DNA of 41,429 bases. Source: a virus. The notes below the pieces were generated by a model, which saw only the letters and a list, made by a program, of their open reading frames with translations, was not told the DNA's origin and searched no databases. The position numbers and the translations under genes were made by a program. Numbering within the stretch: the stretch's first letter is position 1; each line of letters begins with the position of its first letter. Below, piece by piece: positions 1-41,429 of this stretch. The DNA lies in the IMG/VR virus record IMGVR_UViG_3300028840_001713, positions 1 to 41,429 of that record. One strand, written 5' to 3'.

Positions 1-144
1 ATAGAGAGAAAAGAAAAAGATGGCAGCTTAAAGATGCACTTTAGGAGAAAAAGGGGTAAGTAATGGCTAATTTAACAGCCGGTGAGTTGCAAATATTAGT
101 TGATGTTCAAACAGGCGAGATTGACAAACTTAAAGCAAAATTAA
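1..144. repeat. Direct terminal repeat, left copy
   Basis: These 144 bases are identical to 41286-41429. The repeat spans the end of the second tail-chaperone frame and the first 27 codons of the tape-measure gene, and the genes read continuously across the join. It is therefore an overlap from opening a circular or circularly permuted assembly. It is too short and too badly placed (mid-gene) to be a typical biological terminal repeat. True unit length is about 41,285 bp. Confidence 0.95.
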
Positions 145-2162
145 ACGGCTTAGATAAACAAACAAAGAAAAATAATTTTTCTATCGGAAAACTAGCAGCT
201 TCTTTTGGTGTAGCAGATTTGGCGGTTAAAGTGGCAACTGCTGCAATAAGCAAAGCAGCACAAACAATAAAAAAAGGAATTAATCTTGCAAGGGATTTAG
301 AAGAAAGTAATAATAAATTACGTGTAACATTTAGGGGGATAGAGCAAGATGCTCTTAGAGCGAGAGATGCCCTTGTAAGCAGTTATGGTTTAAGCACAAA
401 TGAGGCAACCGAATTGCTAGGTGCTACGGGTGACTTATTAACAGGTTTTGGTTTTCAAAGAAAAGAAGCACTTAAATTATCAGAATCAGTTCAACAATTA
501 GCTGTTGATTTAGCGAGTTTTCAAAACTTAGAAGGTGGCGCACAAAGGGCAAGTGAAGCCCTTACAAAAGCCCTATTAGGTGAAACAGAATCAGCCAAAG
601 CACTTGGAATAGTAATACGCCAAAACACACCAGAGTTTAGAGAGCAAGTAGAAACACTTATGGAAACGCAAGGGGTGACAGAGCAAGTCGCAAAAGCACA
701 AGTAATTTACCAGCAAGCAGTTAGACAATCACAGAATGCCATAGGAGATTTTGATAGAACTTCGGACAGTTTAAGCAATCGGCAAAGAACATTAAAAGCA
801 GTACAGAATGATGTTGCAGCTAGTTTAGGAAGTGTATTTATCCCTCAATTAAGGGCGGGTACAGGTGCAGTTTTAGATATAACAACAGCCGTTAGAGATT
901 GGTTAAAAGAAGAAAAAAATTTAAAGGGTTTTCAAACAGCAATACAAACATTGTCTTTTGCTTTTTTTATTCTTCTAAAATCAATACAATTAAACTTTAA
1001 ATTAATGCTAGATTTTCTAAAATTATTTCCTCTAGGTGTCACAGCAGTAAAAGAACTTTTCCAAGCAATTTTAGATCCAAAGAAAAAAGTTTCGGATGTA
1101 TTCAAAGGGTTAGGTGATGATTTAGTTGATTTAGGAAAAAGCTATGTAGAATTTGGAAAAGAAATTGGTGATACATTTGCTGATACATTCTTAAGTAATA
1201 AAGAGGATATTTCCGATGCGCTTGGTGATATAGCTGGAGAGATTGAAACAAGTGGCGGTAAAGCCGCCCAGAAGTTTAAAAATATATTTGGTGAAGAAAT
1301 AGAAATGTCAGCACAAAGGACATTCGATAATATTTTAAGCGGCGTCAAAGATACATTTGGAGCTATAGGCGATATAGTTTCAGCAGTAGGCGACATTATA
1401 AGCAACCAAAATGAAACCGCTTTACAAGAGTTAGAACAAAGACATGAAATGGAAATAGAAGCTATTGATGAACGTTTAGCACGTGAAATTGAACTAATAG
1501 AAAATAATGGAATGACAAAACAAGAAGCCCGACAGTTAGAATTAGATCAAATAACACAAGCTTTACAAACAGAAACCGATGCAACAAAAAGAAAAGACTT
1601 AGAAGAAAAACAAAGTGCATTACAAAAAGAAATTGCAATAGCAAAACTTGAAGATGATGCACAAAAACAAAGAGAGAAGCTAGAAAAGAAAGCAGCGAAG
1701 AAAAAATACCAGTTAGAATTAAGTCAATTTCAAACAAAGAAAGGCACAGAAGCTGCTAACGCAGGGATTAACTTTGCTTCAGGTATTGTAGGATTATGGG
1801 GACAAGCTTTTCAAAACTTTCCGCCTCCAGTAGCAGCAGCAATAGCAGGTATTTTCTCAGGTATTTATACAGGTGTATTTGCCGCACAATTAGCAGCCAT
1901 ACTATCCAAAAGCCCACCACCACCGCCAAAGTTCGCGCAGGGGGGTATTGCGTCAGGACCATTTATCGCTGGGGAAGCTGGACAGGAGCTTATTGTACCT
2001 GAAGGCGCTTCTAGTCGATCACGTGTATATAATGCTAGAGACACAAAGACTTTAACGGATCAACCTGTAATGGTAAATGCTATGTTTATGATCGGTGATG
2101 AAGAAGTGCCAATAAATAGAGTTCTTATATCTAATAGGCAGAGAAATGGAGCGATAATATAA
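63..2162 (+). CDS. Tail tape measure protein
   Basis: This 699-residue protein sets tail length and is threaded through the tail tube. It has an N-terminal helical region with phage-tape-measure features, hydrophobic helices near residues 295-330, a long charged coiled coil at about 445-560, and an Ala/Gly/Pro-rich hydrophobic segment near 590-630. That segment is followed by the GEAGQELIVPEG-type motif common near the C-terminus of tape measures. The start overlaps the upstream chaperone stop (TAATG). It sits in the canonical place between tail chaperones and distal tail protein. At about 0.15 nm per residue the tail would be near 105 nm (inference). The first 82 bases recur at the right end of the window because the molecule is circular. 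Confidence 0.93.
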   Translation: MANLTAGELQILVDVQTGEIDKLKAKLNGLDKQTKKNNFSIGKLAASFGVADLAVKVATAAISKAAQTIKKGINLARDLEESNNKLRVTFRGIEQDALRARDALVSSYGLSTNEATELLGATGDLLTGFGFQRKEALKLSESVQQLAVDLASFQNLEGGAQRASEALTKALLGETESAKALGIVIRQNTPEFREQVETLMETQGVTEQVAKAQVIYQQAVRQSQNAIGDFDRTSDSLSNRQRTLKAVQNDVAASLGSVFIPQLRAGTGAVLDITTAVRDWLKEEKNLKGFQTAIQTLSFAFFILLKSIQLNFKLMLDFLKLFPLGVTAVKELFQAILDPKKKVSDVFKGLGDDLVDLGKSYVEFGKEIGDTFADTFLSNKEDISDALGDIAGEIETSGGKAAQKFKNIFGEEIEMSAQRTFDNILSGVKDTFGAIGDIVSAVGDIISNQNETALQELEQRHEMEIEAIDERLAREIELIENNGMTKQEARQLELDQITQALQTETDATKRKDLEEKQSALQKEIAIAKLEDDAQKQREKLEKKAAKKKYQLELSQFQTKKGTEAANAGINFASGIVGLWGQAFQNFPPPVAAAIAGIFSGIYTGVFAAQLAAILSKSPPPPPKFAQGGIASGPFIAGEAGQELIVPEGASSRSRVYNARDTKTLTDQPVMVNAMFMIGDEEVPINRVLISNRQRNGAII

Positions 2163-3139
2163 TGGCTAGATATTACATACAGGAAGGTGAGTCTACAAAT
2201 ATATTTTGGTTAGATGTAGTAAACAATGTAGATGTAGGACTCCCGACTAATGATTATAGATTAAGAAACACTCTAATGGATGGTGGGCAGATAAAAGGCG
2301 TTGGTGCTATGCAAGGCAGAGTATTTGAGTGTACTTATTTCTTTAAGCAAAATGATGATTATGAGAGAGAGTTATTTCTTGATTGGTTTTCACGCCCATT
2401 AATTACTACACTTTACCTTTATAAATATGTATACAAAAGAGTTAAATGCTCAATAACAAATGGTTCAACAATAGTAATATTAGGAAGCACTCAAGGCACT
2501 AATCAGCTTTCTACTGGAGATCCTATCTACGGTTTAGGGCTGTCTAGTGCCAGCAGTGCCGTTATAGATTCAATCAATAGCACTTACTTAGATATAAGCG
2601 TTGCGGCAACAGATACTTTAGTTAATACCCATTTACAAGCTGATACATTCCTTGGAAGAACAAAAGTTGTAACACAACCAGAAGGTGGCGAGGCATACGG
2701 AAATATAAGAATAAGTGATGATGTAAGTTTTAAAGCTATCTCTGGAAGTCCTTATTTTACTAGCACAACATTAAACACTTTTTCTACTCATACAACATCT
2801 AGTACAGAGTTTCAAACTACATTCACTCTTGATGGATTTAGAACCCCTTGCCAGTATGAAATGACGCCCAGTACAAATATGACAGTGTTTCAAGTAAAGA
2901 CCGCGGACGGGTATGGATTTAAGGCAAGTAAAACAAGCTTCCTTACAGGTGAAGTGGTAAACGTAGACACCACAGGAAGTGATTTAAAATGTACCGTTGA
3001 TGACAATGAGGTATTTAACGTATTTAGTGCAGAAAGCACACCTTTTTCATTAGAGAGGGGATCAAATACATTAAGTGTTATTGCACAAGAATCAACAGAT
3101 ACAGCTTTTAAAGTAAAATATTATGAAAGGCAACTATGA
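2162..3139 (+). CDS. Distal tail (Dit-like) protein
   Basis: This 325-residue protein is probably the hub ring joining the tail tube to the adhesion tip. The call rests on position directly after the tape measure, on size, and on the N-terminal pattern: a target-conversion region (residues 1-85) with a short FxxWFSRPL-like stretch, as in many phage tail-tip proteins. The middle (about 95-165) is Ser/Thr/Gly-rich and looks like an inserted accessory domain, after which the strand-rich core resumes. It starts on the base after the tape-measure stop overlap and ends overlapping the next gene by 4 bases (ATGA), so the tail genes are translationally coupled. The family identity is inferred from context. 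Confidence 0.7.
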   Translation: MARYYIQEGESTNIFWLDVVNNVDVGLPTNDYRLRNTLMDGGQIKGVGAMQGRVFECTYFFKQNDDYERELFLDWFSRPLITTLYLYKYVYKRVKCSITNGSTIVILGSTQGTNQLSTGDPIYGLGLSSASSAVIDSINSTYLDISVAATDTLVNTHLQADTFLGRTKVVTQPEGGEAYGNIRISDDVSFKAISGSPYFTSTTLNTFSTHTTSSTEFQTTFTLDGFRTPCQYEMTPSTNMTVFQVKTADGYGFKASKTSFLTGEVVNVDTTGSDLKCTVDDNEVFNVFSAESTPFSLERGSNTLSVIAQESTDTAFKVKYYERQL

Positions 3140-4770
3140 TATATAATTTTAGTCAAAACACATTAGATGAACGTCCGATAGCACAAACAGAAGAAAGTTC
3201 TAATCCAATAAGTTATTTTCCTTATAGAGTAGAAATCGAAGGTGTAAAAACATATCATATCAATGGATTTAATTGCCCTTTAAGGCAAGCAAAATATACA
3301 GTAACACGTTCGGGGATGGGAAAAGCAAATTTCGATTTTGCTATTATGGACGCCCCTATAGTATCAAGAGATAAAATAAATATATATAGAAACGGTAAAA
3401 TAGTTTACCAAGGATTAGTTGATGGCATTCCAGATAAAGCGGGCGGAAAAGTTACTACAAGCCCTTTTTTAAATGAACTTCAAAATAAAACATATAATTT
3501 TAATTATTCAACAGGTGCAACTTATGAGGAGATTTTAGAAGATATTATATTAGAAAAAGATCAAGATACAGGGGTATTTTGGAATGCAACATTAGTTGAT
3601 ACAGGGTCCACTTTTGTTTTCACAGGCGAATATAAATACGATTCTGTAAAAAAAATAATAAAAGATATTCAAGATCAATTAGAAAATAGATATCTAGGCA
3701 TTGATCATAATAATTTTTTCTATGTAAAAGCATTCAGTACGACTGTTACCACTACATTATATGCTGATGATAACTCTGGTTATGAAGGTGTTAAAGTCAC
3801 CGTTGATGATAAAGCGGTTAAAGCGACTAGATCACAAGTTTATCAAGAGTCTACAACAGCAGGGCAAAAGGTGCGTTTGGGTAGTGTAGGATATTCAACA
3901 AGTTCTACAGATTACCCCACGTTAGCAATAGAAAATCAGGTTGGCGTAATTGAAAATAAAGAAACTGTTTACAAGGGGTTAAGTTCATCCGATGGGCTTA
4001 ATTTTGCATATCAGAAATTAGTAAAAGATGCTGTAATAAAAACAAAAATAGATATAAAGAATGTAGATTATGACAGATACCCTTTAGAAATAGGTGAGAG
4101 AATAAAAATATATAAAGAAGAAGATTTACTTTGGCACACTATAATAGATTGCGAAAGTACCGCTAACTGGACAGCAGGCGATTTATCAACAATAGCAAAA
4201 GTCGGTACTTATTCAATGAATTTTACAAGCACTTACATTGATTATAATTATGCTGAATATAAACGTTGGAAAGGTATTGAAAGATTAGGATTTTATATTA
4301 GAAGTGATAAAGTAGGCTCTTTTGTAAATGTATACTTGGGAGATTCGACAGGTGAACAGGCTGCCATCGGTGGCTTAGGATTGGGTGCTTTAGGCGTGGG
4401 CGCTTTAAGTGAGGGTGATACCTCCGCGACACTAACGACAACTAATATAGAGATCGGATCAAGTGTTTTTTATTCAGTGGATATAAAGGGAGTCAATCAA
4501 TGGCAATGGGTTGATATACCAACTACATACGACAATTTTTCAATAATAAGATTTGAAAGTAATGATACTTCGGCAGATGTGAGAGTTGATGAGATACAAT
4601 TATATTCATTATTCAGACAAAGCTATGAAGCAAATGTAATTCAAATGGATTTTGATTTATCATCAAGTTATGTAAATGTCAAAGCCGGAGAGTTTCAAGA
4701 GTTTGCAGATGATGATTTTAATATATTAAAAAATGAAGTTGAAGCACTAAAAGCAACACAGGAGATATAA
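3136..4770 (+). CDS. Tail hub / tail-associated (Tal-like) protein
   Basis: This 544-residue tail-tip structural protein is likely the baseplate hub. The N-terminal half (about 30-240) has the alternating beta pattern of gp27/Tal-type hubs, including a motif near 75-95 where a ligand position is described as 'KINIYRNGKIVYQGLVDG'. Residues around 335-500 form a separate Gly/Ser-rich beta domain resembling a carbohydrate-binding jelly roll. No peptidase motif is visible. The start overlaps the upstream stop by 4 bases, and the next gene begins 2 bases after this stop. The hub call is based on order and fold pattern, not on a recognised catalytic motif. Confidence 0.6.
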   Translation: MIYNFSQNTLDERPIAQTEESSNPISYFPYRVEIEGVKTYHINGFNCPLRQAKYTVTRSGMGKANFDFAIMDAPIVSRDKINIYRNGKIVYQGLVDGIPDKAGGKVTTSPFLNELQNKTYNFNYSTGATYEEILEDIILEKDQDTGVFWNATLVDTGSTFVFTGEYKYDSVKKIIKDIQDQLENRYLGIDHNNFFYVKAFSTTVTTTLYADDNSGYEGVKVTVDDKAVKATRSQVYQESTTAGQKVRLGSVGYSTSSTDYPTLAIENQVGVIENKETVYKGLSSSDGLNFAYQKLVKDAVIKTKIDIKNVDYDRYPLEIGERIKIYKEEDLLWHTIIDCESTANWTAGDLSTIAKVGTYSMNFTSTYIDYNYAEYKRWKGIERLGFYIRSDKVGSFVNVYLGDSTGEQAAIGGLGLGALGVGALSEGDTSATLTTTNIEIGSSVFYSVDIKGVNQWQWVDIPTTYDNFSIIRFESNDTSADVRVDEIQLYSLFRQSYEANVIQMDFDLSSSYVNVKAGEFQEFADDDFNILKNEVEALKATQEI

Positions 4771-4771
4771 T

Positions 4772-6127
4772 ATGAGTTTTAGAGATAGCGCAAGAAACCC
4801 GTTTACAAATGATATTGACAGACTTTATAATTTAAGGTCAGAAAGTAAGGGGGGAAGTACAACAAATATAATTGGTGTGAATGACATAACAATACCAGCA
4901 AGCCCAAATTATCCTAGTACAGATTCAGGAGCAAGCACATCTTATATTGTATACTTGGATTATGAAATATACAGAACATCAACTAATTCAACATATTTTG
5001 AAGTAAGAAACGAAACACAAGGTGTAGATTTGACAATAGTTGATGCTGAAGTTGCTTTAAGTAACTATACATGTAAGTTTAACCCGACTAACACCAACGT
5101 ACGTAACGCAATAGAATTTCATGTAGGCTCTACCTCAAATGTAGCAGGGGACACCATAAGCTATAAAGCACAATCGGCTGGGGGTCTTTTAAATGCTGCT
5201 ACACTTAATAGTTTAGTAAAAGGTGTTTCAAGTGTCGTTATAGCTTCAACTATTACCTCAAATTATGGTCAAATAAATGCCGATATAATAGTAAAAAGCA
5301 CAGAAGATGTAGGCGCGGTTTTAAGTACAAATATTGTAGACCTAAATGCGAATGGTGGCGGAGAAATTATCATGCTAGAAGGAATTTATAACGCGCTATC
5401 AACTTCGATTGGATTATTAGACAATGTAAATATAAGGGGTGTTGGATGGGCTACTAAAATAAAAGTTTCATCATCTTCTGTAATTCCTTTATTTTCTAAT
5501 GCTTCAACATTGGTGCAATGTAAATTATCTGATTTAGAAATTGACGGACAAAAAAGCTCTTTTGTATCTGCAATGGATTGTATATTATTAGAAACATCTT
5601 CAAATGTCACATTTGATAATCTATATATACATGATTTTGTTAGTGACGGAATAGAGCTTGATAGTACGAGTTTCAATTTAAAAATTAATAATTGTTATAT
5701 AGATAATTGTGCTGATGCAATAAGCATAGACCAAGACTCGTCAGGTGTCATGATAACTAATAACACGCTTATAAATGGTACAAATGGAATAGCAACTGAT
5801 ACTAGACAATATGGACTAAAAATAGATGGAAATACAATTAAAAATAATACCTCTAGGGGTGTTTTTTTAAGAGACGCTTTTGGAGCAAGAGTAACAAATA
5901 ACACTATTACAGGTAATTCAAGCGCTGGGATATATGTATTTAATTCTACAAGTTGCATAATAGCAAATAATTTTTGTTATAATAATGAGTCCGGTAGTAC
6001 ATCACAGATATTATTAGATACTTCTAATTTAAATATTGTAGGTTTTAATATGACATCAACAACGTCAACAATAAACACAAATATTGATGATAAAGGAGCA
6101 AACAACCAAAAAGTCGCAAACATATAA
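4772..6127 (+). CDS. Right-handed beta-helix tail spike, possible depolymerase
   Basis: This 451-residue protein is probably a receptor-binding spike. From about residue 200 to 430 it has repeated short rungs of the parallel beta-helix (PbH1/NosD-like) type, with recurring NNTI and NNT/ITGN elements spaced about 22-25 residues apart. The N-terminal 130 residues look like a separate beta domain that could attach the spike to the hub. Such proteins often bind or cleave host polysaccharide, but I cannot name catalytic residues, so depolymerase activity is inference. It has its own RBS-like AGGAG (about 4761) before the ATG. The glycan cassette elsewhere in the genome makes a sugar-directed spike plausible. 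Confidence 0.75.
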   Translation: MSFRDSARNPFTNDIDRLYNLRSESKGGSTTNIIGVNDITIPASPNYPSTDSGASTSYIVYLDYEIYRTSTNSTYFEVRNETQGVDLTIVDAEVALSNYTCKFNPTNTNVRNAIEFHVGSTSNVAGDTISYKAQSAGGLLNAATLNSLVKGVSSVVIASTITSNYGQINADIIVKSTEDVGAVLSTNIVDLNANGGGEIIMLEGIYNALSTSIGLLDNVNIRGVGWATKIKVSSSSVIPLFSNASTLVQCKLSDLEIDGQKSSFVSAMDCILLETSSNVTFDNLYIHDFVSDGIELDSTSFNLKINNCYIDNCADAISIDQDSSGVMITNNTLINGTNGIATDTRQYGLKIDGNTIKNNTSRGVFLRDAFGARVTNNTITGNSSAGIYVFNSTSCIIANNFCYNNESGSTSQILLDTSNLNIVGFNMTSTTSTINTNIDDKGANNQKVANI

Positions 6128-6138
6128 GGAGTAAACAA

Positions 6139-7497
6139 ATGGTAAGTTTAGGAAAATATTTAGGGTATGATTACAACTGGTCTTTAGCACATCAAGCAGC
6201 ACACCAGCCATTATTATACATAAATGAAAATATAAAAGTTTCTCATAATTCAACAGATGGTACACACCCCCCAGTAGTAGAAGCAAATACAATGTTTTAT
6301 AAAGTTAAAGAAACAAGTGTAACAGTAGATTCTAATAGTACTGATAATAATGTATATCCAGCGAGTACCACAGTAACAAATTACGATCATGAGGCGGTTT
6401 TTTTGCCAACAGCTTTTACGGTAGATTGGGATTCTACCTCATGTAGTTCTACTGGTGCAGCAGGGACTTACTATACAATTTGTACAGGTGCGGAGGATGT
6501 TTCTAGCACTTCAATTGGCTTTGGAATAATTCAACATACAACCGCGGTTACTTCATTTAGTTTTGATGAGTCAAAAGGCGGCTGGTATGATAGCAACGGT
6601 AATAAATTACTTGCTAGATTTAATTCTACAGGCGGAACAGTGGATCAATTAACTGTATTCTATTCTAAAACAAAAGATAGGGGTTTCTATGCTTCTAAGG
6701 GTTTATATTTTAGCTCAACAGGTGTATATTTAAGCAAAGGACAATTTGATTTAAATGGAAAAACAGTTGAATTTAAAGATGATATTAGAATACAAGATAC
6801 ATCAACACTCATGAATAATTTATGGTTTATTGCGTATATAGATGAAAATGATGGTACTGTAAACTGGACAAATTCAACTAATGCTTCATGGGATAATTAT
6901 ACACCGAGCGGTAATCAATTAGCCTTAATGGCAGTATTTAATGAAGAAAGAAATTATTGTTATGATACAATCGTAACAGATAACGCTCGTTTTATTGCAA
7001 CTGCTTATATGGGTAATTCCTCTGGAACTGATGGAGAGTATGTGTTTAATCTTAAGCAGAAGCCAAAAACAAAAGTATATTGTTACAATAACACTGCGCA
7101 GGGAATAGAAAACAACACAATAACAAGAGTAAACTTTGATGCAATAGAGTATGATCTATTAAGTGAAATAACCACAGGGGCTTCAACATGGGTATGGAGA
7201 GCAACAGACACTAAAAATATTATATTCAATGGAAGAGCATGGACATTATCTTTATCAGGGGCATCATCTAGTGAATATATGAGTGCATACATTCATAAAA
7301 ATGAAAATTCTACAAGATATGAAAATAGTATGGAGCAAACTGTTGGAACTGTTACAAGATCAATATTTCAAGCCGACGCGGTGTTAAATGCTGCAAAAGA
7401 TGTTACTTATGATATGAGAATATATGCAAATACAGGTTCAAGTTTTACATTGCATGTAGGAGAAAGAGATAGTAGTATTAGAATAACAGAGGTGTAA
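6139..7497 (+). CDS. Tail fibre / receptor-binding protein
   Basis: This 452-residue protein is rich in Ser, Thr, Asn, Gly and aromatic residues and is predicted to be almost all beta strand, as in tail fibres. No collagen-like repeats or known enzyme motif are seen. The C-terminal 110 residues look like a compact beta domain, suitable for a tip. AAGGAG lies 8 bases before the ATG. It lies between the beta-helix spike and the lysis cassette, the usual place for the last adsorption gene. Function is inferred from position and composition. Confidence 0.6.
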   Translation: MVSLGKYLGYDYNWSLAHQAAHQPLLYINENIKVSHNSTDGTHPPVVEANTMFYKVKETSVTVDSNSTDNNVYPASTTVTNYDHEAVFLPTAFTVDWDSTSCSSTGAAGTYYTICTGAEDVSSTSIGFGIIQHTTAVTSFSFDESKGGWYDSNGNKLLARFNSTGGTVDQLTVFYSKTKDRGFYASKGLYFSSTGVYLSKGQFDLNGKTVEFKDDIRIQDTSTLMNNLWFIAYIDENDGTVNWTNSTNASWDNYTPSGNQLALMAVFNEERNYCYDTIVTDNARFIATAYMGNSSGTDGEYVFNLKQKPKTKVYCYNNTAQGIENNTITRVNFDAIEYDLLSEITTGASTWVWRATDTKNIIFNGRAWTLSLSGASSSEYMSAYIHKNENSTRYENSMEQTVGTVTRSIFQADAVLNAAKDVTYDMRIYANTGSSFTLHVGERDSSIRITEV

Positions 7498-7498
7498 A

Positions 7499-7705
7499 AT
7501 GAGTGACTTTGATTATCAGGATTATGTAAAAGAAAAGTTAGAAAGTGTAGAAAGTAAAATAGATAGATTATTTAGTAAATTTGATAAAGTAAAAGATGAA
7601 ACCATTAAAAATAGTGTAAATATAAAAGGTCTTTGGGCTGCTGTTGGGGCACTACCTGTTGTAGTTACAGTAGTCTTAACGATAATTTTTAAACTATGGA
7701 AATAA
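7499..7705 (+). CDS. XhlA-like hemolysin/holin-associated membrane protein
   Basis: This 68-residue protein has a charged N-terminal helix (about 1-45) with heptad-like Leu/Ile/Val spacing, then a single transmembrane segment at about 46-66 ending in FKLWK. That layout matches XhlA-type phage proteins, which act with holins at the inner membrane. It is the first gene of the lysis cassette, starts next to the fibre stop, and is followed by the transglutaminase-like gene, M23 endolysin and spanins. The family match is by architecture and location; sequence identity was not tested. Confidence 0.65.
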   Translation: MSDFDYQDYVKEKLESVESKIDRLFSKFDKVKDETIKNSVNIKGLWAAVGALPVVVTVVLTIIFKLWK

Positions 7706-7707
7706 TT

Positions 7708-8196
7708 ATGTGGAAATTATGGGTAAGAATAAAATGGATAATAGGACGTTTAATGGGGTGGATTGGCACTTTAGAGAGTGAAATCAAACTAATTAAACAA
7801 TATAAATTATCAGAATTACATTTACATTCTACAGCTATGTATAAACCGGATAAGCTTTTAGGTATGCCATTTGATTATCAATTTGATGCTGTCAGGACAC
7901 TAAACAAAGGCGGTGATTGTAACTCACTACATAGATGTTATCAAGTATATTACTATAACAAAGGTTATAGATCGTATTTAGTAACCTATATTGCAGAGCC
8001 TTTTAAAATGTCACATGGTTTTTGTGTATATAGATACCATAATTTATGGGTAGCTGTTAATTATGATGTAGAAACACATCATACATGTCTTACCGAAGCT
8101 ATTGAACACGTGGCAAGCCTTTACCAGTCAACCCCTATAACATACGTTATACAAGATATTAAATGGAGGGTTACAAATGTCAGAGATATTAAATAG
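7708..8196 (+). CDS. Transglutaminase-like cysteine protease-fold protein
   Basis: From the ATG at 7708 (GGA seven bases upstream) the protein has 162 residues. A longer start at 7696 lies inside the previous gene and has no RBS. An amphipathic Trp-rich N-terminus (1-25) could associate with membrane. It then shows a possible papain/transglutaminase triad: Cys71 in GGDCNSLH, His103 in MSHGF, and Asn118 or Asp120 in VNYD. These are spaced as in transglutaminase-like or BTLCP-type cysteine peptidases. Its position between an XhlA-like gene and an M23 peptidase suggests peptidoglycan or envelope cleavage during lysis, but the substrate is unknown. It overlaps the next gene by 20 bases. Confidence 0.6.
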   Translation: MWKLWVRIKWIIGRLMGWIGTLESEIKLIKQYKLSELHLHSTAMYKPDKLLGMPFDYQFDAVRTLNKGGDCNSLHRCYQVYYYNKGYRSYLVTYIAEPFKMSHGFCVYRYHNLWVAVNYDVETHHTCLTEAIEHVASLYQSTPITYVIQDIKWRVTNVRDIK

Positions 8197-8659
8197 ATAT
8201 AGAATAACAAGTCCTTTTGGATGGCGCGACAGCCCTTTTGACAGTCAAAAAAAAGAGTTTCACACAGGCATTGACCTTGCAGACGGCAATCATGAGTTGT
8301 TGTGTTTTATAAGCGGACTTTGTCGCCGTTCACGTATAGGGAACTTTGGCGAGGGTAATTATATACAAATAGTAAGTGAAATTGCAGGGGTAAACTATTA
8401 CACAAATTATTTTCATTGCGAGGAAACTTGGGTTAATGAAGGAAACGCAATACAAAGATATGATAGTATTGGTATAATGGGAAATACAGGTTACAGTACA
8501 GGAACGCACTTACATTTTGAAGTTTTTACGATGTCACCAAACATAAATGATACTGTTAGATATTTCATGAGAAATGGGCGTTATAAAATAATTGGTAAGC
8601 GAATGTTTTTTGATCCAAAAAGGTTTTTATACGCTTATGAACTAAGAGAAAATTTATGA
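8177..8659 (+). CDS. M23-family peptidase, endolysin
   Basis: This 160-residue protein is a zinc endopeptidase of the LytM/lysostaphin (M23) type that cuts peptidoglycan cross-links. Zinc and catalytic residues are visible: H29 and D33 in HTGIDLA, H80 in NYFH, and H111/H113 in STGTHLHFE. The domain fills the whole chain, with no cell-wall-binding domain or signal peptide, so export would need the holin. GGAGG lies 7 bases before the ATG. It overlaps both neighbours in the lysis cassette. This is the best endolysin candidate in the genome. Confidence 0.9.
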   Translation: MSEILNRYRITSPFGWRDSPFDSQKKEFHTGIDLADGNHELLCFISGLCRRSRIGNFGEGNYIQIVSEIAGVNYYTNYFHCEETWVNEGNAIQRYDSIGIMGNTGYSTGTHLHFEVFTMSPNINDTVRYFMRNGRYKIIGKRMFFDPKRFLYAYELRENL

Positions 8660-8844
8660 CACAAGGAAAAATAATTGGATTAATAGCTTTTATACTTATG
8701 GAAATAATAATAATATTCTTTTCCGTATGGATATTTATAAGGAATGATTTAAGTTATATTAACGCAATTATAGCAAGCCAAACAGGAGTATTGACTATTG
8801 TCTGGGGAGCGAAAGCAAGCAGTAATTTCAGGAGGGATAAATGA
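8656..8844 (+). CDS. Small two-segment membrane protein, holin candidate
   Basis: This 62-residue protein has a hydrophobic segment at about 6-28, a short polar loop, a weaker hydrophobic segment at about 37-52, and a basic C-terminus (NFRRDK). Two short membrane helices with a positive tail fit a class II holin. It begins in a 4-base overlap with the endolysin and ends overlapping the inner-membrane spanin. No diagnostic holin motif exists at this length, so the call rests on topology and on the lysis-cassette context. Confidence 0.6.
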   Translation: MTQGKIIGLIAFILMEIIIIFFSVWIFIRNDLSYINAIIASQTGVLTIVWGAKASSNFRRDK

Positions 8845-9143
8845 ATTATATTAGTTGGATAGTAAGAGGATTATTTATACTTTTGCTATGTGTTTTATTA
8901 GTTGTAATAAGCGTGCAGACTTGCAGAATAAACAGATTGAAGATGAACCATACTACATTATTAAACAACGAAAAGAGTTATACAAAAACAAGAATAGAAA
9001 ATGAAAAGAAATATTATAAAGAGAAAGAGAAAATATTGATTGCAAGAAAAAAAGCTGAAAAGCTTAAACAGGAGGGAGAATATGAAAAAATACATAAGCC
9101 TTTTGTTAATGCTATTATTGATTATTATAAGCTGTCAGAGTAG
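8841..9143 (+). CDS. Inner-membrane spanin (Rz-like)
   Basis: This 100-residue protein has one N-terminal transmembrane segment (about 7-27) followed by a long Lys/Glu-rich coiled coil (about 30-85). This is the layout of i-spanins, which span the periplasm and fuse the membranes in the last step of lysis of diderm hosts. GGAGG precedes the ATG. The lipoprotein gene at 9082 is nested in another frame within its 3' end, the classic overlapping Rz/Rz1 arrangement. The topology and overlap together make the assignment strong. Confidence 0.8.
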   Translation: MNYISWIVRGLFILLLCVLLVVISVQTCRINRLKMNHTTLLNNEKSYTKTRIENEKKYYKEKEKILIARKKAEKLKQEGEYEKIHKPFVNAIIDYYKLSE

Positions 9144-9315
9144 TCCGGTAGTGATGGAGGAATATCCAACTTTAAAAGATATCCCCCCTGATATATCACT
9201 AACCGAATTCTTGGAGAGAATGACAACATATCACAATGATACACAAAGATATTATGCTGACCTTCTTAATGAGCTAAAAAGAGCTAAAGTAAAATTTAAA
9301 ATAATTGATCCTTAG
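9082..9315 (+). CDS. Outer-membrane spanin lipoprotein (Rz1-like)
   Basis: The chosen start is ATG 9082, with GGAGGGAGA just upstream. It gives 77 residues: a signal peptide MKKYISLLLMLLLIIIS followed by the lipobox cysteine (C18), then a Pro-containing periplasmic region. This fits an o-spanin, lipid-anchored in the outer membrane and partnering the i-spanin encoded in the overlapping frame. About 62 bases overlap the i-spanin gene. The last 20 bases overlap tail-to-tail with the secreted-protein gene on the minus strand. Its presence points to a host with an outer membrane. Confidence 0.8.
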   Translation: MKKYISLLLMLLLIIISCQSSPVVMEEYPTLKDIPPDISLTEFLERMTTYHNDTQRYYADLLNELKRAKVKFKIIDP

Positions 9316-9742
9316 ATATATTTAAAACAACCCAAAAATTATTGGATGTATCTTGTAACTCTAACCTAACCTTTTCACCTTGCTCAGAAGCAAACACATT
9401 ATAAATTACATGGACTATTTCATCAGCTACACCAATTAAACGGGCTTTCCATTTCATTTGGGATCTATTTAAATACACAAGATCATTAAAAGCTTTATAG
9501 TCAGTGCATAACCAGAAGTTAGAAAATTTGAAACCTTTTTCTTTAAGTTTGCCCTTTTCGTAAATATAATATATTTGCATCTTTTTATTAAGATCCCATA
9601 TAACAGGTATCATATTATTTAAACCTTCGTAAACGATATATTCACAAGTTATTTCTTTATTGAACTTTAATGAATAATTACCTATTTCCATACTACTTAT
9701 TGACATTGTAACAAGTAAAAACATTATACATAGTTTTTTCAT
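9296..9742 (-). CDS. Secreted or periplasmic protein of unknown function
   Basis: This 148-residue protein begins with a clear signal peptide (MKKLCIMFLLVTMSISS, cleavage near residue 17-18) and is otherwise a beta-rich domain with many aromatic residues. I do not recognise a family. It is the last gene of the leftward operon and converges on the spanin gene. A phage-encoded exported protein expressed with early leftward genes could act on the infected cell surface, for example in superinfection exclusion; this is a guess from location. AGGGG precedes the ATG. Confidence 0.65.
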   Translation of the reverse strand: MKKLCIMFLLVTMSISSMEIGNYSLKFNKEITCEYIVYEGLNNMIPVIWDLNKKMQIYYIYEKGKLKEKGFKFSNFWLCTDYKAFNDLVYLNRSQMKWKARLIGVADEIVHVIYNVFASEQGEKVRLELQDTSNNFWVVLNISKDQLF

Positions 9743-9743
9743 A

Positions 9744-10103
9744 TTAACCCCTATCTAATTTACTAAATAAACTTTGTAGCGCATTTAATTGAGCAAGTAC
9801 AGCCTGCATATTACATACAGCAGACTTGTAAAGAGATTCCGCTTCTTCCATTGCAAGTTTTTCTTTATGACAAATGCCGCGCGCGAGCTTTTCAATTATA
9901 GTTGTTTGAGGATTAACAACTGTTTCACCATCAAGTGTAAATTCTACACCGTTTTTAAGCTTAATTATTACTATAGATATAGCCCTCTCATAATCAGAAA
10001 TAGTGCGGGCTTTTTCTAAACCCCTATCTTTTATTGATGCTCTAATAGAATCAATTTCTTTAATTTTTTTTTGTATCTCATTCGATATTTGTATTATTTC
10101 CAT
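9744..10103 (-). CDS. Helical protein of unknown function
   Basis: The chosen start is ATG at 10103 (GGGAGG seven bases upstream on the minus strand), giving 119 residues; upstream TTG codons are less likely. The protein is mainly helical, with an N-terminal coiled coil (about 1-45), a short strand-rich segment around IVIIKLKNGVEFTL, and a C-terminal helix pair (about 70-118). Such coiled proteins are common beside phage recombination genes, and here the SSB-like and PD-(D/E)XK genes lie upstream in the same operon. No function can be named. Confidence 0.65.
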   Translation of the reverse strand: MEIIQISNEIQKKIKEIDSIRASIKDRGLEKARTISDYERAISIVIIKLKNGVEFTLDGETVVNPQTTIIEKLARGICHKEKLAMEEAESLYKSAVCNMQAVLAQLNALQSLFSKLDRG

Positions 10104-10254
10104 TAACAACCTCCCAGTTTAATAAAACACCGTCACACCCATTAGGCAAAGAATCAATTACATCCCTTGCCTCAAAATCATAATCTAATTCAATTTCATC
10201 GGGTGAATCATCTCCGAATAATGGATTATACATTGAACTGTATTCCATTATCAT
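10078..10254 (-). CDS. Small acidic protein
   Basis: This 58-residue gene is read leftward from ATG 10254 (GGAGAT upstream) to TGA at 10080-10078. The product is strongly acidic in its first half (SPDEIELDYDFEARDVID) and has a hydrophobic, Trp-containing C-terminal part. Its start overlaps the stop of the membrane-protein gene (ATGA) and its 3' end overlaps the next gene by 26 bases, typical of translational coupling. No family is recognised. Without it the stretch would be a gap in a tightly packed operon. Confidence 0.65.
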   Translation of the reverse strand: MIMEYSSMYNPLFGDDSPDEIELDYDFEARDVIDSLPNGCDGVLLNWEVVNGNNTNIE

Positions 10255-10637
10255 TTTTTATCTCCTTCCAAAAGATCATCTAATTTTTTATTTATGATCT
10301 TTAATGTTTTGTTTGATATTTCATCAATATTATCCTTGTTATTATTCACAAAGTTTTCTACTCTGTTTACTCCATACATCAATGCTAATGTTCTTGACGA
10401 TGGAATAAAAACAGTCATTATAGCAGGTATTAATAGAAATGATAATAATAAGGCAGGTTTTCTCAAAATCTTAATTTTTTTAATACCATCATCATCATTC
10501 CCAGATACACATATAATATGTCCAATATAAGAAATCAATAAAATACCACATCCACTGCCACCAAAAGCACCGCAAACACCTGCTATGCACGCTTTTATAC
10601 TATCAATAGACCCCATCCAATAAATTAACCACATCAT
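10251..10637 (-). CDS. Phage membrane protein with two to three transmembrane segments
   Basis: This 128-residue protein has hydrophobic segments at about 15-45 (Gly/Cys-rich, possibly two short passes) and about 60-80. The motif FIPSSRTLALMYG follows, and a charged cytoplasmic tail containing NKTLKIINKKLDDLLE completes the chain. A hydrophobic segment followed by 'PS(S/T)(K/R)T' and an amphipathic tail is, to my knowledge, recurrent in small unannotated phage proteins of early operons. The role is unknown. It is transcribed with the SSB-like and nuclease genes. Confidence 0.65.
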   Translation of the reverse strand: MMWLIYWMGSIDSIKACIAGVCGAFGGSGCGILLISYIGHIICVSGNDDDGIKKIKILRKPALLLSFLLIPAIMTVFIPSSRTLALMYGVNRVENFVNNNKDNIDEISNKTLKIINKKLDDLLEGDKK

Positions 10638-10657
10638 CGGTCACTCCTTCATGTTCT

Positions 10658-10999
10658 TCAAAATGGTATATTTTGATCATTCTGATAAGGGTCTGGAGTA
10701 GTGTTAACAGCTTGGAATGTGTCTTGCAACATCTGCTGTTGTTGACTTGGTGCTTGTTGTTGTGGTTGACTGGGGGCTTGTTGTTTGTTAATTATCCCCT
10801 GTTGTATAACAGTATCAATAAGAAACGATAAATCTTTTAGATCGGTTTTGTTTAAAAAAGTGGTATTTTGCCATTGACCTTGTTTATCCTTGTAGGACTT
10901 TTGATAAGAATATGAATAAATTGGTTTTCCGTTGTAATCTTTTTGCCATACAGACAAGGTGACTTGACCTTCCTTAAAATTTTTAATTGGTTTATTCAT
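10658..10999 (-). CDS. Single-stranded DNA-binding-like protein
   Basis: This 113-residue protein has an N-terminal beta-rich region (about 5-60) with aromatic residues spaced as in small OB-like DNA-binding domains. A Gln/Pro-rich flexible linker follows (about 75-92), and the C-terminus is NDQNIPF. A disordered linker ending in an acidic-type IPF tip is the hallmark of bacterial SSB, where the tip recruits replication and repair enzymes. The gene abuts the PD-(D/E)XK nuclease gene, consistent with phage recombination or repair. The OB fold itself is inferred; the tail is directly visible. Confidence 0.7.
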   Translation of the reverse strand: MNKPIKNFKEGQVTLSVWQKDYNGKPIYSYSYQKSYKDKQGQWQNTTFLNKTDLKDLSFLIDTVIQQGIINKQQAPSQPQQQAPSQQQQMLQDTFQAVNTTPDPYQNDQNIPF

Positions 11000-11733
11000 T
11001 AGTATAACTCCTTTGTTATTTGATTTTTAACTCTGCGTTTTGCAGAATAATAATAATATTTTACAAGACCTAGAAACGATTCATATTTCATTTCATGATC
11101 TTTAATGACCTTATACTTAAGATCAAAGAAATCTCTTGAAATCATAAGGACTGCACATTTAGAAATCTTAATGCCTTTGTAAAATAATTCCTTATTCCAT
11201 GAGGATTTACCATCAGAAAAGGTAACTTTAAACCCTCCTACCATAGATTCGCGGGCTGCTAAATATGCGCTAACTTGTAATTCTGCTTCTTTATAGATAT
11301 CATTAGATGTTTTAAGATCGCACAATACAATCTCTCCGTTAATATCTTCAAATATCATATCACAAGTGCCAGCGAAACCTTTACAGAAATGAAATATAGG
11401 TTGCTCGCTTTCTATCCATTTTTTTACATTGTTTTTCTCCCATACCAAAAATTGCATATACATTGGTATAGCAGCCTCGTTAAACTGCTTTCTTATAATT
11501 TCTATATCAAGTGAGTTTTCGTTTAATCTCGCATTGATATGTGCTTCTATGAGGGCGTGTAGCTCACTTCCTAAATCGGCGGTTTTAGTACGGTAATTTT
11601 TCCAGCCTAAACGATCGCCAACTTCAAATGATTTATCAACAGCCCATTGCATTAGTGAATCCCCTTTTGAAAGTTGCCCCAGTATAGTTGTAACACTAGG
11701 AAATGTTTCATCATCAAACTTGTAAACGTGCAT
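10999..11733 (-). CDS. PD-(D/E)XK nuclease, RecB/Cas4-like
   Basis: This 244-residue protein is probably an Mg-dependent exonuclease acting on phage DNA recombination or repair. Visible motifs: a helical N-terminal part with a conserved 'GSELHALIEAHI' helix (about 54-66), then an Asp in FAGTCDMIF, then DLKTS as the (D/E)XK core, then Q...Y in a following helix (LQVSAYLAA). This order is characteristic of the RecB/Cas4-type fold. No Fe-S cluster cysteines of true Cas4 are seen. It lies between the ribbon-helix-helix gene and the SSB-like gene. Confidence 0.85.
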   Translation of the reverse strand: MHVYKFDDETFPSVTTILGQLSKGDSLMQWAVDKSFEVGDRLGWKNYRTKTADLGSELHALIEAHINARLNENSLDIEIIRKQFNEAAIPMYMQFLVWEKNNVKKWIESEQPIFHFCKGFAGTCDMIFEDINGEIVLCDLKTSNDIYKEAELQVSAYLAARESMVGGFKVTFSDGKSSWNKELFYKGIKISKCAVLMISRDFFDLKYKVIKDHEMKYESFLGLVKYYYYSAKRRVKNQITKELY

Positions 11734-11906
11734 TATTTCTCCTTTATTAGCTCATTTAAGGCTTGTTTTTCTATAGCGTCGTGGTATTCTTTATCACGTT
11801 GTATCATTTCAGATACAATTAAGGATAAAAACTTCTTTTCGATCTTACTTCTTTCTTTAAGATACAACATAAGATCGGTTGATATTTCAACATTTAAATG
11901 CTTCAT
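11733..11906 (-). CDS. Ribbon-helix-helix DNA-binding protein, probable operon regulator
   Basis: The chosen start is ATG at 11906, because GGAGG in 'atggaggttaac' sits correctly before it; the ATG at 11918 would contain that RBS. The 57-residue product shows a short strand (LNVEIST) then two helices (DLMLYLKERSKIEK and FLSLIVSEMIQRDK), the Arc/CopG fold. It is the first gene after the leftward promoter, beside an inverted repeat that overlaps both divergent promoters, so it may repress one or both (inference). Confidence 0.7.
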   Translation of the reverse strand: MKHLNVEISTDLMLYLKERSKIEKKFLSLIVSEMIQRDKEYHDAIEKQALNELIKEK

Positions 11907-11924
11907 GTTAACCTCCATGATCTA

Positions 11925-11953
11925 TTTATACTACATGCTTAAAAAATAGTCAA
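11925..11953 (-). promoter_or_regulatory. Leftward early promoter
   Basis: Read on the minus strand: TTGACT (-35), 17-bp spacer, TATAAA (-10). The predicted transcript begins just before the RHH gene and would cover the leftward operon. The -10 is preceded by ATGTAG, making the same ATGTAGTATA sequence as at the rightward promoter. Confidence 0.75.
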
Positions 11954-12024
11954 GTATTATTTAATAAAAAAAAATAATAAAAAAGTTTAAAAAAAGTGTT
12001 GACATATTTTTAAAATGTAGTATA
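11927..12024. promoter_or_regulatory. Inverted repeat spanning both divergent promoters, operator candidate
   Basis: TATACTACAT (11927-11936) and ATGTAGTATA (12015-12024) are perfect 10-bp inverted copies, 78 bp apart centre-inward. Each overlaps the -10 of one divergent promoter. Between them lies a strongly A/T-rich tract (11941-11998). This is the expected layout for a shared operator of a dimeric regulator such as the nearby RHH protein. Confidence 0.55.
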
Positions 12025-12026
12025 CT
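11999..12026 (+). promoter_or_regulatory. Rightward early promoter
   Basis: TTGACA (-35), 16-bp spacer, TATACT (-10). It lies about 30 bases upstream of the first small gene (ATG 12057, GAGGAG upstream). This is a near-consensus sigma70-type promoter at the head of the rightward early region. Its -10 lies within the sequence ATGTAGTATA shared with the divergent promoter. Confidence 0.8.
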
Positions 12027-12056
12027 TATATTATAACAAACATTGAGGAGTTAAGG

Positions 12057-12197
12057 ATGACAAGAATTAAATGGTATCAAAAACAATGGGGTGGCAACGT
12101 GATGACATTTATCACATCATGTGAGGAAAACAAGATTGATGAAATGTTTGAGTATTTTAAAGAAACAGAAGCTGTTTTTAAATATGAGCTGGTTTAA
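12057..12197 (+). CDS. Small early protein, 46 residues
   Basis: It runs from ATG 12057 (GAGGAG, 8 bases upstream) to TAA at 12195-12197. The product is a mixed strand-helix miniprotein with basic N-terminus and an acidic helix (EENKIDEMFEYFKETEA). It is the first gene from the strong rightward promoter. A terminator-like hairpin overlaps its stop codon. No family is recognised. The size, RBS and promoter-proximal place suggest an early host-interaction or regulatory protein (inference). Confidence 0.7.
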   Translation: MTRIKWYQKQWGGNVMTFITSCEENKIDEMFEYFKETEAVFKYELV

Positions 12198-12208
12198 TAC
12201 CAGCTTTT
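12187..12208 (+). terminator. Terminator-like hairpin overlapping the stop codon
   Basis: AGCTGGT (12187-12193) pairs with ACCAGCT (12199-12205), loop TTAAT, followed by TTTTAT. The T tract is short, so it may be a partial terminator or attenuator that lets some transcripts reach the structured leader downstream. Confidence 0.5.
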
Positions 12209-12223
12209 ATATAAAGAGCTTAA

Positions 12224-12390
12224 ATCACTTGTTAAGTGATACTCCAAAATAAATGTTAGTTCCCTAACCTCTCACGGGGTTGGGGTGCTAATACCTTTGA
12301 GCGGGTAACACTATCCATCTGTTAGGTGGATGCAAACTTTTACATCGGGGTTAGTATTTTCCGTTTTGATGCTAACCCTATTTTATTGGA
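12224..12390 (+). ncRNA. Structured leader RNA upstream of small membrane-protein gene
   Basis: About 170 bases of non-coding sequence contain four successive stems. They are ATCACTT/AAGTGAT (12224-12240); a 10-bp CCCTAACCTC/GGGGTTGGGG with loop TCAC (12262-12285); ATCCATC/GGTGGAT (12313-12331); and a terminator-like GGGTTAGTA/TGCTAACCC stem (12348-12378) followed by TATTTTATT. Overlapping alternatives exist: GTTAG/CTAAC at 12255-12268, GATG/CATC near 12329-12345. Mutually exclusive pairings and a final hairpin just before the RBS of the gene at 12398 suggest a cis-regulatory element. It matches no riboswitch class I recognise. Confidence 0.55.
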
Positions 12391-12397
12391 GAAAAAA

Positions 12398-12613
12398 ATG
12401 GTAGAACATTACAAAAGAAGAAAAGAACCAATTGAGAAATTTATGAGGATTATTATTGCAAGTATATTTTTACTTATGGTGGCATTATTTAGTATCAGCG
12501 TTTATTATTGGTGGAAATATGAAAAGGCAATGGAAAAAGTTATATGGCTAGAATCAACTTATAACACAAAGGAGGTATTAGATGTTAATGAGTGTAAAAT
12601 TCGGAATAAATGA
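12398..12613 (+). CDS. Small single-pass membrane protein
   Basis: It starts at ATG 12398 after TTGGAG; upstream in-frame ATGs lie within the hairpins of the leader and are unlikely. The 71-residue product has a basic N-terminus (HYKRRKEP), one transmembrane segment at about 18-43, and a short periplasmic or cytoplasmic tail. Its expression is likely controlled by the structured leader. The last 32 bases overlap the next gene. Family unknown. Confidence 0.65.
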   Translation: MVEHYKRRKEPIEKFMRIIIASIFLLMVALFSISVYYWWKYEKAMEKVIWLESTYNTKEVLDVNECKIRNK

Positions 12614-12725
12614 ACTAAAAGCTATGAGGGATTTTATTAAAATCCTAAATAACAACAATATGAAATATAACTGGTATACAAAAATAATTAATGGAATAGC
12701 ATATAAAATAGTGGAGGCAGAATGA
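12582..12725 (+). CDS. Small basic protein, 47 residues
   Basis: It runs from ATG 12582 (GGAGG at 12571-12575) to TGA at 12723-12725, overlapping the next ATG (ATGA). It encodes a short protein with an N-terminal helix (NELKAMRDFIKIL) and a second basic, aromatic segment. Unrecognised; the good RBS and coupling on both sides support it as a gene. Confidence 0.6.
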   Translation: MLMSVKFGINELKAMRDFIKILNNNNMKYNWYTKIINGIAYKIVEAE

Positions 12726-13090
12726 CAAAAATATGTATAGAATGCGGAAAGCCATTTGAAGCCACTAGACAAAGACAAAAATACCATAAAGAATGTGCTT
12801 ATGAGGTTAAAAAAAGGCAAGTAAAAAAATATCAGGCACGTTTACGCATTAAATTAAATAAATCGCCTGCTGCTGCTAATTATTCATTTTCAGATACCTA
12901 TAAACTAATGGAAAAATTAGATGCTGAAATGCTAAAAATAAAAAACGAATTTTTTCAGGCAAAAGATTTAATTACAGGGAATAAATTTAGAAAAGGTAAG
13001 GTTACTGAAGATGAAAGGGAATTTAATAGATTTAATACACCAATGATTCTAGGCTATAATTATGATCAAGTTTCATGGGGGAGAAAATGA
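12722..13090 (+). CDS. Zinc-finger protein, possible DNA/RNA binding
   Basis: This 122-residue protein begins with a compact zinc-binding motif (CIECGKPFEA, then KYHKECAYEVKK), i.e. CxxC followed by H and C about 20 residues later. A Lys/Arg-rich helix comes next (RQVKKYQARLRIK). The C-terminal 70 residues are helical and charged. The N-terminal motif resembles the zinc ribbon of many phage early proteins. It is coupled to both neighbours by 4-base overlaps. Likely nucleic-acid binding; specific role unknown. Confidence 0.65.
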   Translation: MTKICIECGKPFEATRQRQKYHKECAYEVKKRQVKKYQARLRIKLNKSPAAANYSFSDTYKLMEKLDAEMLKIKNEFFQAKDLITGNKFRKGKVTEDEREFNRFNTPMILGYNYDQVSWGRK

Positions 13091-13434
13091 TAAAATATGC
13101 AGAGTGCGAAGATATTCTTAAGCGTATTTCCGATAGTAAAGGGGACCGCGATTTTTGGTTAAATATGCTTATTAACGAGGGCAAGGTAGAACCAAAAAAG
13201 ATGACAGCATTGGAAAAGGCGAGGGAATATTATAATAAAATATATAAAGAAACTAATGGACCTTTAAAAATGACAACAAAATTAAAAGAACTTTACGAAA
13301 AAGCCATAACCGAAGCCAAGCAGATTGAACCAGATGTTATTGAATGGCTAAAAAGTTTTGACGAATACTCATGGTCATGGAATAGAGAATATGCGCAAAA
13401 ACTACTAAAATATTTTGGGGAGGTGATAGAATGA
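13087..13434 (+). CDS. Early hypothetical protein, helical
   Basis: The chosen start is ATG 13087 (GGGGAGAAA upstream, ATGA overlap with the previous stop), giving 115 residues. It is predicted mostly helical, with Lys/Glu-rich segments and an aromatic C-terminal region (FDEYSWSWNREYAQKLL). No catalytic motif is visible. It is part of a chain of overlapping small early genes. Confidence 0.65.
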   Translation: MIKYAECEDILKRISDSKGDRDFWLNMLINEGKVEPKKMTALEKAREYYNKIYKETNGPLKMTTKLKELYEKAITEAKQIEPDVIEWLKSFDEYSWSWNREYAQKLLKYFGEVIE

Positions 13435-13559
13435 TTGACTGGAGCTTAAAAAAAGACATGGCAGAGGCTAGGGGCTGGATAACAGATCAAAATATTTGTG
13501 ATGAGTGCGAAATAGAATATTGTGATGATTGTTATTTACATGAGACATACGATGACTAA
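13431..13559 (+). CDS. Small Cys-rich protein with paired CxxC
   Basis: It runs from ATG 13431 (GGAGG 7 bases upstream, overlapping the previous stop) to TAA at 13557-13559, 42 residues. The sequence CDECEIEYCDDC gives two CxxC pairs five residues apart, consistent with a small zinc knuckle or rubredoxin-like site. It is acidic overall. One of five genes in this block carrying Cys pairs; function unknown. Confidence 0.6.
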   Translation: MIDWSLKKDMAEARGWITDQNICDECEIEYCDDCYLHETYDD

Positions 13560-13671
13560 CGACCAAAAAATTGAAAAAATCTGGCAAGAAATAAAGGACT
13601 TTGAGAAGCGTATAAAAGAATGGCTCAAAAACCCTTTACCACCGCCACCATATAGGAGGAAAAAGAAATGA
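13552..13671 (+). CDS. Small helical protein with polyproline tail
   Basis: It runs from ATG 13552 to TGA 13669-13671, 39 residues: one charged helix (about 3-27) followed by PLPPPPYRRKKK. It overlaps both flanking genes, and the GGAGG before the next gene lies in its last codons. The RBS is weak (GAGACATACG), so translation would depend on coupling. The proline-basic tail looks like an interaction motif. Tentative gene. Confidence 0.5.
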   Translation: MTNDQKIEKIWQEIKDFEKRIKEWLKNPLPPPPYRRKKK

Positions 13672-13880
13672 AAAAATCCGAATGTGTATGGAGTTTTACA
13701 AAATTACTGTGTGAGGTTGTAACTGATTGTGGAATTTATTTAGATAAAGTACTAAATTATGATGGTGAAATTTATGGGTTAAAAGAAGAGGGAGGGCACG
13801 TTTTCTATTATGATGATTATTTATGTAATATTAAATTTCCCAGATATTGCCCATACTGCAATAAAAAAATAAGGATTTAA
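13668..13880 (+). CDS. Small Cys-containing protein (CPYC tail)
   Basis: This 70-residue protein is beta-rich and acidic, ending in YCPYCNKKIRI, a half zinc ribbon; C6, C15 and C21 could supply the other ligands. GGAGG precedes the ATG. It ends just before the structured RNA at 13.9 kb. The 'CPYC-N-K' ending recurs in other small genes of this block (14067, 14421), suggesting a related family of zinc miniproteins. Role unknown. Confidence 0.65.
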   Translation: MKKSECVWSFTKLLCEVVTDCGIYLDKVLNYDGEIYGLKEEGGHVFYYDDYLCNIKFPRYCPYCNKKIRI

Positions 13881-13884
13881 AAGG

Positions 13885-14052
13885 GAATAAATTGTATTTT
13901 ATTTTTTCCCAATGTGGGTTTTTGAAAAAATAATAAAAAACATTACCCGGAACGCCTCTCAACGAAGCGCACCAGCTGACTTGAATGTTTACAAGTATCA
14001 CTCTAAAGACGTTTAGAGAATGGGTATTGCCTGTATAGCCAGGCACTTTTAA
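13885..14052 (+). ncRNA. Structured RNA, multi-stem leader
   Basis: This non-coding stretch between two small genes begins with an AT-rich hairpin (TTATTTTTTC/GAAAAAATAA around 13900-13933, with inner CCCA/TGGG). A multibranch structure follows, closed by TACCC (13944-13948) with GGGTA (14022-14026). Its arms are CGC/GCG (13953-13969), ACTTG/CAAGT (13979-13996) and CTCTAAA-GACG-TTTAGAG (14001-14018). A last hairpin TGCCTG/CAGGCA (14028-14045) precedes CTTTT and the RBS of the gene at 14067. It is not a tRNA: no T-arm or 7-bp acceptor stem. Known classes not recognised. Confidence 0.55.
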
Positions 14053-14066
14053 AAAAGGAGGACGAA

Positions 14067-14279
14067 ATGATATATACAACAATACAAATAGATAACGAAG
14101 TTATTCAATGTAAAAATTGTGAAATGATGTTTACTGTCAATTACATCAAAAAGGATGAGCGAGGTGAGTATTATATATTTTCAAATCAAGGAATTGGAAA
14201 TTACACAAACACATATTGTTTTTATTGCGGAAAAAAACTAATTAAAGGGAGTAAAACAGAATTTCAAGATGGAAAGTAA
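14067..14279 (+). CDS. Small zinc-ribbon protein
   Basis: This 70-residue protein has two zinc half-sites, CKNC at about 17-20 and CFYCGKK at about 52-58, separated by a beta-rich stretch. This is the classic treble-clef/zinc-ribbon spacing. AAGGAGG precedes the ATG. It is preceded by the structured RNA and followed directly by a promoter whose -35 begins in the stop codon. A nucleic-acid or protein adaptor role is plausible but unproven. Confidence 0.7.
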   Translation: MIYTTIQIDNEVIQCKNCEMMFTVNYIKKDERGEYYIFSNQGIGNYTNTYCFYCGKKLIKGSKTEFQDGK

Positions 14280-14308
14280 TTGATATATTTTTATGAATAT
14301 GGTATATT
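14280..14308 (+). promoter_or_regulatory. Promoter of the 14.3-kb structured RNA
   Basis: TTGATA (-35, 14280-14285), exactly 17 bp, TATATT (-10, 14303-14308). Transcription would begin near 14315, precisely at the base of the first RNA hairpin. Confidence 0.75.
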
Positions 14309-14310
14309 AA

Positions 14311-14409
14311 GAAAGTTATTAAGTCAGCAATAACAAAACATTATGAGCCTTTATTCGGTAGTCCTGCTGACCCTCTTTTGAGGTGGATTACCGAGTAAGG
14401 GCTTTTTTT
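14311..14409 (+). ncRNA. Small structured RNA with predicted kissing loop and intrinsic terminator
   Basis: Hairpin 1: GTTATT (14315-14320)/AATAAC (14329-14334) with loop AAGTCAGC. Hairpin 2 is long: an uninterrupted 18-bp stem (14347-14364 with 14385-14402, three G-U pairs), an internal bulge TGCTGAC, an apical stem CCTC/GAGG with TTTT loop, and then seven Ts (14403-14409), i.e. an intrinsic terminator. Loop 1 GTCAGC (14323-14328) is perfectly complementary to GCTGAC (14366-14371) in the bulge, predicting a six-pair kissing or pseudoknot contact. With its own promoter, it is either a ~90-nt independent RNA or an attenuator for the replication operon. No known class recognised. Confidence 0.75.
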
Positions 14410-14420
14410 ATGGAGGAAAT

Positions 14421-14612
14421 ATGAAGAAGTGTAACAAAGATCCATCTCATGAATGGATGGCAGATATACCATTTTGCCCTTATTGCAATATGAGTAATAT
14501 CGCTAGAGTACATGGTGCAGAGCAAGCCAATAAAATAGAAAGGCTTGAAAATAAAATTAAGGAGATAAAAAATGAAAGTATTAGTAAAAGACTTAAAACC
14601 AAATCCATATAG
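14421..14612 (+). CDS. Small zinc-binding protein with coiled tail
   Basis: This 63-residue protein has possible zinc ligands C4, H10, C19 and C22 (the latter two in FCPYCNM), followed by a helical, Lys/Glu-rich tail. GGAGG lies 6 bases before the ATG. It overlaps the ParB-like gene by 41 bases. It is the first gene after the terminator at 14.4 kb, so its expression and that of the replication genes would depend on readthrough of that terminator. Confidence 0.6.
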   Translation: MKKCNKDPSHEWMADIPFCPYCNMSNIARVHGAEQANKIERLENKIKEIKNESISKRLKTKSI

Positions 14613-15555
14613 GAAAATAGACAAATATCCTATAGACAGGACTAAGGTAGAATCATTAAAAGAATCAATAAATCAAACAGGATTCTGGGATAATATTTTA
14701 TCTAGGAAAGAAAACGGAGAGTACCAGATAGCTTATGGGCACCATAGATTACAAGCAATTAAAGAATTAGGTATAGAAGAAATTGACATACCAGTTAAAG
14801 AGATTGACGATGCAACAATGATTAAAATAATGGCAAATGAAAACATGGAAGACTGGAAGATCAATACAAGTGTTATAAATGAAACTGTACAAGTGGCAAA
14901 AGAATATTTAGGCAAAGAGATAGGAAAGTATGTGAAGAAAAAAAACTACAAAGACAGCAAGCTTCTTTCCGGCATATTTGAAAATAATGTAGAATTTGAA
15001 CTTTATGAAAAGAAAAGAGATATAAAAGCAAAGGTGATAAATAGATTTCTTGGTTTAGTTTGGAAGCATCATATAATATATCAATCTTTGCAGACTATCG
15101 ATGGATATAAAGATCATTCTATTGACAGGGAAGCGGTTGAAACATTCCAAAGCCCTAGACATTCAAAAGTGTTTATGGAAGAAATGAGAAGGAAAAAAAT
15201 ACCTGCTGAAAAGCAAAAAGAGTATGCTGAAAAGATTATTACTAAATCTTTATTAGAAGATAAAAAAGAAATAGAAGATATATCAAGTAATGATATAAGA
15301 GAAAAGGTTTATGATATTCAAGTAGAAGAAAGGAAAAAAGAAAAGCCTGAATTATTTGTAAAATCAGAAAGAGAAAAACCATTTGATACACTAGACATAG
15401 CCTATGATATAAAACAAATAGAAAAATATGTAAATGATATGATTGTTAAAAAGCCAAGTTTATCAGAAAAATATCATCATGGTTTTAATCAGAGAATATC
15501 AAATATTATTGAAAAATTAAAAAAACTTAGAACAATTGGAGCTGATAATGCGTAA
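14572..15555 (+). CDS. ParB/Srx-like nuclease-domain protein
   Basis: This 327-residue protein has an N-terminal ParB/sulfiredoxin-like domain (about 1-90): 'LKPNPYRKID', 'LKESINQTGFWDNILSR', and the hallmark GHHRLQAIKELG at 56-67. A helical middle contains a charged region, and the C-terminus is coiled. In phages such domains occur in DNA-binding or nuclease proteins near replication genes, and the next gene is an HTH protein. GGAG precedes the ATG. Partitioning is not implied: no ParA partner is present. Whether it cleaves or only binds DNA is unclear. Confidence 0.8.
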   Translation: MKVLVKDLKPNPYRKIDKYPIDRTKVESLKESINQTGFWDNILSRKENGEYQIAYGHHRLQAIKELGIEEIDIPVKEIDDATMIKIMANENMEDWKINTSVINETVQVAKEYLGKEIGKYVKKKNYKDSKLLSGIFENNVEFELYEKKRDIKAKVINRFLGLVWKHHIIYQSLQTIDGYKDHSIDREAVETFQSPRHSKVFMEEMRRKKIPAEKQKEYAEKIITKSLLEDKKEIEDISSNDIREKVYDIQVEERKKEKPELFVKSEREKPFDTLDIAYDIKQIEKYVNDMIVKKPSLSEKYHHGFNQRISNIIEKLKKLRTIGADNA

Positions 15556-15985
15556 AAAGAAATTATTAAAAGAAGATGTATTAGCGTATTTGGAAAATGA
15601 AGTTGGTATAGTTAAGATGTATGAAATAGCAAACCATTTTAATGTAACAATTCCAACATTAAGAAGTAGAATAATAGAACTTCAAGAAGATGGTGTTGTA
15701 ATATTACCATCAAAAAATGGAATAAAATTAGTTACTGATGCAACATTAAAAGAAGACGCGGAAGCAATAGTCTTTAGCATACATAGATTAAGCGGATATT
15801 TAAAATATATATTAAGGCTTGTAGATTTATCAACCTCTGATGTTGCAAAAGCTGTTGAGGCTTTAGATTTAAGCGAGGACAGCTTACAAGAATTAACAAA
15901 AAAACTTCATAAATTGAGTTATGTTTCACAAGGATTATTAATTGACAAACAATTGAAAAATCCAAGTTTACCATTTGATAAATAA
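15548..15985 (+). CDS. Winged-helix DNA-binding protein
   Basis: The chosen start is ATG 15548 (GGAG 6 bases upstream), overlapping the ParB-like stop; a TTG at 15536 is a less likely start. The 145-residue product has an N-terminal winged-helix pattern (about 6-65): 'KEDVLAYLENEVGIVKMYEI' then a recognition-helix-like 'TIPTLRSRIIELQEDGVV' and a wing. The C-terminal half is helical, perhaps for oligomerisation. It could be a transcriptional regulator or an origin-binding factor; the neighbours are replication genes. Function inferred. Confidence 0.65.
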   Translation: MRKKKLLKEDVLAYLENEVGIVKMYEIANHFNVTIPTLRSRIIELQEDGVVILPSKNGIKLVTDATLKEDAEAIVFSIHRLSGYLKYILRLVDLSTSDVAKAVEALDLSEDSLQELTKKLHKLSYVSQGLLIDKQLKNPSLPFDK

Positions 15986-16111
15986 ATGATATAAAAGAGT
16001 ATCTTAATGATTAGCGGACGATTTTTAAGATATTTAGGCAATGTAACACGTCCGACATATATTAATTTATATGGTGTTATGTTGCCTTTTTTTATTATAG
16101 GGGGAGAGGGA

Positions 16112-16816
16112 ATGTCAGATATAAAGTGGATAAAGATAACAACAGATATCTTTGATGATGAAAAAATTAAACTAATTGAGAAGCTTCCAGAAGGCGATAC
16201 AATGCTAGTTATATGGTTAAAGCTTTTAGCGTTAGCAGGAAAAAGAAATGATTTAGGTATGGTATATCTTACAAGGGATATTCCATTTACAGCAGATACC
16301 CTTGCAGATATAATGAATAGAGATAGTAAAGTTGTAATGATGGCACTTAACACATTTGTAAGCTTTGACATGATCGAAATTGTTGACGACTTTATAAAAA
16401 TAGTCAATTGGGAGAAACACCAAAATATTGAGGGAATGGAACGCACTAAAGAACTAAGAGCTTTAAGAAATAAAAGGTATTATGAGAAAAAGAAGCTTAT
16501 AGATGATAAGAGTAAAATTAAGACGTCTTATAGACGCCAACAAGATACTTTAGATAAGATTAGATTAGATAAGAATAAATATAGAGATAACATCTTACTT
16601 AAAGAAACAGAATACAATACACTTATAGAAAAATATGGAATAAACAATGTTAATAAAATACTAGATAAACTATCATCCTATAAGCTAAGTAATGGAAAGA
16701 AATATAAATCAGATTATGGAGCAATAAACAACTGGGTTATTAGCTCTCTTGGCATTAAAGAAGAAACGCCCGATCTGATATATAAAGATCAATCCGCGGA
16801 GGTGATAGATATATGA
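16112..16816 (+). CDS. Phage replisome organizer / replication initiation protein
   Basis: The start at ATG 16112 follows GGGGGAGAGGG; earlier in-frame codons give a hydrophobic extension without an RBS. The 234-residue product begins with the typical phage replisome-organizer N-terminal domain (IKWIKITTDIFDDEKI, then LPEGDTMLVIWLKLL, 'VYLTRDIPFTADTLADIM', 'WEKHQN'). It has a basic linker and a C-terminal DnaD/gp-O-like helical part (about 165-225). It would bind the origin and load the DnaB-type helicase encoded downstream. The origin may lie inside this gene, as in related phages, but I see no clear iterons. Confidence 0.8.
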   Translation: MSDIKWIKITTDIFDDEKIKLIEKLPEGDTMLVIWLKLLALAGKRNDLGMVYLTRDIPFTADTLADIMNRDSKVVMMALNTFVSFDMIEIVDDFIKIVNWEKHQNIEGMERTKELRALRNKRYYEKKKLIDDKSKIKTSYRRQQDTLDKIRLDKNKYRDNILLKETEYNTLIEKYGINNVNKILDKLSSYKLSNGKKYKSDYGAINNWVISSLGIKEETPDLIYKDQSAEVIDI

Positions 16817-17451
16817 AAATATTAAACTTATATGCAGGGATAGGCGGCAACCGTAAACTATGGGGAGATGATCACGATATAACAGCAGTCGAATATAACC
16901 AGCAGATTGCAGATATATATAAAGATTTCTTTCCAAATGATAAAGTAATTGTTGCTGACGCCCACGAATATTTATTAAACCATTACAAAGAGTTTGATTT
17001 TATATGGAGTTCTCCGCCGTGTCCTACTCATTCAGATATGAGAAAAGTTTTTGTTAAGGCGGGGCGGTATGATGTTAAATACCCAGATATGGCGCTTTAT
17101 CAGCAAATAATATTATTAAAGCATTATTGTAAATCAAAATGGGTTATAGAAAATGTAGTTCCTTATTATGATTATTTAATTGACCCGAATGTTATTTTAC
17201 ATAGACACCCTTTTTGGTGTAACTTTCCAATAAAAGCAAATCTTTTTAATGATAAAAGAAAACATAGGCAAATAAAATCAAATAGTGTTGTTTATGGAGT
17301 GAGCCTAGAAAAATATAAAATCACAGGAAAGTATGATAAGGTCAAAATATTAAGAAATATGGTAAACCCTGAAGTCGGAAAGTACATTTTAAACGAAGCT
17401 ATGGGGATAATAGAATATGATAAAAATGATTTATTCAAGGGGATATTATGA
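16813..17451 (+). CDS. DNA (cytosine-5) methyltransferase, short
   Basis: This 212-residue protein has C5-MTase motifs in order: motif I NLYAGIGGNRK (5-15) for AdoMet binding, motif IV SSPPCPTHS with catalytic Cys70, motif VI IENV (112-115), and a motif X-like segment NMVNPEVGKYIL near the C-terminus. The variable target-recognition region is small, so the chain is much shorter than the 300-400 residues usual for Dcm-type enzymes. Small phage versions like this exist. It could methylate phage DNA against host restriction. Coupled to both neighbours by ATGA-type overlaps. Confidence 0.88.
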   Translation: MKILNLYAGIGGNRKLWGDDHDITAVEYNQQIADIYKDFFPNDKVIVADAHEYLLNHYKEFDFIWSSPPCPTHSDMRKVFVKAGRYDVKYPDMALYQQIILLKHYCKSKWVIENVVPYYDYLIDPNVILHRHPFWCNFPIKANLFNDKRKHRQIKSNSVVYGVSLEKYKITGKYDKVKILRNMVNPEVGKYILNEAMGIIEYDKNDLFKGIL

Positions 17452-17678
17452 CAAGACGTGAGCAAATAATAAAACATCATCCGGAATTAATACAAGATTT
17501 TGTATATCTAAGTAAAGAGAGAAAAGAATTAACAACAGCAATTTTAGAAAATAGATTAGAATATACAGAAGAAGAACTAAACAGAATATGTTTTGAAAAT
17601 CAAAGTTTTGCAACATTACAAGAAGAAAAAACAGCTATAAAAGGATTAGAAAAATGGATGAAAAAAAATCAAAAATAG
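17448..17678 (+). CDS. Small helical protein in replication operon
   Basis: This 76-residue, all-helical, Glu/Lys-rich protein starts in the MTase stop (ATGA) and overlaps the helicase gene by 25 bases. No motif is recognised. Its position directly before a DnaB-type helicase would suit a helicase loader or accessory factor, but its size is far below DnaC/DnaI loaders and there is no Walker motif, so this is speculation. Confidence 0.55.
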   Translation: MTRREQIIKHHPELIQDFVYLSKERKELTTAILENRLEYTEEELNRICFENQSFATLQEEKTAIKGLEKWMKKNQK

Positions 17679-18559
17679 CAGATGAATTTATGCTAGAGTT
17701 TTACGACGGAGAACACACAAAGATACAAGAAATAAAGGATATAAAAGATAATTGCGTTTCAATGATTGAAGGATTACAGGAAGGAAAGAAAGTTCATAAG
17801 ATCTATTCTGGAATATCACATTTAGATAATAGTCAAAATGGCTATGATACAACAGATTACATAGTATTAGCCGCGGGGCAATCAACAGGAAAAACCTCTT
17901 ATGTATTGAGTCTTATATTACAGCAAATTAAAAATAATATAAAAGTAGGCTTTTTTACTTGCGAGATGAAAAAGCAAAAAATAGTTAATTTATTGTCATG
18001 TTCTTTAGCAGGAATTGATTGCAATAAATATGAACTAAACCAATTATCTAATGCGGAAAAAGATAAAATAATAAGTGTTAATGAAAGATTGTATGAGAAA
18101 CCATTATACATAGATGATAGTACCAGAGATTGGGATATTATGAAGAAAAAAATAAAATATGCTGCGTTAGTAAAAGAATGTGATATTATTTATATTGATT
18201 ATCTGCAATATTTAAGAACAAAAAGAGCTAGAACATTATATGACAGGCTAGAGATTGTTTCACAGGAAATTAAGGATTTAGCAAAGGCAATTGAAACACC
18301 TATTGTAACAGTAGCAGCATTAAACAGAGAAGGTAAGAAAGCAGAACGCCCGCCAACAGCTAACGATTTAAAAGGTAACTCTGATATAGAATATGATGCT
18401 GATAAAATAATTTTAATGCATACTTTACAACAGGCTATTGATGGTGATTACTCTAAAAGATTAGTTGAGTTCATAGTTGATAAAAATAGAAATGGAAAAC
18501 TGGGTAAATATAGAATGGAGTTTAATTGTGCTTTAAGAAGATTTGAAAAAGTTTGTTAA
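17654..18559 (+). CDS. DnaB-type replicative helicase, RecA-like domain
   Basis: This 301-residue protein unwinds DNA at the phage fork. Walker A is GQSTGKT (75-81), motif H1a-like FFTCEMKK lies at 100-107, and Walker B is IIYIDYLQYL with D182. A Gln/Arg-type sensor region ('VTVAALNREGKKAERPPTANDLKGNSDIE') and a C-terminal arginine-containing stretch (VDKNRNGKLGK) follow. The first 60 residues are short compared with DnaB's N-terminal domain, so it is a minimal helicase core like those of many small phages. Replisome organizer just upstream supports the role. Confidence 0.88.
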   Translation: MDEKKSKIADEFMLEFYDGEHTKIQEIKDIKDNCVSMIEGLQEGKKVHKIYSGISHLDNSQNGYDTTDYIVLAAGQSTGKTSYVLSLILQQIKNNIKVGFFTCEMKKQKIVNLLSCSLAGIDCNKYELNQLSNAEKDKIISVNERLYEKPLYIDDSTRDWDIMKKKIKYAALVKECDIIYIDYLQYLRTKRARTLYDRLEIVSQEIKDLAKAIETPIVTVAALNREGKKAERPPTANDLKGNSDIEYDADKIILMHTLQQAIDGDYSKRLVEFIVDKNRNGKLGKYRMEFNCALRRFEKVC

Positions 18560-18575
18560 GGTATAGGGGGTATAG

Positions 18576-19361
18576 ATGAACAAAGTATACTTGATTGATT
18601 GCATGGAATTTATGAAAGATAAGCCAGATAATTATTACGAGCTTGCAATAGTTGACCCACCTTATGGGATTGGGGAGTCGTTTAAAAAACGAGAAAACAA
18701 CCCGTTAAGATGGCACAATCCTAAAAAGAAAATACATAATCCAAAAGAGTGGGATAAAAAAACACCAGATAAAAAATATTTTGCAGAATTATTCAGAATA
18801 AGTAAAAATCAAATAATATGGGGCGGTAACTATTTTGTAGAATATTTAAAAGGTTCTATGGGATGGGTGTATTGGGATAAAAAAAATGGAGATTCTGATT
18901 ATTCAGATGGTGAATTGGCTTTTACATCCTTTAAAAAAGGGCTAAGATCATTTTCTTTTTTATGGCAAGGATTCCAAAAAGGTGAAAAAACTGTGAGAAT
19001 CCACCCAACACAAAAGCCAATAGCCCTTTACAAATGGCTATTAGAAAACTATGCAAAAGAAACAGATTGTAAAAAGTGTGGTGGATTGGGGTATTTAGAA
19101 AATTATGCAGGGTATGAAAACAACATAAAAGATTGTAAAAAATGCAATGGAAGAGGAACCATAAAAGATAAAATATTTGATACCCACGTCGGCAGTGGAT
19201 CAAGTAGAATTGCTTGTTATGAATTAGGTTATGACTTTGAGGGGTGCGAGATTGACAAAGATTATTGGGAAGCACAAGAAAAACGATTCAAAGCAGAAAA
19301 GGCACGAATTGACAATGAGTTTTATTTAGATGATCAAGGATTGTTTGGGGGTATAAAATGA
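18576..19361 (+). CDS. DNA adenine/N4-cytosine methyltransferase with inserted DnaJ-like zinc knuckle
   Basis: This 261-residue beta-class amino-methyltransferase has motif IV DPPYGIG (27-33), then HPTQKP (143-148), then the AdoMet-binding motif I as FDTHVGSGSS (201-210), the permuted order of beta-class enzymes. Between HPTQKP and motif I there is an insert of about 35 residues carrying CKKCGGLG (165-172) and CKKCNGRG (187-194), the CxxCxGxG repeats of DnaJ zinc domains. The insert may help target DNA or proteins. Likely modifies phage DNA; specificity unknown. RBS GGGGG precedes the ATG. Confidence 0.87.
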   Translation: MNKVYLIDCMEFMKDKPDNYYELAIVDPPYGIGESFKKRENNPLRWHNPKKKIHNPKEWDKKTPDKKYFAELFRISKNQIIWGGNYFVEYLKGSMGWVYWDKKNGDSDYSDGELAFTSFKKGLRSFSFLWQGFQKGEKTVRIHPTQKPIALYKWLLENYAKETDCKKCGGLGYLENYAGYENNIKDCKKCNGRGTIKDKIFDTHVGSGSSRIACYELGYDFEGCEIDKDYWEAQEKRFKAEKARIDNEFYLDDQGLFGGIK

Positions 19362-19735
19362 AAGACCGATACTTACAAAAACTCTGGAGAGATGCAGTAT
19401 TAAAAAAAGATAATTATAGATGCGTAATGTGTGGTATTGGTGGCGAGCATAACTTACAATGTCACCACTTTATAAAAAGGCGCGTTAGGGTTTTACGGCA
19501 TGATTACAGAAACGGGTTTGCATTATGCTATGGATGCCATGCAAAGGCTCACACTAAAGCAGGCGAGCAAAGATTAATTAAAATAATGGGTATACAAACT
19601 TTTGAATATTTAACAAAAAAAGAAGTTATTAACTTAAAAGATCACATTAGAATTGTAGGAATTTCAAGGGAAAAGTTTTATTTAAATATGGGTAAAGAAT
19701 TAAAAGAATATATAAGTAATAAAGATATTGACTAA
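19358..19735 (+). CDS. HNH endonuclease
   Basis: This 125-residue protein has an N-terminal HNH fold: zinc Cys22/Cys25, the HH pair at 36-37 (LQCHHFIKRR), Asn52, and Cys57/Cys60 with H61 and H65 (ALCYGCHAKAH). A C-terminal helix-turn region (about 66-125) may bind DNA. Overlaps the methyltransferase stop. It could be a freestanding homing or restriction-type nuclease, or a packaging-linked nuclease, but it is far from the terminase. No intron is next to it; the group I intron is at 40.3 kb. Confidence 0.83.
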   Translation: MKDRYLQKLWRDAVLKKDNYRCVMCGIGGEHNLQCHHFIKRRVRVLRHDYRNGFALCYGCHAKAHTKAGEQRLIKIMGIQTFEYLTKKEVINLKDHIRIVGISREKFYLNMGKELKEYISNKDID

Positions 19736-19756
19736 CTGTAAAAGTAAGAGTATATT
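19728..19756 (+). promoter_or_regulatory. Promoter of the surface-glycan cassette
   Basis: TTGACT (19728-19733), exactly 17 bp, TATATT (19751-19756). It begins in the last codons of the HNH gene and drives a leader with two hairpins ahead of the dehydratase gene. Confidence 0.78.
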
Positions 19757-19764
19757 GTTATTAG

Positions 19765-19829
19765 TTGGGGAGCACAATTGATTCATCAAACACACTCCCA
19801 ATAGCAAGGGGGCTTTGAGTCCCCCTCTT
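19765..19829 (+). terminator. Leader hairpins and terminator-like stem before the glycan genes
   Basis: TTGGG(G)AG (19765-19772) pairs with CTCCCAA (19795-19801) around a 22-base loop. AGGGGG (19807-19812) pairs with CCCCCT (19821-19826), followed by CTTATTATC. The second stem may terminate upstream transcription or attenuate the cassette; its U tract is poor. AAGGA before ATG 19852 is the RBS. Confidence 0.55.
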
Positions 19830-19851
19830 ATTATCCGTAAAAGGACTATAA

Positions 19852-20766
19852 ATGTTTAAGAATAAAGTTGTTTTAATAACAGGTGGCACGGGATCACTTG
19901 GAAAACATTTGACCAATCGTTTACTACAAACAAATCCATCAAAAATTATTATATATTCACGAGATGAACTGAAGCAATCAGAAATGAAAAAGCAATTTCA
20001 AGACGATAGATTAAGATATTTCATAGGTGATATACGCGATAAAAACAGGCTTAATACAGCAATGAAGGGTGTAGACTTCGTAATTCATACAGCAGCATTA
20101 AAACAAGTTGATACACTTGAATACAATCCTTTTGAAGCCGTTAAAACAAATATATTAGGTGCTCAAAATGTTATTGAGTGTTCTATAAACAATAAAGTAA
20201 AAAAAGTAGTGGCACTTAGCACGGATAAAGCTTGCCAACCAATAAATCTATATGGGCATACAAAAGCAGTAAACGATAAACTTTTCCAACATGCTAATGT
20301 ATACGCAGAGAACCATAAAATTATATTAAACGTTGTACGATATGGAAATGTAACAGGTTCGCGTGGTTCTGTTATACCTTTTTTTAAACAGCTTAAAAAA
20401 GAGGGGGCAGAATTTTTACCAGTTACACATCCTGATATGACAAGATTTTGCATTACTTTAGAACAAGCGGTTGAATTAATAATTACGGCTTTTAACGACG
20501 ATGAAGGTGGTAAAATATTTGTGAGTAAATTGCCCAGTTATAGAATACTTGATTTAGTTGAAGCATTTGAAATGGGGGCGGTTATAACCACTATAAGACC
20601 GGGAGAAAAACTTCATGAACAAATGATATCAATATATGATAAGTATGATGAATATAAAGATTATTATATCATTCATAAAAACGGTGAAAAAACAGGTTTA
20701 GATTATAACAGTAAGAACAATAAATTTATGAGTGTTCAAGAACTTAAGGAAATGATAAATGATTGA
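19852..20766 (+). CDS. pseB: UDP-GlcNAc 4,6-dehydratase, PseB/FlaA1 type
   Basis: This 304-residue short-chain dehydrogenase-fold enzyme probably converts UDP-GlcNAc to a 4-keto-6-deoxy sugar, the first step to pseudaminic acid and related sugars. NAD-binding GGTGSLG is at 11-17, the active-site Asp-Lys in STDKACQP at 125-126, and the YxxxK pair Y134/K138 in LYGHTK. It has the short soluble form, without the membrane domain of FlaA1. First gene of the cassette; its 3' end overlaps the synthase gene by 8 bases. The enzyme class is clear; stereochemistry (inverting versus retaining) is inferred. Confidence 0.88.
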   Translation: MFKNKVVLITGGTGSLGKHLTNRLLQTNPSKIIIYSRDELKQSEMKKQFQDDRLRYFIGDIRDKNRLNTAMKGVDFVIHTAALKQVDTLEYNPFEAVKTNILGAQNVIECSINNKVKKVVALSTDKACQPINLYGHTKAVNDKLFQHANVYAENHKIILNVVRYGNVTGSRGSVIPFFKQLKKEGAEFLPVTHPDMTRFCITLEQAVELIITAFNDDEGGKIFVSKLPSYRILDLVEAFEMGAVITTIRPGEKLHEQMISIYDKYDEYKDYYIIHKNGEKTGLDYNSKNNKFMSVQELKEMIND

Positions 20767-21637
20767 ATGGATCGCGGACCCTGCAAGTAATCACAATGGA
20801 TCTCTGGTAATGGCTCAAAGATTAATTCATGCAGCAGCGACCGCAGGGGCAACGGCAATAAAATTTCAGTTCTTTACAGCTAAAACATTAATAGATAGAA
20901 AAGGTTTTGAATATATAGGAAAATTAACACATCAAAGCAAATGGAAAGATGATATATATGAAACGTACCAGAAATATGAAACACCGTTAGAATGGATTCC
21001 AACACTTGCAAGAGATTGCGAAAGGGCAAATATAAAATTTATGGCAACGCCTTACAATAAAGAAGCTGTTGATGCTTTGAATGATTATGTAACAGCCTTT
21101 AAAATTGGAAGCGGTGATATAAACTATTTCCCTTTAATTCAATACGTAGAAAAAACAGGCAAAAAAATGTTATTTGGTTTAGGTGCTGCTACACATAAAG
21201 ATGTTGAAGAACTCTATAGGCATTTAAAAAGCCACGAAAACAAAGTATTCATGCAATGTAACACTAATTACTCTAACGGAAAAAATAATTATAAATATTT
21301 AAATTTAAAATACCTAGATTTATTACCTAGCACATACTCGGAAAAAGGGTTAAGTGATCACACAAAAGATTTGTTTCCGGTACATGTTGCCATTGCATAC
21401 GGCGCTAGATATATTGAAAGACATTTTAAAATAGAAAAAAATAATAGCCCTGATGATCATTTTTCACTAGATCCGCGAGAATGGAAAACAATGATTGTAA
21501 GTGGCAATAAGTGTTTAGAGTCATTAGGCACAGGAAAGAAAATTATTGAACCTAACGAAAAAGAAACACGAATTATCCAGAGAAGAAATCCTTTTAATTG
21601 GTTACGCCCAGATATAACTTATAAGGTTTATGAATGA
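20759..21637 (+). CDS. NeuB-family nonulosonic acid synthase, C-terminally short
   Basis: This 292-residue TIM-barrel enzyme would condense phosphoenolpyruvate with a 6-carbon amino sugar to make a 9-carbon sialic-type acid (PseI/LegI/NeuB; SpsE in Bacillus). Family signatures: IADPASNHNGS at the N-terminus, 'ATAIKFQFF', 'FMATPYN', 'FKIGSGD', 'GLSDHT', and a C-terminal HF..DDHFSLDP metal/PEP region near residues 224-240. The usual C-terminal SAF (antifreeze-like) domain of about 60 residues is absent. Exact product cannot be told from sequence alone. Overlaps both neighbours. Confidence 0.85.
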   Translation: MIEWIADPASNHNGSLVMAQRLIHAAATAGATAIKFQFFTAKTLIDRKGFEYIGKLTHQSKWKDDIYETYQKYETPLEWIPTLARDCERANIKFMATPYNKEAVDALNDYVTAFKIGSGDINYFPLIQYVEKTGKKMLFGLGAATHKDVEELYRHLKSHENKVFMQCNTNYSNGKNNYKYLNLKYLDLLPSTYSEKGLSDHTKDLFPVHVAIAYGARYIERHFKIEKNNSPDDHFSLDPREWKTMIVSGNKCLESLGTGKKIIEPNEKETRIIQRRNPFNWLRPDITYKVYE

Positions 21638-22998
21638 AAATATTATTAATTAATCCAATAACTTATGGATCAATAGATACATTCATAGAAGATTCAAAGA
21701 GAATGAAAATTAACACCGATGAACCGATAGGGTTAATGTACCTAGCCGCGAAATACATAAAAGAAGGGCATGATGCAGAAATATTAGATTTACAAATAGA
21801 AACGCTAAAATATAGAAAGTTTGACAAAGAAATTATTTCAATTATTTTACAAGCTAGATTAAATAAATTTAAACCTGATATGGTAGGAATATCATTTTTA
21901 TATGAACTAAATAAAGATTGTGCATTGTGGGTAGCCCAAAGAGTAAAAGAATATGATAGTAATATAAAAACTATTGCTGGAGGGCTTTATGCTTCTATGA
22001 TGGATGAATTACCATATATTGATGAAATATTAAAAGGTGATCAAACACCAAATTGGATGGAGCTAAAACCTTACAGAGATAATCTGCTAATTGGTGAATA
22101 TGGAATATTAGGGCGCACTGTAATAGATAGGGTATACAAAGAGAATTGCAGAGTAGCAACTATTCAAATAAGTAGGGGATGCCCTTGTAAATGTACTTAT
22201 TGCTCAGGTCATGCAATAACAAAAAGAAAATACACACATAGACCTGTTAATGATATCACAGAAGAAATAAAAGAGCTTAAAGAGAAGTATGATATTGAAG
22301 TATTTATTTTTAATGAAGAAAACAATGGGGTTAATTTAAAGAAAACGAAAGAACTTTACAAGGCTTTAATACCATTAGATATAAAATGGATTTCTAATGC
22401 TGGTTTTTATGTTTCTAATATGGATCAGGAATTTGTGAATTTAGCAATGGATTCAGGTTTATTATATTTTAATTTAGCATTTGAAAGTGGTTCTAAAAGA
22501 TTATTAAGAGAATTAAAGAAAAGTGAAAAAATTGTTGATAATGCAAAACAAATAATGAATTGGATTAGAGAAAAAAATGATTTAATGTATTGTATTGGTT
22601 TTTTTATGTTTGGGTTTGCCAATGAAACTTGGGATGATGTTTATACCAGCATGGAATTTATGAAAGGTTTAGATTTAGATTGGTATCAGGTTAATATGCT
22701 ACAAGTTTTCAAGGGGACGGATTTATATGATGATTATAAAAAAAATGGAAATATAGGTAAAATAAAAGATGCACATTATTTATCTAGTACAGTTGAAAAT
22801 TCAATAATACCAGCAAATGAATTAAATGCATATATCCAACAGAATTTAAACATAGGATTAAATTTTTTAAATAATAGAACATTAAGAAAAGGTAATTTTT
22901 TACAGTGTAGAAGGGATATGCAACATATTTTAAATATTACGAATAATGAACATAGTTATGCAAAAAAAATTATGGAGGTGTTAGGGTGTTCATATTAG
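21634..22998 (+). CDS. B12-binding-type radical SAM enzyme
   Basis: This 454-residue protein has an N-terminal Rossmann-like domain (1-150, ILLINPITYG, 'PIGLMYLAAKYIKEGHDAEILDLQ', 'MVGISFLY', 'TIAGGLYASMMDELPYIDEILKGD') typical of cobalamin-binding radical SAM proteins. The Fe-S motif CPCKCTYC follows (C183, C187, C190). The B12-coordinating DxHxxG is not seen, so cobalamin may be bound without a lower His ligand or not at all. Members tailor sugars, lipids and RNA. In this cassette it could methylate, epimerise or deoxygenate the sugar; the reaction is unknown. Confidence 0.85.
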   Translation: MKILLINPITYGSIDTFIEDSKRMKINTDEPIGLMYLAAKYIKEGHDAEILDLQIETLKYRKFDKEIISIILQARLNKFKPDMVGISFLYELNKDCALWVAQRVKEYDSNIKTIAGGLYASMMDELPYIDEILKGDQTPNWMELKPYRDNLLIGEYGILGRTVIDRVYKENCRVATIQISRGCPCKCTYCSGHAITKRKYTHRPVNDITEEIKELKEKYDIEVFIFNEENNGVNLKKTKELYKALIPLDIKWISNAGFYVSNMDQEFVNLAMDSGLLYFNLAFESGSKRLLRELKKSEKIVDNAKQIMNWIREKNDLMYCIGFFMFGFANETWDDVYTSMEFMKGLDLDWYQVNMLQVFKGTDLYDDYKKNGNIGKIKDAHYLSSTVENSIIPANELNAYIQQNLNIGLNFLNNRTLRKGNFLQCRRDMQHILNITNNEHSYAKKIMEVLGCSY

Positions 22999-23585
22999 GA
23001 ACGACTAATTTCGGACAAAAATATAATGGATCAGAATTAAGTAAAAAAGAATGTTTCAAGATTCTGGAAGAATATAAAAAATTAGGCGGTGTTTATTTAG
23101 ATACTGCTTTTAATTATGGGAATGCTCAGGAGATTATAGGAGAATTTGGAGCGGATCTGTTTAAAATAAATACTAAGTCATGGCACGATGGCGAATTAGA
23201 AAAAAGTTTAGAAATATTAAAAGTAAATAAGATATACAGTTGTATGACAAGAGATTCAACACATTGGATAGGTTATGTTTTAAAGCAACGTGTAAAAAAG
23301 GGTATAATAGAAAAATGGGGATCAAGTATTTATTATCCGCATGAATTAAGAGGGGATGCAAATATAACTTTTATACCGTTTACTAAATACTTTTTAGATT
23401 ATATGCCAGTTATGATGCTTCACGGTGACGTCTGGATAAGATCATATTTTAATTTAGATAGTAATTTAACCAGCGAAGATTTTAAAAAGTATGAAAGAAA
23501 AGATTTGGGGCATGAAGTACATTTTGTTGGCGGTGTAGATAACGTTTTCCAACTAAGGGAAAACATGGAGTTTTTTAATGCTTAA
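22986..23585 (+). CDS. Aldo/keto reductase-like protein, short
   Basis: This 199-residue product starts at GTG 22986 (GGAGG upstream, overlapping the previous gene). N-terminal residues 1-55 carry the aldo/keto reductase signature, LGTTNFGQKY then VYLDTAFNYGNAQEIIG with catalytic Asp39 and Tyr44; K and H equivalents may lie near KINTKSW and MLHGDV. Full AKRs have about 280-330 residues, so part of the barrel is missing, yet the chain is continuous with no frameshift trace. Similar short AKRs occur in bacterial nonulosonate/sps-type clusters to my knowledge. Likely a sugar keto-reductase or a non-catalytic relic. Confidence 0.7.
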   Translation: MFILGTTNFGQKYNGSELSKKECFKILEEYKKLGGVYLDTAFNYGNAQEIIGEFGADLFKINTKSWHDGELEKSLEILKVNKIYSCMTRDSTHWIGYVLKQRVKKGIIEKWGSSIYYPHELRGDANITFIPFTKYFLDYMPVMMLHGDVWIRSYFNLDSNLTSEDFKKYERKDLGHEVHFVGGVDNVFQLRENMEFFNA

Positions 23586-24330
23586 TCTAACAATTATAAT
23601 TTGCACAAAAAATTCAGAAAATAATATAAAAAAAGTTTTAGATAAGTGTAAGAATTATAAAGTAATTTTAGTTGATTGTTCAATAGATGATACTTTAGCA
23701 ATTGCCAGAAAATATAAAAATGTTTATGTTGTAAAAGATAAGGGAAAAGGTTTAGCAGCCGCAAGAAACGCAGGATTAAAACATGTAGTAACAGAGTACG
23801 TTTTATTTTTGGGAAGCGATAATTTAATGACAACAGATTTATACATTTTATCATCACATTTACATAATTATTCATGTGTAAGTTGTATGACAATTCCCAA
23901 TAATGCCTTTAAGAATTATTTAGAAAAGCAAACATATAAACGATGGCAAAAGAAATTTCCCGCAGGAGAACAAAAAATTGTAGGCACTCCGTATATTATG
24001 AGAACGAGCATTTTAAAAGAATATATGTATGATAGTTCTATGTCACATTCAGATGATACAGATTTATTTAAAAGAATGTATGATGATGGGCATAGATTTT
24101 ATAGGTCAAATGTGAAAGTAATAGATTTAACTGTGAATAATTTAAAAGAAATAAAGAGTAGATTTATTCGTTATGGGATAAGTGACAGAGAATTTGCAAA
24201 AAAATATAAAAAAGGCTTTTTAAATTTCTTTTATGCTTTTCGTGCGGAGTGGATAGGATTTGATTTAGTTTATATGCCTTATTATTTATTAGTAGTATTT
24301 TGGAGGTTATATGCCAGAGTCTTTAGTTAA
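23578..24330 (+). CDS. GT2-family glycosyltransferase
   Basis: This 250-residue protein is a GT-A fold enzyme that moves a nucleotide-activated sugar. Motifs: LTIIICTKNSENNI at the N-terminus, VILVDCSIDDT, KGKGLAAARNAGL, and a DxD-like GSDN at 79-82, then a 'SDDTDLFKRMYDDG' acceptor region. The C-terminal 30 residues are hydrophobic (two short segments ending RLYARVFS), suggesting membrane anchoring at the inner leaflet. As the only clear glycosyltransferase in the cassette, it may attach the cassette's sugar to a host glycan or protein. Confidence 0.85.
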   Translation: MLNLTIIICTKNSENNIKKVLDKCKNYKVILVDCSIDDTLAIARKYKNVYVVKDKGKGLAAARNAGLKHVVTEYVLFLGSDNLMTTDLYILSSHLHNYSCVSCMTIPNNAFKNYLEKQTYKRWQKKFPAGEQKIVGTPYIMRTSILKEYMYDSSMSHSDDTDLFKRMYDDGHRFYRSNVKVIDLTVNNLKEIKSRFIRYGISDREFAKKYKKGFLNFFYAFRAEWIGFDLVYMPYYLLVVFWRLYARVFS

Positions 24331-25075
24331 TTGTTTCATACAAGCCCGCACAGGTTCAAAAAGGTTACCAGACAAGGTTTTACTTAATCTCTGCGGAAAA
24401 AGCGCAATACAACGATGTTATGAGCGTGTTATGATGTGCGAGAGAATAAACAATGTAATTGTTATTATTCCAGATAATGAGCCAGAGTTTGCAGAATATT
24501 TATGTGAAGTAGGAATACCATTTTTTAAGGGTGATCCAGATGATTTATTAACAAGATATTGCCAAGCAAGTGAACAATTCCCATGCCAAAATATAGTAAG
24601 GATTACAGCCGATTGCCCGTTAATAGATCCAGCAATAATTGACGATGTGATCAAAACACACTTAGAACATGGTAACGAGTTTACGACTAATGCGTGGTTA
24701 GGATTAGAAACTTATCCCGATGGCATGGATGTATCAGTTATCAGGAAGAAAACACTAGATAAGCTAAATAAAACTATAACCAATGTTATACATAGAGAAC
24801 ATGTTGTAACATACATCATGGAAGATTCAATACCATTTAAAACAGAACACATTGCCAGTGAAATAGATTACAGTGAATATAGATTAACACTAGATCATAT
24901 TGAGGACTATTATGTTTTAAGAATATTAAGCGATATTCTGTTTATAGATTATGTTACATTTTACGGTGAAAACTTAGATAATTTCGGGTTAGATATGATA
25001 ATAGAAAAGCTGGATGAAAACCCATTGTTGAAAAAAATAAACAGTATGCACAAAAGAAACGAGGCTATATTATGA
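24311..25075 (+). CDS. SpsF-like cytidylyltransferase (CMP-sugar synthetase family)
   Basis: This 254-residue nucleotidyltransferase probably activates a nonulosonic-type acid as CMP-sugar. The signature CFIQARTGSKRLPDKVL sits at 8-24 (the R-x(3)-KR-P motif), RITADCPLIDP follows at about 97-107, and HREHVVTYI and LDHIEDYYVLR lie further on, all typical of the SpsF branch related to KdsB/NeuA. Its closest relatives by motif pattern are spore-coat polysaccharide protein F enzymes, often beside NeuB/SpsE and GSA-type aminotransferase genes. Overlaps both neighbours. Confidence 0.87.
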   Translation: MPESLVNCFIQARTGSKRLPDKVLLNLCGKSAIQRCYERVMMCERINNVIVIIPDNEPEFAEYLCEVGIPFFKGDPDDLLTRYCQASEQFPCQNIVRITADCPLIDPAIIDDVIKTHLEHGNEFTTNAWLGLETYPDGMDVSVIRKKTLDKLNKTITNVIHREHVVTYIMEDSIPFKTEHIASEIDYSEYRLTLDHIEDYYVLRILSDILFIDYVTFYGENLDNFGLDMIIEKLDENPLLKKINSMHKRNEAIL

Positions 25076-26208
25076 ATGTATTAGGTTTATATAGTAAGCG
25101 CCCTGAATATTTCTGTAGTGGATTTCCTATATATCAGAAGAAAGCAAAGGGATGTGAAATAACAGACATTTCAAACAAGAAATACATTGATATGTCACAC
25201 ATTGGATTTTCAGCATGTGTATTAGGATACTCAAACCCTATAATTAATGCAATGGCAAAGAAAGCTATAAACGACGGATCTTTTAGCTTACTTAATTCAT
25301 TTAATGATAAAATAAATGCAGATAATTTTATAAAAATTCATAAATGGGCAGATAAAGTGAGATTCACACGATCCGGCGGGGAGGCTTGCCAAGTAGCTGC
25401 TGAAATAGCCAAAGCAAACACTAACAGAAAAGGCATTTTACAATGTGGTTATTCAGGGTGGAAGTTACAAAACGAAAACCATAGAAAATTTACATATAAT
25501 GATATAGAGAGTTTTTATCAAGTTATTAACAAAAATATAGGAATAGTAATTGTCGAGGCTATACGGTATGAAGAACCATCGCCCGAATGGATAGAGCTTC
25601 TAAAAGAGATTAATAAGAAATATATATTGATAATTGATGAAATTACAAGCGGTTTTAGATTTGCCAATGGTGGCATTCATGAAAAATGGGGGCTTCGTCC
25701 TGCAATGGCTGTATTTGGTAAAAGCATGTCAAATGGATTCCCATGTGGTGCTGTATTAATGAGAGGTGATATAGAAGAAGGCAATAAATTTATTTCATCA
25801 ACTTACTGGACTGATAACGTAACGCCTGCGGCTATAACAATGAGCATGATGTTACATAGGATTTATAGACCTCATTATCTGGCAAAGATCGGAAAAGAGA
25901 TTAAAAAAGTTATAGTAGGATGTGCAGATTATTACCAATTGCCGATAAAAATAAATGAAGTAGATCACATTATAAAGTTTACATTTGATCATGAAAAAAC
26001 AAATATACTAGAAACACTATATACGCAATTAATGTTAAAAGAAAAATTTCTTGCAACTAATATAATTTACCCATCATACGCACATAAAATAAAACATCTA
26101 AAAGAATTTGCAAGGGCAATTTATAAAGTGTTTTTTATTATAAAGAAACATATAAACGATCCCGAAAGAATTTTAATAGGGAATGAAAAAAAACATAAAA
26201 TAACTTGA
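25072..26208 (+). CDS. Class III aminotransferase, GSA-aminomutase-like
   Basis: This 378-residue PLP enzyme resembles glutamate-1-semialdehyde aminomutases. Features: MSHIGFSACVLGYSNP at 41-56, RSGGEACQVAAEIAK at 100-114 (phosphate-binding area, usual SGTEA), LIIDEITSGFRF with D189, and the Schiff-base K217 in FGKSMSNGFPCG. It is about 50 residues shorter than HemL and not next to haem genes, so haem synthesis is unlikely. In sps-type clusters such enzymes probably aminate a keto sugar, the step done by DegT-family PseC elsewhere. Last gene of the cassette; a promoter begins in its stop region. Confidence 0.83.
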   Translation: MNVLGLYSKRPEYFCSGFPIYQKKAKGCEITDISNKKYIDMSHIGFSACVLGYSNPIINAMAKKAINDGSFSLLNSFNDKINADNFIKIHKWADKVRFTRSGGEACQVAAEIAKANTNRKGILQCGYSGWKLQNENHRKFTYNDIESFYQVINKNIGIVIVEAIRYEEPSPEWIELLKEINKKYILIIDEITSGFRFANGGIHEKWGLRPAMAVFGKSMSNGFPCGAVLMRGDIEEGNKFISSTYWTDNVTPAAITMSMMLHRIYRPHYLAKIGKEIKKVIVGCADYYQLPIKINEVDHIIKFTFDHEKTNILETLYTQLMLKEKFLATNIIYPSYAHKIKHLKEFARAIYKVFFIIKKHINDPERILIGNEKKHKIT

Positions 26209-26233
26209 TTTTCTATAAAAATAATATTATAAT
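26205..26233 (+). promoter_or_regulatory. Strong promoter downstream of the glycan cassette
   Basis: TTGATT (26205-26210), exactly 17 bp, TATAAT (26228-26233), a consensus -10. Transcription would start about 8 bases before the RBS GGAG of the 55-residue gene at 26248. Confidence 0.8.
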
Positions 26234-26247
26234 ATAATGGAGCGACA

Positions 26248-26415
26248 ATGGATTCTTACAGTACAACAATAGAAAGCAATTTGTGGGATGAGCTGCAAAA
26301 ATTAAGCCTGAAAATAGCCAGTAAAAAGGATAGAGGCTTACACATAGAAATTGATGCAGTAAGCAACAAAGATATAAAAAATTGCAATATAGTTGTAAGA
26401 GAAAAAATTAGATAG
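26248..26415 (+). CDS. Small early protein, 55 residues
   Basis: It runs from ATG 26248 (GGAG 8 bases upstream) to TAG 26413-26415. The product has an N-terminal helix (IESNLWDELQKLSLKIASK) and a beta-rich, basic C-terminus (IKNCNIVVREKIR). It has its own consensus promoter and is followed at once by a terminator, so it is a monocistronic unit between the glycan cassette and terminase. It might control late transcription, but no family is recognised. Confidence 0.68.
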   Translation: MDSYSTTIESNLWDELQKLSLKIASKKDRGLHIEIDAVSNKDIKNCNIVVREKIR

Positions 26416-26416
26416 T

Positions 26417-26462
26417 AAACCCTGAGAGCCTCTTAATAATGCTCAATTACTCGGGGTTTTTT
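26417..26462 (+). terminator. Rho-independent terminator 1 after the 55-residue gene
   Basis: AAACCCTGAG (26417-26426) pairs over 10 bp with CTCGGGGTTT (26450-26459) with one G-U pair, followed by a T run to 26462. The 23-base loop can fold further (GAGC/GCTC). It closes the unit started at 26205. Confidence 0.75.
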
Positions 26463-26512
26463 AAAATGATGACTTTATCCTCCAATAAAGCACATGAATA
26501 ACCTTAAAAATG

Positions 26513-26547
26513 GGCATGTTATATTAAATTATAGCATGCCTTTTTTT
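26513..26547 (+). terminator. Rho-independent terminator 2 before the terminase
   Basis: GGCATGTTATA (26513-26523) pairs with TATAGCATGCC (26530-26540), 11 bp with one G-U, followed by seven Ts (26541-26547). It lies just before the packaging genes, so late transcription must start after it or read through it. Confidence 0.8.
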
Positions 26548-26578
26548 ATTGTAAACGGTAAAAAAACGGGATAATACA

Positions 26579-26860
26579 ATGAGTGGGAAGTGCGATCCTC
26601 CTAAGCATAGTCAATTCTCTAGTACCAATCAGCCCCCGAACGAAAGTAAGAGGGTTCCAAAGTTAAAAACAAGGCTTAAACACCTATTAGCGAATAACTA
26701 TGATGAAGTGGCTAGTGCATTGATGAAAAATGCTAAAAAGGGAGATATAAAAACCATAGAGTTTATGCGTGATTGGCTTTATGGTAAACCTAAAGAGCAT
26801 TATGATACTAACAACAAAATAGATATAAAAGTCGAGTATGTGCACAATAAAAATAAATGA
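26579..26860 (+). CDS. Terminase small subunit candidate
   Basis: This 93-residue protein, rich in Lys and polar residues at the N-terminus, has a helical centre (KLKTRLKHLLANNYDEVASALMKNAKK and 'IKTIEFMRDWLYGKPKE'). The segments resemble the DNA-binding and oligomerisation parts of small terminase or DUF5681-type proteins. It sits directly before the large subunit, whose start lies in its 3' end. Only a weak GGG lies before the ATG. Function inferred mainly from location. Confidence 0.6.
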   Translation: MSGKCDPPKHSQFSSTNQPPNESKRVPKLKTRLKHLLANNYDEVASALMKNAKKGDIKTIEFMRDWLYGKPKEHYDTNNKIDIKVEYVHNKNK

Positions 26861-28049
26861 TGCTTTCAAGTCATTAAAAGAAAGCACAAAGAGATTAAAT
26901 ATAGTTTATGGCGGTGCTGGTAGTGGTAAGAGTTACTACTTAGCACAAATGATTATATTGAAGCTCATTGAAACACAAAGAAACTTTTTAGTCATTAGGA
27001 AAGTAGGCAATACATTGAGAGATAGTGTATGGAGCTTATTTTTATCGGTTATAAGTGATAATAATTTATCACAAATATTTCAAGTCAATAAGTCAGAGTT
27101 TACTATTACCAATAAGATAGAAGGTAATCAAATTATATGCAAAGGGTTAGATGATCCGGAAAAGATTAAATCTATTACAGTTAAAAAAGGGCAGCTAACT
27201 GATATTTGGATAGAAGAAGCAACAGAATTAAACGAAGACGATTTAATGCAGCTTAATTTAAGGTTAAGGGGAGAGAACGAATACCAAAAACAGATTTGGT
27301 TAAGTTTCAACCCTATAAGTAATCTACATTGGATTAAGAAAAAATACTTTGATAATCCAGATAATAACACCTTAATACTTAAAACAACTTATAAAGATAA
27401 TGCTTTTTTAGATGAGGACTACAAGAGAGAGTTAGAGAGTTTAAAATATAAAGATAAGGTTTACTATGATATTTACGTACTAGGAAATTGGGGTGTCATA
27501 GGAAATCTTGTTTTTAACAACTGGGAAGTAAAAGACTTAGATGATATAAGAGAGCAGTTTAATTCTTATTATAACGGGCTGGATTTTGGGTTTACAAATG
27601 ATCCTACAGCCATTGTAAAACTCGCAAGGAAAGATTGGAATATATATATATTAGAAGAACATTATGAAAAGGGTTTAGATAATAACCAGATCGCAAAGGT
27701 TTTTAAAGATAAGTTTGAGGGGTATGTTTATTGCGATAGCGCAGAGCCTAAAAGTATTAGGGAGCTTAAACAGTACAATATAGCAGCCAAAGCCACGATA
27801 AAAGGCAAGGATTCTGTTAAGCACGGCATACAGTGGATAAGGCAGCATAAAATAATAATAGATAAACGGTGTACTAATTTCATTAATGAGATAAGTACAT
27901 ATAAATATAGAGAGGATAAAGACGGCAACGTTTTAAATGAACCGTTGGACATGAATAATCATTTAATGGATGCCATGAGGTACGCATTAGAGAACTTAAT
28001 GCGGATGTATAGAAAAACCAGTTACAGTGCTGGGCAATTGGGGCTTTAA
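26838..28049 (+). CDS. terL: Terminase large subunit
   Basis: This 403-residue packaging motor ATPase and nuclease has Walker A GGAGSGKS (25-32), Walker B TDIWIEEATEL with Glu126/Glu127, and a coupling motif with LSFNP. The RNase H-like nuclease acids appear in GLDFGFTNDPTAIVK, VYCDSAEP and HLMDAMRYAL. The sequence type resembles PBSX/SPP1-like terminases, which generally package by headful, consistent with a circularly permuted genome (inference). Overlaps the small-subunit gene; the portal starts in its stop codon (TAATG). Confidence 0.93.
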   Translation: MCTIKINDAFKSLKESTKRLNIVYGGAGSGKSYYLAQMIILKLIETQRNFLVIRKVGNTLRDSVWSLFLSVISDNNLSQIFQVNKSEFTITNKIEGNQIICKGLDDPEKIKSITVKKGQLTDIWIEEATELNEDDLMQLNLRLRGENEYQKQIWLSFNPISNLHWIKKKYFDNPDNNTLILKTTYKDNAFLDEDYKRELESLKYKDKVYYDIYVLGNWGVIGNLVFNNWEVKDLDDIREQFNSYYNGLDFGFTNDPTAIVKLARKDWNIYILEEHYEKGLDNNQIAKVFKDKFEGYVYCDSAEPKSIRELKQYNIAAKATIKGKDSVKHGIQWIRQHKIIIDKRCTNFINEISTYKYREDKDGNVLNEPLDMNNHLMDAMRYALENLMRMYRKTSYSAGQLGL

Positions 28050-29503
28050 TGGAAGGTGATGTAAAAATAACAACTAAGATTTATGAATACCCACGTGTAG
28101 AAGATTTTACAAGTTTGAACGAAAAAGAACTTGAAACACTCATTGAAGATAACCGTGAGTTTTGGAATAAATACGCAGAGAATGAGCAATACTACATAGG
28201 TGCTAATGTTGCTATTGCGAGTAAAAGGGAAGTTGACAAAGATAATCCCGATTCACGGGTTGCCGTGCCTTATGCGAGAACTATGACTCAAATTGTTAAG
28301 GGTTATATGTATAAAGCAGGGTTAATAACTTATGATAGTGATAACGAGCAATATATGCAAGTCCTACAAGAGATATTTGACCGGAATGATGAAACGCTTA
28401 AAACAAGTGAGCTTGGAGAGAGTCAAAGCAAATACGGTTTAGGAGTTGAACTACTCTATATAGATGATAAAGCCGAATTAAGATTTACTAACGTTAACCC
28501 CAAAGAATGTATATTCCTTTTCAATATGGAAATCGAGCCTAAATTGTCAGGAGCTTTAAGATACTATGTTATTGATGAAGATAAAGACAAATTAAACTCT
28601 AAAACATATAAATTAGAAGTATACTACTTAGATCGTATAGAGATATACACACTAAAAGAAGATTCATTTAATAAGTTTTCTGTTGTAAGCAAGGATGATC
28701 AATACCCGAATGTATTTAAGGAAATTCCTTTTGTTATCTATAAGAACAATCAGGAATACCACGCGGACTATGAGCCTGTTAAGCCACTTGTAGATGCTTA
28801 CGATATATTAGCCAGTGACAGCACAAATGAGTTAAACCGTTTTGCAAGTGCTTATCTTATTCTTAAAGACTATGTATTTTCAAACCCAGATGATGATAAC
28901 ATGAAAACAAGGGAATTAGAAAAGCTTAAATCAAGACGTGTACTAGAGTTTTTAGACGGTCAAGGCGGCGCTGAGTTCTTAACCAAAGATATACCAAGTG
29001 AGTTCTTTGAAGCTGTTAAAGGTACATTAAGAGAGGATATTGAATATCATTCGCATATACCAGACTTTAGAAGCAAGAACTTTTCTAATGCCTCAGGTGT
29101 TAGTATGATGTGGGCTTTGTTTGACTTTGAGAATTTTTGTAGTGATAAGGAAACGTTATTCTCTAAAGGGCTACAACATAGAATAGACCTAATAAATATA
29201 TATCTAGGCATAAGAAATATACAAGCTGAAAAGGTAAATATTAGGTTCAAACGAAACACGCCTGTAAACTTAACCGAACTAATTGATAATGCAGTTAAAT
29301 TAAAAAACGGCGGGATATTATCAGATGAAGATATATTAAAAACACTACCAGAAGATTTAGTCGATAATGTTGACGACGCTTTAGAGAGGTTAAAGGCTCA
29401 GAGAGATGAAAACATGCAGATGTTTGATATAGAAGGGGGATCTAATGGAGATCAAGGATTTAATTCAAGAGATCAAGAGGCACAGCCAAATAACGGAAAC
29501 TAA
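28049..29503 (+). CDS. Portal protein, SPP1 gp6-like
   Basis: This 484-residue protein forms the dodecameric DNA entry channel. Features typical of the SPP1-type portal family: an early 'NREFWNKYAENEQYYIG' helix, 'DNPDSRVAVPYARTMTQ' near 65-85, 'RRVLEFLDGQGGAEFLTKD' and 'DFRSKNFSNASGVSMMWALF' in the stem/clip region, and a charged helical C-terminus. Follows the large terminase and precedes the minor head protein, the canonical packaging order. Confidence 0.88.
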   Translation: MEGDVKITTKIYEYPRVEDFTSLNEKELETLIEDNREFWNKYAENEQYYIGANVAIASKREVDKDNPDSRVAVPYARTMTQIVKGYMYKAGLITYDSDNEQYMQVLQEIFDRNDETLKTSELGESQSKYGLGVELLYIDDKAELRFTNVNPKECIFLFNMEIEPKLSGALRYYVIDEDKDKLNSKTYKLEVYYLDRIEIYTLKEDSFNKFSVVSKDDQYPNVFKEIPFVIYKNNQEYHADYEPVKPLVDAYDILASDSTNELNRFASAYLILKDYVFSNPDDDNMKTRELEKLKSRRVLEFLDGQGGAEFLTKDIPSEFFEAVKGTLREDIEYHSHIPDFRSKNFSNASGVSMMWALFDFENFCSDKETLFSKGLQHRIDLINIYLGIRNIQAEKVNIRFKRNTPVNLTELIDNAVKLKNGGILSDEDILKTLPEDLVDNVDDALERLKAQRDENMQMFDIEGGSNGDQGFNSRDQEAQPNNGN

Positions 29504-29612
29504 TATCATTGATATAAAAAAAATCAATGGCAAGTTGGTTTTTGAGGTGAGCAATGGGGCAGATAGCAGAAAACCAAAAAATAGCATTCAATCAAACAGA
29601 GGGGATGCTTAA
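29445..29612 (+). CDS. Possible small protein overlapping portal and minor head genes
   Basis: From ATG 29445 (GGGGGA just upstream) to TAA 29610-29612, 55 residues in a different frame from both neighbours. The product starts MEIKDLIQEIKRHSQ and has a short beta stretch (KINGKLVFEVSNG). It bridges the 50-base gap between portal stop and next start, overlapping each by about 58 bases. Small genes at this spot occur in other phages, so it is plausible, but coding evidence is limited to the RBS and the fit. Confidence 0.4.
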   Translation: MEIKDLIQEIKRHSQITETNIIDIKKINGKLVFEVSNGADSRKPKNSIQSNRGDA

Positions 29613-31275
29613 TATATATGAGAAGCGGTTAATATCTGCTTATCGTGGATCTTTGAAACAAATAAGAAATGATATCATGAAGCTAAATGAAAAGGTTACA
29701 TGGTCATTCAGTGAGCTAAGGAAATATAACAGGCTGGAGAAACTACAGAAGCAAGTTGCTAATGAGCTTGTGAAGTTAGGTAGATTAACAGGTGTCGAGT
29801 TGGCAAAGGTTAATACTAACATTGTGGAGAATACTTACAATAGATCATGGTTTGGGTATGAAAAGGAAATTAAAACAAGTTTGGCATTTGGTAAAATAAA
29901 TCCTGATCTTGTTAAAGGGATAGTAACAGAGCCTTATCCTAACGTTAAACTAAAAGATTTAATCAAAAATGTTACGCAACAGCAAGTTAATAGAATAGTG
30001 TTTGATATAGGGCAAAGTCTAGCATTGGGAGAAGGTGCTGCAAAAGCGGCACGTAGATTGCGAAATAGTTTAAATATAGGCTTTAATCAGTCAATGCGTA
30101 TAGCACGTACGGAAGGATTAAGGGCAAGTAGTAAGGCACAATTAGTCAGCACAGAAAGAAGTCAAGATTTAGGGATAGAAATAACAAAACAATGGCATAC
30201 AAATTTAGATGGGCGTGAAAGATCGAGTCACAGAAATATAAACGAACAACTAGCGGATAAAAAGGGGTTATTCCATATAGGCACAGCAACAGCAGAAGCC
30301 CCGAGATTATTCGGGATAGCAAAAGAGGATATAAATTGCAGATGTTATTATACAGAAGAAATAGATGATTTACCTGAAAACATAGAAAAACGAGTAACAC
30401 CTAAAAGCATAGATAAAAGCCGACAAATGACATTTGATGACTTTCAAGAGGAGAAAGGGATTAAAAAGAATAAGGAAGTGCCAAAGGCTAAAGAGCCAAA
30501 AGAGCCAAGGTTTAAGCCTGCAAGAACAGTAGATGAAGCTGTAAAATTTGCTAAAAATAATAATATAGCAAAACAAATAGATTACAATGGTATTAGTTTA
30601 GAACATATAAATGCAATTAATAAAACACTTATAAGGCTAAAAGAAAAATATAAACAACCTTTTCCATATATACAACTAAATACAAAAATGGGCGAAGGAG
30701 CCACGGCGGGGGCAAATGCGGTGCAACTGAAATTAAATAAAAGAGCTTTTAGTAAAAATTCTATACGTGAGATGTACCATGATACACATACAGGGTTTAA
30801 AGAAAATACAAAAAATAGTTTAAGATTAATAAATGAAAATGATAAAAGAAAATTAGTTAGTGAGCAAGAAGCAAAAAGGTATAAAGAAACATTAACAGAA
30901 ACTATAAAATTTAAAAGATCTAATACAGCTTTTAAAGGAGAAGAAATAAACACTATCATTACGCATGAATTTGGGCATACTTTAGCAGATATTAAACTAG
31001 GACTCATAACAAAAAACCCTGTAAACAAGTTGTTAAGAAGCAAGGGAGGTTCTAATTATATTAAAAAATCAGATGAATTAATAGAAAGATTAGATAGTCT
31101 TTTTGATAAATATGTAACAAAAAAAACAGATGGATATATTTATGATGTATCAGTATATGCCACAGAAAATAAAGATGAATTTTTAGCAGAGAATTTTGTA
31201 CTTTGGGATAAAAACCCAAGTTTAGTAAAAAAAGATATATCAAAATTTTTCAAGGATTTAGTGGAGTTATTATGA
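29554..31275 (+). CDS. Minor head protein (Mu F / SPP1 gp7-like) fused to a zincin-like metallopeptidase domain
   Basis: This 573-residue protein's N-terminal part (about 1-265) matches phage head morphogenesis proteins: a helical region, then 'RIARTEGLRASSKAQ', 'KQWHTNLDGRERSSHRNINEQ' and the Cys-containing DINCRCYYTEE. A Lys/Pro linker (about 290-325) leads to an unrelated C-terminal domain (330-573) with the zinc site ITHEFGHTLAD (His471, Glu472, His475). A downstream ENKDEFLAENF with Glu542/Glu546 could give the third ligand. This resembles polymorphic-toxin or lethal-factor-like zincins appended to minor head proteins. It may be delivered into the host with DNA. Confidence 0.87.
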   Translation: MGQIAENQKIAFNQTEGMLNIYEKRLISAYRGSLKQIRNDIMKLNEKVTWSFSELRKYNRLEKLQKQVANELVKLGRLTGVELAKVNTNIVENTYNRSWFGYEKEIKTSLAFGKINPDLVKGIVTEPYPNVKLKDLIKNVTQQQVNRIVFDIGQSLALGEGAAKAARRLRNSLNIGFNQSMRIARTEGLRASSKAQLVSTERSQDLGIEITKQWHTNLDGRERSSHRNINEQLADKKGLFHIGTATAEAPRLFGIAKEDINCRCYYTEEIDDLPENIEKRVTPKSIDKSRQMTFDDFQEEKGIKKNKEVPKAKEPKEPRFKPARTVDEAVKFAKNNNIAKQIDYNGISLEHINAINKTLIRLKEKYKQPFPYIQLNTKMGEGATAGANAVQLKLNKRAFSKNSIREMYHDTHTGFKENTKNSLRLINENDKRKLVSEQEAKRYKETLTETIKFKRSNTAFKGEEINTIITHEFGHTLADIKLGLITKNPVNKLLRSKGGSNYIKKSDELIERLDSLFDKYVTKKTDGYIYDVSVYATENKDEFLAENFVLWDKNPSLVKKDISKFFKDLVELL

Positions 31276-31448
31276 CACCTAATCAATGTTATAAATGTAA
31301 AAATTATATGGGTATGAATACTTGTTTAGCATTTAAAAAAATACCTAAAAAAATAATAACAGGAGAGTTTAATCATAGTAACCCTTATCCAAACGCTGAA
31401 AAACCAACTGATAACGGAATAAGGTTTGAGAAAATAAAGGGGAAATAA
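31272..31448 (+). CDS. Small Cys-containing protein downstream of minor head gene
   Basis: 58 residues, ATG 31272 (in ATGA overlap with the previous stop) to TAA 31446-31448. The N-terminus CYKCKNYMGMNTCLAF contains three cysteines in CxxC..C spacing, suggesting a zinc knuckle, then a basic helix and a Pro-containing tail. Such a short 'CxxC' protein sits between head morphogenesis and scaffold genes in several phages to my knowledge. Role unknown. Confidence 0.65.
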   Translation: MTPNQCYKCKNYMGMNTCLAFKKIPKKIITGEFNHSNPYPNAEKPTDNGIRFEKIKGK

Positions 31449-31672
31449 TGAACGTATTATTTAAACGAGCTGTAACACAGCTTTTACAAGTGATAAATCA
31501 TGCAAGTGAAGATCAAATAATAGAGCTTTATACAGATGTTAAAGCTTATTATGACAATATAAAAAAGGAGTCAGAGGATGGCAGATCAACAGCAGCAGGT
31601 CAACGATCAACAGGATCAGGGGCAAGCAATACAAGAAAACGAAGCACAGGAAACACAAGAGCAAGAAAATAA
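31448..31672 (+). CDS. Small hypothetical protein overlapping scaffold gene
   Basis: This 74-residue product starts in the TAATG overlap with the previous stop (AAGGGGAAA as RBS). Residues 1-44 are a helical domain (RAVTQLLQVINHASEDQIIELYTDVKAYY). The last 30 residues are read in another frame over the Gln-rich start of the scaffold gene and are Ser/Gly/Arg-rich, so only the N-terminal part looks constrained. A compact helical domain before the scaffold fits an accessory head assembly protein. Confidence 0.55.
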   Translation: MNVLFKRAVTQLLQVINHASEDQIIELYTDVKAYYDNIKKESEDGRSTAAGQRSTGSGASNTRKRSTGNTRARK

Positions 31673-32249
31673 ACAACCCATTTCACAAGAAATGATGGAT
31701 TTTATTTCATTAAAAGTGAATGAGGTAAAAGAGGCAAAAGATAACGAGATAAGAGGGCTTAATAGAAAGTTAAGCGAAGTTCAAAACTTAAACAAAGAAT
31801 TACAGAAAAAAAGCTTAAGTGATAAAGAATTATTTGAGCTAGAAAAAAAAGAGTTCATGGAAGAAAAACTTTCATGGCAAAAAAGAAATATTATAAATGA
31901 TATGTTTAGTGATAAACCTCAAGAGGTTAGAGATGTATTGCTAAACTCACTAAACGGAGAAACGGAAGAAACATTAAGAACAAATGCAGAGAATATACAA
32001 AATATTCTAAATGCAGAAAAGGAACTAACAAAAAATAAAACAGTGGATGAAGTTCTAGCGGGGGCGACGCATAAACCAAAGGCGGGGTTAAATAGCGGCG
32101 AGCCTGCAAAGGATTATAATAAAATGACAAAAGAAGAACTAACGACCGAGTATAAAATGGTACAAGGTCAACCTGAAAGTCCTGAAAGAACCGCAACATT
32201 AGAAAAGATTGCGAAAATACAACTGTATAATCAAACAGGGCGAAAATAA
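31578..32249 (+). CDS. Capsid scaffolding protein
   Basis: This 223-residue, highly charged helical protein has an N-terminal Gln/Glu-rich disordered part (about 1-33), a long coiled coil (about 45-105), and a C-terminal Lys/Glu-rich helical segment. Composition and location directly upstream of the capsid gene match phage scaffolds of the DUF4355/GP20 type, which guide procapsid assembly and exit or are cleaved. GGAG precedes ATG 31578. No protease gene lies beside it. Confidence 0.82.
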   Translation: MADQQQQVNDQQDQGQAIQENEAQETQEQENKQPISQEMMDFISLKVNEVKEAKDNEIRGLNRKLSEVQNLNKELQKKSLSDKELFELEKKEFMEEKLSWQKRNIINDMFSDKPQEVRDVLLNSLNGETEETLRTNAENIQNILNAEKELTKNKTVDEVLAGATHKPKAGLNSGEPAKDYNKMTKEELTTEYKMVQGQPESPERTATLEKIAKIQLYNQTGRK

Positions 32250-32264
32250 CAAAAGGAGTTATAA

Positions 32265-33131
32265 ATGGCAGATATTTTGACAGAGTTTATTCCAGAAATA
32301 TGGTCTGGACAGATATTAGAAGATAAAAAGAAAACTCATGTATTTGGTAATTTAGCTAATAGAAACTATGAGGGCGAAATTAGAAGTGCAGGGGATCAAG
32401 TACGTATTCCGCAAGTAGGACATACAACTGTAAATAATTACACACGTAATAATTTTGGGACTGGTTTAACATTAGAGAATATGAATGTTGCTAGTATGAC
32501 ATTAACAGTAGATCAAGAAAAATATGTAAATGTTGGTATTGATAGAGTTGATATAGTTCAATCAAAACCCGAATTTTTACAAGACTTAAGAACAAACATT
32601 GCTTATGATTTGGCAGACAGTCAAGATCAATATATCGCTGGACTTTATGGTCAGGCTGGTATTACATCCACTTCTAACAGTGCGAGTACTTATGTAAGTA
32701 TAGGTTCTTCAAACGTTAAAACAGAGATGTTATTAATGGGTAAAGCTTTTGATGAAGCTAATATTTCACGAATGAATAGATGGATGGCAATTCCACCCGC
32801 TTTGATGTATGAGCTTATCGATGCTGGTATATTAGAACAATCTAATAATGACCAAACATGGAGAAACGGTTTATTGGGTGATGCTTACGGATGGAAACTA
32901 TACCTTTCTAACAATGTATCCTCAGATTCTACAACTGCTGGTGATTATGAAATTCTTTGTGGTGTAGGTAATGAATCAATTACAATGGCGGAACAAATTG
33001 TCGATATGGAAATGGGATCTTTGACACAGGCACAAAAAGGTTTCGGAATTTTCTTAGCAGGCTTACACGTTTACGGCGCAAGAATTATTCCAGATCGTAC
33101 AGGCGTATTATACGCGAATATATCTAATTAA
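32265..33131 (+). CDS. Major capsid protein
   Basis: This 288-residue protein is likely the HK97-fold shell protein. Position after the scaffold, length, an N-terminal arm (ADILTEFIPEIWSGQILEDK), 'GDQVRIPQVGHTTVNNY' and 'KYVNVGIDRVDI' E-loop-like stretches, and a C-terminal 'FGIFLAGLHVYGARIIPDRTG' P-domain strand all fit the major head proteins of this lineage. GGAG precedes the ATG. It should be the most abundant virion protein. No catalytic or cleavage motif is visible. Confidence 0.9.
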   Translation: MADILTEFIPEIWSGQILEDKKKTHVFGNLANRNYEGEIRSAGDQVRIPQVGHTTVNNYTRNNFGTGLTLENMNVASMTLTVDQEKYVNVGIDRVDIVQSKPEFLQDLRTNIAYDLADSQDQYIAGLYGQAGITSTSNSASTYVSIGSSNVKTEMLLMGKAFDEANISRMNRWMAIPPALMYELIDAGILEQSNNDQTWRNGLLGDAYGWKLYLSNNVSSDSTTAGDYEILCGVGNESITMAEQIVDMEMGSLTQAQKGFGIFLAGLHVYGARIIPDRTGVLYANISN

Positions 33132-33143
33132 GGAGGCTAAACA

Positions 33144-33527
33144 ATGGCAGCATTAAGTACAACAGCCCAAAAATTGGGTATTAACGGACTAGAAAACGAA
33201 ACCTCAGGATCTTTAGTGGGTTTCTCAACAGCGACTTCTTCTTTAACGATCACTTGTGGCTCTTTAGAAGATGTAGTAATATGGTATCACAATCCTAGTG
33301 GCGCAACAGATGTAACAGCGACAATATCAGCTTCAACCGCGGAAGGTTATGCTTCTATCGGTAGAGGCGACAAGATTCTGTCAACAGCTATCGGATCAAG
33401 TGACTACGGGTTTATCGCTAACCTAGAATCAAACTGGTTTCAATCAACATCAAACGCTTTTACTGTTACTTTTAGTACAGCAATTGCAGCAGGGTTTATT
33501 GAATTATCTAGTACAAGACAAAACTAA
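33144..33527 (+). CDS. Head decoration-like protein
   Basis: This 127-residue, beta-rich protein with few charges and many Ser/Thr/Ala/Gly starts after GGAGG, directly after the capsid gene. Size, composition and location match capsid decoration or head-stabilising proteins. It is followed by a strong hairpin, so it shares the transcript with the capsid gene and may be made at high level. No specific family motif is recognised. Confidence 0.65.
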   Translation: MAALSTTAQKLGINGLENETSGSLVGFSTATSSLTITCGSLEDVVIWYHNPSGATDVTATISASTAEGYASIGRGDKILSTAIGSSDYGFIANLESNWFQSTSNAFTVTFSTAIAAGFIELSSTRQN

Positions 33528-33532
33528 AAAAC

Positions 33533-33552
33533 GGGGGGCTTAGCCTCCCTTT
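33533..33552 (+). terminator. Terminator after capsid genes
   Basis: GGGGGGC (33533-33539) pairs with GCCTCCC (33543-33549), loop TTA, followed by TTTATATTATC. It would end or reduce the high-level capsid transcript before the next virion genes. The layout closely resembles the hairpin before the glycan cassette. Confidence 0.7.
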
Positions 33553-33576
33553 ATATTATCTTTAAAAGGATTAGTA

Positions 33577-34629
33577 ATGGAAAAAAAGAGAACAAAAGAA
33601 CAGTATATTAAAGAGTTAACAGGCTTAGACATGCCTAAAGAGGTTAAGAAAGATGAAAAACCTAAAAGGAAATTATGTATAATAGGAACCGCAGGAAGCG
33701 CAGGGCTTGCCCCTTGGGATGATCCCCATGCGGAGATGTGGGGGGTAGCTCATAGTTTGATGTTACCCGCTGTAAAAAGATTAGATAAGGTATTTGAAAT
33801 ACATCTGCCATATATCTATAATAAGGAATTAAGCCCATACAGTAAAAAGCCTATTATACATCATGCAAATAAAGAATATAGCCCCGGATGGATGCCTCAA
33901 AAAGATATTAGCGTTGTTACATGGGTAAAAGATGATAAATTAAATGCAAATGAGATATTTCCTAGAGATTATCTTAAAGAAAAATATAAAGATCTTTTGC
34001 CTGTAAATGACAAATTCTATGTAACTAATAGTATAGCATGGATGATAGTATGGGCACTAGATAAGATCATTGAGCAAGATAAATATGACGAATTGCATAT
34101 GTACGGAATACATTTAGAAACCGATACAGAATGGCAATTTGAAAGACCTTGTAATGAATGGTGGTTAGGCGTTATAGCAGGCTATTTGCTATCCAAAGGC
34201 AAACGCGGAGTTATACACTTGCCCGAAGAAAGCGAAGTACTAAAGAATGAAAATGAATACGGTATAGCTGATATTGAGGTTAAAAGAAAAAAGATACAAG
34301 GCAAAGTAGATTTTTTCAACCGTGGTATTGAAGACATGAAATATAAAAGGGCTATATTAACAAACGAGGCTGGTAAACTCAATAATGAGTTAAGGCTTAC
34401 AATAGAACAAAAATTAGAAGGTATGAAAAAACAGCTAATGAGCTTAGATAATGAGCTTAAAGAGGCTAGTAAGATACCACCGGAAGAATACAAAAGGAAA
34501 TGTGATATAAACATTAATAAAAGGCTAGAGGCATTTAATAACGATATTAAAAACCTTGATGCACGATTAAACGCATTTACAGGCGCTAGGGATGCACATA
34601 CATATCATCTTAAAGCCCTGAATGCTTAA
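33577..34629 (+). CDS. Rossmann-like (possibly glycosyltransferase-like) protein with coiled-coil tail
   Basis: This 350-residue protein's N-terminal domain (about 30-220) begins with KLCIIGTAGSAGLAPWDDP, then 'WGVAHS', 'VTNSIAWMIVWAL' and 'MYGIHLETDTEWQFERPCNEW'. It is an alpha/beta Rossmann-type fold that I recall recurring in tailed phages, with likeness to DUF115 or sialyltransferase-like domains, but without proven activity. Residues about 225-335 are a long coiled coil. It sits amid virion genes between capsid and fibre-like proteins. Given the glycan cassette, a sugar-modification role for virions is a tempting but unproven guess. AAAAGGA precedes the ATG. Confidence 0.55.
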   Translation: MEKKRTKEQYIKELTGLDMPKEVKKDEKPKRKLCIIGTAGSAGLAPWDDPHAEMWGVAHSLMLPAVKRLDKVFEIHLPYIYNKELSPYSKKPIIHHANKEYSPGWMPQKDISVVTWVKDDKLNANEIFPRDYLKEKYKDLLPVNDKFYVTNSIAWMIVWALDKIIEQDKYDELHMYGIHLETDTEWQFERPCNEWWLGVIAGYLLSKGKRGVIHLPEESEVLKNENEYGIADIEVKRKKIQGKVDFFNRGIEDMKYKRAILTNEAGKLNNELRLTIEQKLEGMKKQLMSLDNELKEASKIPPEEYKRKCDININKRLEAFNNDIKNLDARLNAFTGARDAHTYHLKALNA

Positions 34630-34641
34630 GGAGATAACAAA

Positions 34642-34851
34642 ATGGGAATGACAAGACAAGAAATTATAACAAACAAATTTACATTGTTAGGAAGTACAAA
34701 TACAACCAGTATTGATATAGTGACAGCTATCAGTTCAACTAATTCAACAGCTAGTACATCTATAACAATAACAACACAAACATTATATTTTGATAGTGGA
34801 GCTATTATAGATTTAGGTTCTGCAAGCAGTACTAATATTATAGATGCGTAA
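34642..34851 (+). CDS. Small beta-rich virion-region protein
   Basis: This 69-residue, Ser/Thr/Ile-rich protein has no charges in the centre and starts after AAGGAG. It resembles short repetitive fibre or structural proteins. It opens a series of small, low-charge genes (34.6-35.8 kb) between the Rossmann protein and the lectin-like protein. No family recognised. Confidence 0.55.
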   Translation: MGMTRQEIITNKFTLLGSTNTTSIDIVTAISSTNSTASTSITITTQTLYFDSGAIIDLGSASSTNIIDA

Positions 34852-34860
34852 GGAATAATT

Positions 34861-35111
34861 ATGGATCAATCAAGATGGAAAATGGATCTTAACGAATTAT
34901 CGTTAGGACAAAAGGGCGGGGATGTAATTTCTTCAACAGAAGGAAGTGCGACAACCGGAAACTGGGGGGCAATATATTGTTTATCGTCGGCACAGCTTAC
35001 AAGTATAACAATTGCAGGCGTAAATAACAGCACATTACTTGCAACCCCATTTATGGTGATATAACAAGTATAGAAGTTAGTACAGGGTATGTATTCGCAT
35101 ATAATCTATAG
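34861..35111 (+). pseudogene. Frameshifted small virion protein
   Basis: From ATG 34861 the frame reads 67 codons and stops at TAA 35062-35064 after CTTGCAACCCCATTTATGGTG. One extra T in the CCATTT run would instead continue PF-YGDITSIEVSTGYVFAYNL to TAG 35109-35111, giving about 83 residues with the recognisable strand pattern of small phage structural proteins. The restored tail makes more sense than the present end. It may be a real mutation, a sequencing or assembly error in a homopolymer, or ribosomal slippage. Confidence 0.6.
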
Positions 35112-35119
35112 GATAAATT

Positions 35120-35278
35120 ATGTTAGGATTAGGATTAAGTAATAATAAAGCATATATAGCAGATACTTCAACAGGTGCTGCCATACCTGCTAGTGTATTT
35201 ATAACCAGTACGGCAGCGGTTGACGGTTATTTTATAACCAGTACGGCAGCGGATGCTTATTTTGTTACTAGTACATAA
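35120..35278 (+). CDS. Small virion-region protein with 11-residue repeat
   Basis: It runs from ATG 35120 (AGGA upstream) to TAA 35276-35278, 52 residues. Its C-terminal half contains two and a half copies of an 11-residue unit FITSTAAVDGY, encoded by a 22-base exact direct repeat with 33-base period. A short repetitive Thr/Ala-rich peptide fits a fibre tip or a decoration/anchor protein. The ATG is only 8 bases after the pseudogene stop. Family unknown. Confidence 0.55.
   Translation: MLGLGLSNNKAYIADTSTGAAIPASVFITSTAAVDGYFITSTAADAYFVTST
35198..35252 (+). repeat. Tandem 33-base repeat in coding sequence
   Basis: The same 22 bases, starting TTTATAACCAGTACGG, occur at 35198-35219 and 35231-35252, exactly 33 bases apart, so they keep the reading frame. 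A third, diverged copy of the peptide follows. Confidence 0.85.
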
Positions 35279-35289
35279 GGAGATAAAAA

Positions 35290-35820
35290 ATGGCTTATAA
35301 TAGCACCCATGCAGGGGCTACAATAGATGGTGCAGTTACCTATGGATTACAGTCTACAGGATTAGCACAGACTGATAAAAGTATATTTGTAGGCTCTACA
35401 GATACAAGAGATTTGTTAGAAACCACAGCAACATGCTCAACTGATGGAAATATGGTAGCAGAGAGTTACACAGCAAATGCTTTTAATGGTAATGATGCAA
35501 TAGTTGATAATGGTAATAGTAGTGCAGCGGCTACTATATCATGGAATAATGGAAATTATCAAAAGATAACATTAACATCAACAGAAGTTACTATCACATT
35601 TAGTGATCCTGTTAGTAAGATTGGAATATGTTATATAGAATATATACAAGATGCTACAGGTAATAGAGTTGTAACTTATTCAACATCTAACACTATAAGA
35701 ACAGGTGGAGGATTTGGAATAAATACCGCTAATAGTGATGCAAATGAAATTGATGTTGTCACATATATTTATGATGGCACTAATTACAATCAAATATCCT
35801 TAGATTATGATATGAAGTAG
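35290..35820 (+). CDS. Virion structural protein, fibre-like
   Basis: This 176-residue protein begins with AYNSTHAGATIDGAVTYG, close to the 'thtGaeiDaav' N-terminal motif frequent in phage fibre and collar proteins, then a beta-rich Ser/Thr/Asn/Gly body with a C-terminal 'TYIYDGTNYNQI' stretch. AAGGAG before the ATG. It is probably a minor virion or adhesion protein. No enzyme motif. Confidence 0.6.
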   Translation: MAYNSTHAGATIDGAVTYGLQSTGLAQTDKSIFVGSTDTRDLLETTATCSTDGNMVAESYTANAFNGNDAIVDNGNSSAAATISWNNGNYQKITLTSTEVTITFSDPVSKIGICYIEYIQDATGNRVVTYSTSNTIRTGGGFGINTANSDANEIDVVTYIYDGTNYNQISLDYDMK

Positions 35821-35825
35821 GGCTT

Positions 35826-36536
35826 ATGAGTAATATTATACAGATATTAAGACGTATTGAAGTAACAAACCAATCAATATTATTGCCAATGGATGATTTC
35901 TCCGCAAGTGGTACTGCAATTGATAAAAGGCGCGGGAATCAAGATAATCAAACGTGGGGTAATGCAACCGGACGATCAAAAACAGCAACCCGTAACTTAG
36001 GATATTATTATGTTAGTCAAGACGGAACCCAAAACGATTATAACATTGACGCCGATGCTTCATTGCAAGGCAGATTCGATCCAGATAAAGGTGCTTTATC
36101 AATGCGGGCAAAAATAGCAAGTGGAACATGGACTGACGGCTTAAATCATCATTGTTTTTTTGCATTTTCAGATGGTGATTTTACATTAAGAGTTTTAAAA
36201 CGGTCAAATAACATATTTAGGATTCAAAGGCGCAACAGTGCTCCGGATAGTAGTTTCAGAAACATTGACGGCGCATACTCAGAAACAAATTGGTTTTGGT
36301 TTTCTGCAACTTGGAACCTTGGTTCTGATATTATGAAATTAAGAGCCGACGGCGTAAACTTGGGAACAGCAAGCGGATTAACGGCAAACACGGACACTAT
36401 AAACGATTTGGCAATAGGCAATACCACAGGAAGTTTTGAACCCTGGATTGGAGATTTGCAGATGTGCTTTTTAATGGATGAGCAAGTACTTGGTAATGAT
36501 GAAATGGATTGGCTTGCTAGATATAACGAGGCGTAA
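35826..36536 (+). CDS. Concanavalin A-like lectin/glucanase-fold (LamG-type) protein
   Basis: This 236-residue protein is likely a carbohydrate-binding virion protein. Residues about 75-230 show the LamG/concanavalin pattern: 'GRFDPDKGALSMRAKIASGTW', 'HHCFFAFSDGDFTLRVLK', 'NWFWFSATWNLG', 'MKLRADGVNLGTASGL', 'INDLAIGNTTGSFEPWIGDLQMCFLMDE', 'LGNDEMDWLARYN'. The ending is typical of phage head- or tail-fibre lectin domains. It lies among head-proximal genes, so it may decorate the capsid and bind surface sugars. Activity inferred from fold. Confidence 0.72.
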   Translation: MSNIIQILRRIEVTNQSILLPMDDFSASGTAIDKRRGNQDNQTWGNATGRSKTATRNLGYYYVSQDGTQNDYNIDADASLQGRFDPDKGALSMRAKIASGTWTDGLNHHCFFAFSDGDFTLRVLKRSNNIFRIQRRNSAPDSSFRNIDGAYSETNWFWFSATWNLGSDIMKLRADGVNLGTASGLTANTDTINDLAIGNTTGSFEPWIGDLQMCFLMDEQVLGNDEMDWLARYNEA

Positions 36537-36537
36537 T

Positions 36538-36825
36538 ATGGCAAAAAAAATATTAGTTAAAGAAAATATTGATCCGACAAAAGGCGCGGAATTGCTAAGG
36601 GCATATAAAGCTAAATTAGAAGCACAAGGAATGCAGATTGGGTCAACGACGACGGAAAGATTTGAGGATGGAACAGGTCAATTGATAATTGAAGTTATAA
36701 CACCCGATCTCAATAAAGCAGATAACCTGGGAAAAGACGAGGGGATGCTAGAGGGTTCTAATTATGACTTTGAGCATAGCCCTAATCCAGTGACAAAGAA
36801 AACTATATCAACAGTACAGGTGTAA
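36538..36825 (+). CDS. Small structural-region protein
   Basis: The chosen start is ATG 36538, right after the lectin gene's stop; an upstream ATG at 36478 lies deep in the lectin gene. 95 residues: an N-terminal alpha/beta domain (AELLRAYKAKLEAQGM, then beta strands with TGQLIIEVIT) and an acidic, Asn/Pro-containing tail. No family recognised. It could be an assembly or attachment partner of the neighbouring lectin protein. Confidence 0.6.
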   Translation: MAKKILVKENIDPTKGAELLRAYKAKLEAQGMQIGSTTTERFEDGTGQLIIEVITPDLNKADNLGKDEGMLEGSNYDFEHSPNPVTKKTISTVQV

Positions 36826-36839
36826 TAAAAGGATAAGCA

Positions 36840-38225
36840 ATGGCAGAATCAAGGGCGGCAATAGAAGTTTTAGAAGGTGCTTATAGTACTTCATTAATGG
36901 TATGGAAAACAACAGAGCAAGCTTCAACAGATAGCTTTCAATTTGTTCCTAATGAATTGACAGGAAATAATGAACTATTAATATCTGTAAGAGGTTACGA
37001 AAGTACATCAAATACATATCATGCTAGTATAGCCGCAGGCGGTGTTTATACAGGAGCATGGGAAGATACTATTGATTATGGGACGGTAGCAGTAAGTATA
37101 AAATCAGATCAAGACAGCGCAACAAATGGACTTGACATTCAATGGTCACATGATGGCGTAAATGAGGATCAAGACGACGCCTTTACTTATTCTGTAAACG
37201 GTGGTAAAATATACACGTTCACACCGGCACAAAGATATTTTAGAGTTACTTATACCAATAGCACTAGCGGAACGGCTGACTTACATTTACAGTCAATATT
37301 CAGGAAAAGTTATATAAAAGACTCGTCGCATAGAATACAGGATTCTATTGTTGCCGACGATGATGCGAGTTTAGTAAAAGCTGTTTTATCAGGTCAGGAT
37401 TCAACAGGAACATTTCAGAATGTAGCAACAACAATCGACGGGAACTTGACTATATCAGATAATTCCAATGGGTTAGCAATCGCACAAGGGAACGTTTCAA
37501 AAGCTTCTTTTATCCACAAATTTGGCAACGCCCCCGATTGGGATGATGGGGACGGGACTGTCGCTATTTGGGATGGCGCAAATGATGGGACAATAGCACA
37601 ATATACGTATCAATATTCTACAAGCGCCAACATAACACAAATATCAAGTACAGATGCAGCCGATACAATGAATATAGAAATTCAAGGCTTATCAAGTTCT
37701 TATGAAATAACAACACTAACAACTTCATTAAACGGACAAACGCCTGTTACTTTATCAACTTCATTTTTAAGAGTATTTAGAATGAAGAATGTAGGAAGTA
37801 CAGATATCGCTGGTAATGTATATGCGACAACATCAACAACCACTTTTACAAATGGTCTGCCAGATGCTTCTAGTGATGTTAGGGCCATGATAACAAACGG
37901 GAACAATCAGACGTTAATGGCACTTTATACAATACCGGCAGGGAAAACAGGGTATATGAGAAGTTGGTTTTCCGCGACATCGGGAGCTAATAAAAACACT
38001 AACTATATTATAGATTTATTTGCCAGACCAGATGGACAAGTATTTCAATTGAAGCATAAGTCCGCTATATCAGATAACGCAAATAGTTATATACAGCATC
38101 AATACACTGAGCCAGAAGTATTTAATGAAAAAACAGATATTGAATTAAGAGCAACCATTACAGATAGTCCAATTACTGCCGCTTCTGTATCTGGCGGATT
38201 TGATATAGTATTAGTAGATAATTAA
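36840..38225 (+). CDS. Large beta-rich virion protein
   Basis: This 461-residue, almost all-beta protein is rich in Ser/Thr/Asp/Asn/Gly, with several short repeats of strand-turn-strand type. Near residues 20-160 it resembles a BPPU/fibre attachment or galactose-binding-like domain, and the C-terminal 120 residues form another beta domain ('AIPAGKTGYMRSW' and so on). AAGGA before the ATG. It stands between the lectin gene and the head-tail connector, a place used for head fibres or neck-appendage proteins. Function unproven. Confidence 0.55.
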   Translation: MAESRAAIEVLEGAYSTSLMVWKTTEQASTDSFQFVPNELTGNNELLISVRGYESTSNTYHASIAAGGVYTGAWEDTIDYGTVAVSIKSDQDSATNGLDIQWSHDGVNEDQDDAFTYSVNGGKIYTFTPAQRYFRVTYTNSTSGTADLHLQSIFRKSYIKDSSHRIQDSIVADDDASLVKAVLSGQDSTGTFQNVATTIDGNLTISDNSNGLAIAQGNVSKASFIHKFGNAPDWDDGDGTVAIWDGANDGTIAQYTYQYSTSANITQISSTDAADTMNIEIQGLSSSYEITTLTTSLNGQTPVTLSTSFLRVFRMKNVGSTDIAGNVYATTSTTTFTNGLPDASSDVRAMITNGNNQTLMALYTIPAGKTGYMRSWFSATSGANKNTNYIIDLFARPDGQVFQLKHKSAISDNANSYIQHQYTEPEVFNEKTDIELRATITDSPITAASVSGGFDIVLVDN

Positions 38226-38235
38226 GGAATATAAA

Positions 38236-38835
38236 ATGAGTACAAGCGTTTTAACAAATAAAACAGAAGTTAAGTCTTTTCTTAACATAACATCAACTAC
38301 ATACGACACGCAAATTGATGCTTTAATACCTATCGTGTTAGAAGATATAAACTTATATTGTAAGAATTATTTTATTAAATCCACGGCTTATTTTTGGGAT
38401 AATGGATGGACATTGTCAACGGCTTCAGAAATAACAAATAGTGATACTGGGGATATATTCACAGAACAATTCATTGATGGTGATACTATAATAATTAGAG
38501 GTTCTAAATGGAACGATGATTATTATACTATCGCAAGTGTAGAGAGCACAAAGATAACCGTTAACGAGTCATTGAATGCTGAGAGTACTGATTCAAACAT
38601 AACAATATTTAGAGTGGATTTCTTTAAAGATCTACCCTATATATGTTCTAACATGATAGGCTATAACCTGTTTGCAAGAAACCAAGCAGGGAATAAAGGG
38701 GTAACATCTGAATCAATTGGTGATTACTCTGTAAGCTATGGGACAGGCTCAGGAAATGTAGCAGCTGGTTCAAATGCTTATCCTAGAAGCGTAATATCAG
38801 GGCTTAATAAATATAGAATAGCAGGTAAAAAATGA
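38236..38835 (+). CDS. Head-tail connector (gp6/gp15-like adaptor)
   Basis: This 199-residue protein has the common start of phage head-tail connectors: 'LTNKTEVKSFLNIT' followed by 'YDTQIDALIPIVLEDINLYCKNYF', a helical bundle that docks under the portal. The middle 60 residues are an inserted beta segment, and the C-terminal helix carries 'LPYICSNMIGYNLFARN'. It precedes the stopper and tail completion genes, the conserved order of this module. Overlaps the next gene by 4 bases. Confidence 0.8.
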   Translation: MSTSVLTNKTEVKSFLNITSTTYDTQIDALIPIVLEDINLYCKNYFIKSTAYFWDNGWTLSTASEITNSDTGDIFTEQFIDGDTIIIRGSKWNDDYYTIASVESTKITVNESLNAESTDSNITIFRVDFFKDLPYICSNMIGYNLFARNQAGNKGVTSESIGDYSVSYGTGSGNVAAGSNAYPRSVISGLNKYRIAGKK

Positions 38836-39161
38836 TAAGTGATTATTACAATGAAACTGTTGTTATTGAACGTTATACAAGTGCAAAAGATTCATTCGGG
38901 CAATATATCAAAACGTGGTCAACAGTAGCAGATGTATCATGTACTATTCAAACACGAAGCGGTGATAAATCAATAATAGAACGTGAAAACGATATAAGAT
39001 ATAATTTAAGGATGTATTGTAGTTCTACAGAGGACATAAGGCAACATACTGATAGAATAGTAAGAGGATCTACTTATTATGAGATCATTGCTTTAAATGC
39101 CGATCTTAGAAGTAACCACTTACAAATAGATTTAGGAAATGATTATGCCAATAGAAGCTAA
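38832..39161 (+). CDS. Head-tail joining / stopper protein (SPP1 gp16-like)
   Basis: This 109-residue protein has the beta-barrel pattern of phage head closure proteins: 'ETVVIERYTSAKDSFGQYIKTWSTVADVSCTIQ' at 8-40, then 'YNLRMYCSSTEDIRQHTDRIVRG' and 'YYEIIALNADLR'. It closes the DNA channel after packaging. Position between the connector and tail completion genes supports the call. Starts within ATGA overlap and ends overlapping the next start. Confidence 0.8.
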   Translation: MISDYYNETVVIERYTSAKDSFGQYIKTWSTVADVSCTIQTRSGDKSIIERENDIRYNLRMYCSSTEDIRQHTDRIVRGSTYYEIIALNADLRSNHLQIDLGNDYANRS

Positions 39162-39474
39162 GTTTAAAGAAAATCCTAAATGGGAAAAAATATTAAACAA
39201 TGCTATTGAAATAGGACTTGAAAAAACATTAATAAGAGCAAAAAATAAAGCTAAAAAAAACGCCCCTTTTGATACAGGTAAATTAAAAAACAATAATTTT
39301 CATGAACGAAGGGGATTTACAGGAATAGTTTACAATACGATGGAATATGCACCCTATGTTGAATATGGGACTAAGAGGATGAAAGCACAGCCTTTTATGA
39401 GAAAAGTATTATATGATAATTATGATAGTTTAATGAGTATTATAAACAATGAATTAAGGAAAGTATTAAAATGA
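39145..39474 (+). CDS. Tail completion / neck protein, HK97 gp10-like
   Basis: The start is ATG 39145 (GGA upstream); ATG 39139, two codons earlier, is possible. 109 residues with the family core 'AKKNAPFDTGKLKNN' and 'VEYGTKRMKAQPFMRKVLYDNYD', the AP.DTG.L and Y..YVEYGT..M.AQPF motifs typical of HK97 gp10-family proteins. It would complete the tail for joining to the head. Overlaps the previous gene by about 17 bases and the next by 4. Confidence 0.88.
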   Translation: MPIEAKFKENPKWEKILNNAIEIGLEKTLIRAKNKAKKNAPFDTGKLKNNNFHERRGFTGIVYNTMEYAPYVEYGTKRMKAQPFMRKVLYDNYDSLMSIINNELRKVLK

Positions 39475-39842
39475 CAGTTTATGAATGGCTAGTAAATAGA
39501 ATAGATTCCAGCACTGAAGTAAGTGCAGACGTTATACCCGATTATGTAAATAGCACGTTGTCACCGCCTTTGATAACATACTATGATACAGGGTTTAATC
39601 GTAATAAATTAGAAAAAAATTCTATTCTTGCCATACATCAAATACATAACTCTAAAAGCGAATTAGAATCATTAAATACTAATCTGTATAGTTTATTTGA
39701 TAGCTCAACCGCCTATATTAGAGAATCATCAAGTAATCTATATATAGATTCAGTAACAATAATTAATAATTCAAATAGTGGTTATGATGAAACAAACAAA
39801 ACATATTGGAAGGAATTAGAAATTTCAGTATGGTATCACTAA
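39471..39842 (+). CDS. Tail terminator-like protein
   Basis: This 123-residue alpha/beta protein with one N-terminal helix, a central beta sheet and short helix is in the tail terminator position (after gp10-like, before tail tube). Sequence 'TVYEWLVNRI', 'ITYYDTGFN', 'IHQIHNSKSELESLNTNLYSLF' and 'KTYWKELEISVWY' fits tail completion/terminator proteins in layout, though identity is not certain. Followed by AAAGGAGG and the tail tube gene. Confidence 0.65.
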   Translation: MTVYEWLVNRIDSSTEVSADVIPDYVNSTLSPPLITYYDTGFNRNKLEKNSILAIHQIHNSKSELESLNTNLYSLFDSSTAYIRESSSNLYIDSVTIINNSNSGYDETNKTYWKELEISVWYH

Positions 39843-39854
39843 AGGAGGTAATTA

Positions 39855-40704
39855 ATGGCACAAAATACAATACAAAATAGCAGTGTATTATATCCAGAAG
39901 ATGTAATAGTTTATGTAGCTGAATGGTCAACAGATTATACAACAGCAGCAGAGTTATCAAGTGCAACATGGTTAAATCTCGGAAGTTTAACAGAGTTTAC
40001 TGTTGAATCAGCAAACGAAAGTGTTCAACCTGGTTCGTTTAATGTCGAGCATGATCAAGTATTAACAAAAGAAGCAGAAAATATTACTCTTGTATTACAA
40101 GAACTTAATAGTTCTTTAGTACAAATATTACGAGGTGGAATTTCTCAACAAGTAAGTACGTATGTTCCCGGTGGTTCATCTAGTAATTCAGCTGAATTAT
40201 TATATTCAGGCGGAGCAGATACAATCACTCCGTGTATGATAAGATCATACGCAAGTTACTCAGACGGAAGATCAAGACATGTTTATTGGCCTAAAGTGTA
40301 TTATGTCAGCGGTGAAGGGATCGCCGCCTAACTTAGCAATAAGTTATGGAAAAATCGGGTAAATACGGTGAATGCTGAGATTGCAAATACCGTGCTAATC
40401 TTTAAGATTACGAAAGGCTTAAAGACAGCGTAGAGCATAGCAAGTGAATAAATATAACCTTGCCACGAGTGCCCGACAGCCAAAAGGTTGAAAATATATG
40501 CCGAGCTTACAAGAAATGAATTGTAAGAAGTAAGGGATAAAAAGCCCCTACGATAACAAACTGGGTTCTGACAGTCCAAAAGCGCAAGGAACTGGTGAAT
40601 ATGCTGATATGAGCTTTACTATGCAAGCCAGAGAATCAGACGAAGTTACATATAACAGCAGACGGGTATATAAAATAGAAGTAGAATCAACTACTACTAC
40701 TTAA
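39855..40704 (+). CDS. Major tail tube protein, interrupted by a group I intron (exons 39855-40313 and 40585-40704)
   Basis: Exon 1 (459 bases, 153 codons) ends in YYVSG; unspliced it would run into TAA at 40329-40331. Exon 2 (120 bases) resumes in frame after the intron as QGTGEYADMSFTMQ and ends at TAA 40702-40704. The spliced product has 192 residues, a typical size for a siphovirus tail tube protein. Its beta-rich body has 'TWLNLGSLTEFTVESANESVQP', 'VEHDQVLTKEAENITLVLQELN' and the C-terminal 'ADMSFTMQARESDEV'. The position after the tail terminator and before the tail chaperones agrees. AAGGAGG precedes the ATG. The splice sites are predicted, not tested. Confidence 0.85.
40314..40584 (+). 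ncRNA. Self-splicing group I intron, no ORF
   Basis: 271 bases. P1: exon GCGGU (40309-40313) with internal guide GCCGC (40323-40327), giving the required U-G pair at the 5' splice site. P2: TAACTTA-GCAA-TAAGTTA (40329-40346). P3: TCGGG (40355-40359)/CCCGA (40472-40476). P4: ACGGT/ACCGT (40365-40369, 40389-40393), inside the typical CCGTGCTAA segment. P6: TAATCT/AGATTA. P7: GCATA (40435-40439)/TATGC (40497-40501). P8: AGCC-AAAA-GGTT. P9 stems: CTTACAA/TTGTAAG, AGGG/CCCT, ACTG/CAGT. The last base G40584 is the only G that keeps the frame. Extra stem GCAAG/CTTGC between P7 and P3 suggests subgroup IA. P10 is weak. Confidence 0.88.
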
Positions 40705-40713
40705 GGAAAGTAA

Positions 40714-41130
40714 ATGAAAACAATAGATTTAACACTCTTTGAAGGTGAAGGTTTTGAGATAAAAACTAAAACCCGAACTTATGCGATTAACTTTGTTTCT
40801 TCTGTAATGGAACTAAAATTTTTACAGGAGCAAGAAAACATAACTAAGAAATCGAGAGATTTTAAAACATTAGAACAGCAAGACCTAGAAAAATGGAAGC
40901 ATTTAATAAAAAACTCTATTAAAGAAAATGGGGTTGAAGATTTAGATGAAGGTGATATTAATTCACTTAAACCGTTTGAGGTATTAGCTGTAATGATAGG
41001 CTATATACAATTCCTTACAGAGAGAAGTCAAGTAATATATCAGGGACTTAGTGACAAAACTAAAAAAGAGATAGAAGAAATTACAGATGATATAAAAAAA
41101 AAGGAAATGAACAAAGCCTTATCAGAATAA
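40714..41130 (+). CDS. Tail assembly chaperone (gpG-like)
   Basis: This 138-residue protein helps load the tape measure for tail tube assembly. It has an N-terminal beta hairpin (TIDLTLFEGEGFEIKTKTRTYAINFV) and a helical remainder. Position between the tail tube and tape measure genes, plus the A AAA AAG heptamer (41097-41103) shortly before its stop and the overlapping -1 frame, identifies it as the shorter product of the G/GT pair. AGGAAAG precedes the ATG. Confidence 0.82.
   Translation: MKTIDLTLFEGEGFEIKTKTRTYAINFVSSVMELKFLQEQENITKKSRDFKTLEQQDLEKWKHLIKNSIKENGVEDLDEGDINSLKPFEVLAVMIGYIQFLTERSQVIYQGLSDKTKKEIEEITDDIKKKEMNKALSE
41097..41103 (+). promoter_or_regulatory. -1 programmed frameshift site
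   Basis: A AAA AAG, in the phase of the chaperone gene and a known efficient slippery heptamer. A -1 shift here changes the frame so that translation passes 41130 and continues without a stop into the frame that ends at 41348, joining the two chaperone segments. Confidence 0.8.
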
Positions 41131-41348
41131 CATCAATGCTCCTTAGAGAATATAACTTAGGTTATACACCTAGGGAGCTTTTATTCAGAATGGAATGGTG
41201 GGAAGTTATCGGGTTATTATATGCTAGCAATGAGTATATAAGAGATGCTAATGAAGCCCATGCAGAAGCAAGAAAAAAGGCTGAAATAGAGAGAAAAGAA
41301 AAAGATGGCAGCTTAAAGATGCACTTTAGGAGAAAAAGGGGTAAGTAA
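41104..41348 (+). CDS. Tail assembly chaperone frameshift extension (gpT-like part)
   Basis: After a -1 shift at 41097-41103 the frame reads GNEQSLIRITSMLLREYNLG and on to TAA at 41346-41348, adding 81 residues to 130 from the upstream frame for a fusion of about 211 residues. An ATG at 41136 inside it gives 70 residues if initiated alone, but no good RBS precedes that ATG. The region contains 'YTPRELLFRMEWWEVIGLL', a helical domain expected for gpGT-type extensions. It ends overlapping the tape-measure start. Confidence 0.8.
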
Positions 41349-41429
41349 TGGCTAATTTAACAGCCGGTGAGTTGCAAATATTAGTTGATGTTCAAACAGG
41401 CGAGATTGACAAACTTAAAGCAAAATTAA
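41286..41429. repeat. Direct terminal repeat, right copy
   Basis: Exact copy of bases 1-144, offset 41,285. It includes the end of the chaperone extension and the tape-measure start (ATG 41348), which here runs off the end of the window. Confidence 0.95.
41348..41429 (+). CDS. Tape measure gene, 5' fragment repeated at the window end
   Basis: Duplicate of the first 27 codons of the tape measure at 63, cut by the end of the window. It is the same gene, counted twice because a circular molecule was opened inside it. Not a separate gene. Confidence 0.9.
   Translation, partial: MANLTAGELQILVDVQTGEIDKLKAKL

Follow-up and report, generated by a model that had tools for sequence, protein, structure and literature searches.

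A phage-borne operon related to bacterial nonulosonic acid-type gene clusters

Phages alter host glycans using one or two enzymes. The 41-kb phage studied here spends 15% of its genome on what appears to be the making and activation of a sialic-acid-like sugar, and other uncultured phages have similar cassettes next to their structural genes. Such cassettes, if they function, could be a route for the horizontal spread of sialic-acid-like pathways, a mechanism of phage-phage competition or virion coating, and a source of minimal enzymes (a SAF-less NeuB and a loop-less aminotransferase) for biochemical study. This raises the question of whether these genes belong to the phage, what they might make, and where their product might go.

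The operon and its place in the phage genome

The operon lies at positions 19852-26208, on the + strand of the window (the whole 41,429-nucleotide stretch analyzed, an IMG/VR virus record). It consists of seven genes, where the initial annotation had counted eight; all seven (7/7) are open, tightly overlapping frames, sharing 4-20 nt with the next gene throughout. Profile searches recovered every enzyme which that annotation had named, each at the place and on the strand it had assigned, and its estimate that the genes fill about 15% of the genome was correct. It had also given the operon its own promoter. A single promoter-like match does lie upstream (TTGACT-17-TATATT, 10/12, 19728-19756), but such sites are no more frequent around it than chance predicts (52 observed versus 48 expected), so this promoter is not established. 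Just upstream of the first gene is a weak hairpin (19807-19826, +; fold z -1.3). Downstream, a 55-aa ORF (26248-26415, +) separates the operon from two terminator-like hairpins, each followed by a T run (26417-26461, +, fold z -2.6; and a strong one at 26512-26541, +, fold z -6.8).

The contig is a complete bacterial virus, and a 144-bp repeat is common to both of its ends. An independent contig (L007) matches positions 24955-35056 at 99.99% identity, crossing the aminotransferase-terminase junction. Tetranucleotide composition of the operon relative to the phage shows no break (z -1.3 to +0.9), and its GC3 agrees with that of the phage genes. The operon sits directly before TerS/TerL, with DNA methyltransferase and HNH genes as neighbors. 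Two more distant phages (THSA-485A and L008) have TerS-TerL without the cluster, as expected of accessory cargo; the nearest relative, a 26.5-kb contig, corresponds to the window from 27.4 kb onward, across its ends and up to 13.7 kb, and stops short of this site. No integrase or repressor was found among the subset of phage ORFs scanned. Given the terminal repeat, the overlap with L007, the matching composition, and the cluster-free TerS-TerL phages, we conclude that the operon is owned by the phage. Contamination by a host segment, which the initial annotation had named as fatal to its reading, is thereby excluded at the aminotransferase-terminase junction, and the k-mer profile is phage-like.

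Enzymes encoded by the operon

The first gene (19852-20766, +) encodes a PseB-like UDP-GlcNAc 4,6-dehydratase of 304 aa (Polysacc_synt_2, E 1.3e-94), which scores slightly below the cut-off of the PseB model TIGR03589 (404.8 against 407.75 bits; E 2.2e-121). It keeps, at residues 124-138, the T-(x)9-Y-(x)3-K triad described for such dehydratases (PMC7439481), and it corresponds to the dehydratase of the canonical Pse/Leg pathway.

The second gene (20759-21637, +) encodes a 292-aa NeuB-family PEP-condensing synthase (PF03102, E 9.5e-55). Its AF2 model (pLDDT 84) is a complete (beta/alpha)8 barrel with eight strands, K35, H201, H222 and D232 are retained, and Foldseek matches it to PseI (8h2c, 9.5e-21) and to the SAF-less 6ncs; it has no SAF domain itself. 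Its scores fall far under the equivalog cut-offs (176 versus 400 bits for NeuB, 174 versus 340 for PseI), and its branch in the tree is very long (2.41 versus a median of 0.31); this NeuB is fast-evolving. We considered whether loss of the SAF domain is a phage hallmark, as short NeuBs occur in 20/79 viral loci versus 0/80 bacterial loci of the same subfamily. However, 3-4 of ~40 true Bacillota NeuBs are also short, three of them in non-phage contexts, leaving only a modest viral-Bacillota difference (p 0.026), and a 290-aa Leptospira NeuB is present in the PDB as 6ncs, which weakens this idea.

A B12-binding radical-SAM enzyme of 454 aa follows (21634-22998, +), with B12-binding (PF02310, E 1.2e-10) and Radical_SAM (PF04055, E 2.5e-14) domains and CxxxCxxC at residue 183; the best NCBIfam model is far under its cut-off (131 versus 575 bits). 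The next product (22986-23585, +) is an aldo/keto reductase (AKR) of 199 aa (PF00248, E 1.1e-6) that is ~90 residues shorter than eight full-length relatives from similar clusters with which we aligned it. It retains D39, Y44 and K64, but the catalytic His, kept in 8/8 of those relatives, is replaced by Arg, breaking the D-Y-K-H tetrad. Foldseek matches are AKRs, and high confidence in the AF2 model is confined to strands 1-5 plus the final beta/alpha unit. Given the loss of both the His and ~90 residues, the AKR step may be dead.

The remaining genes encode a GT2 glycosyltransferase, an SpsF-type cytidylyltransferase and a GSA-type class-III PLP aminotransferase. The GT2 protein (23578-24330, +; 250 aa; PF00535, E 6.1e-18) ends in a hydrophobic segment (hydropathy 1.3 over residues 226-244). 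We know of no GT2 that uses a CMP-nonulosonic acid (CMP-NulO) donor, and none of the known CMP-NulO transferase families was found in the operon. The SpsF-type protein (24311-25075, +; 254 aa; CTP_transf_3 PF02348, E 1.4e-21) matches the cytidylyltransferase in PDB 6oew (8e-31) and reaches 20.7 of the 205.7 bits of the PseF model. The aminotransferase (25072-26208, +; 378 aa; Aminotran_3 PF00202, E 1.5e-25) retains the PLP-binding Lys217 and lacks one loop in the alignment; in a tree test, a single origin of the loop-less phage aminotransferases gave a p-AU of 0.118. Conserved motifs are retained in the barrel of NeuB as well as in PseB, SpsF and the aminotransferase, and the NeuB and aminotransferase deletions also occur in other phages. 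Profile searches found no SDR, DegT, GNAT or UDP-sugar hydrolase among the seven proteins.

Related clusters in bacteria and on viral contigs

We selected 80 bacterial loci by NeuB alone and then counted the neighbors: PseB was present in 67/80, SpsF in 53/80, GSA in 9/80 and AKR in 8/80. The closest layouts read PseB-SDR-NeuB-(GT2)-AKR-SpsF/GSA, with PseC, PseH and PseG absent nearby. One in Pelagibacteraceae (L154: PseB-SDR-NeuB-GT2-AKR-SpsF/GSA) is on one strand in nearly the phage order, and Neptuniibacter caesariensis (L142) has the same gene set. SpsF and GSA are fused as one ORF in both of these and in L144, L124, L111 and L005, which ties the aminotransferase to CMP activation. The phage operon shares five of the six enzyme types of these PseB-SDR-NeuB-AKR-SpsF/GSA clusters, likewise on one strand, and its NeuB is of the same subfamily as those in L154/L142-type clusters (39-44% identity). 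It differs in lacking an RmlD-like SDR beside NeuB, in adding the B12/radical-SAM gene, in keeping SpsF and GSA unfused, and in its shortened AKR, NeuB and GSA.

The initial annotation had described an acetyltransferase and a UDP-sugar hydrolase as missing. Both (PseH and PseG/NeuC) are absent from the operon, although they are missing only by comparison with the textbook Pse/Leg pathway, from which the operon also differs in having a class-III enzyme instead of a DegT-type PseC/LegC. The bacterial clusters with this NeuB/AKR/SpsF/GSA set go without these enzymes too, and for this reason we rejected the view that this is a truncated pseudaminic-acid pathway; measured against those clusters, the enzyme missing from the phage is the RmlD-like reductase. 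Replacement of PseC by GSA was not supported, since SpsF-GSA co-occurs with DegT (L024, L043, L051, L093) and with SDR (L142, L154).

The operon is not a unique case. Diverse NulO cassettes occur on many IMG/VR contigs, of which some are plainly phage, and PseB, NeuB and a CMP-transferase are found together in 28/82 viral loci. Cassettes lie among tail genes in L018/L019/L023, adjoin TerL in L084/L085, and in L185 form the order TerS-TerL-PseB-NeuA-GSA-portal. Nine such contigs (L018, L021, L043, L045, L080, L084, L085, L184, L185) share with the operon PseB, NeuB and/or CMP-transferase, sometimes GSA, with enzymes that are often shortened; they differ in carrying other subsets (DegT, NeuC, amidotransferase plus HisF, GNAT), and the operon's AKR-GT2-radical-SAM set was absent from those compared. 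Single-sequence scans of IMG/VR with the radical-SAM, NeuB and PseB proteins returned no close relatives or only weak ones, GenBank phage records held one NeuB relative only, in a record labeled Moritella viscosa, and we found no description of phage-borne NulO synthesis in the openly accessible literature.

Among described systems, B. subtilis sps (SpsM/C/D/G/E/F), in which SpsF and SpsE act experimentally in a CMP-legionaminate pathway, shares a 4,6-dehydratase, a NeuB-type SpsE and an SpsF-type CMP-transferase with the operon, whereas the phage lacks SpsC-, SpsD- and SpsG-like genes and has the class-III aminotransferase, AKR and radical-SAM genes in addition (PMC7439481). The nab cluster of Vibrionaceae/Moritella likewise links an SpsF-like domain, proposed as a NeuA replacement, to an aldo-keto reductase, there by fusion, but it has PseC/PseH homologues and sits in bacterial genomes (PMC7371886). 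Phage genes acting on nonulosonic acids include prophage epaA-epaB, for 8-epipseudaminic acid (PMC12053666), and O-acetyltransferases acting on capsular NulOs (PMC6586298). In those cases one or two enzymes act on NulO that the host has made, whereas the operon encodes dehydratase, synthase and CMP activation.

Possible product and destination of the sugar

We consider the operon to be phage cargo that probably supplies a CMP-activated NulO-type sugar to the host surface or the virion. The module would derive from a bacterial surface-sugar cluster of PseB, RmlD-like SDR, NeuB, AKR, SpsF and GSA aminotransferase. PseB would convert UDP-GlcNAc to a 4-keto-6-deoxy nucleotide sugar. With SDR and DegT genes both absent from the phage, C4 might be completed by a host reductase or aminotransferase, less likely by the phage aminotransferase. 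NeuB would then condense the freed sugar with PEP into a nonulosonic-acid-like acid, which the AKR, aminotransferase and B12/radical-SAM enzyme may tailor and SpsF would activate with CMP. GT2 could take part in transferring the acid or a related sugar to an acceptor, either a host envelope glycan, which we slightly favor, or virion proteins. Against this reading stand the absence of SDR, DegT, GNAT and hydrolase, the SAF-less, long-branch NeuB with its sub-cut-off scores, the shortened AKR without its catalytic His, and the lack of any known CMP-NulO transferase family. The nonulosonate character first proposed for the gene set is borne out by NeuB, SpsF and PseB homology; that these genes suffice by themselves to build a 9-carbon sugar and attach it is unsupported, given the SAF-less, fast-evolving NeuB, the losses in the AKR and the lack of a known CMP-NulO transferase family.

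More speculatively, several unrelated phage lineages may own compact NulO systems, with recurrently shortened NeuB and aminotransferase and a novel product for virions or host surfaces, of which this operon would be a C-methylated (radical-SAM) variant; we regard this as a minority possibility. We are similarly doubtful that, late in infection, the sugar is placed on virion proteins (capsid, tail or spike) and not on the host surface, a reading that concerns destination and not chemistry. The cassettes in or beside structural genes (L185, L018/L019/L023, L084/L085, and this operon before TerS/TerL) fit such virion glycosylation, but neither a target protein nor a glycosyltransferase dedicated to proteins was identified, and known phage-encoded NulO genes target the host capsule (PMC12053666, PMC6586298). 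The genes could also be partly decayed or repurposed cargo, yielding no complete activated sugar, with single enzymes modifying host intermediates. The His-to-Arg change and large truncation of the AKR, the missing SDR/DegT and the long NeuB branch all suggest this, yet the seven open, tightly overlapping frames, the phage-like GC3, the motifs retained in NeuB, PseB, SpsF and GSA, and the similarly shortened NeuB and GSA of other phages make it improbable.

Two further readings appear highly unlikely. A misjoin of host DNA to the phage contig could be suspected because bacterial polysaccharide loci typically contain genes of these types; however, an independent contig spans the GSA-terminase junction (no second contig covers the left one, at 19.7-19.9 kb), the terminal repeat is present, composition is unbroken, and other viral contigs have genes of similar kinds next to terminase or portal. 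The adjoining DNA methyltransferase and HNH genes could instead suggest a DNA hypermodification pathway, but we know of no role of NeuB/SpsF/PseB chemistry in base modification, and in bacteria the clusters that share this gene set are sugar loci.

A complete phage genome with a seven-gene sugar operon

The first and last 144 bases of the window (1-144 and 41286-41429) form an identical direct repeat, and since its two ends match in this way, we conclude that the record, which carries no completeness flag, is a complete genome of about 41.3 kb, either circular or terminally redundant. This reading is backed by a 26.5-kb contig (3300018080_000527) that matches the window, with nucleotide identity of about 68-80%, from position 27.4 kb across the end-start junction to 13.7 kb. 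The genome encodes phage structural and packaging proteins (a PBSX-family TerL, portal, major head protein, and tape-measure-like and beta-helix tail proteins) as well as a DnaB-like helicase and DnaD-like loader. Its TerL is 52.7% identical to that of the Thermoanaerobacterium phage THSA-485A, a likeness that no more than hints at a Bacillota host. One tail-region protein (4772-6127) has a right-handed beta-helix domain and is possibly a glycan-binding or glycan-cleaving spike.

The operon (19852-26208, plus strand) is flanked by an HNH gene (19358) and terminase genes (26579 and 26838), and two DNA methyltransferase-like genes (16813-17451 and 18576-19361) lie just 5' of it. Profiles matched every enzyme family named in the initial annotation, at the level of family and not substrate, although we count seven genes rather than eight; neighbors overlap by 4-20 nt. 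The claim that these genes are phage-borne, rather than a host contaminant, was also supported. A separate 10.1-kb IMG/VR contig (L007, 3300017963_003012) is 99.99% identical over 24955-35056, running from SpsF and the GSA-type aminotransferase into the terminase, portal, and head genes, so that a second contig covers the right junction and not the left (~19.8 kb). Tetranucleotide deviation in the operon (z of -1.3 to +0.9) falls inside the phage range, and GC3 within that of core genes. The operon therefore belongs to the phage. Two more distant phages, THSA-485A and L008, have TerS-TerL and no comparable sugar genes.

Predicted enzymes

In the dehydratase, the T-(x)9-Y-(x)3-K triad described for such enzymes (PMC7439481) is conserved. 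NeuB keeps all invariant residues of its subfamily in the alignment, and its predicted structure, a full eight-stranded barrel (pLDDT 84), is closest to PseI and NeuB structures. The protein stops where the SAF domain would start. Arg314 of Neisseria meningitidis NeuB sits in that domain, and R314A/R314K structures were listed in the same structure search. In our tree, the window NeuB groups with SAF-less NeuBs of three phages (L018, L019, and L023; SH-aLRT 91), a placement made uncertain by its very long terminal branch (2.41 versus a median of 0.31). Short NeuBs occurred in 20 of 79 viral loci versus none of 80 listed bacterial subfamily members, but because short forms exist in other bacteria, this is a tendency of the viral set and not a hallmark. 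A viral contig, L184, has a still shorter NeuB-like ORF (1378-2058, 226 aa) adjoining PseB, CMP-transferase, GSA, and NeuC-like genes.

SpsF resembles a cytidylyltransferase of known structure (6oew, 8e-31). The aminotransferase retains its PLP lysine (Lys217) and the SGGEA and DE motifs and lacks a loop of ~30 residues; a stretch that is 33 residues long in bacterial fusions is only 4-9 long in four unfused phage aminotransferases (window, L021, L184, and L185). These four may or may not be a single lineage (p-AU 0.118). The aldo/keto reductase (AKR) is short (199 aa versus 283-317 aa in relatives), has Arg at the catalytic position occupied by His in 8/8 compared relatives, and has a confident predicted structure in no more than strands 1-5 and the final beta/alpha unit. 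The radical-SAM protein has a CxxxCxxC motif and a B12-binding domain and fitted no curated subfamily in a family profile search.

Bacterial relatives and a proposed pathway

Near NeuB in 80 bacterial loci, chosen by NeuB similarity alone among the matches listed in one scan and thus not a census, we found PseB in 67, SpsF in 53, GSA in 9, and AKR in 8. A Pelagibacteraceae locus (L154) reads PseB-SDR-NeuB-GT2-AKR-[SpsF-GSA fused], where SDR is an RmlD-like reductase; Neptuniibacter caesariensis (L142) has the identical gene set, and a third bacterial locus (L098) reads PseB-SDR-NeuB-GNAT-AKR-SpsF-DegT. By these layouts, the operon is a rearranged version of a gene set that recurs in bacteria; compared with PseB-SDR-NeuB-AKR-SpsF-GSA, it lacks SDR and adds the radical-SAM gene. 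Translations adjoining the NeuB-set genes in L142 and L154 included no PseC-, PseG-, or PseH-type gene. We found no biochemical account of exactly this set in the open-licence literature; the nearest published mention is the Vibrionaceae nab cluster, with its SpsF-AKR fusion (PMC7371886).

Most likely, the operon would supply dehydratase, PEP-condensing, tailoring, and CMP-activation steps toward a nonulosonic acid (NulO)-type sugar. After PseB, a C4 step is missing and would have to come from the host or the aminotransferase. Since SpsF-GSA co-occurs elsewhere with SDR or DegT, we think that GSA serves in tailoring and that the host provides the C4 step. By analogy with B12-radical-SAM methyltransferases in general, C-methylation is a possible reaction of the radical-SAM protein.

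Sugar cassettes in other phages and the possible destination of the product

An IMG/VR alignment scan returned 210 NeuB relatives; with the best 80 of these plus two loci from an aminotransferase search, PseB, NeuB, and a CMP-transferase occurred together in 28 of 82 viral loci. Some of the surveyed loci may be host fragments, given that phage hallmarks were seen in 19 with a limited seed set and TerL in 7 of 18 records with one profile. Several are clear phages. L185 reads TerS-TerL-PseB-NeuA-GSA-portal, its cassette (506-6103) lying directly between large terminase and portal; L018, L019, and L023 carry PseB-SDR-NeuB-GNAT amid tail genes; L084 and L085 have amidotransferase, HisF-like, DegT, SpsF, and NeuB genes near TerL, with PseB in L084; and L021 combines a phage DNA polymerase with NeuB, SpsF, and GSA.

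The sugar could be destined for the host surface or for the virion. The phage genes known to work on NulOs target host capsules (PMC12053666, PMC6586298), while the position of cassettes inside blocks of structural genes agrees with late expression and with modification of the virion.

Two further viral contigs, L083 (IMGVR_UViG_3300030397_000318) and L055 (3300022221_000008), both with TerL, encode nearly all of a NulO set (NeuA-type CMP-transferase, N-acetyl-sugar amidotransferase, HisF-like, DegT, NeuC, and a SAF-less NeuB of 266-269 aa) that suggests acetamidino-type nonulosonates. Six others (L033-L037 and L039) make up another NulO-carrying phage lineage; they encode a relative of the window major head protein and a full-length NeuB, and most also have a NeuA-type gene lying a few kb downstream.

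What the first reader, a model, noticed from the sequence alone, without database searches (positions are those of the whole stretch)
30540..31275. Zincin-like domain fused to the minor head protein
After a normal Mu F/gp7-type head domain and a linker, about 240 residues carry HEFGH (471-475) and a downstream ENKDEFLAENF that fits a gluzincin or lethal-factor-like third ligand. Minor head proteins are thought to enter the host with DNA, so a protease or toxin domain here may be an injected effector.
Basis: partly seen in the sequence, partly recalled or inferred. Interest (0 to 1): 0.72.

Follow-up and report, generated by a model that had tools for sequence, protein, structure and literature searches.

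The report
Phage head protein carrying protease effector
A phage head protein in this window carries a swappable protease domain shaped like the catalytic domain of anthrax lethal factor, probably shipped into the next bacterium, and it travels with a tiny metal-binding protein that we find beside many different phage-carried effector domains and that may keep them in check.

Summary
ORF 29554-31275 (573 aa, directly after the portal gene) is a MuF/SPP1-gp7-type minor head protein with a C-terminal zincin domain. In 39 aligned domains H471, E472, H475, E542 and E546 are invariant and Y535 nearly so. The profile matches the anthrax lethal factor catalytic domain in the PDB (E 1.9e-8), and an AlphaFold model aligns to it (Z 11.6, rmsd 3.2, 154 residues). 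MuF toxins with metallopeptidase tails are already described (Jamet 2017, PMC5576092), so the protein is a new member of a known kind. New here, as far as I could search: the domain and a missed 58-aa gene overlapping its stop (31272-31448, CxxC..C..H, PHROG 33375 family) form a ~1-kb cassette absent from sister phages. In two searches with that small protein alone, the gene directly upstream ends in an HExxH zincin (50/77 and 37/71, against about 1-2% of control ORFs) or in ADP-ribosyltransferase-, JAMM- or kinase-like domains. Its divergence follows the effector domain, not the carrier. I read it as a general partner (antitoxin or chaperone) of phage-delivered effectors.

The parts
29554..31275 (+). 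MuF-type minor head protein with C-terminal zincin tail, 573 aa
   Evidence: ORF; Phage_Mu_F; phrog_115 minor head protein E 3.8e-40
29554..30453 (+). Head (MuF) part, residues 1-300; PF04233 core at residues 151-265 (30004-30348)
   Evidence: 68% identical to sister phages L004/L005 over residues 1-301
30418..30522 (+). Charged linker, residues 289-323; similarity to the sister phages ends here
30523..31272 (+). Zincin domain, residues 324-573
   Evidence: model range matched by VIA-align starts at model residue 24 = residue 324; profile match to lethal factor catalytic domain
30964..30978 (+). HEFGH, residues 471-475: two predicted zinc-binding His and the catalytic Glu
   Evidence: invariant H, E, H in 39 domains
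31156..31191 (+). Y535, E542 (predicted third zinc ligand) and E546
   Evidence: E542 and E546 invariant, Y535 over 90%
31272..31448 (+). 58-aa CxxC..C..H protein, start overlaps the MuF stop (ATGA); PHROG 33375-like family
30443..31447 (+). Cassette of about 1 kb (zincin tail plus small gene) absent from sister phages; boundaries approximate
28049..29503 (+). Portal gene directly upstream (context)
   Evidence: phrog_64 E 8.1e-102
31448..31672 (+). Small ORF of unknown function following the cassette; its relative directly follows the short MuF gene in the sister phages (context)

Best explanation
This is a phage-delivered effector of the MuF polymorphic-toxin type. The MuF part (residues 1-300) is targeted to the capsid interior, by analogy with SPP1 gp7 through the portal. 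A flexible linker joins it to a zinc metalloprotease domain with a lethal-factor-like active site (H471, E472, H475, E542, E546, Y535). After DNA ejection the domain reaches the new host's cytoplasm and cleaves one or more host proteins, to the advantage of the phage (counter-defence or takeover). The 58-aa C3H protein made from the overlapping gene is a dedicated partner that acts on the effector domain in the producing cell and keeps it inactive or export-competent during assembly. Shown by sequence and model: fold, active-site conservation, carrier type, cassette nature, linkage of the small gene family to effector domains. Inferred: virion location, delivery, proteolysis, host target, action of the small protein.
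For: Invariant active-site set in 39 domains. PDB profile match to lethal factor catalytic domain, E 1.9e-8; VIA-align Z 11.6. MuF domain and place directly after the portal. Tail and small gene absent together in sister phages with the same head module. Blind searches with the small protein recover zincin tails directly upstream in 50/77 and 37/71, control 4/452 and 7/422. Other tails beside the small gene are ADP-ribosyltransferase-, JAMM- and kinase-like, so the site behaves as an effector slot. Small-protein divergence follows the effector domain (partial Mantel r 0.40) and not the carrier (r 0.01). Literature: gp7 targeting and proposed delivery (PMC6316719); MuF toxins followed by small ORFs (PMC5576092); antibacterial Bxa neutralised by neighbours (PMC11699363).
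Against: No activity, toxicity or virion data for this phage. The window domain alone passes no curated family cut-off, and Foldseek alone was not significant. One small family beside unrelated folds is unusual for a specific immunity protein. Linked inheritance alone would explain the Mantel result. No integrase was found, while MuF toxins were reported only from temperate phages.
Confidence: 0.62

Rival explanations
1. Virion-processing protease: the zincin acts during head assembly or on its own polypeptide (for example releasing the tail from the MuF part) rather than on host targets.
For: Zincin-like domains are proposed to process multidomain phage polypeptides (PMC5512222). phrog_595, named head maturation protease, aligns to residues 33-476.
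Against: Sister phages with the same head module lack the domain. The slot beside the small gene is filled by non-protease tails in other phages.
Confidence: 0.15
2. The small gene is a specific immunity protein in the classical toxin-immunity sense, protecting producer or lysogen from this zincin only.
For: Directly downstream, overlapping start, travels with the domain; small ORFs after MuF toxins are read as immunity genes in PMC5576092.
Against: The same family sits beside ART-, JAMM- and kinase-like tails and effector class is only weakly clustered on its tree. Other MuF-zincins (L007, L008, L011, L017) are followed by different small ORFs.
Confidence: 0.25
3. The small gene is an ordinary head-module gene that follows MuF genes whatever their tail, so its link to effectors is positional only.
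For: Most carriers are MuF, portal or Phage_min_cap2 proteins.
Against: Missing together with the domain in sister phages. No clear short MuF gene upstream in either sample, although 952 short MuF proteins against 191 toxins are reported (PMC5576092). It follows the domain and not the carrier. It also follows a plasmid exoprotein with an ART-like end.
Confidence: 0.07

Closest known systems
MuF polymorphic toxins (Jamet et al. 2017, PMC5576092; characterised: Apk2 and Bxa)
   Same: MuF domain directly after the portal gene, variable C-terminal enzyme domain, small ORF following; metallopeptidase tails are reported in 20% of MuF toxins
   Different: No integrase seen in the window; the following small gene belongs to one recognisable family shared across effector classes, which that work does not describe in the text I searched
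Anthrax lethal factor catalytic domain (Pfam ATLF, peptidase family M34)
   Same: HExxH plus Tyr-x6-Glu-x3-Glu pattern; profile match E 1.9e-8; model Z 11.6
   Different: Phage head carrier instead of a secreted toxin with its own delivery partner; about 15-19% identity in the structural alignments; window domain itself is below the ATLF cut-off
MtfA-like Peptidase_M90 and Pro-Pro endopeptidases
   Same: Related zincin folds, Z about 9; best single Pfam hit of the window domain is M90, E 0.014-0.017
   Different: Below Pfam cut-off; weaker structural match than lethal factor
Zincin-like metallopeptidases of phage polyvalent proteins (PMC5512222)
   Same: HExxH domains in proteins thought to be delivered with phage or plasmid DNA, compared there with lethal factor
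   Different: Those are long multidomain proteins in which the zincin is read as a processing enzyme; here it is the single terminal domain of a small head protein
PHROG 33375
   Same: 65 of 74 members of the small family match it
   Different: No function assigned; the window copy itself gave no PHROG hit

Membership tests
MuF polymorphic toxins | MuF (PF04233) domain | tested here: met
   E 4.4e-12, 47.2 bits against cut-off 29.6
MuF polymorphic toxins | gene directly downstream of the portal gene | tested here: met
   portal 28049-29503, MuF from 29554
MuF polymorphic toxins | C-terminal toxin-type enzyme domain | tested here: met
   zincin by profile and model; toxicity itself untested
MuF polymorphic toxins | small ORF directly downstream | tested here: met
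   58-aa ORF overlapping the stop
MuF polymorphic toxins | temperate phage or prophage | tested here: inconclusive
   no PF00589 or PF00239 match; contig may be incomplete
Lethal factor-like zincins (M34/ATLF) | HExxH with downstream Glu ligand and conserved Tyr and Glu | tested here: met
   invariant or nearly invariant in 39 domains; correspondence to lethal factor residues from general knowledge
Lethal factor-like zincins (M34/ATLF) | same fold | tested here: met
   Z 11.6, rmsd 3.2, 154 residues on a model of pLDDT 73.8
Lethal factor-like zincins (M34/ATLF) | Pfam ATLF match of the window domain | tested here: not met
   window domain not listed for ATLF; 11 of 39 relatives match at E up to 1. 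Hence filed as lethal-factor-like, not as a family member
Lethal factor-like zincins (M34/ATLF) | protease activity on a defined substrate | not testable with these tools
   needs purified protein
Classical immunity protein (58-aa gene) | adjacent to and inherited with the toxin domain | tested here: met
Classical immunity protein (58-aa gene) | family specific to one toxin fold | tested here: not met
   also beside ART-, JAMM- and kinase-like tails
Classical immunity protein (58-aa gene) | neutralises the toxin | not testable with these tools
   needs co-expression

The most novel reading that the evidence does not exclude
The CxxC..C..H family (PHROG 33375) is a general partner of phage-delivered effectors: one small zinc-binding fold that sequesters or loads zincin, ADP-ribosyltransferase, JAMM and kinase effectors fused to virion proteins. 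It would be a pan-effector antitoxin or packaging chaperone, and a marker gene for finding injected effectors with unknown domains.
Probability: 0.5. Interest if true: 0.75.

Novelty: new variant of a known kind. Interest (0 to 1): 0.55.

Why it matters
Phages are thought to inject enzymes along with their DNA, but such effectors are hard to recognise because the domains vary. Here one small gene family marks them: searching with it alone recovers effector-tailed virion proteins of several enzyme classes in two samples. If it binds the effectors, it gives a handle on how phages carry protease, ADP-ribosyltransferase or kinase activities safely inside a capsid and release them in the next host, and it makes many anonymous phage head proteins testable as injected effectors.

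Tried and rejected
Single-sequence AlphaFold of the domain was useless (pLDDT 39.8). tblastn of the domain alone against phage and plasmid records found nothing, and the two genome-contig scans found no relatives; relatives came mainly from motif patterns. A PHROG match to a pilot protein for DNA ejection (E 0.0033) was not followed. Immunity protein specific to zincins: rejected, since the same family accompanies other effector folds. Effector class on the small-protein tree is only weakly clustered, and the tree is poorly resolved. The first version of the second-sample filter was faulty and was rerun. Foldseek alone was not significant against PDB and only marginal against viral models, so the structural claim rests on the PDB profile match and VIA-align. 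The ART reading of the Oscillatoria exoprotein end found no PDB match. Literature searches for the PHROG number and for lethal factor with minor capsid protein found nothing.

Full report
Observation. The reading frame 29554-31275 encodes 573 residues and follows the portal gene (28049-29503, phrog_64 E 8e-102). Residues 1-300 are a MuF/gp7-type minor head part (PF04233 E 4.4e-12; phrog_115 E 3.8e-40). HEFGH lies at 471-475 and YATENKDEFLAENF starts at 535. By itself the tail passes no curated family cut-off (best Peptidase_M90 at E 0.017) and matches no solved structure by sequence.

Conservation and fold. Pattern and family searches gave relatives in other phage contigs. Iterated profile search in that set converged on one family. 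In an alignment of 39 such domains H471, E472, H475, E542 and E546 are invariant; Y535 and A545 are over 90%. The profile matches the anthrax lethal factor catalytic domain in the PDB at E 1.9e-8, and 11 of 39 members match Pfam ATLF at E up to 1. AlphaFold on this alignment gave pLDDT 73.8 and pTM 0.69; VIA-align gave lethal factor Z 11.6 (rmsd 3.2, 154 residues), then an MtfA-like hydrolase and Pro-Pro endopeptidases at Z about 9. Foldseek alone was not significant. From general knowledge, the spacing Tyr-x6-Glu-x3-Glu is that of the lethal factor active site. The zincin reading is therefore solid; no substrate is implied.

Cassette. Two sister contigs, L004 and L005, are 68% identical over residues 1-301 of the head protein. 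Their protein stops at 307 residues and runs straight into the gene that in the window starts at 31448. DNA similarity ends near 30442 and resumes near 31493. The window thus differs by a unit of about 1 kb holding the zincin tail and one more ORF, 31272-31448, whose ATG overlaps the MuF stop as ATGA. Gain or loss cannot be told. The sister phages keep the head module without the domain, which argues against an essential assembly function.

The small gene. Its product (58 aa) has CxxC..C..H and an IP..I..G...H motif. The same protein lies directly after zincin-tailed genes in L014/L016 (MuF-like carrier) and L015/L018 (a carrier without a recognised MuF domain). A search with the small protein as query found six loci beside the window's own, each with an HExxH protein directly upstream. 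Of 77 with an adjacent upstream ORF, 50 have HExxH in the last 220 residues, against 4 of 452 other ORFs on the same strand of the same contigs (Fisher p 2e-45). In 71 of 76 the small gene starts within -30..+40 nt of the upstream stop; 27 have the ATGA overlap. A second pattern from another part of the protein gave 74 further distinct members: 37 of 71 zincin, 12 JAMM-like, and among the rest, read by eye, about 11 ART-like tails and one zeta-toxin-like kinase; control 7 of 422 (p 6e-29). These p values are inflated by related contigs and some near-duplicates; the effect size is large in both samples.

Other effector classes. Among the non-zincin upstream tails of the first sample, Pfam finds ADP-ribosyltransferases (PF03496 in 6 of 20, PF01129 in 3 of 20). 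JAMM is assigned from the HxHP..S..D motif only. Carriers are mainly MuF (32 of 57), with portal and Phage_min_cap2 proteins at 2 each. No clear short MuF gene without a tail appeared upstream, although 952 short MuF proteins against 191 toxins are reported in PMC5576092. Outside phages, the small gene follows a large Oscillatoria plasmid exoprotein whose end looks ART-like by eye, not confirmed by a database match. It also occurs without an adjacent effector in Brevibacillus phage Jenst and two plasmids.

Coupling. With 26 loci, partial Mantel tests show that small-protein distances follow effector-domain distances (r 0.40, p 2e-4 given carrier) and not carrier distances (r 0.01, not significant given domain). 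Adjacent genes exchanged together would also give this, so it shows co-inheritance as a module, not binding. Effector classes are only weakly clustered on the small-protein tree.

Mechanism. SPP1 gp7 is targeted to the procapsid interior by the portal, and delivery of toxins fused to gp7-like proteins has been proposed (PMC6316719, PMC5576092). Bxa, a MuF-ADP-ribosyltransferase, is antibacterial and is neutralised by neighbouring proteins (PMC11699363). I infer that the window's zincin is carried in the head and released in the new host, and that the 58-aa protein is a producer-side partner. One family beside unrelated folds speaks for a general inhibitor or loading chaperone rather than a classical cognate immunity protein. 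No integrase is seen in the window, and the same pair occurs in the isolated Flavobacterium phage lotta8-1, from a study whose LMO8 phages are described as virulent (PMC7077304), so the role may be host takeover or counter-defence rather than lysogen competition.

Novelty. MuF proteins with metallopeptidase tails are known (20% of MuF toxins in PMC5576092), and small ORFs after MuF toxins are known as a class (89.4%). What I did not find described is one common small partner across effector classes; the literature search covered open PMC papers only.

Noticed in passing
window 19852-26208: Run of genes that reads like nonulosonic (sialic-type) acid synthesis and transfer: NDP-sugar epimerase/dehydratase-like, NeuB (PF03102 E 9e-57), radical SAM-like, glycosyltransferase-like, CMP-sugar synthetase-like and class III aminotransferase-like, between replication and packaging genes. 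Only a 10% stretch has similar DNA in phage records.
   Followed up: partly
L158: Upstream tail beside the small gene looks like a zeta-toxin-type kinase (GSGKSS motif), another possible injected effector.
   Followed up: no
L092: A 1380-residue protein with both a zincin (internal) and an ART-like end, followed by the small gene.
   Followed up: no
L193: Zincin-type tail with YATTNADEYIAEAY but no HExxH in the stretch checked, possibly an inactive copy.
   Followed up: no
L018, L020-L023: The small C3H domain is the N-terminal part of a longer phage protein whose end resembles a prohead protease-like domain by eye; in L015 its extension ends in an HNH-like stretch.
   Followed up: no
carriers in alignment A6: One carrier protein matches anti-CBASS Acb1 (E 4e-38) and a few match HINT/intein domains, which would fit counter-defence cargo and self-processing.
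   Followed up: no
L004:479-1270, L005:592-1383: The sister phages carry a DNA methyltransferase-like gene between the terminase end and the portal gene; the window does not.
   Followed up: no
L029 (Brevibacillus phage Jenst), L151, L153: Orphan copies of the small gene without an adjacent effector gene, in a phage replication region and on two plasmids.
   Followed up: partly

Follow-up and report, generated by a model that had tools for sequence, protein, structure and literature searches.

A probable IA2-related group I intron of 250 nt in a predicted phage tail-tube gene, and its relatives in other phages

The reading frame of a predicted tail-tube gene in a tailed-phage genome halts early, and coding resumes in frame downstream. 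We examined if the DNA between the two coding parts is a self-splicing intron, where that intron would end, and how it compares with the group I introns already described in phages. The window is the whole stretch of DNA that was analysed (41,429 nt); its two ends, 1–144 and 41286–41429, are an exact 144-bp repeat of the kind seen in circular assemblies, which makes a complete genome of about 41,285 bp probable. An earlier note, made from the sequence alone, had placed a 271-nt group I intron at 40314–40584. The evidence below leads us with high confidence to a group I self-splicing intron, IA2-related, at 40314–40563 of this gene, which would remove itself from the late mRNA.

The interrupted gene and its intronless relatives

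The coding parts and the stop between them are as follows.

39855..40313, + strand: exon 1 of the predicted tail-tube gene, codons 1–153, ending ..YYVSG (open reading frame; homologues L002, L003, L141, L005)
40329..40331, + strand: TAA that halts unspliced translation, 5 codons into the intron and before the catalytic core (open reading frame)
40564..40707, + strand: exon 2 of the predicted tail-tube gene, GSDSPKAQGTGEY... through the stop codon (alignment to homologues)

The unspliced frame from 39855 has 158 codons, its product ending ..VSGEGIAA, and the downstream coding sequence reads ..QGTGEYADMSFTMQARES.. on to the exon 2 stop; the early halt at TAA and the in-frame resumption described in the earlier note were thus borne out by the reading frames and by homologue alignment. 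Intronless relatives were found in IMG/VR contigs: L002 (83% identical), L003 and L004 (67%), L141 (55%, the sole new homologue from two further alignment-aided scans of viral contigs) and L005 (53%). L003 and L004 are identical in the stretches printed, and four distinct homologues are counted. All four read uninterrupted across the insertion site (YYVSGGAASPKSQGTGEY in L002, FYVSGGSYSAKSQGTGEY in L003, LYVSGGASSNPKAQASGEY in L141), which falls between two glycine codons, both glycines being invariant in the four. Joined at the corrected site, the exons would encode 199 aa, and this product aligns without gaps to the intronless L002 protein, also of 199 aa. The 158-aa truncated product would lack the C-terminal 46 residues, which include positions invariant in the four homologues. 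With model R1 (described below) no intron was found in the relatives' fetched loci or in five whole records, some of these records being fragments. Only one assembled record is known to carry the intron-bearing gene; an 8.4-kb nucleotide search and tblastn of exon 1 against the phage collection gave no matches, and when bacterial genomes were scanned for the tail-tube protein, none of the 45 pattern matches was a relative.

The interrupted gene very likely encodes the tail tube, as judged by gene order and weak fold matches. Upstream, in order, are a head-tail adaptor-like protein, head closure Hc1, tail completion/Neck1 and a 123-aa gene, followed by the interrupted gene; downstream is a 138-aa ORF, the end of which overlaps with the following frame in a nine-A run (41094), and across the terminal repeat lie a protein of 699 aa that weakly matches tape measure and a Dit-like protein. 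The protein itself was unrecognised by Pfam, PHROGs and PDB sequence searches. A structure was predicted for an intronless homologue (mean pLDDT 42.6, from a 4-row alignment), and at E≤0.001 it had 22 BFVD matches, of which 10 carry the name major tail or tail tube protein, the other 12 being unnamed, uncharacterised or other virion proteins. Its PDB fold matches include the SPP1 and lambda tail tubes, with E≤0.001 in 1 of 249; TM-scores were about 0.3–0.5 and rmsd mostly 7–13 Å. Given the poor model, the low TM-scores and the high rmsd, the fold matches count only alongside the gene order.

Three other places in the window were observed in passing. The nine-A run before the tape measure (41094–41102), also present in L002 and L003, is a likely site of programmed frameshifting for a tail assembly chaperone pair. 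A block at 19852–26208 resembles nonulosonic (sialic-acid-like) sugar synthesis, with genes for a Polysacc_synt_2 dehydratase, NeuB, a radical SAM/B12 protein, an aldo-keto reductase, a glycosyltransferase 2, a cytidylyltransferase and a class III aminotransferase; it is unexpected cargo in a 41-kb phage and could serve to modify flagellar or surface glycans of the host. At 26420–26457, upstream of the gene for the terminase large subunit, there is a match to the abiF RNA of 32.8 bits (gathering score 37), and no AbiF-like protein was recognised beside it.

Boundaries and fold of the intron

The elements of the intron are listed below, with the share of alignment cells that pair where a covariation set of 35 members was scored.

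40314..40563, + strand: group I intron, 250 nt (RF00028 and R2 matches, covariation, junction scoring, P10)
40563, + strand: terminal intron G (omega-G), the last base of GATAACAAACTG (related introns, junction scoring, P10)
40309..40327, + strand: P1, exon GCGGU 40309–40313 with guide GCCGC 40323–40327, including U40313.G40323 (direct pairing, fold)
40317..40322, + strand: 5' part of the internal guide (GGGAUC), P10 partner of the 3' exon start (pairing with GGUUCU 40564–40569)
40327..40349, + strand: P2 hairpin (minimum-energy fold alone)
40355..40476, + strand: P3, 40355–40361 with 40470–40476 (98.0% of cells paired, two-sided changes in 6 of 7 pairs)
40365..40393, + strand: P4, 40365–40369 with 40389–40393 (covariation, 98.3% paired)
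40373–40375 with 40383–40385, + strand: P5, only 3 bp (87.6% paired)
40394..40429, + strand: P6, 40394–40395 with 40428–40429 (100% paired)
40399–40406 with 40418–40425, + strand: P6a (98.6% paired)
40433..40502, + strand: P7, guanosine-binding, G40433-C40502, bulge A40434, and 40435–40439 with 40497–40501 (100% paired)
40440..40463, + strand: P7.1 with loop UGAAUAAAUAUAA (100% paired, two-sided changes in 5 of 5 pairs)
40477..40490, + strand: P8 (94.2% paired)
40506..40551, + strand: P9, 40506–40512 with 40521–40527 (100% paired)
40530–40536 with 40545–40551, + strand: P9.1, one A.C mismatch in the window copy (93.5% paired)

Candidate junctions were scored against the four intronless homologues, taking every pair with a U before the intron and an intron-terminal G (40290–40335 by 40500–40620; 348 junctions). 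The pair 40313/40563 was top, with a summed alignment score of 2480; the runner-up had 2436. The 5' splice site is accordingly placed at 40313|40314, the left end given in the earlier note, with the U of P1 (U40313.G40323) at the junction as that note had described. Among the 20 G's in 40520–40600, only 40563 lets the 3' exon pair with the internal guide over six unbroken base pairs as P10 (3 at most for the others); the pairing is GGGAUC 40317–40322 with GGUUCU 40564–40569, three of its six pairs being G.U, and by chance 115 of 41424 window positions would give full pairing with the guide. Relatives of the intron place the end similarly. The region was searched by blastn (E≤1), and related cores were found in 52 of 50,697 phage records (48 at E≤5e-4) and in 10 of 72,556 plasmid records (9 at E≤4e-5); the phage matches end at query 259–266 (40558–40565) in 46 of the 52 records, and all 13 blastn-found rows have GATAACA close to the 3' end, at the equivalent of 40552–40558, a few bases before 40563. 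Since intronless homologues, P10 pairing and related introns agree, we take 40563 as the right-hand end, and the intron is 250 nt and not 271.

The end at 40584 lies 21 nt too far, and a 271-nt group I intron with the junction YYVSG-QGTGEY is very improbable. Position 40584 is a G and preserves the reading frame; it scores 2349 against 2480, however, and offers no P10, and the GATAACA of the blastn-found relatives maps near 40563 instead. The longer intron would also remove GSDSPKA, seven residues kept in relatives (GGT TCT GAC AGT CCA AAA GCG CAA, just 5' of 40584, encodes GSDSPKAQ), where the four homologues have 7 or 8. The junction is replaced by YYVSG-GSDSPKAQGTGEY, on homologue alignment and P10. 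A 3' site at 40574 was rejected by junction scoring and P10.

A pattern derived from the core gave at least 120 rows in IMG/VR. Among the matches listed, 135 core matches left 75 with anchors and 58 after redundancy (alignment-score ratio 0.88) and length filters; the 35 of these 58 rows whose 5' core is contiguous form the covariation set, alignment A3. The pattern fixes the 5' strand of P7 (bar three positions) and the P7.1 loop, and rows were retained by a script requiring TGAA[T/C] and GATAACA, so these letters are constant in part through the selection itself; the 12 blastn-found loci give an independent view of conserved letters.

Over the 35 members, 97.3% of 1920 cells from P3 to P9.1 were paired, against 30–40% for slid structures, a comparison that favours the real structure to the extent that it was taken from the window copy. 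Double changes carry no such bias, and two-sided changes were found in 43 of 55 pairs. The covariation score was 0.730, the shuffled mean being 0.209; none of 500 shuffles was as high, and none matched the real alignment on any of five measures. The last pair of P9.1, beside an alignment gap, is unpaired in 14 of 35, and four of the six P7 pairs are invariant, in part through the search pattern, which sets their 5' letters. The P7 bulge is coupled to the 40433–40502 pair in 58 of 58 rows (G[A]-C in 42, A[C]-U in 16), the pattern having permitted all four 5' two-letter combinations and left the 3' letter free; G40435-C40501 is likewise a pair in 58 of 58 (G set by the search pattern, C free). 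None of 100 shuffles reached so low a folding energy (z -2.84), and P1, P2, P3, P4, P6a, P7.1, P8 and P9 are present in the minimum-energy fold. C40327 is free to pair in P1 or P2.

The stems P3, P4, P6, P7, P8 and P9, which the earlier note had named, are supported in the covariation set, its P2 appears in the minimum-energy fold, and the core segment CCGTGCTAA that it had named is present at 40390–40398. Taken as a whole, the RNA has the features of a group I intron: a covarying P3–P8 core with a P3/P7 pseudoknot, a G-C pair beside the bulge in P7, a U.G pair in P1, a terminal G and a P10. IA2 introns carry the extra helices P7.1 and P7.2 between P7 and P3; in the window P7.1 is present and covarying and no P7.2 was seen, and inserts at this place in L011, L014 and L017 could be P7.2.

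The standard RNA model RF00028 has a core architecture in common with the window intron, and the Infernal check proposed in the earlier note was positive in part: RF00028 matches 40304–40527 at 33.9 bits (E 5.4e-7 in a 501-nt scan), but the gathering score of 50 was not reached, and the model was absent at E≤1 from a scan of the whole window. Two covariance models were built from the alignment. R2, with 33 rows (the window and L071, whose 5' end is cut in the alignment, left out), scored the window at 218.8 bits (E 1.3e-66, the E-values of such models being rough), and so recovers the window intron without having been trained on it. R1, from all 35 members, scored it at 227.1 bits. Homology to recognised IA2 introns was seen in phage Twort, whose orf142 has three introns, two of them (I2 and I3) IA2: R1 scored two of the three at 47.4 and 33.5 bits with default filters, and R2 scored two at 46.7 and 32.5 bits and the third at just 14.3 bits with filters off and reported none with default filters.

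Proposed splicing, rival readings and mobility

From established group I chemistry we infer splicing, its course and its efficiency. In the late mRNA the intron RNA would fold into P1–P9.1; a guanosine bound in P7 would attack after U40313, held by the U.G pair of P1; exon 1, once released and brought into line with exon 2 by P10, would attack after G40563; and the ligated exons would be translated to the 199-aa tail-tube protein. Translation of the unspliced message would stop at 40329–40331 and give the 158-aa product, and since this stop precedes the core, ribosomes would stay out of the ribozyme.

The placing of the in-frame stop before the core would also suit an intron kept as a regulatory switch, with a functional 158-aa variant or with splicing timed by GTP level or by translation, an idea proposed for phage introns in an excerpt of PMC11878797. 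The intron is absent from all relatives found, which makes a necessary switch unlikely, and the short product would be without the C-terminal residues noted above, invariant positions among them; we regard such a switch as improbable. Rather less probable again is a degenerate or splicing-defective insertion, the phage being a dead variant or one able to make do with a shortened tail tube. The RF00028 score under threshold and the one mismatch in P9.1 would fit a decayed copy; the R2 score and the complete core argue against it, as do P1 and P10, which fit the actual exons, and the flanking exons, which are open and conserved in protein sequence. Translation of phage T4 gene 60 bypasses a coding gap, and the window gene comes from a single record, yet bypass or an assembly artefact has next to no likelihood here, for the gap holds a covarying group I core common to other phages at other genes.

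The self-splicing intron thus remains the preferred reading, and the earlier note was right that it is small and carries no endonuclease frame: no sense-strand ORF of at least 60 aa lies within 40314–40563. An 83-aa antisense ORF (40328–40579, minus strand) had no PDB match at E≤1; similar antisense frames lie over related introns in 12 phage records (tblastn), so this ORF is probably a by-product of RNA conservation rather than a gene. A free-standing HNH protein (19358–19735; PF01844, 26.8 bits, cut-off 21.4) is encoded about 20 kb off, beside a DNA methylase, and is the only one among the 47 window proteins scanned with Pfam. An IStron was also considered, and no transposase was recognised among those 47 proteins (small ORFs and some head genes lie outside the scan). 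With no recognisable endonuclease inside, the intron may now be vertically inherited or moved by an enzyme acting in trans.

Related introns and known precedents

Phage group I introns are usually hosted by DNA-metabolism genes, as an excerpt of PMC11878797 states, in agreement with the earlier note. That note had further considered an endonuclease-free intron in a major structural gene unusual, a view that was not supported: the tail-tube introns of Twort and an endonuclease-free minor-tail intron of BAKA precede it, on the portions of the papers cited here. Twort orf142 encodes the tail tube protein (excerpt of PMC11878797) and has three introns, of which I2 and I3 are IA2 and exon skipping was shown (part of PMC10136302); the orf142 ribozyme is described as intron nucleotides 9–250 (part of PMC4275181). 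In the Twort record three RF00028 matches lie within 16606–17506, all above threshold, and no sense-strand ORF of at least 40 aa was found between the flanking genes (16637–17654). Twort and the window are alike in having group I introns in the tail-tube gene, two of the Twort introns being matched by R2 (46.7 and 32.5 bits); they differ in that Twort belongs to another phage group and has three introns with exon skipping, whereas the window has one, and in that the Twort introns pass RF00028 and the window intron does not. Twort was not among the blastn matches of the window intron.

Other virion genes are also known to be interrupted. According to portions of PMC3706429, a minor tail gene of the Cluster J mycobacteriophage BAKA carries a 265-bp endonuclease-free intron whose splicing RT-PCR confirmed, and the capsid gene of LittleE has an intron too, a capsid-gene intron of Tuc2009 being cited there; on those portions, BAKA/Optimus and LittleE resemble the window in having group I-type introns in virion genes, the BAKA host being a minor tail gene and not the tail tube. 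In crAss-like phages, group I introns occur in major capsid genes (excerpt of PMC7886860), and IA2 makes up over half of viral group I introns (excerpt of PMC11835236). A literature search, with most subscription journals outside its scope, gave no further case of a tail-tube group I intron among the papers listed. In view of Twort, BAKA and the other virion-gene cases, neither the tail-tube host nor the missing endonuclease is new, and the window intron is a new example of a known intron type, with its right-hand boundary corrected.

Closer relatives of the window intron lie in other genes. The terminase introns of crAss-like phages (cr7_1 and cr131_1; L007, L008) belong to the same subfamily in other host genes, as do related cores in Staphylococcus, Clostridioides, Bacillus and Leptolyngbya phages, several with endonucleases; the longest matches of the crAss-like and related cores have 68–75% identity over the core. 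The host genes were scanned where the end of a core match could be recognised and a frame of at least 40 aa came after it (81 of 135 matches, 80 without the window), the frame being picked by length and the counts not dereplicated. Among the matches listed, these 80 downstream frames gave matches to tail completion/Neck1 (14), terminase large subunit (10), NrdD (5) and tape measure (at least 4), and also DNA polymerases and helicases. Upstream frames of at least 50 aa were present for 28 of the 35 members with contiguous core, and in the 27 scanned without the window there were matches to LAGLIDADG_3 (7), LAGLIDADG_1 (3, which may overlap), GIY-YIG (1) and the phrog_4645 endonuclease (9); many relatives, unlike the window copy, thus bear endonucleases. 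In L013 (Clostridioides phage phiCDKH02), L014 (Oenococcus phage Krappator149) and other loci, subfamily introns lie beside tail completion (HK97 gp10-like) or head-tail genes, and in the L013 and L014 records the gene pieces are annotated as separate or hypothetical.

RF00028 recovered all three Twort introns as a positive control (63.6, 97.4 and 100.9 bits). At its gathering score it missed all 34 of the remaining A3 introns, in 33 loci, and its sole match in the A3 loci is a different intron, starting 2 nt beyond a member in L084; at E≤1 it reported none of the subfamily introns in 14 loci. Genes split by A3 introns may therefore be annotated as broken. The L084 locus (13106–13605, minus strand) has the subfamily member at 13605–13382, and the RF00028 match 2 nt further on scores 59.9 bits.

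These introns may form an undescribed, phage-wide branch of group IA that the standard RNA model misses, many apparently broken phage genes, tail genes included, being really spliced; we give this an even chance. The proposed branch would be recognised by the following marks.

P7: GAGCRUA/UAYGCC or AACGCRUA/UAYGCU
Loops and 3' end: UGAAUAAAUAUAA on P7.1, GGAUAAAAAGCC on P9.1, and a GAUAACA(n)G 3' end

The window intron itself is ordinary in kind, and the under-detected subfamily is the more interesting part: it is common in phages, recurs in tail genes and, in all 34 other A3 cases, is overlooked by RF00028 at the curated threshold. For the present phage, automatic annotation would call a truncated 158-aa protein, an ORF that the intron model corrects, and the implication is that one of its most abundant virion proteins would depend on RNA splicing.
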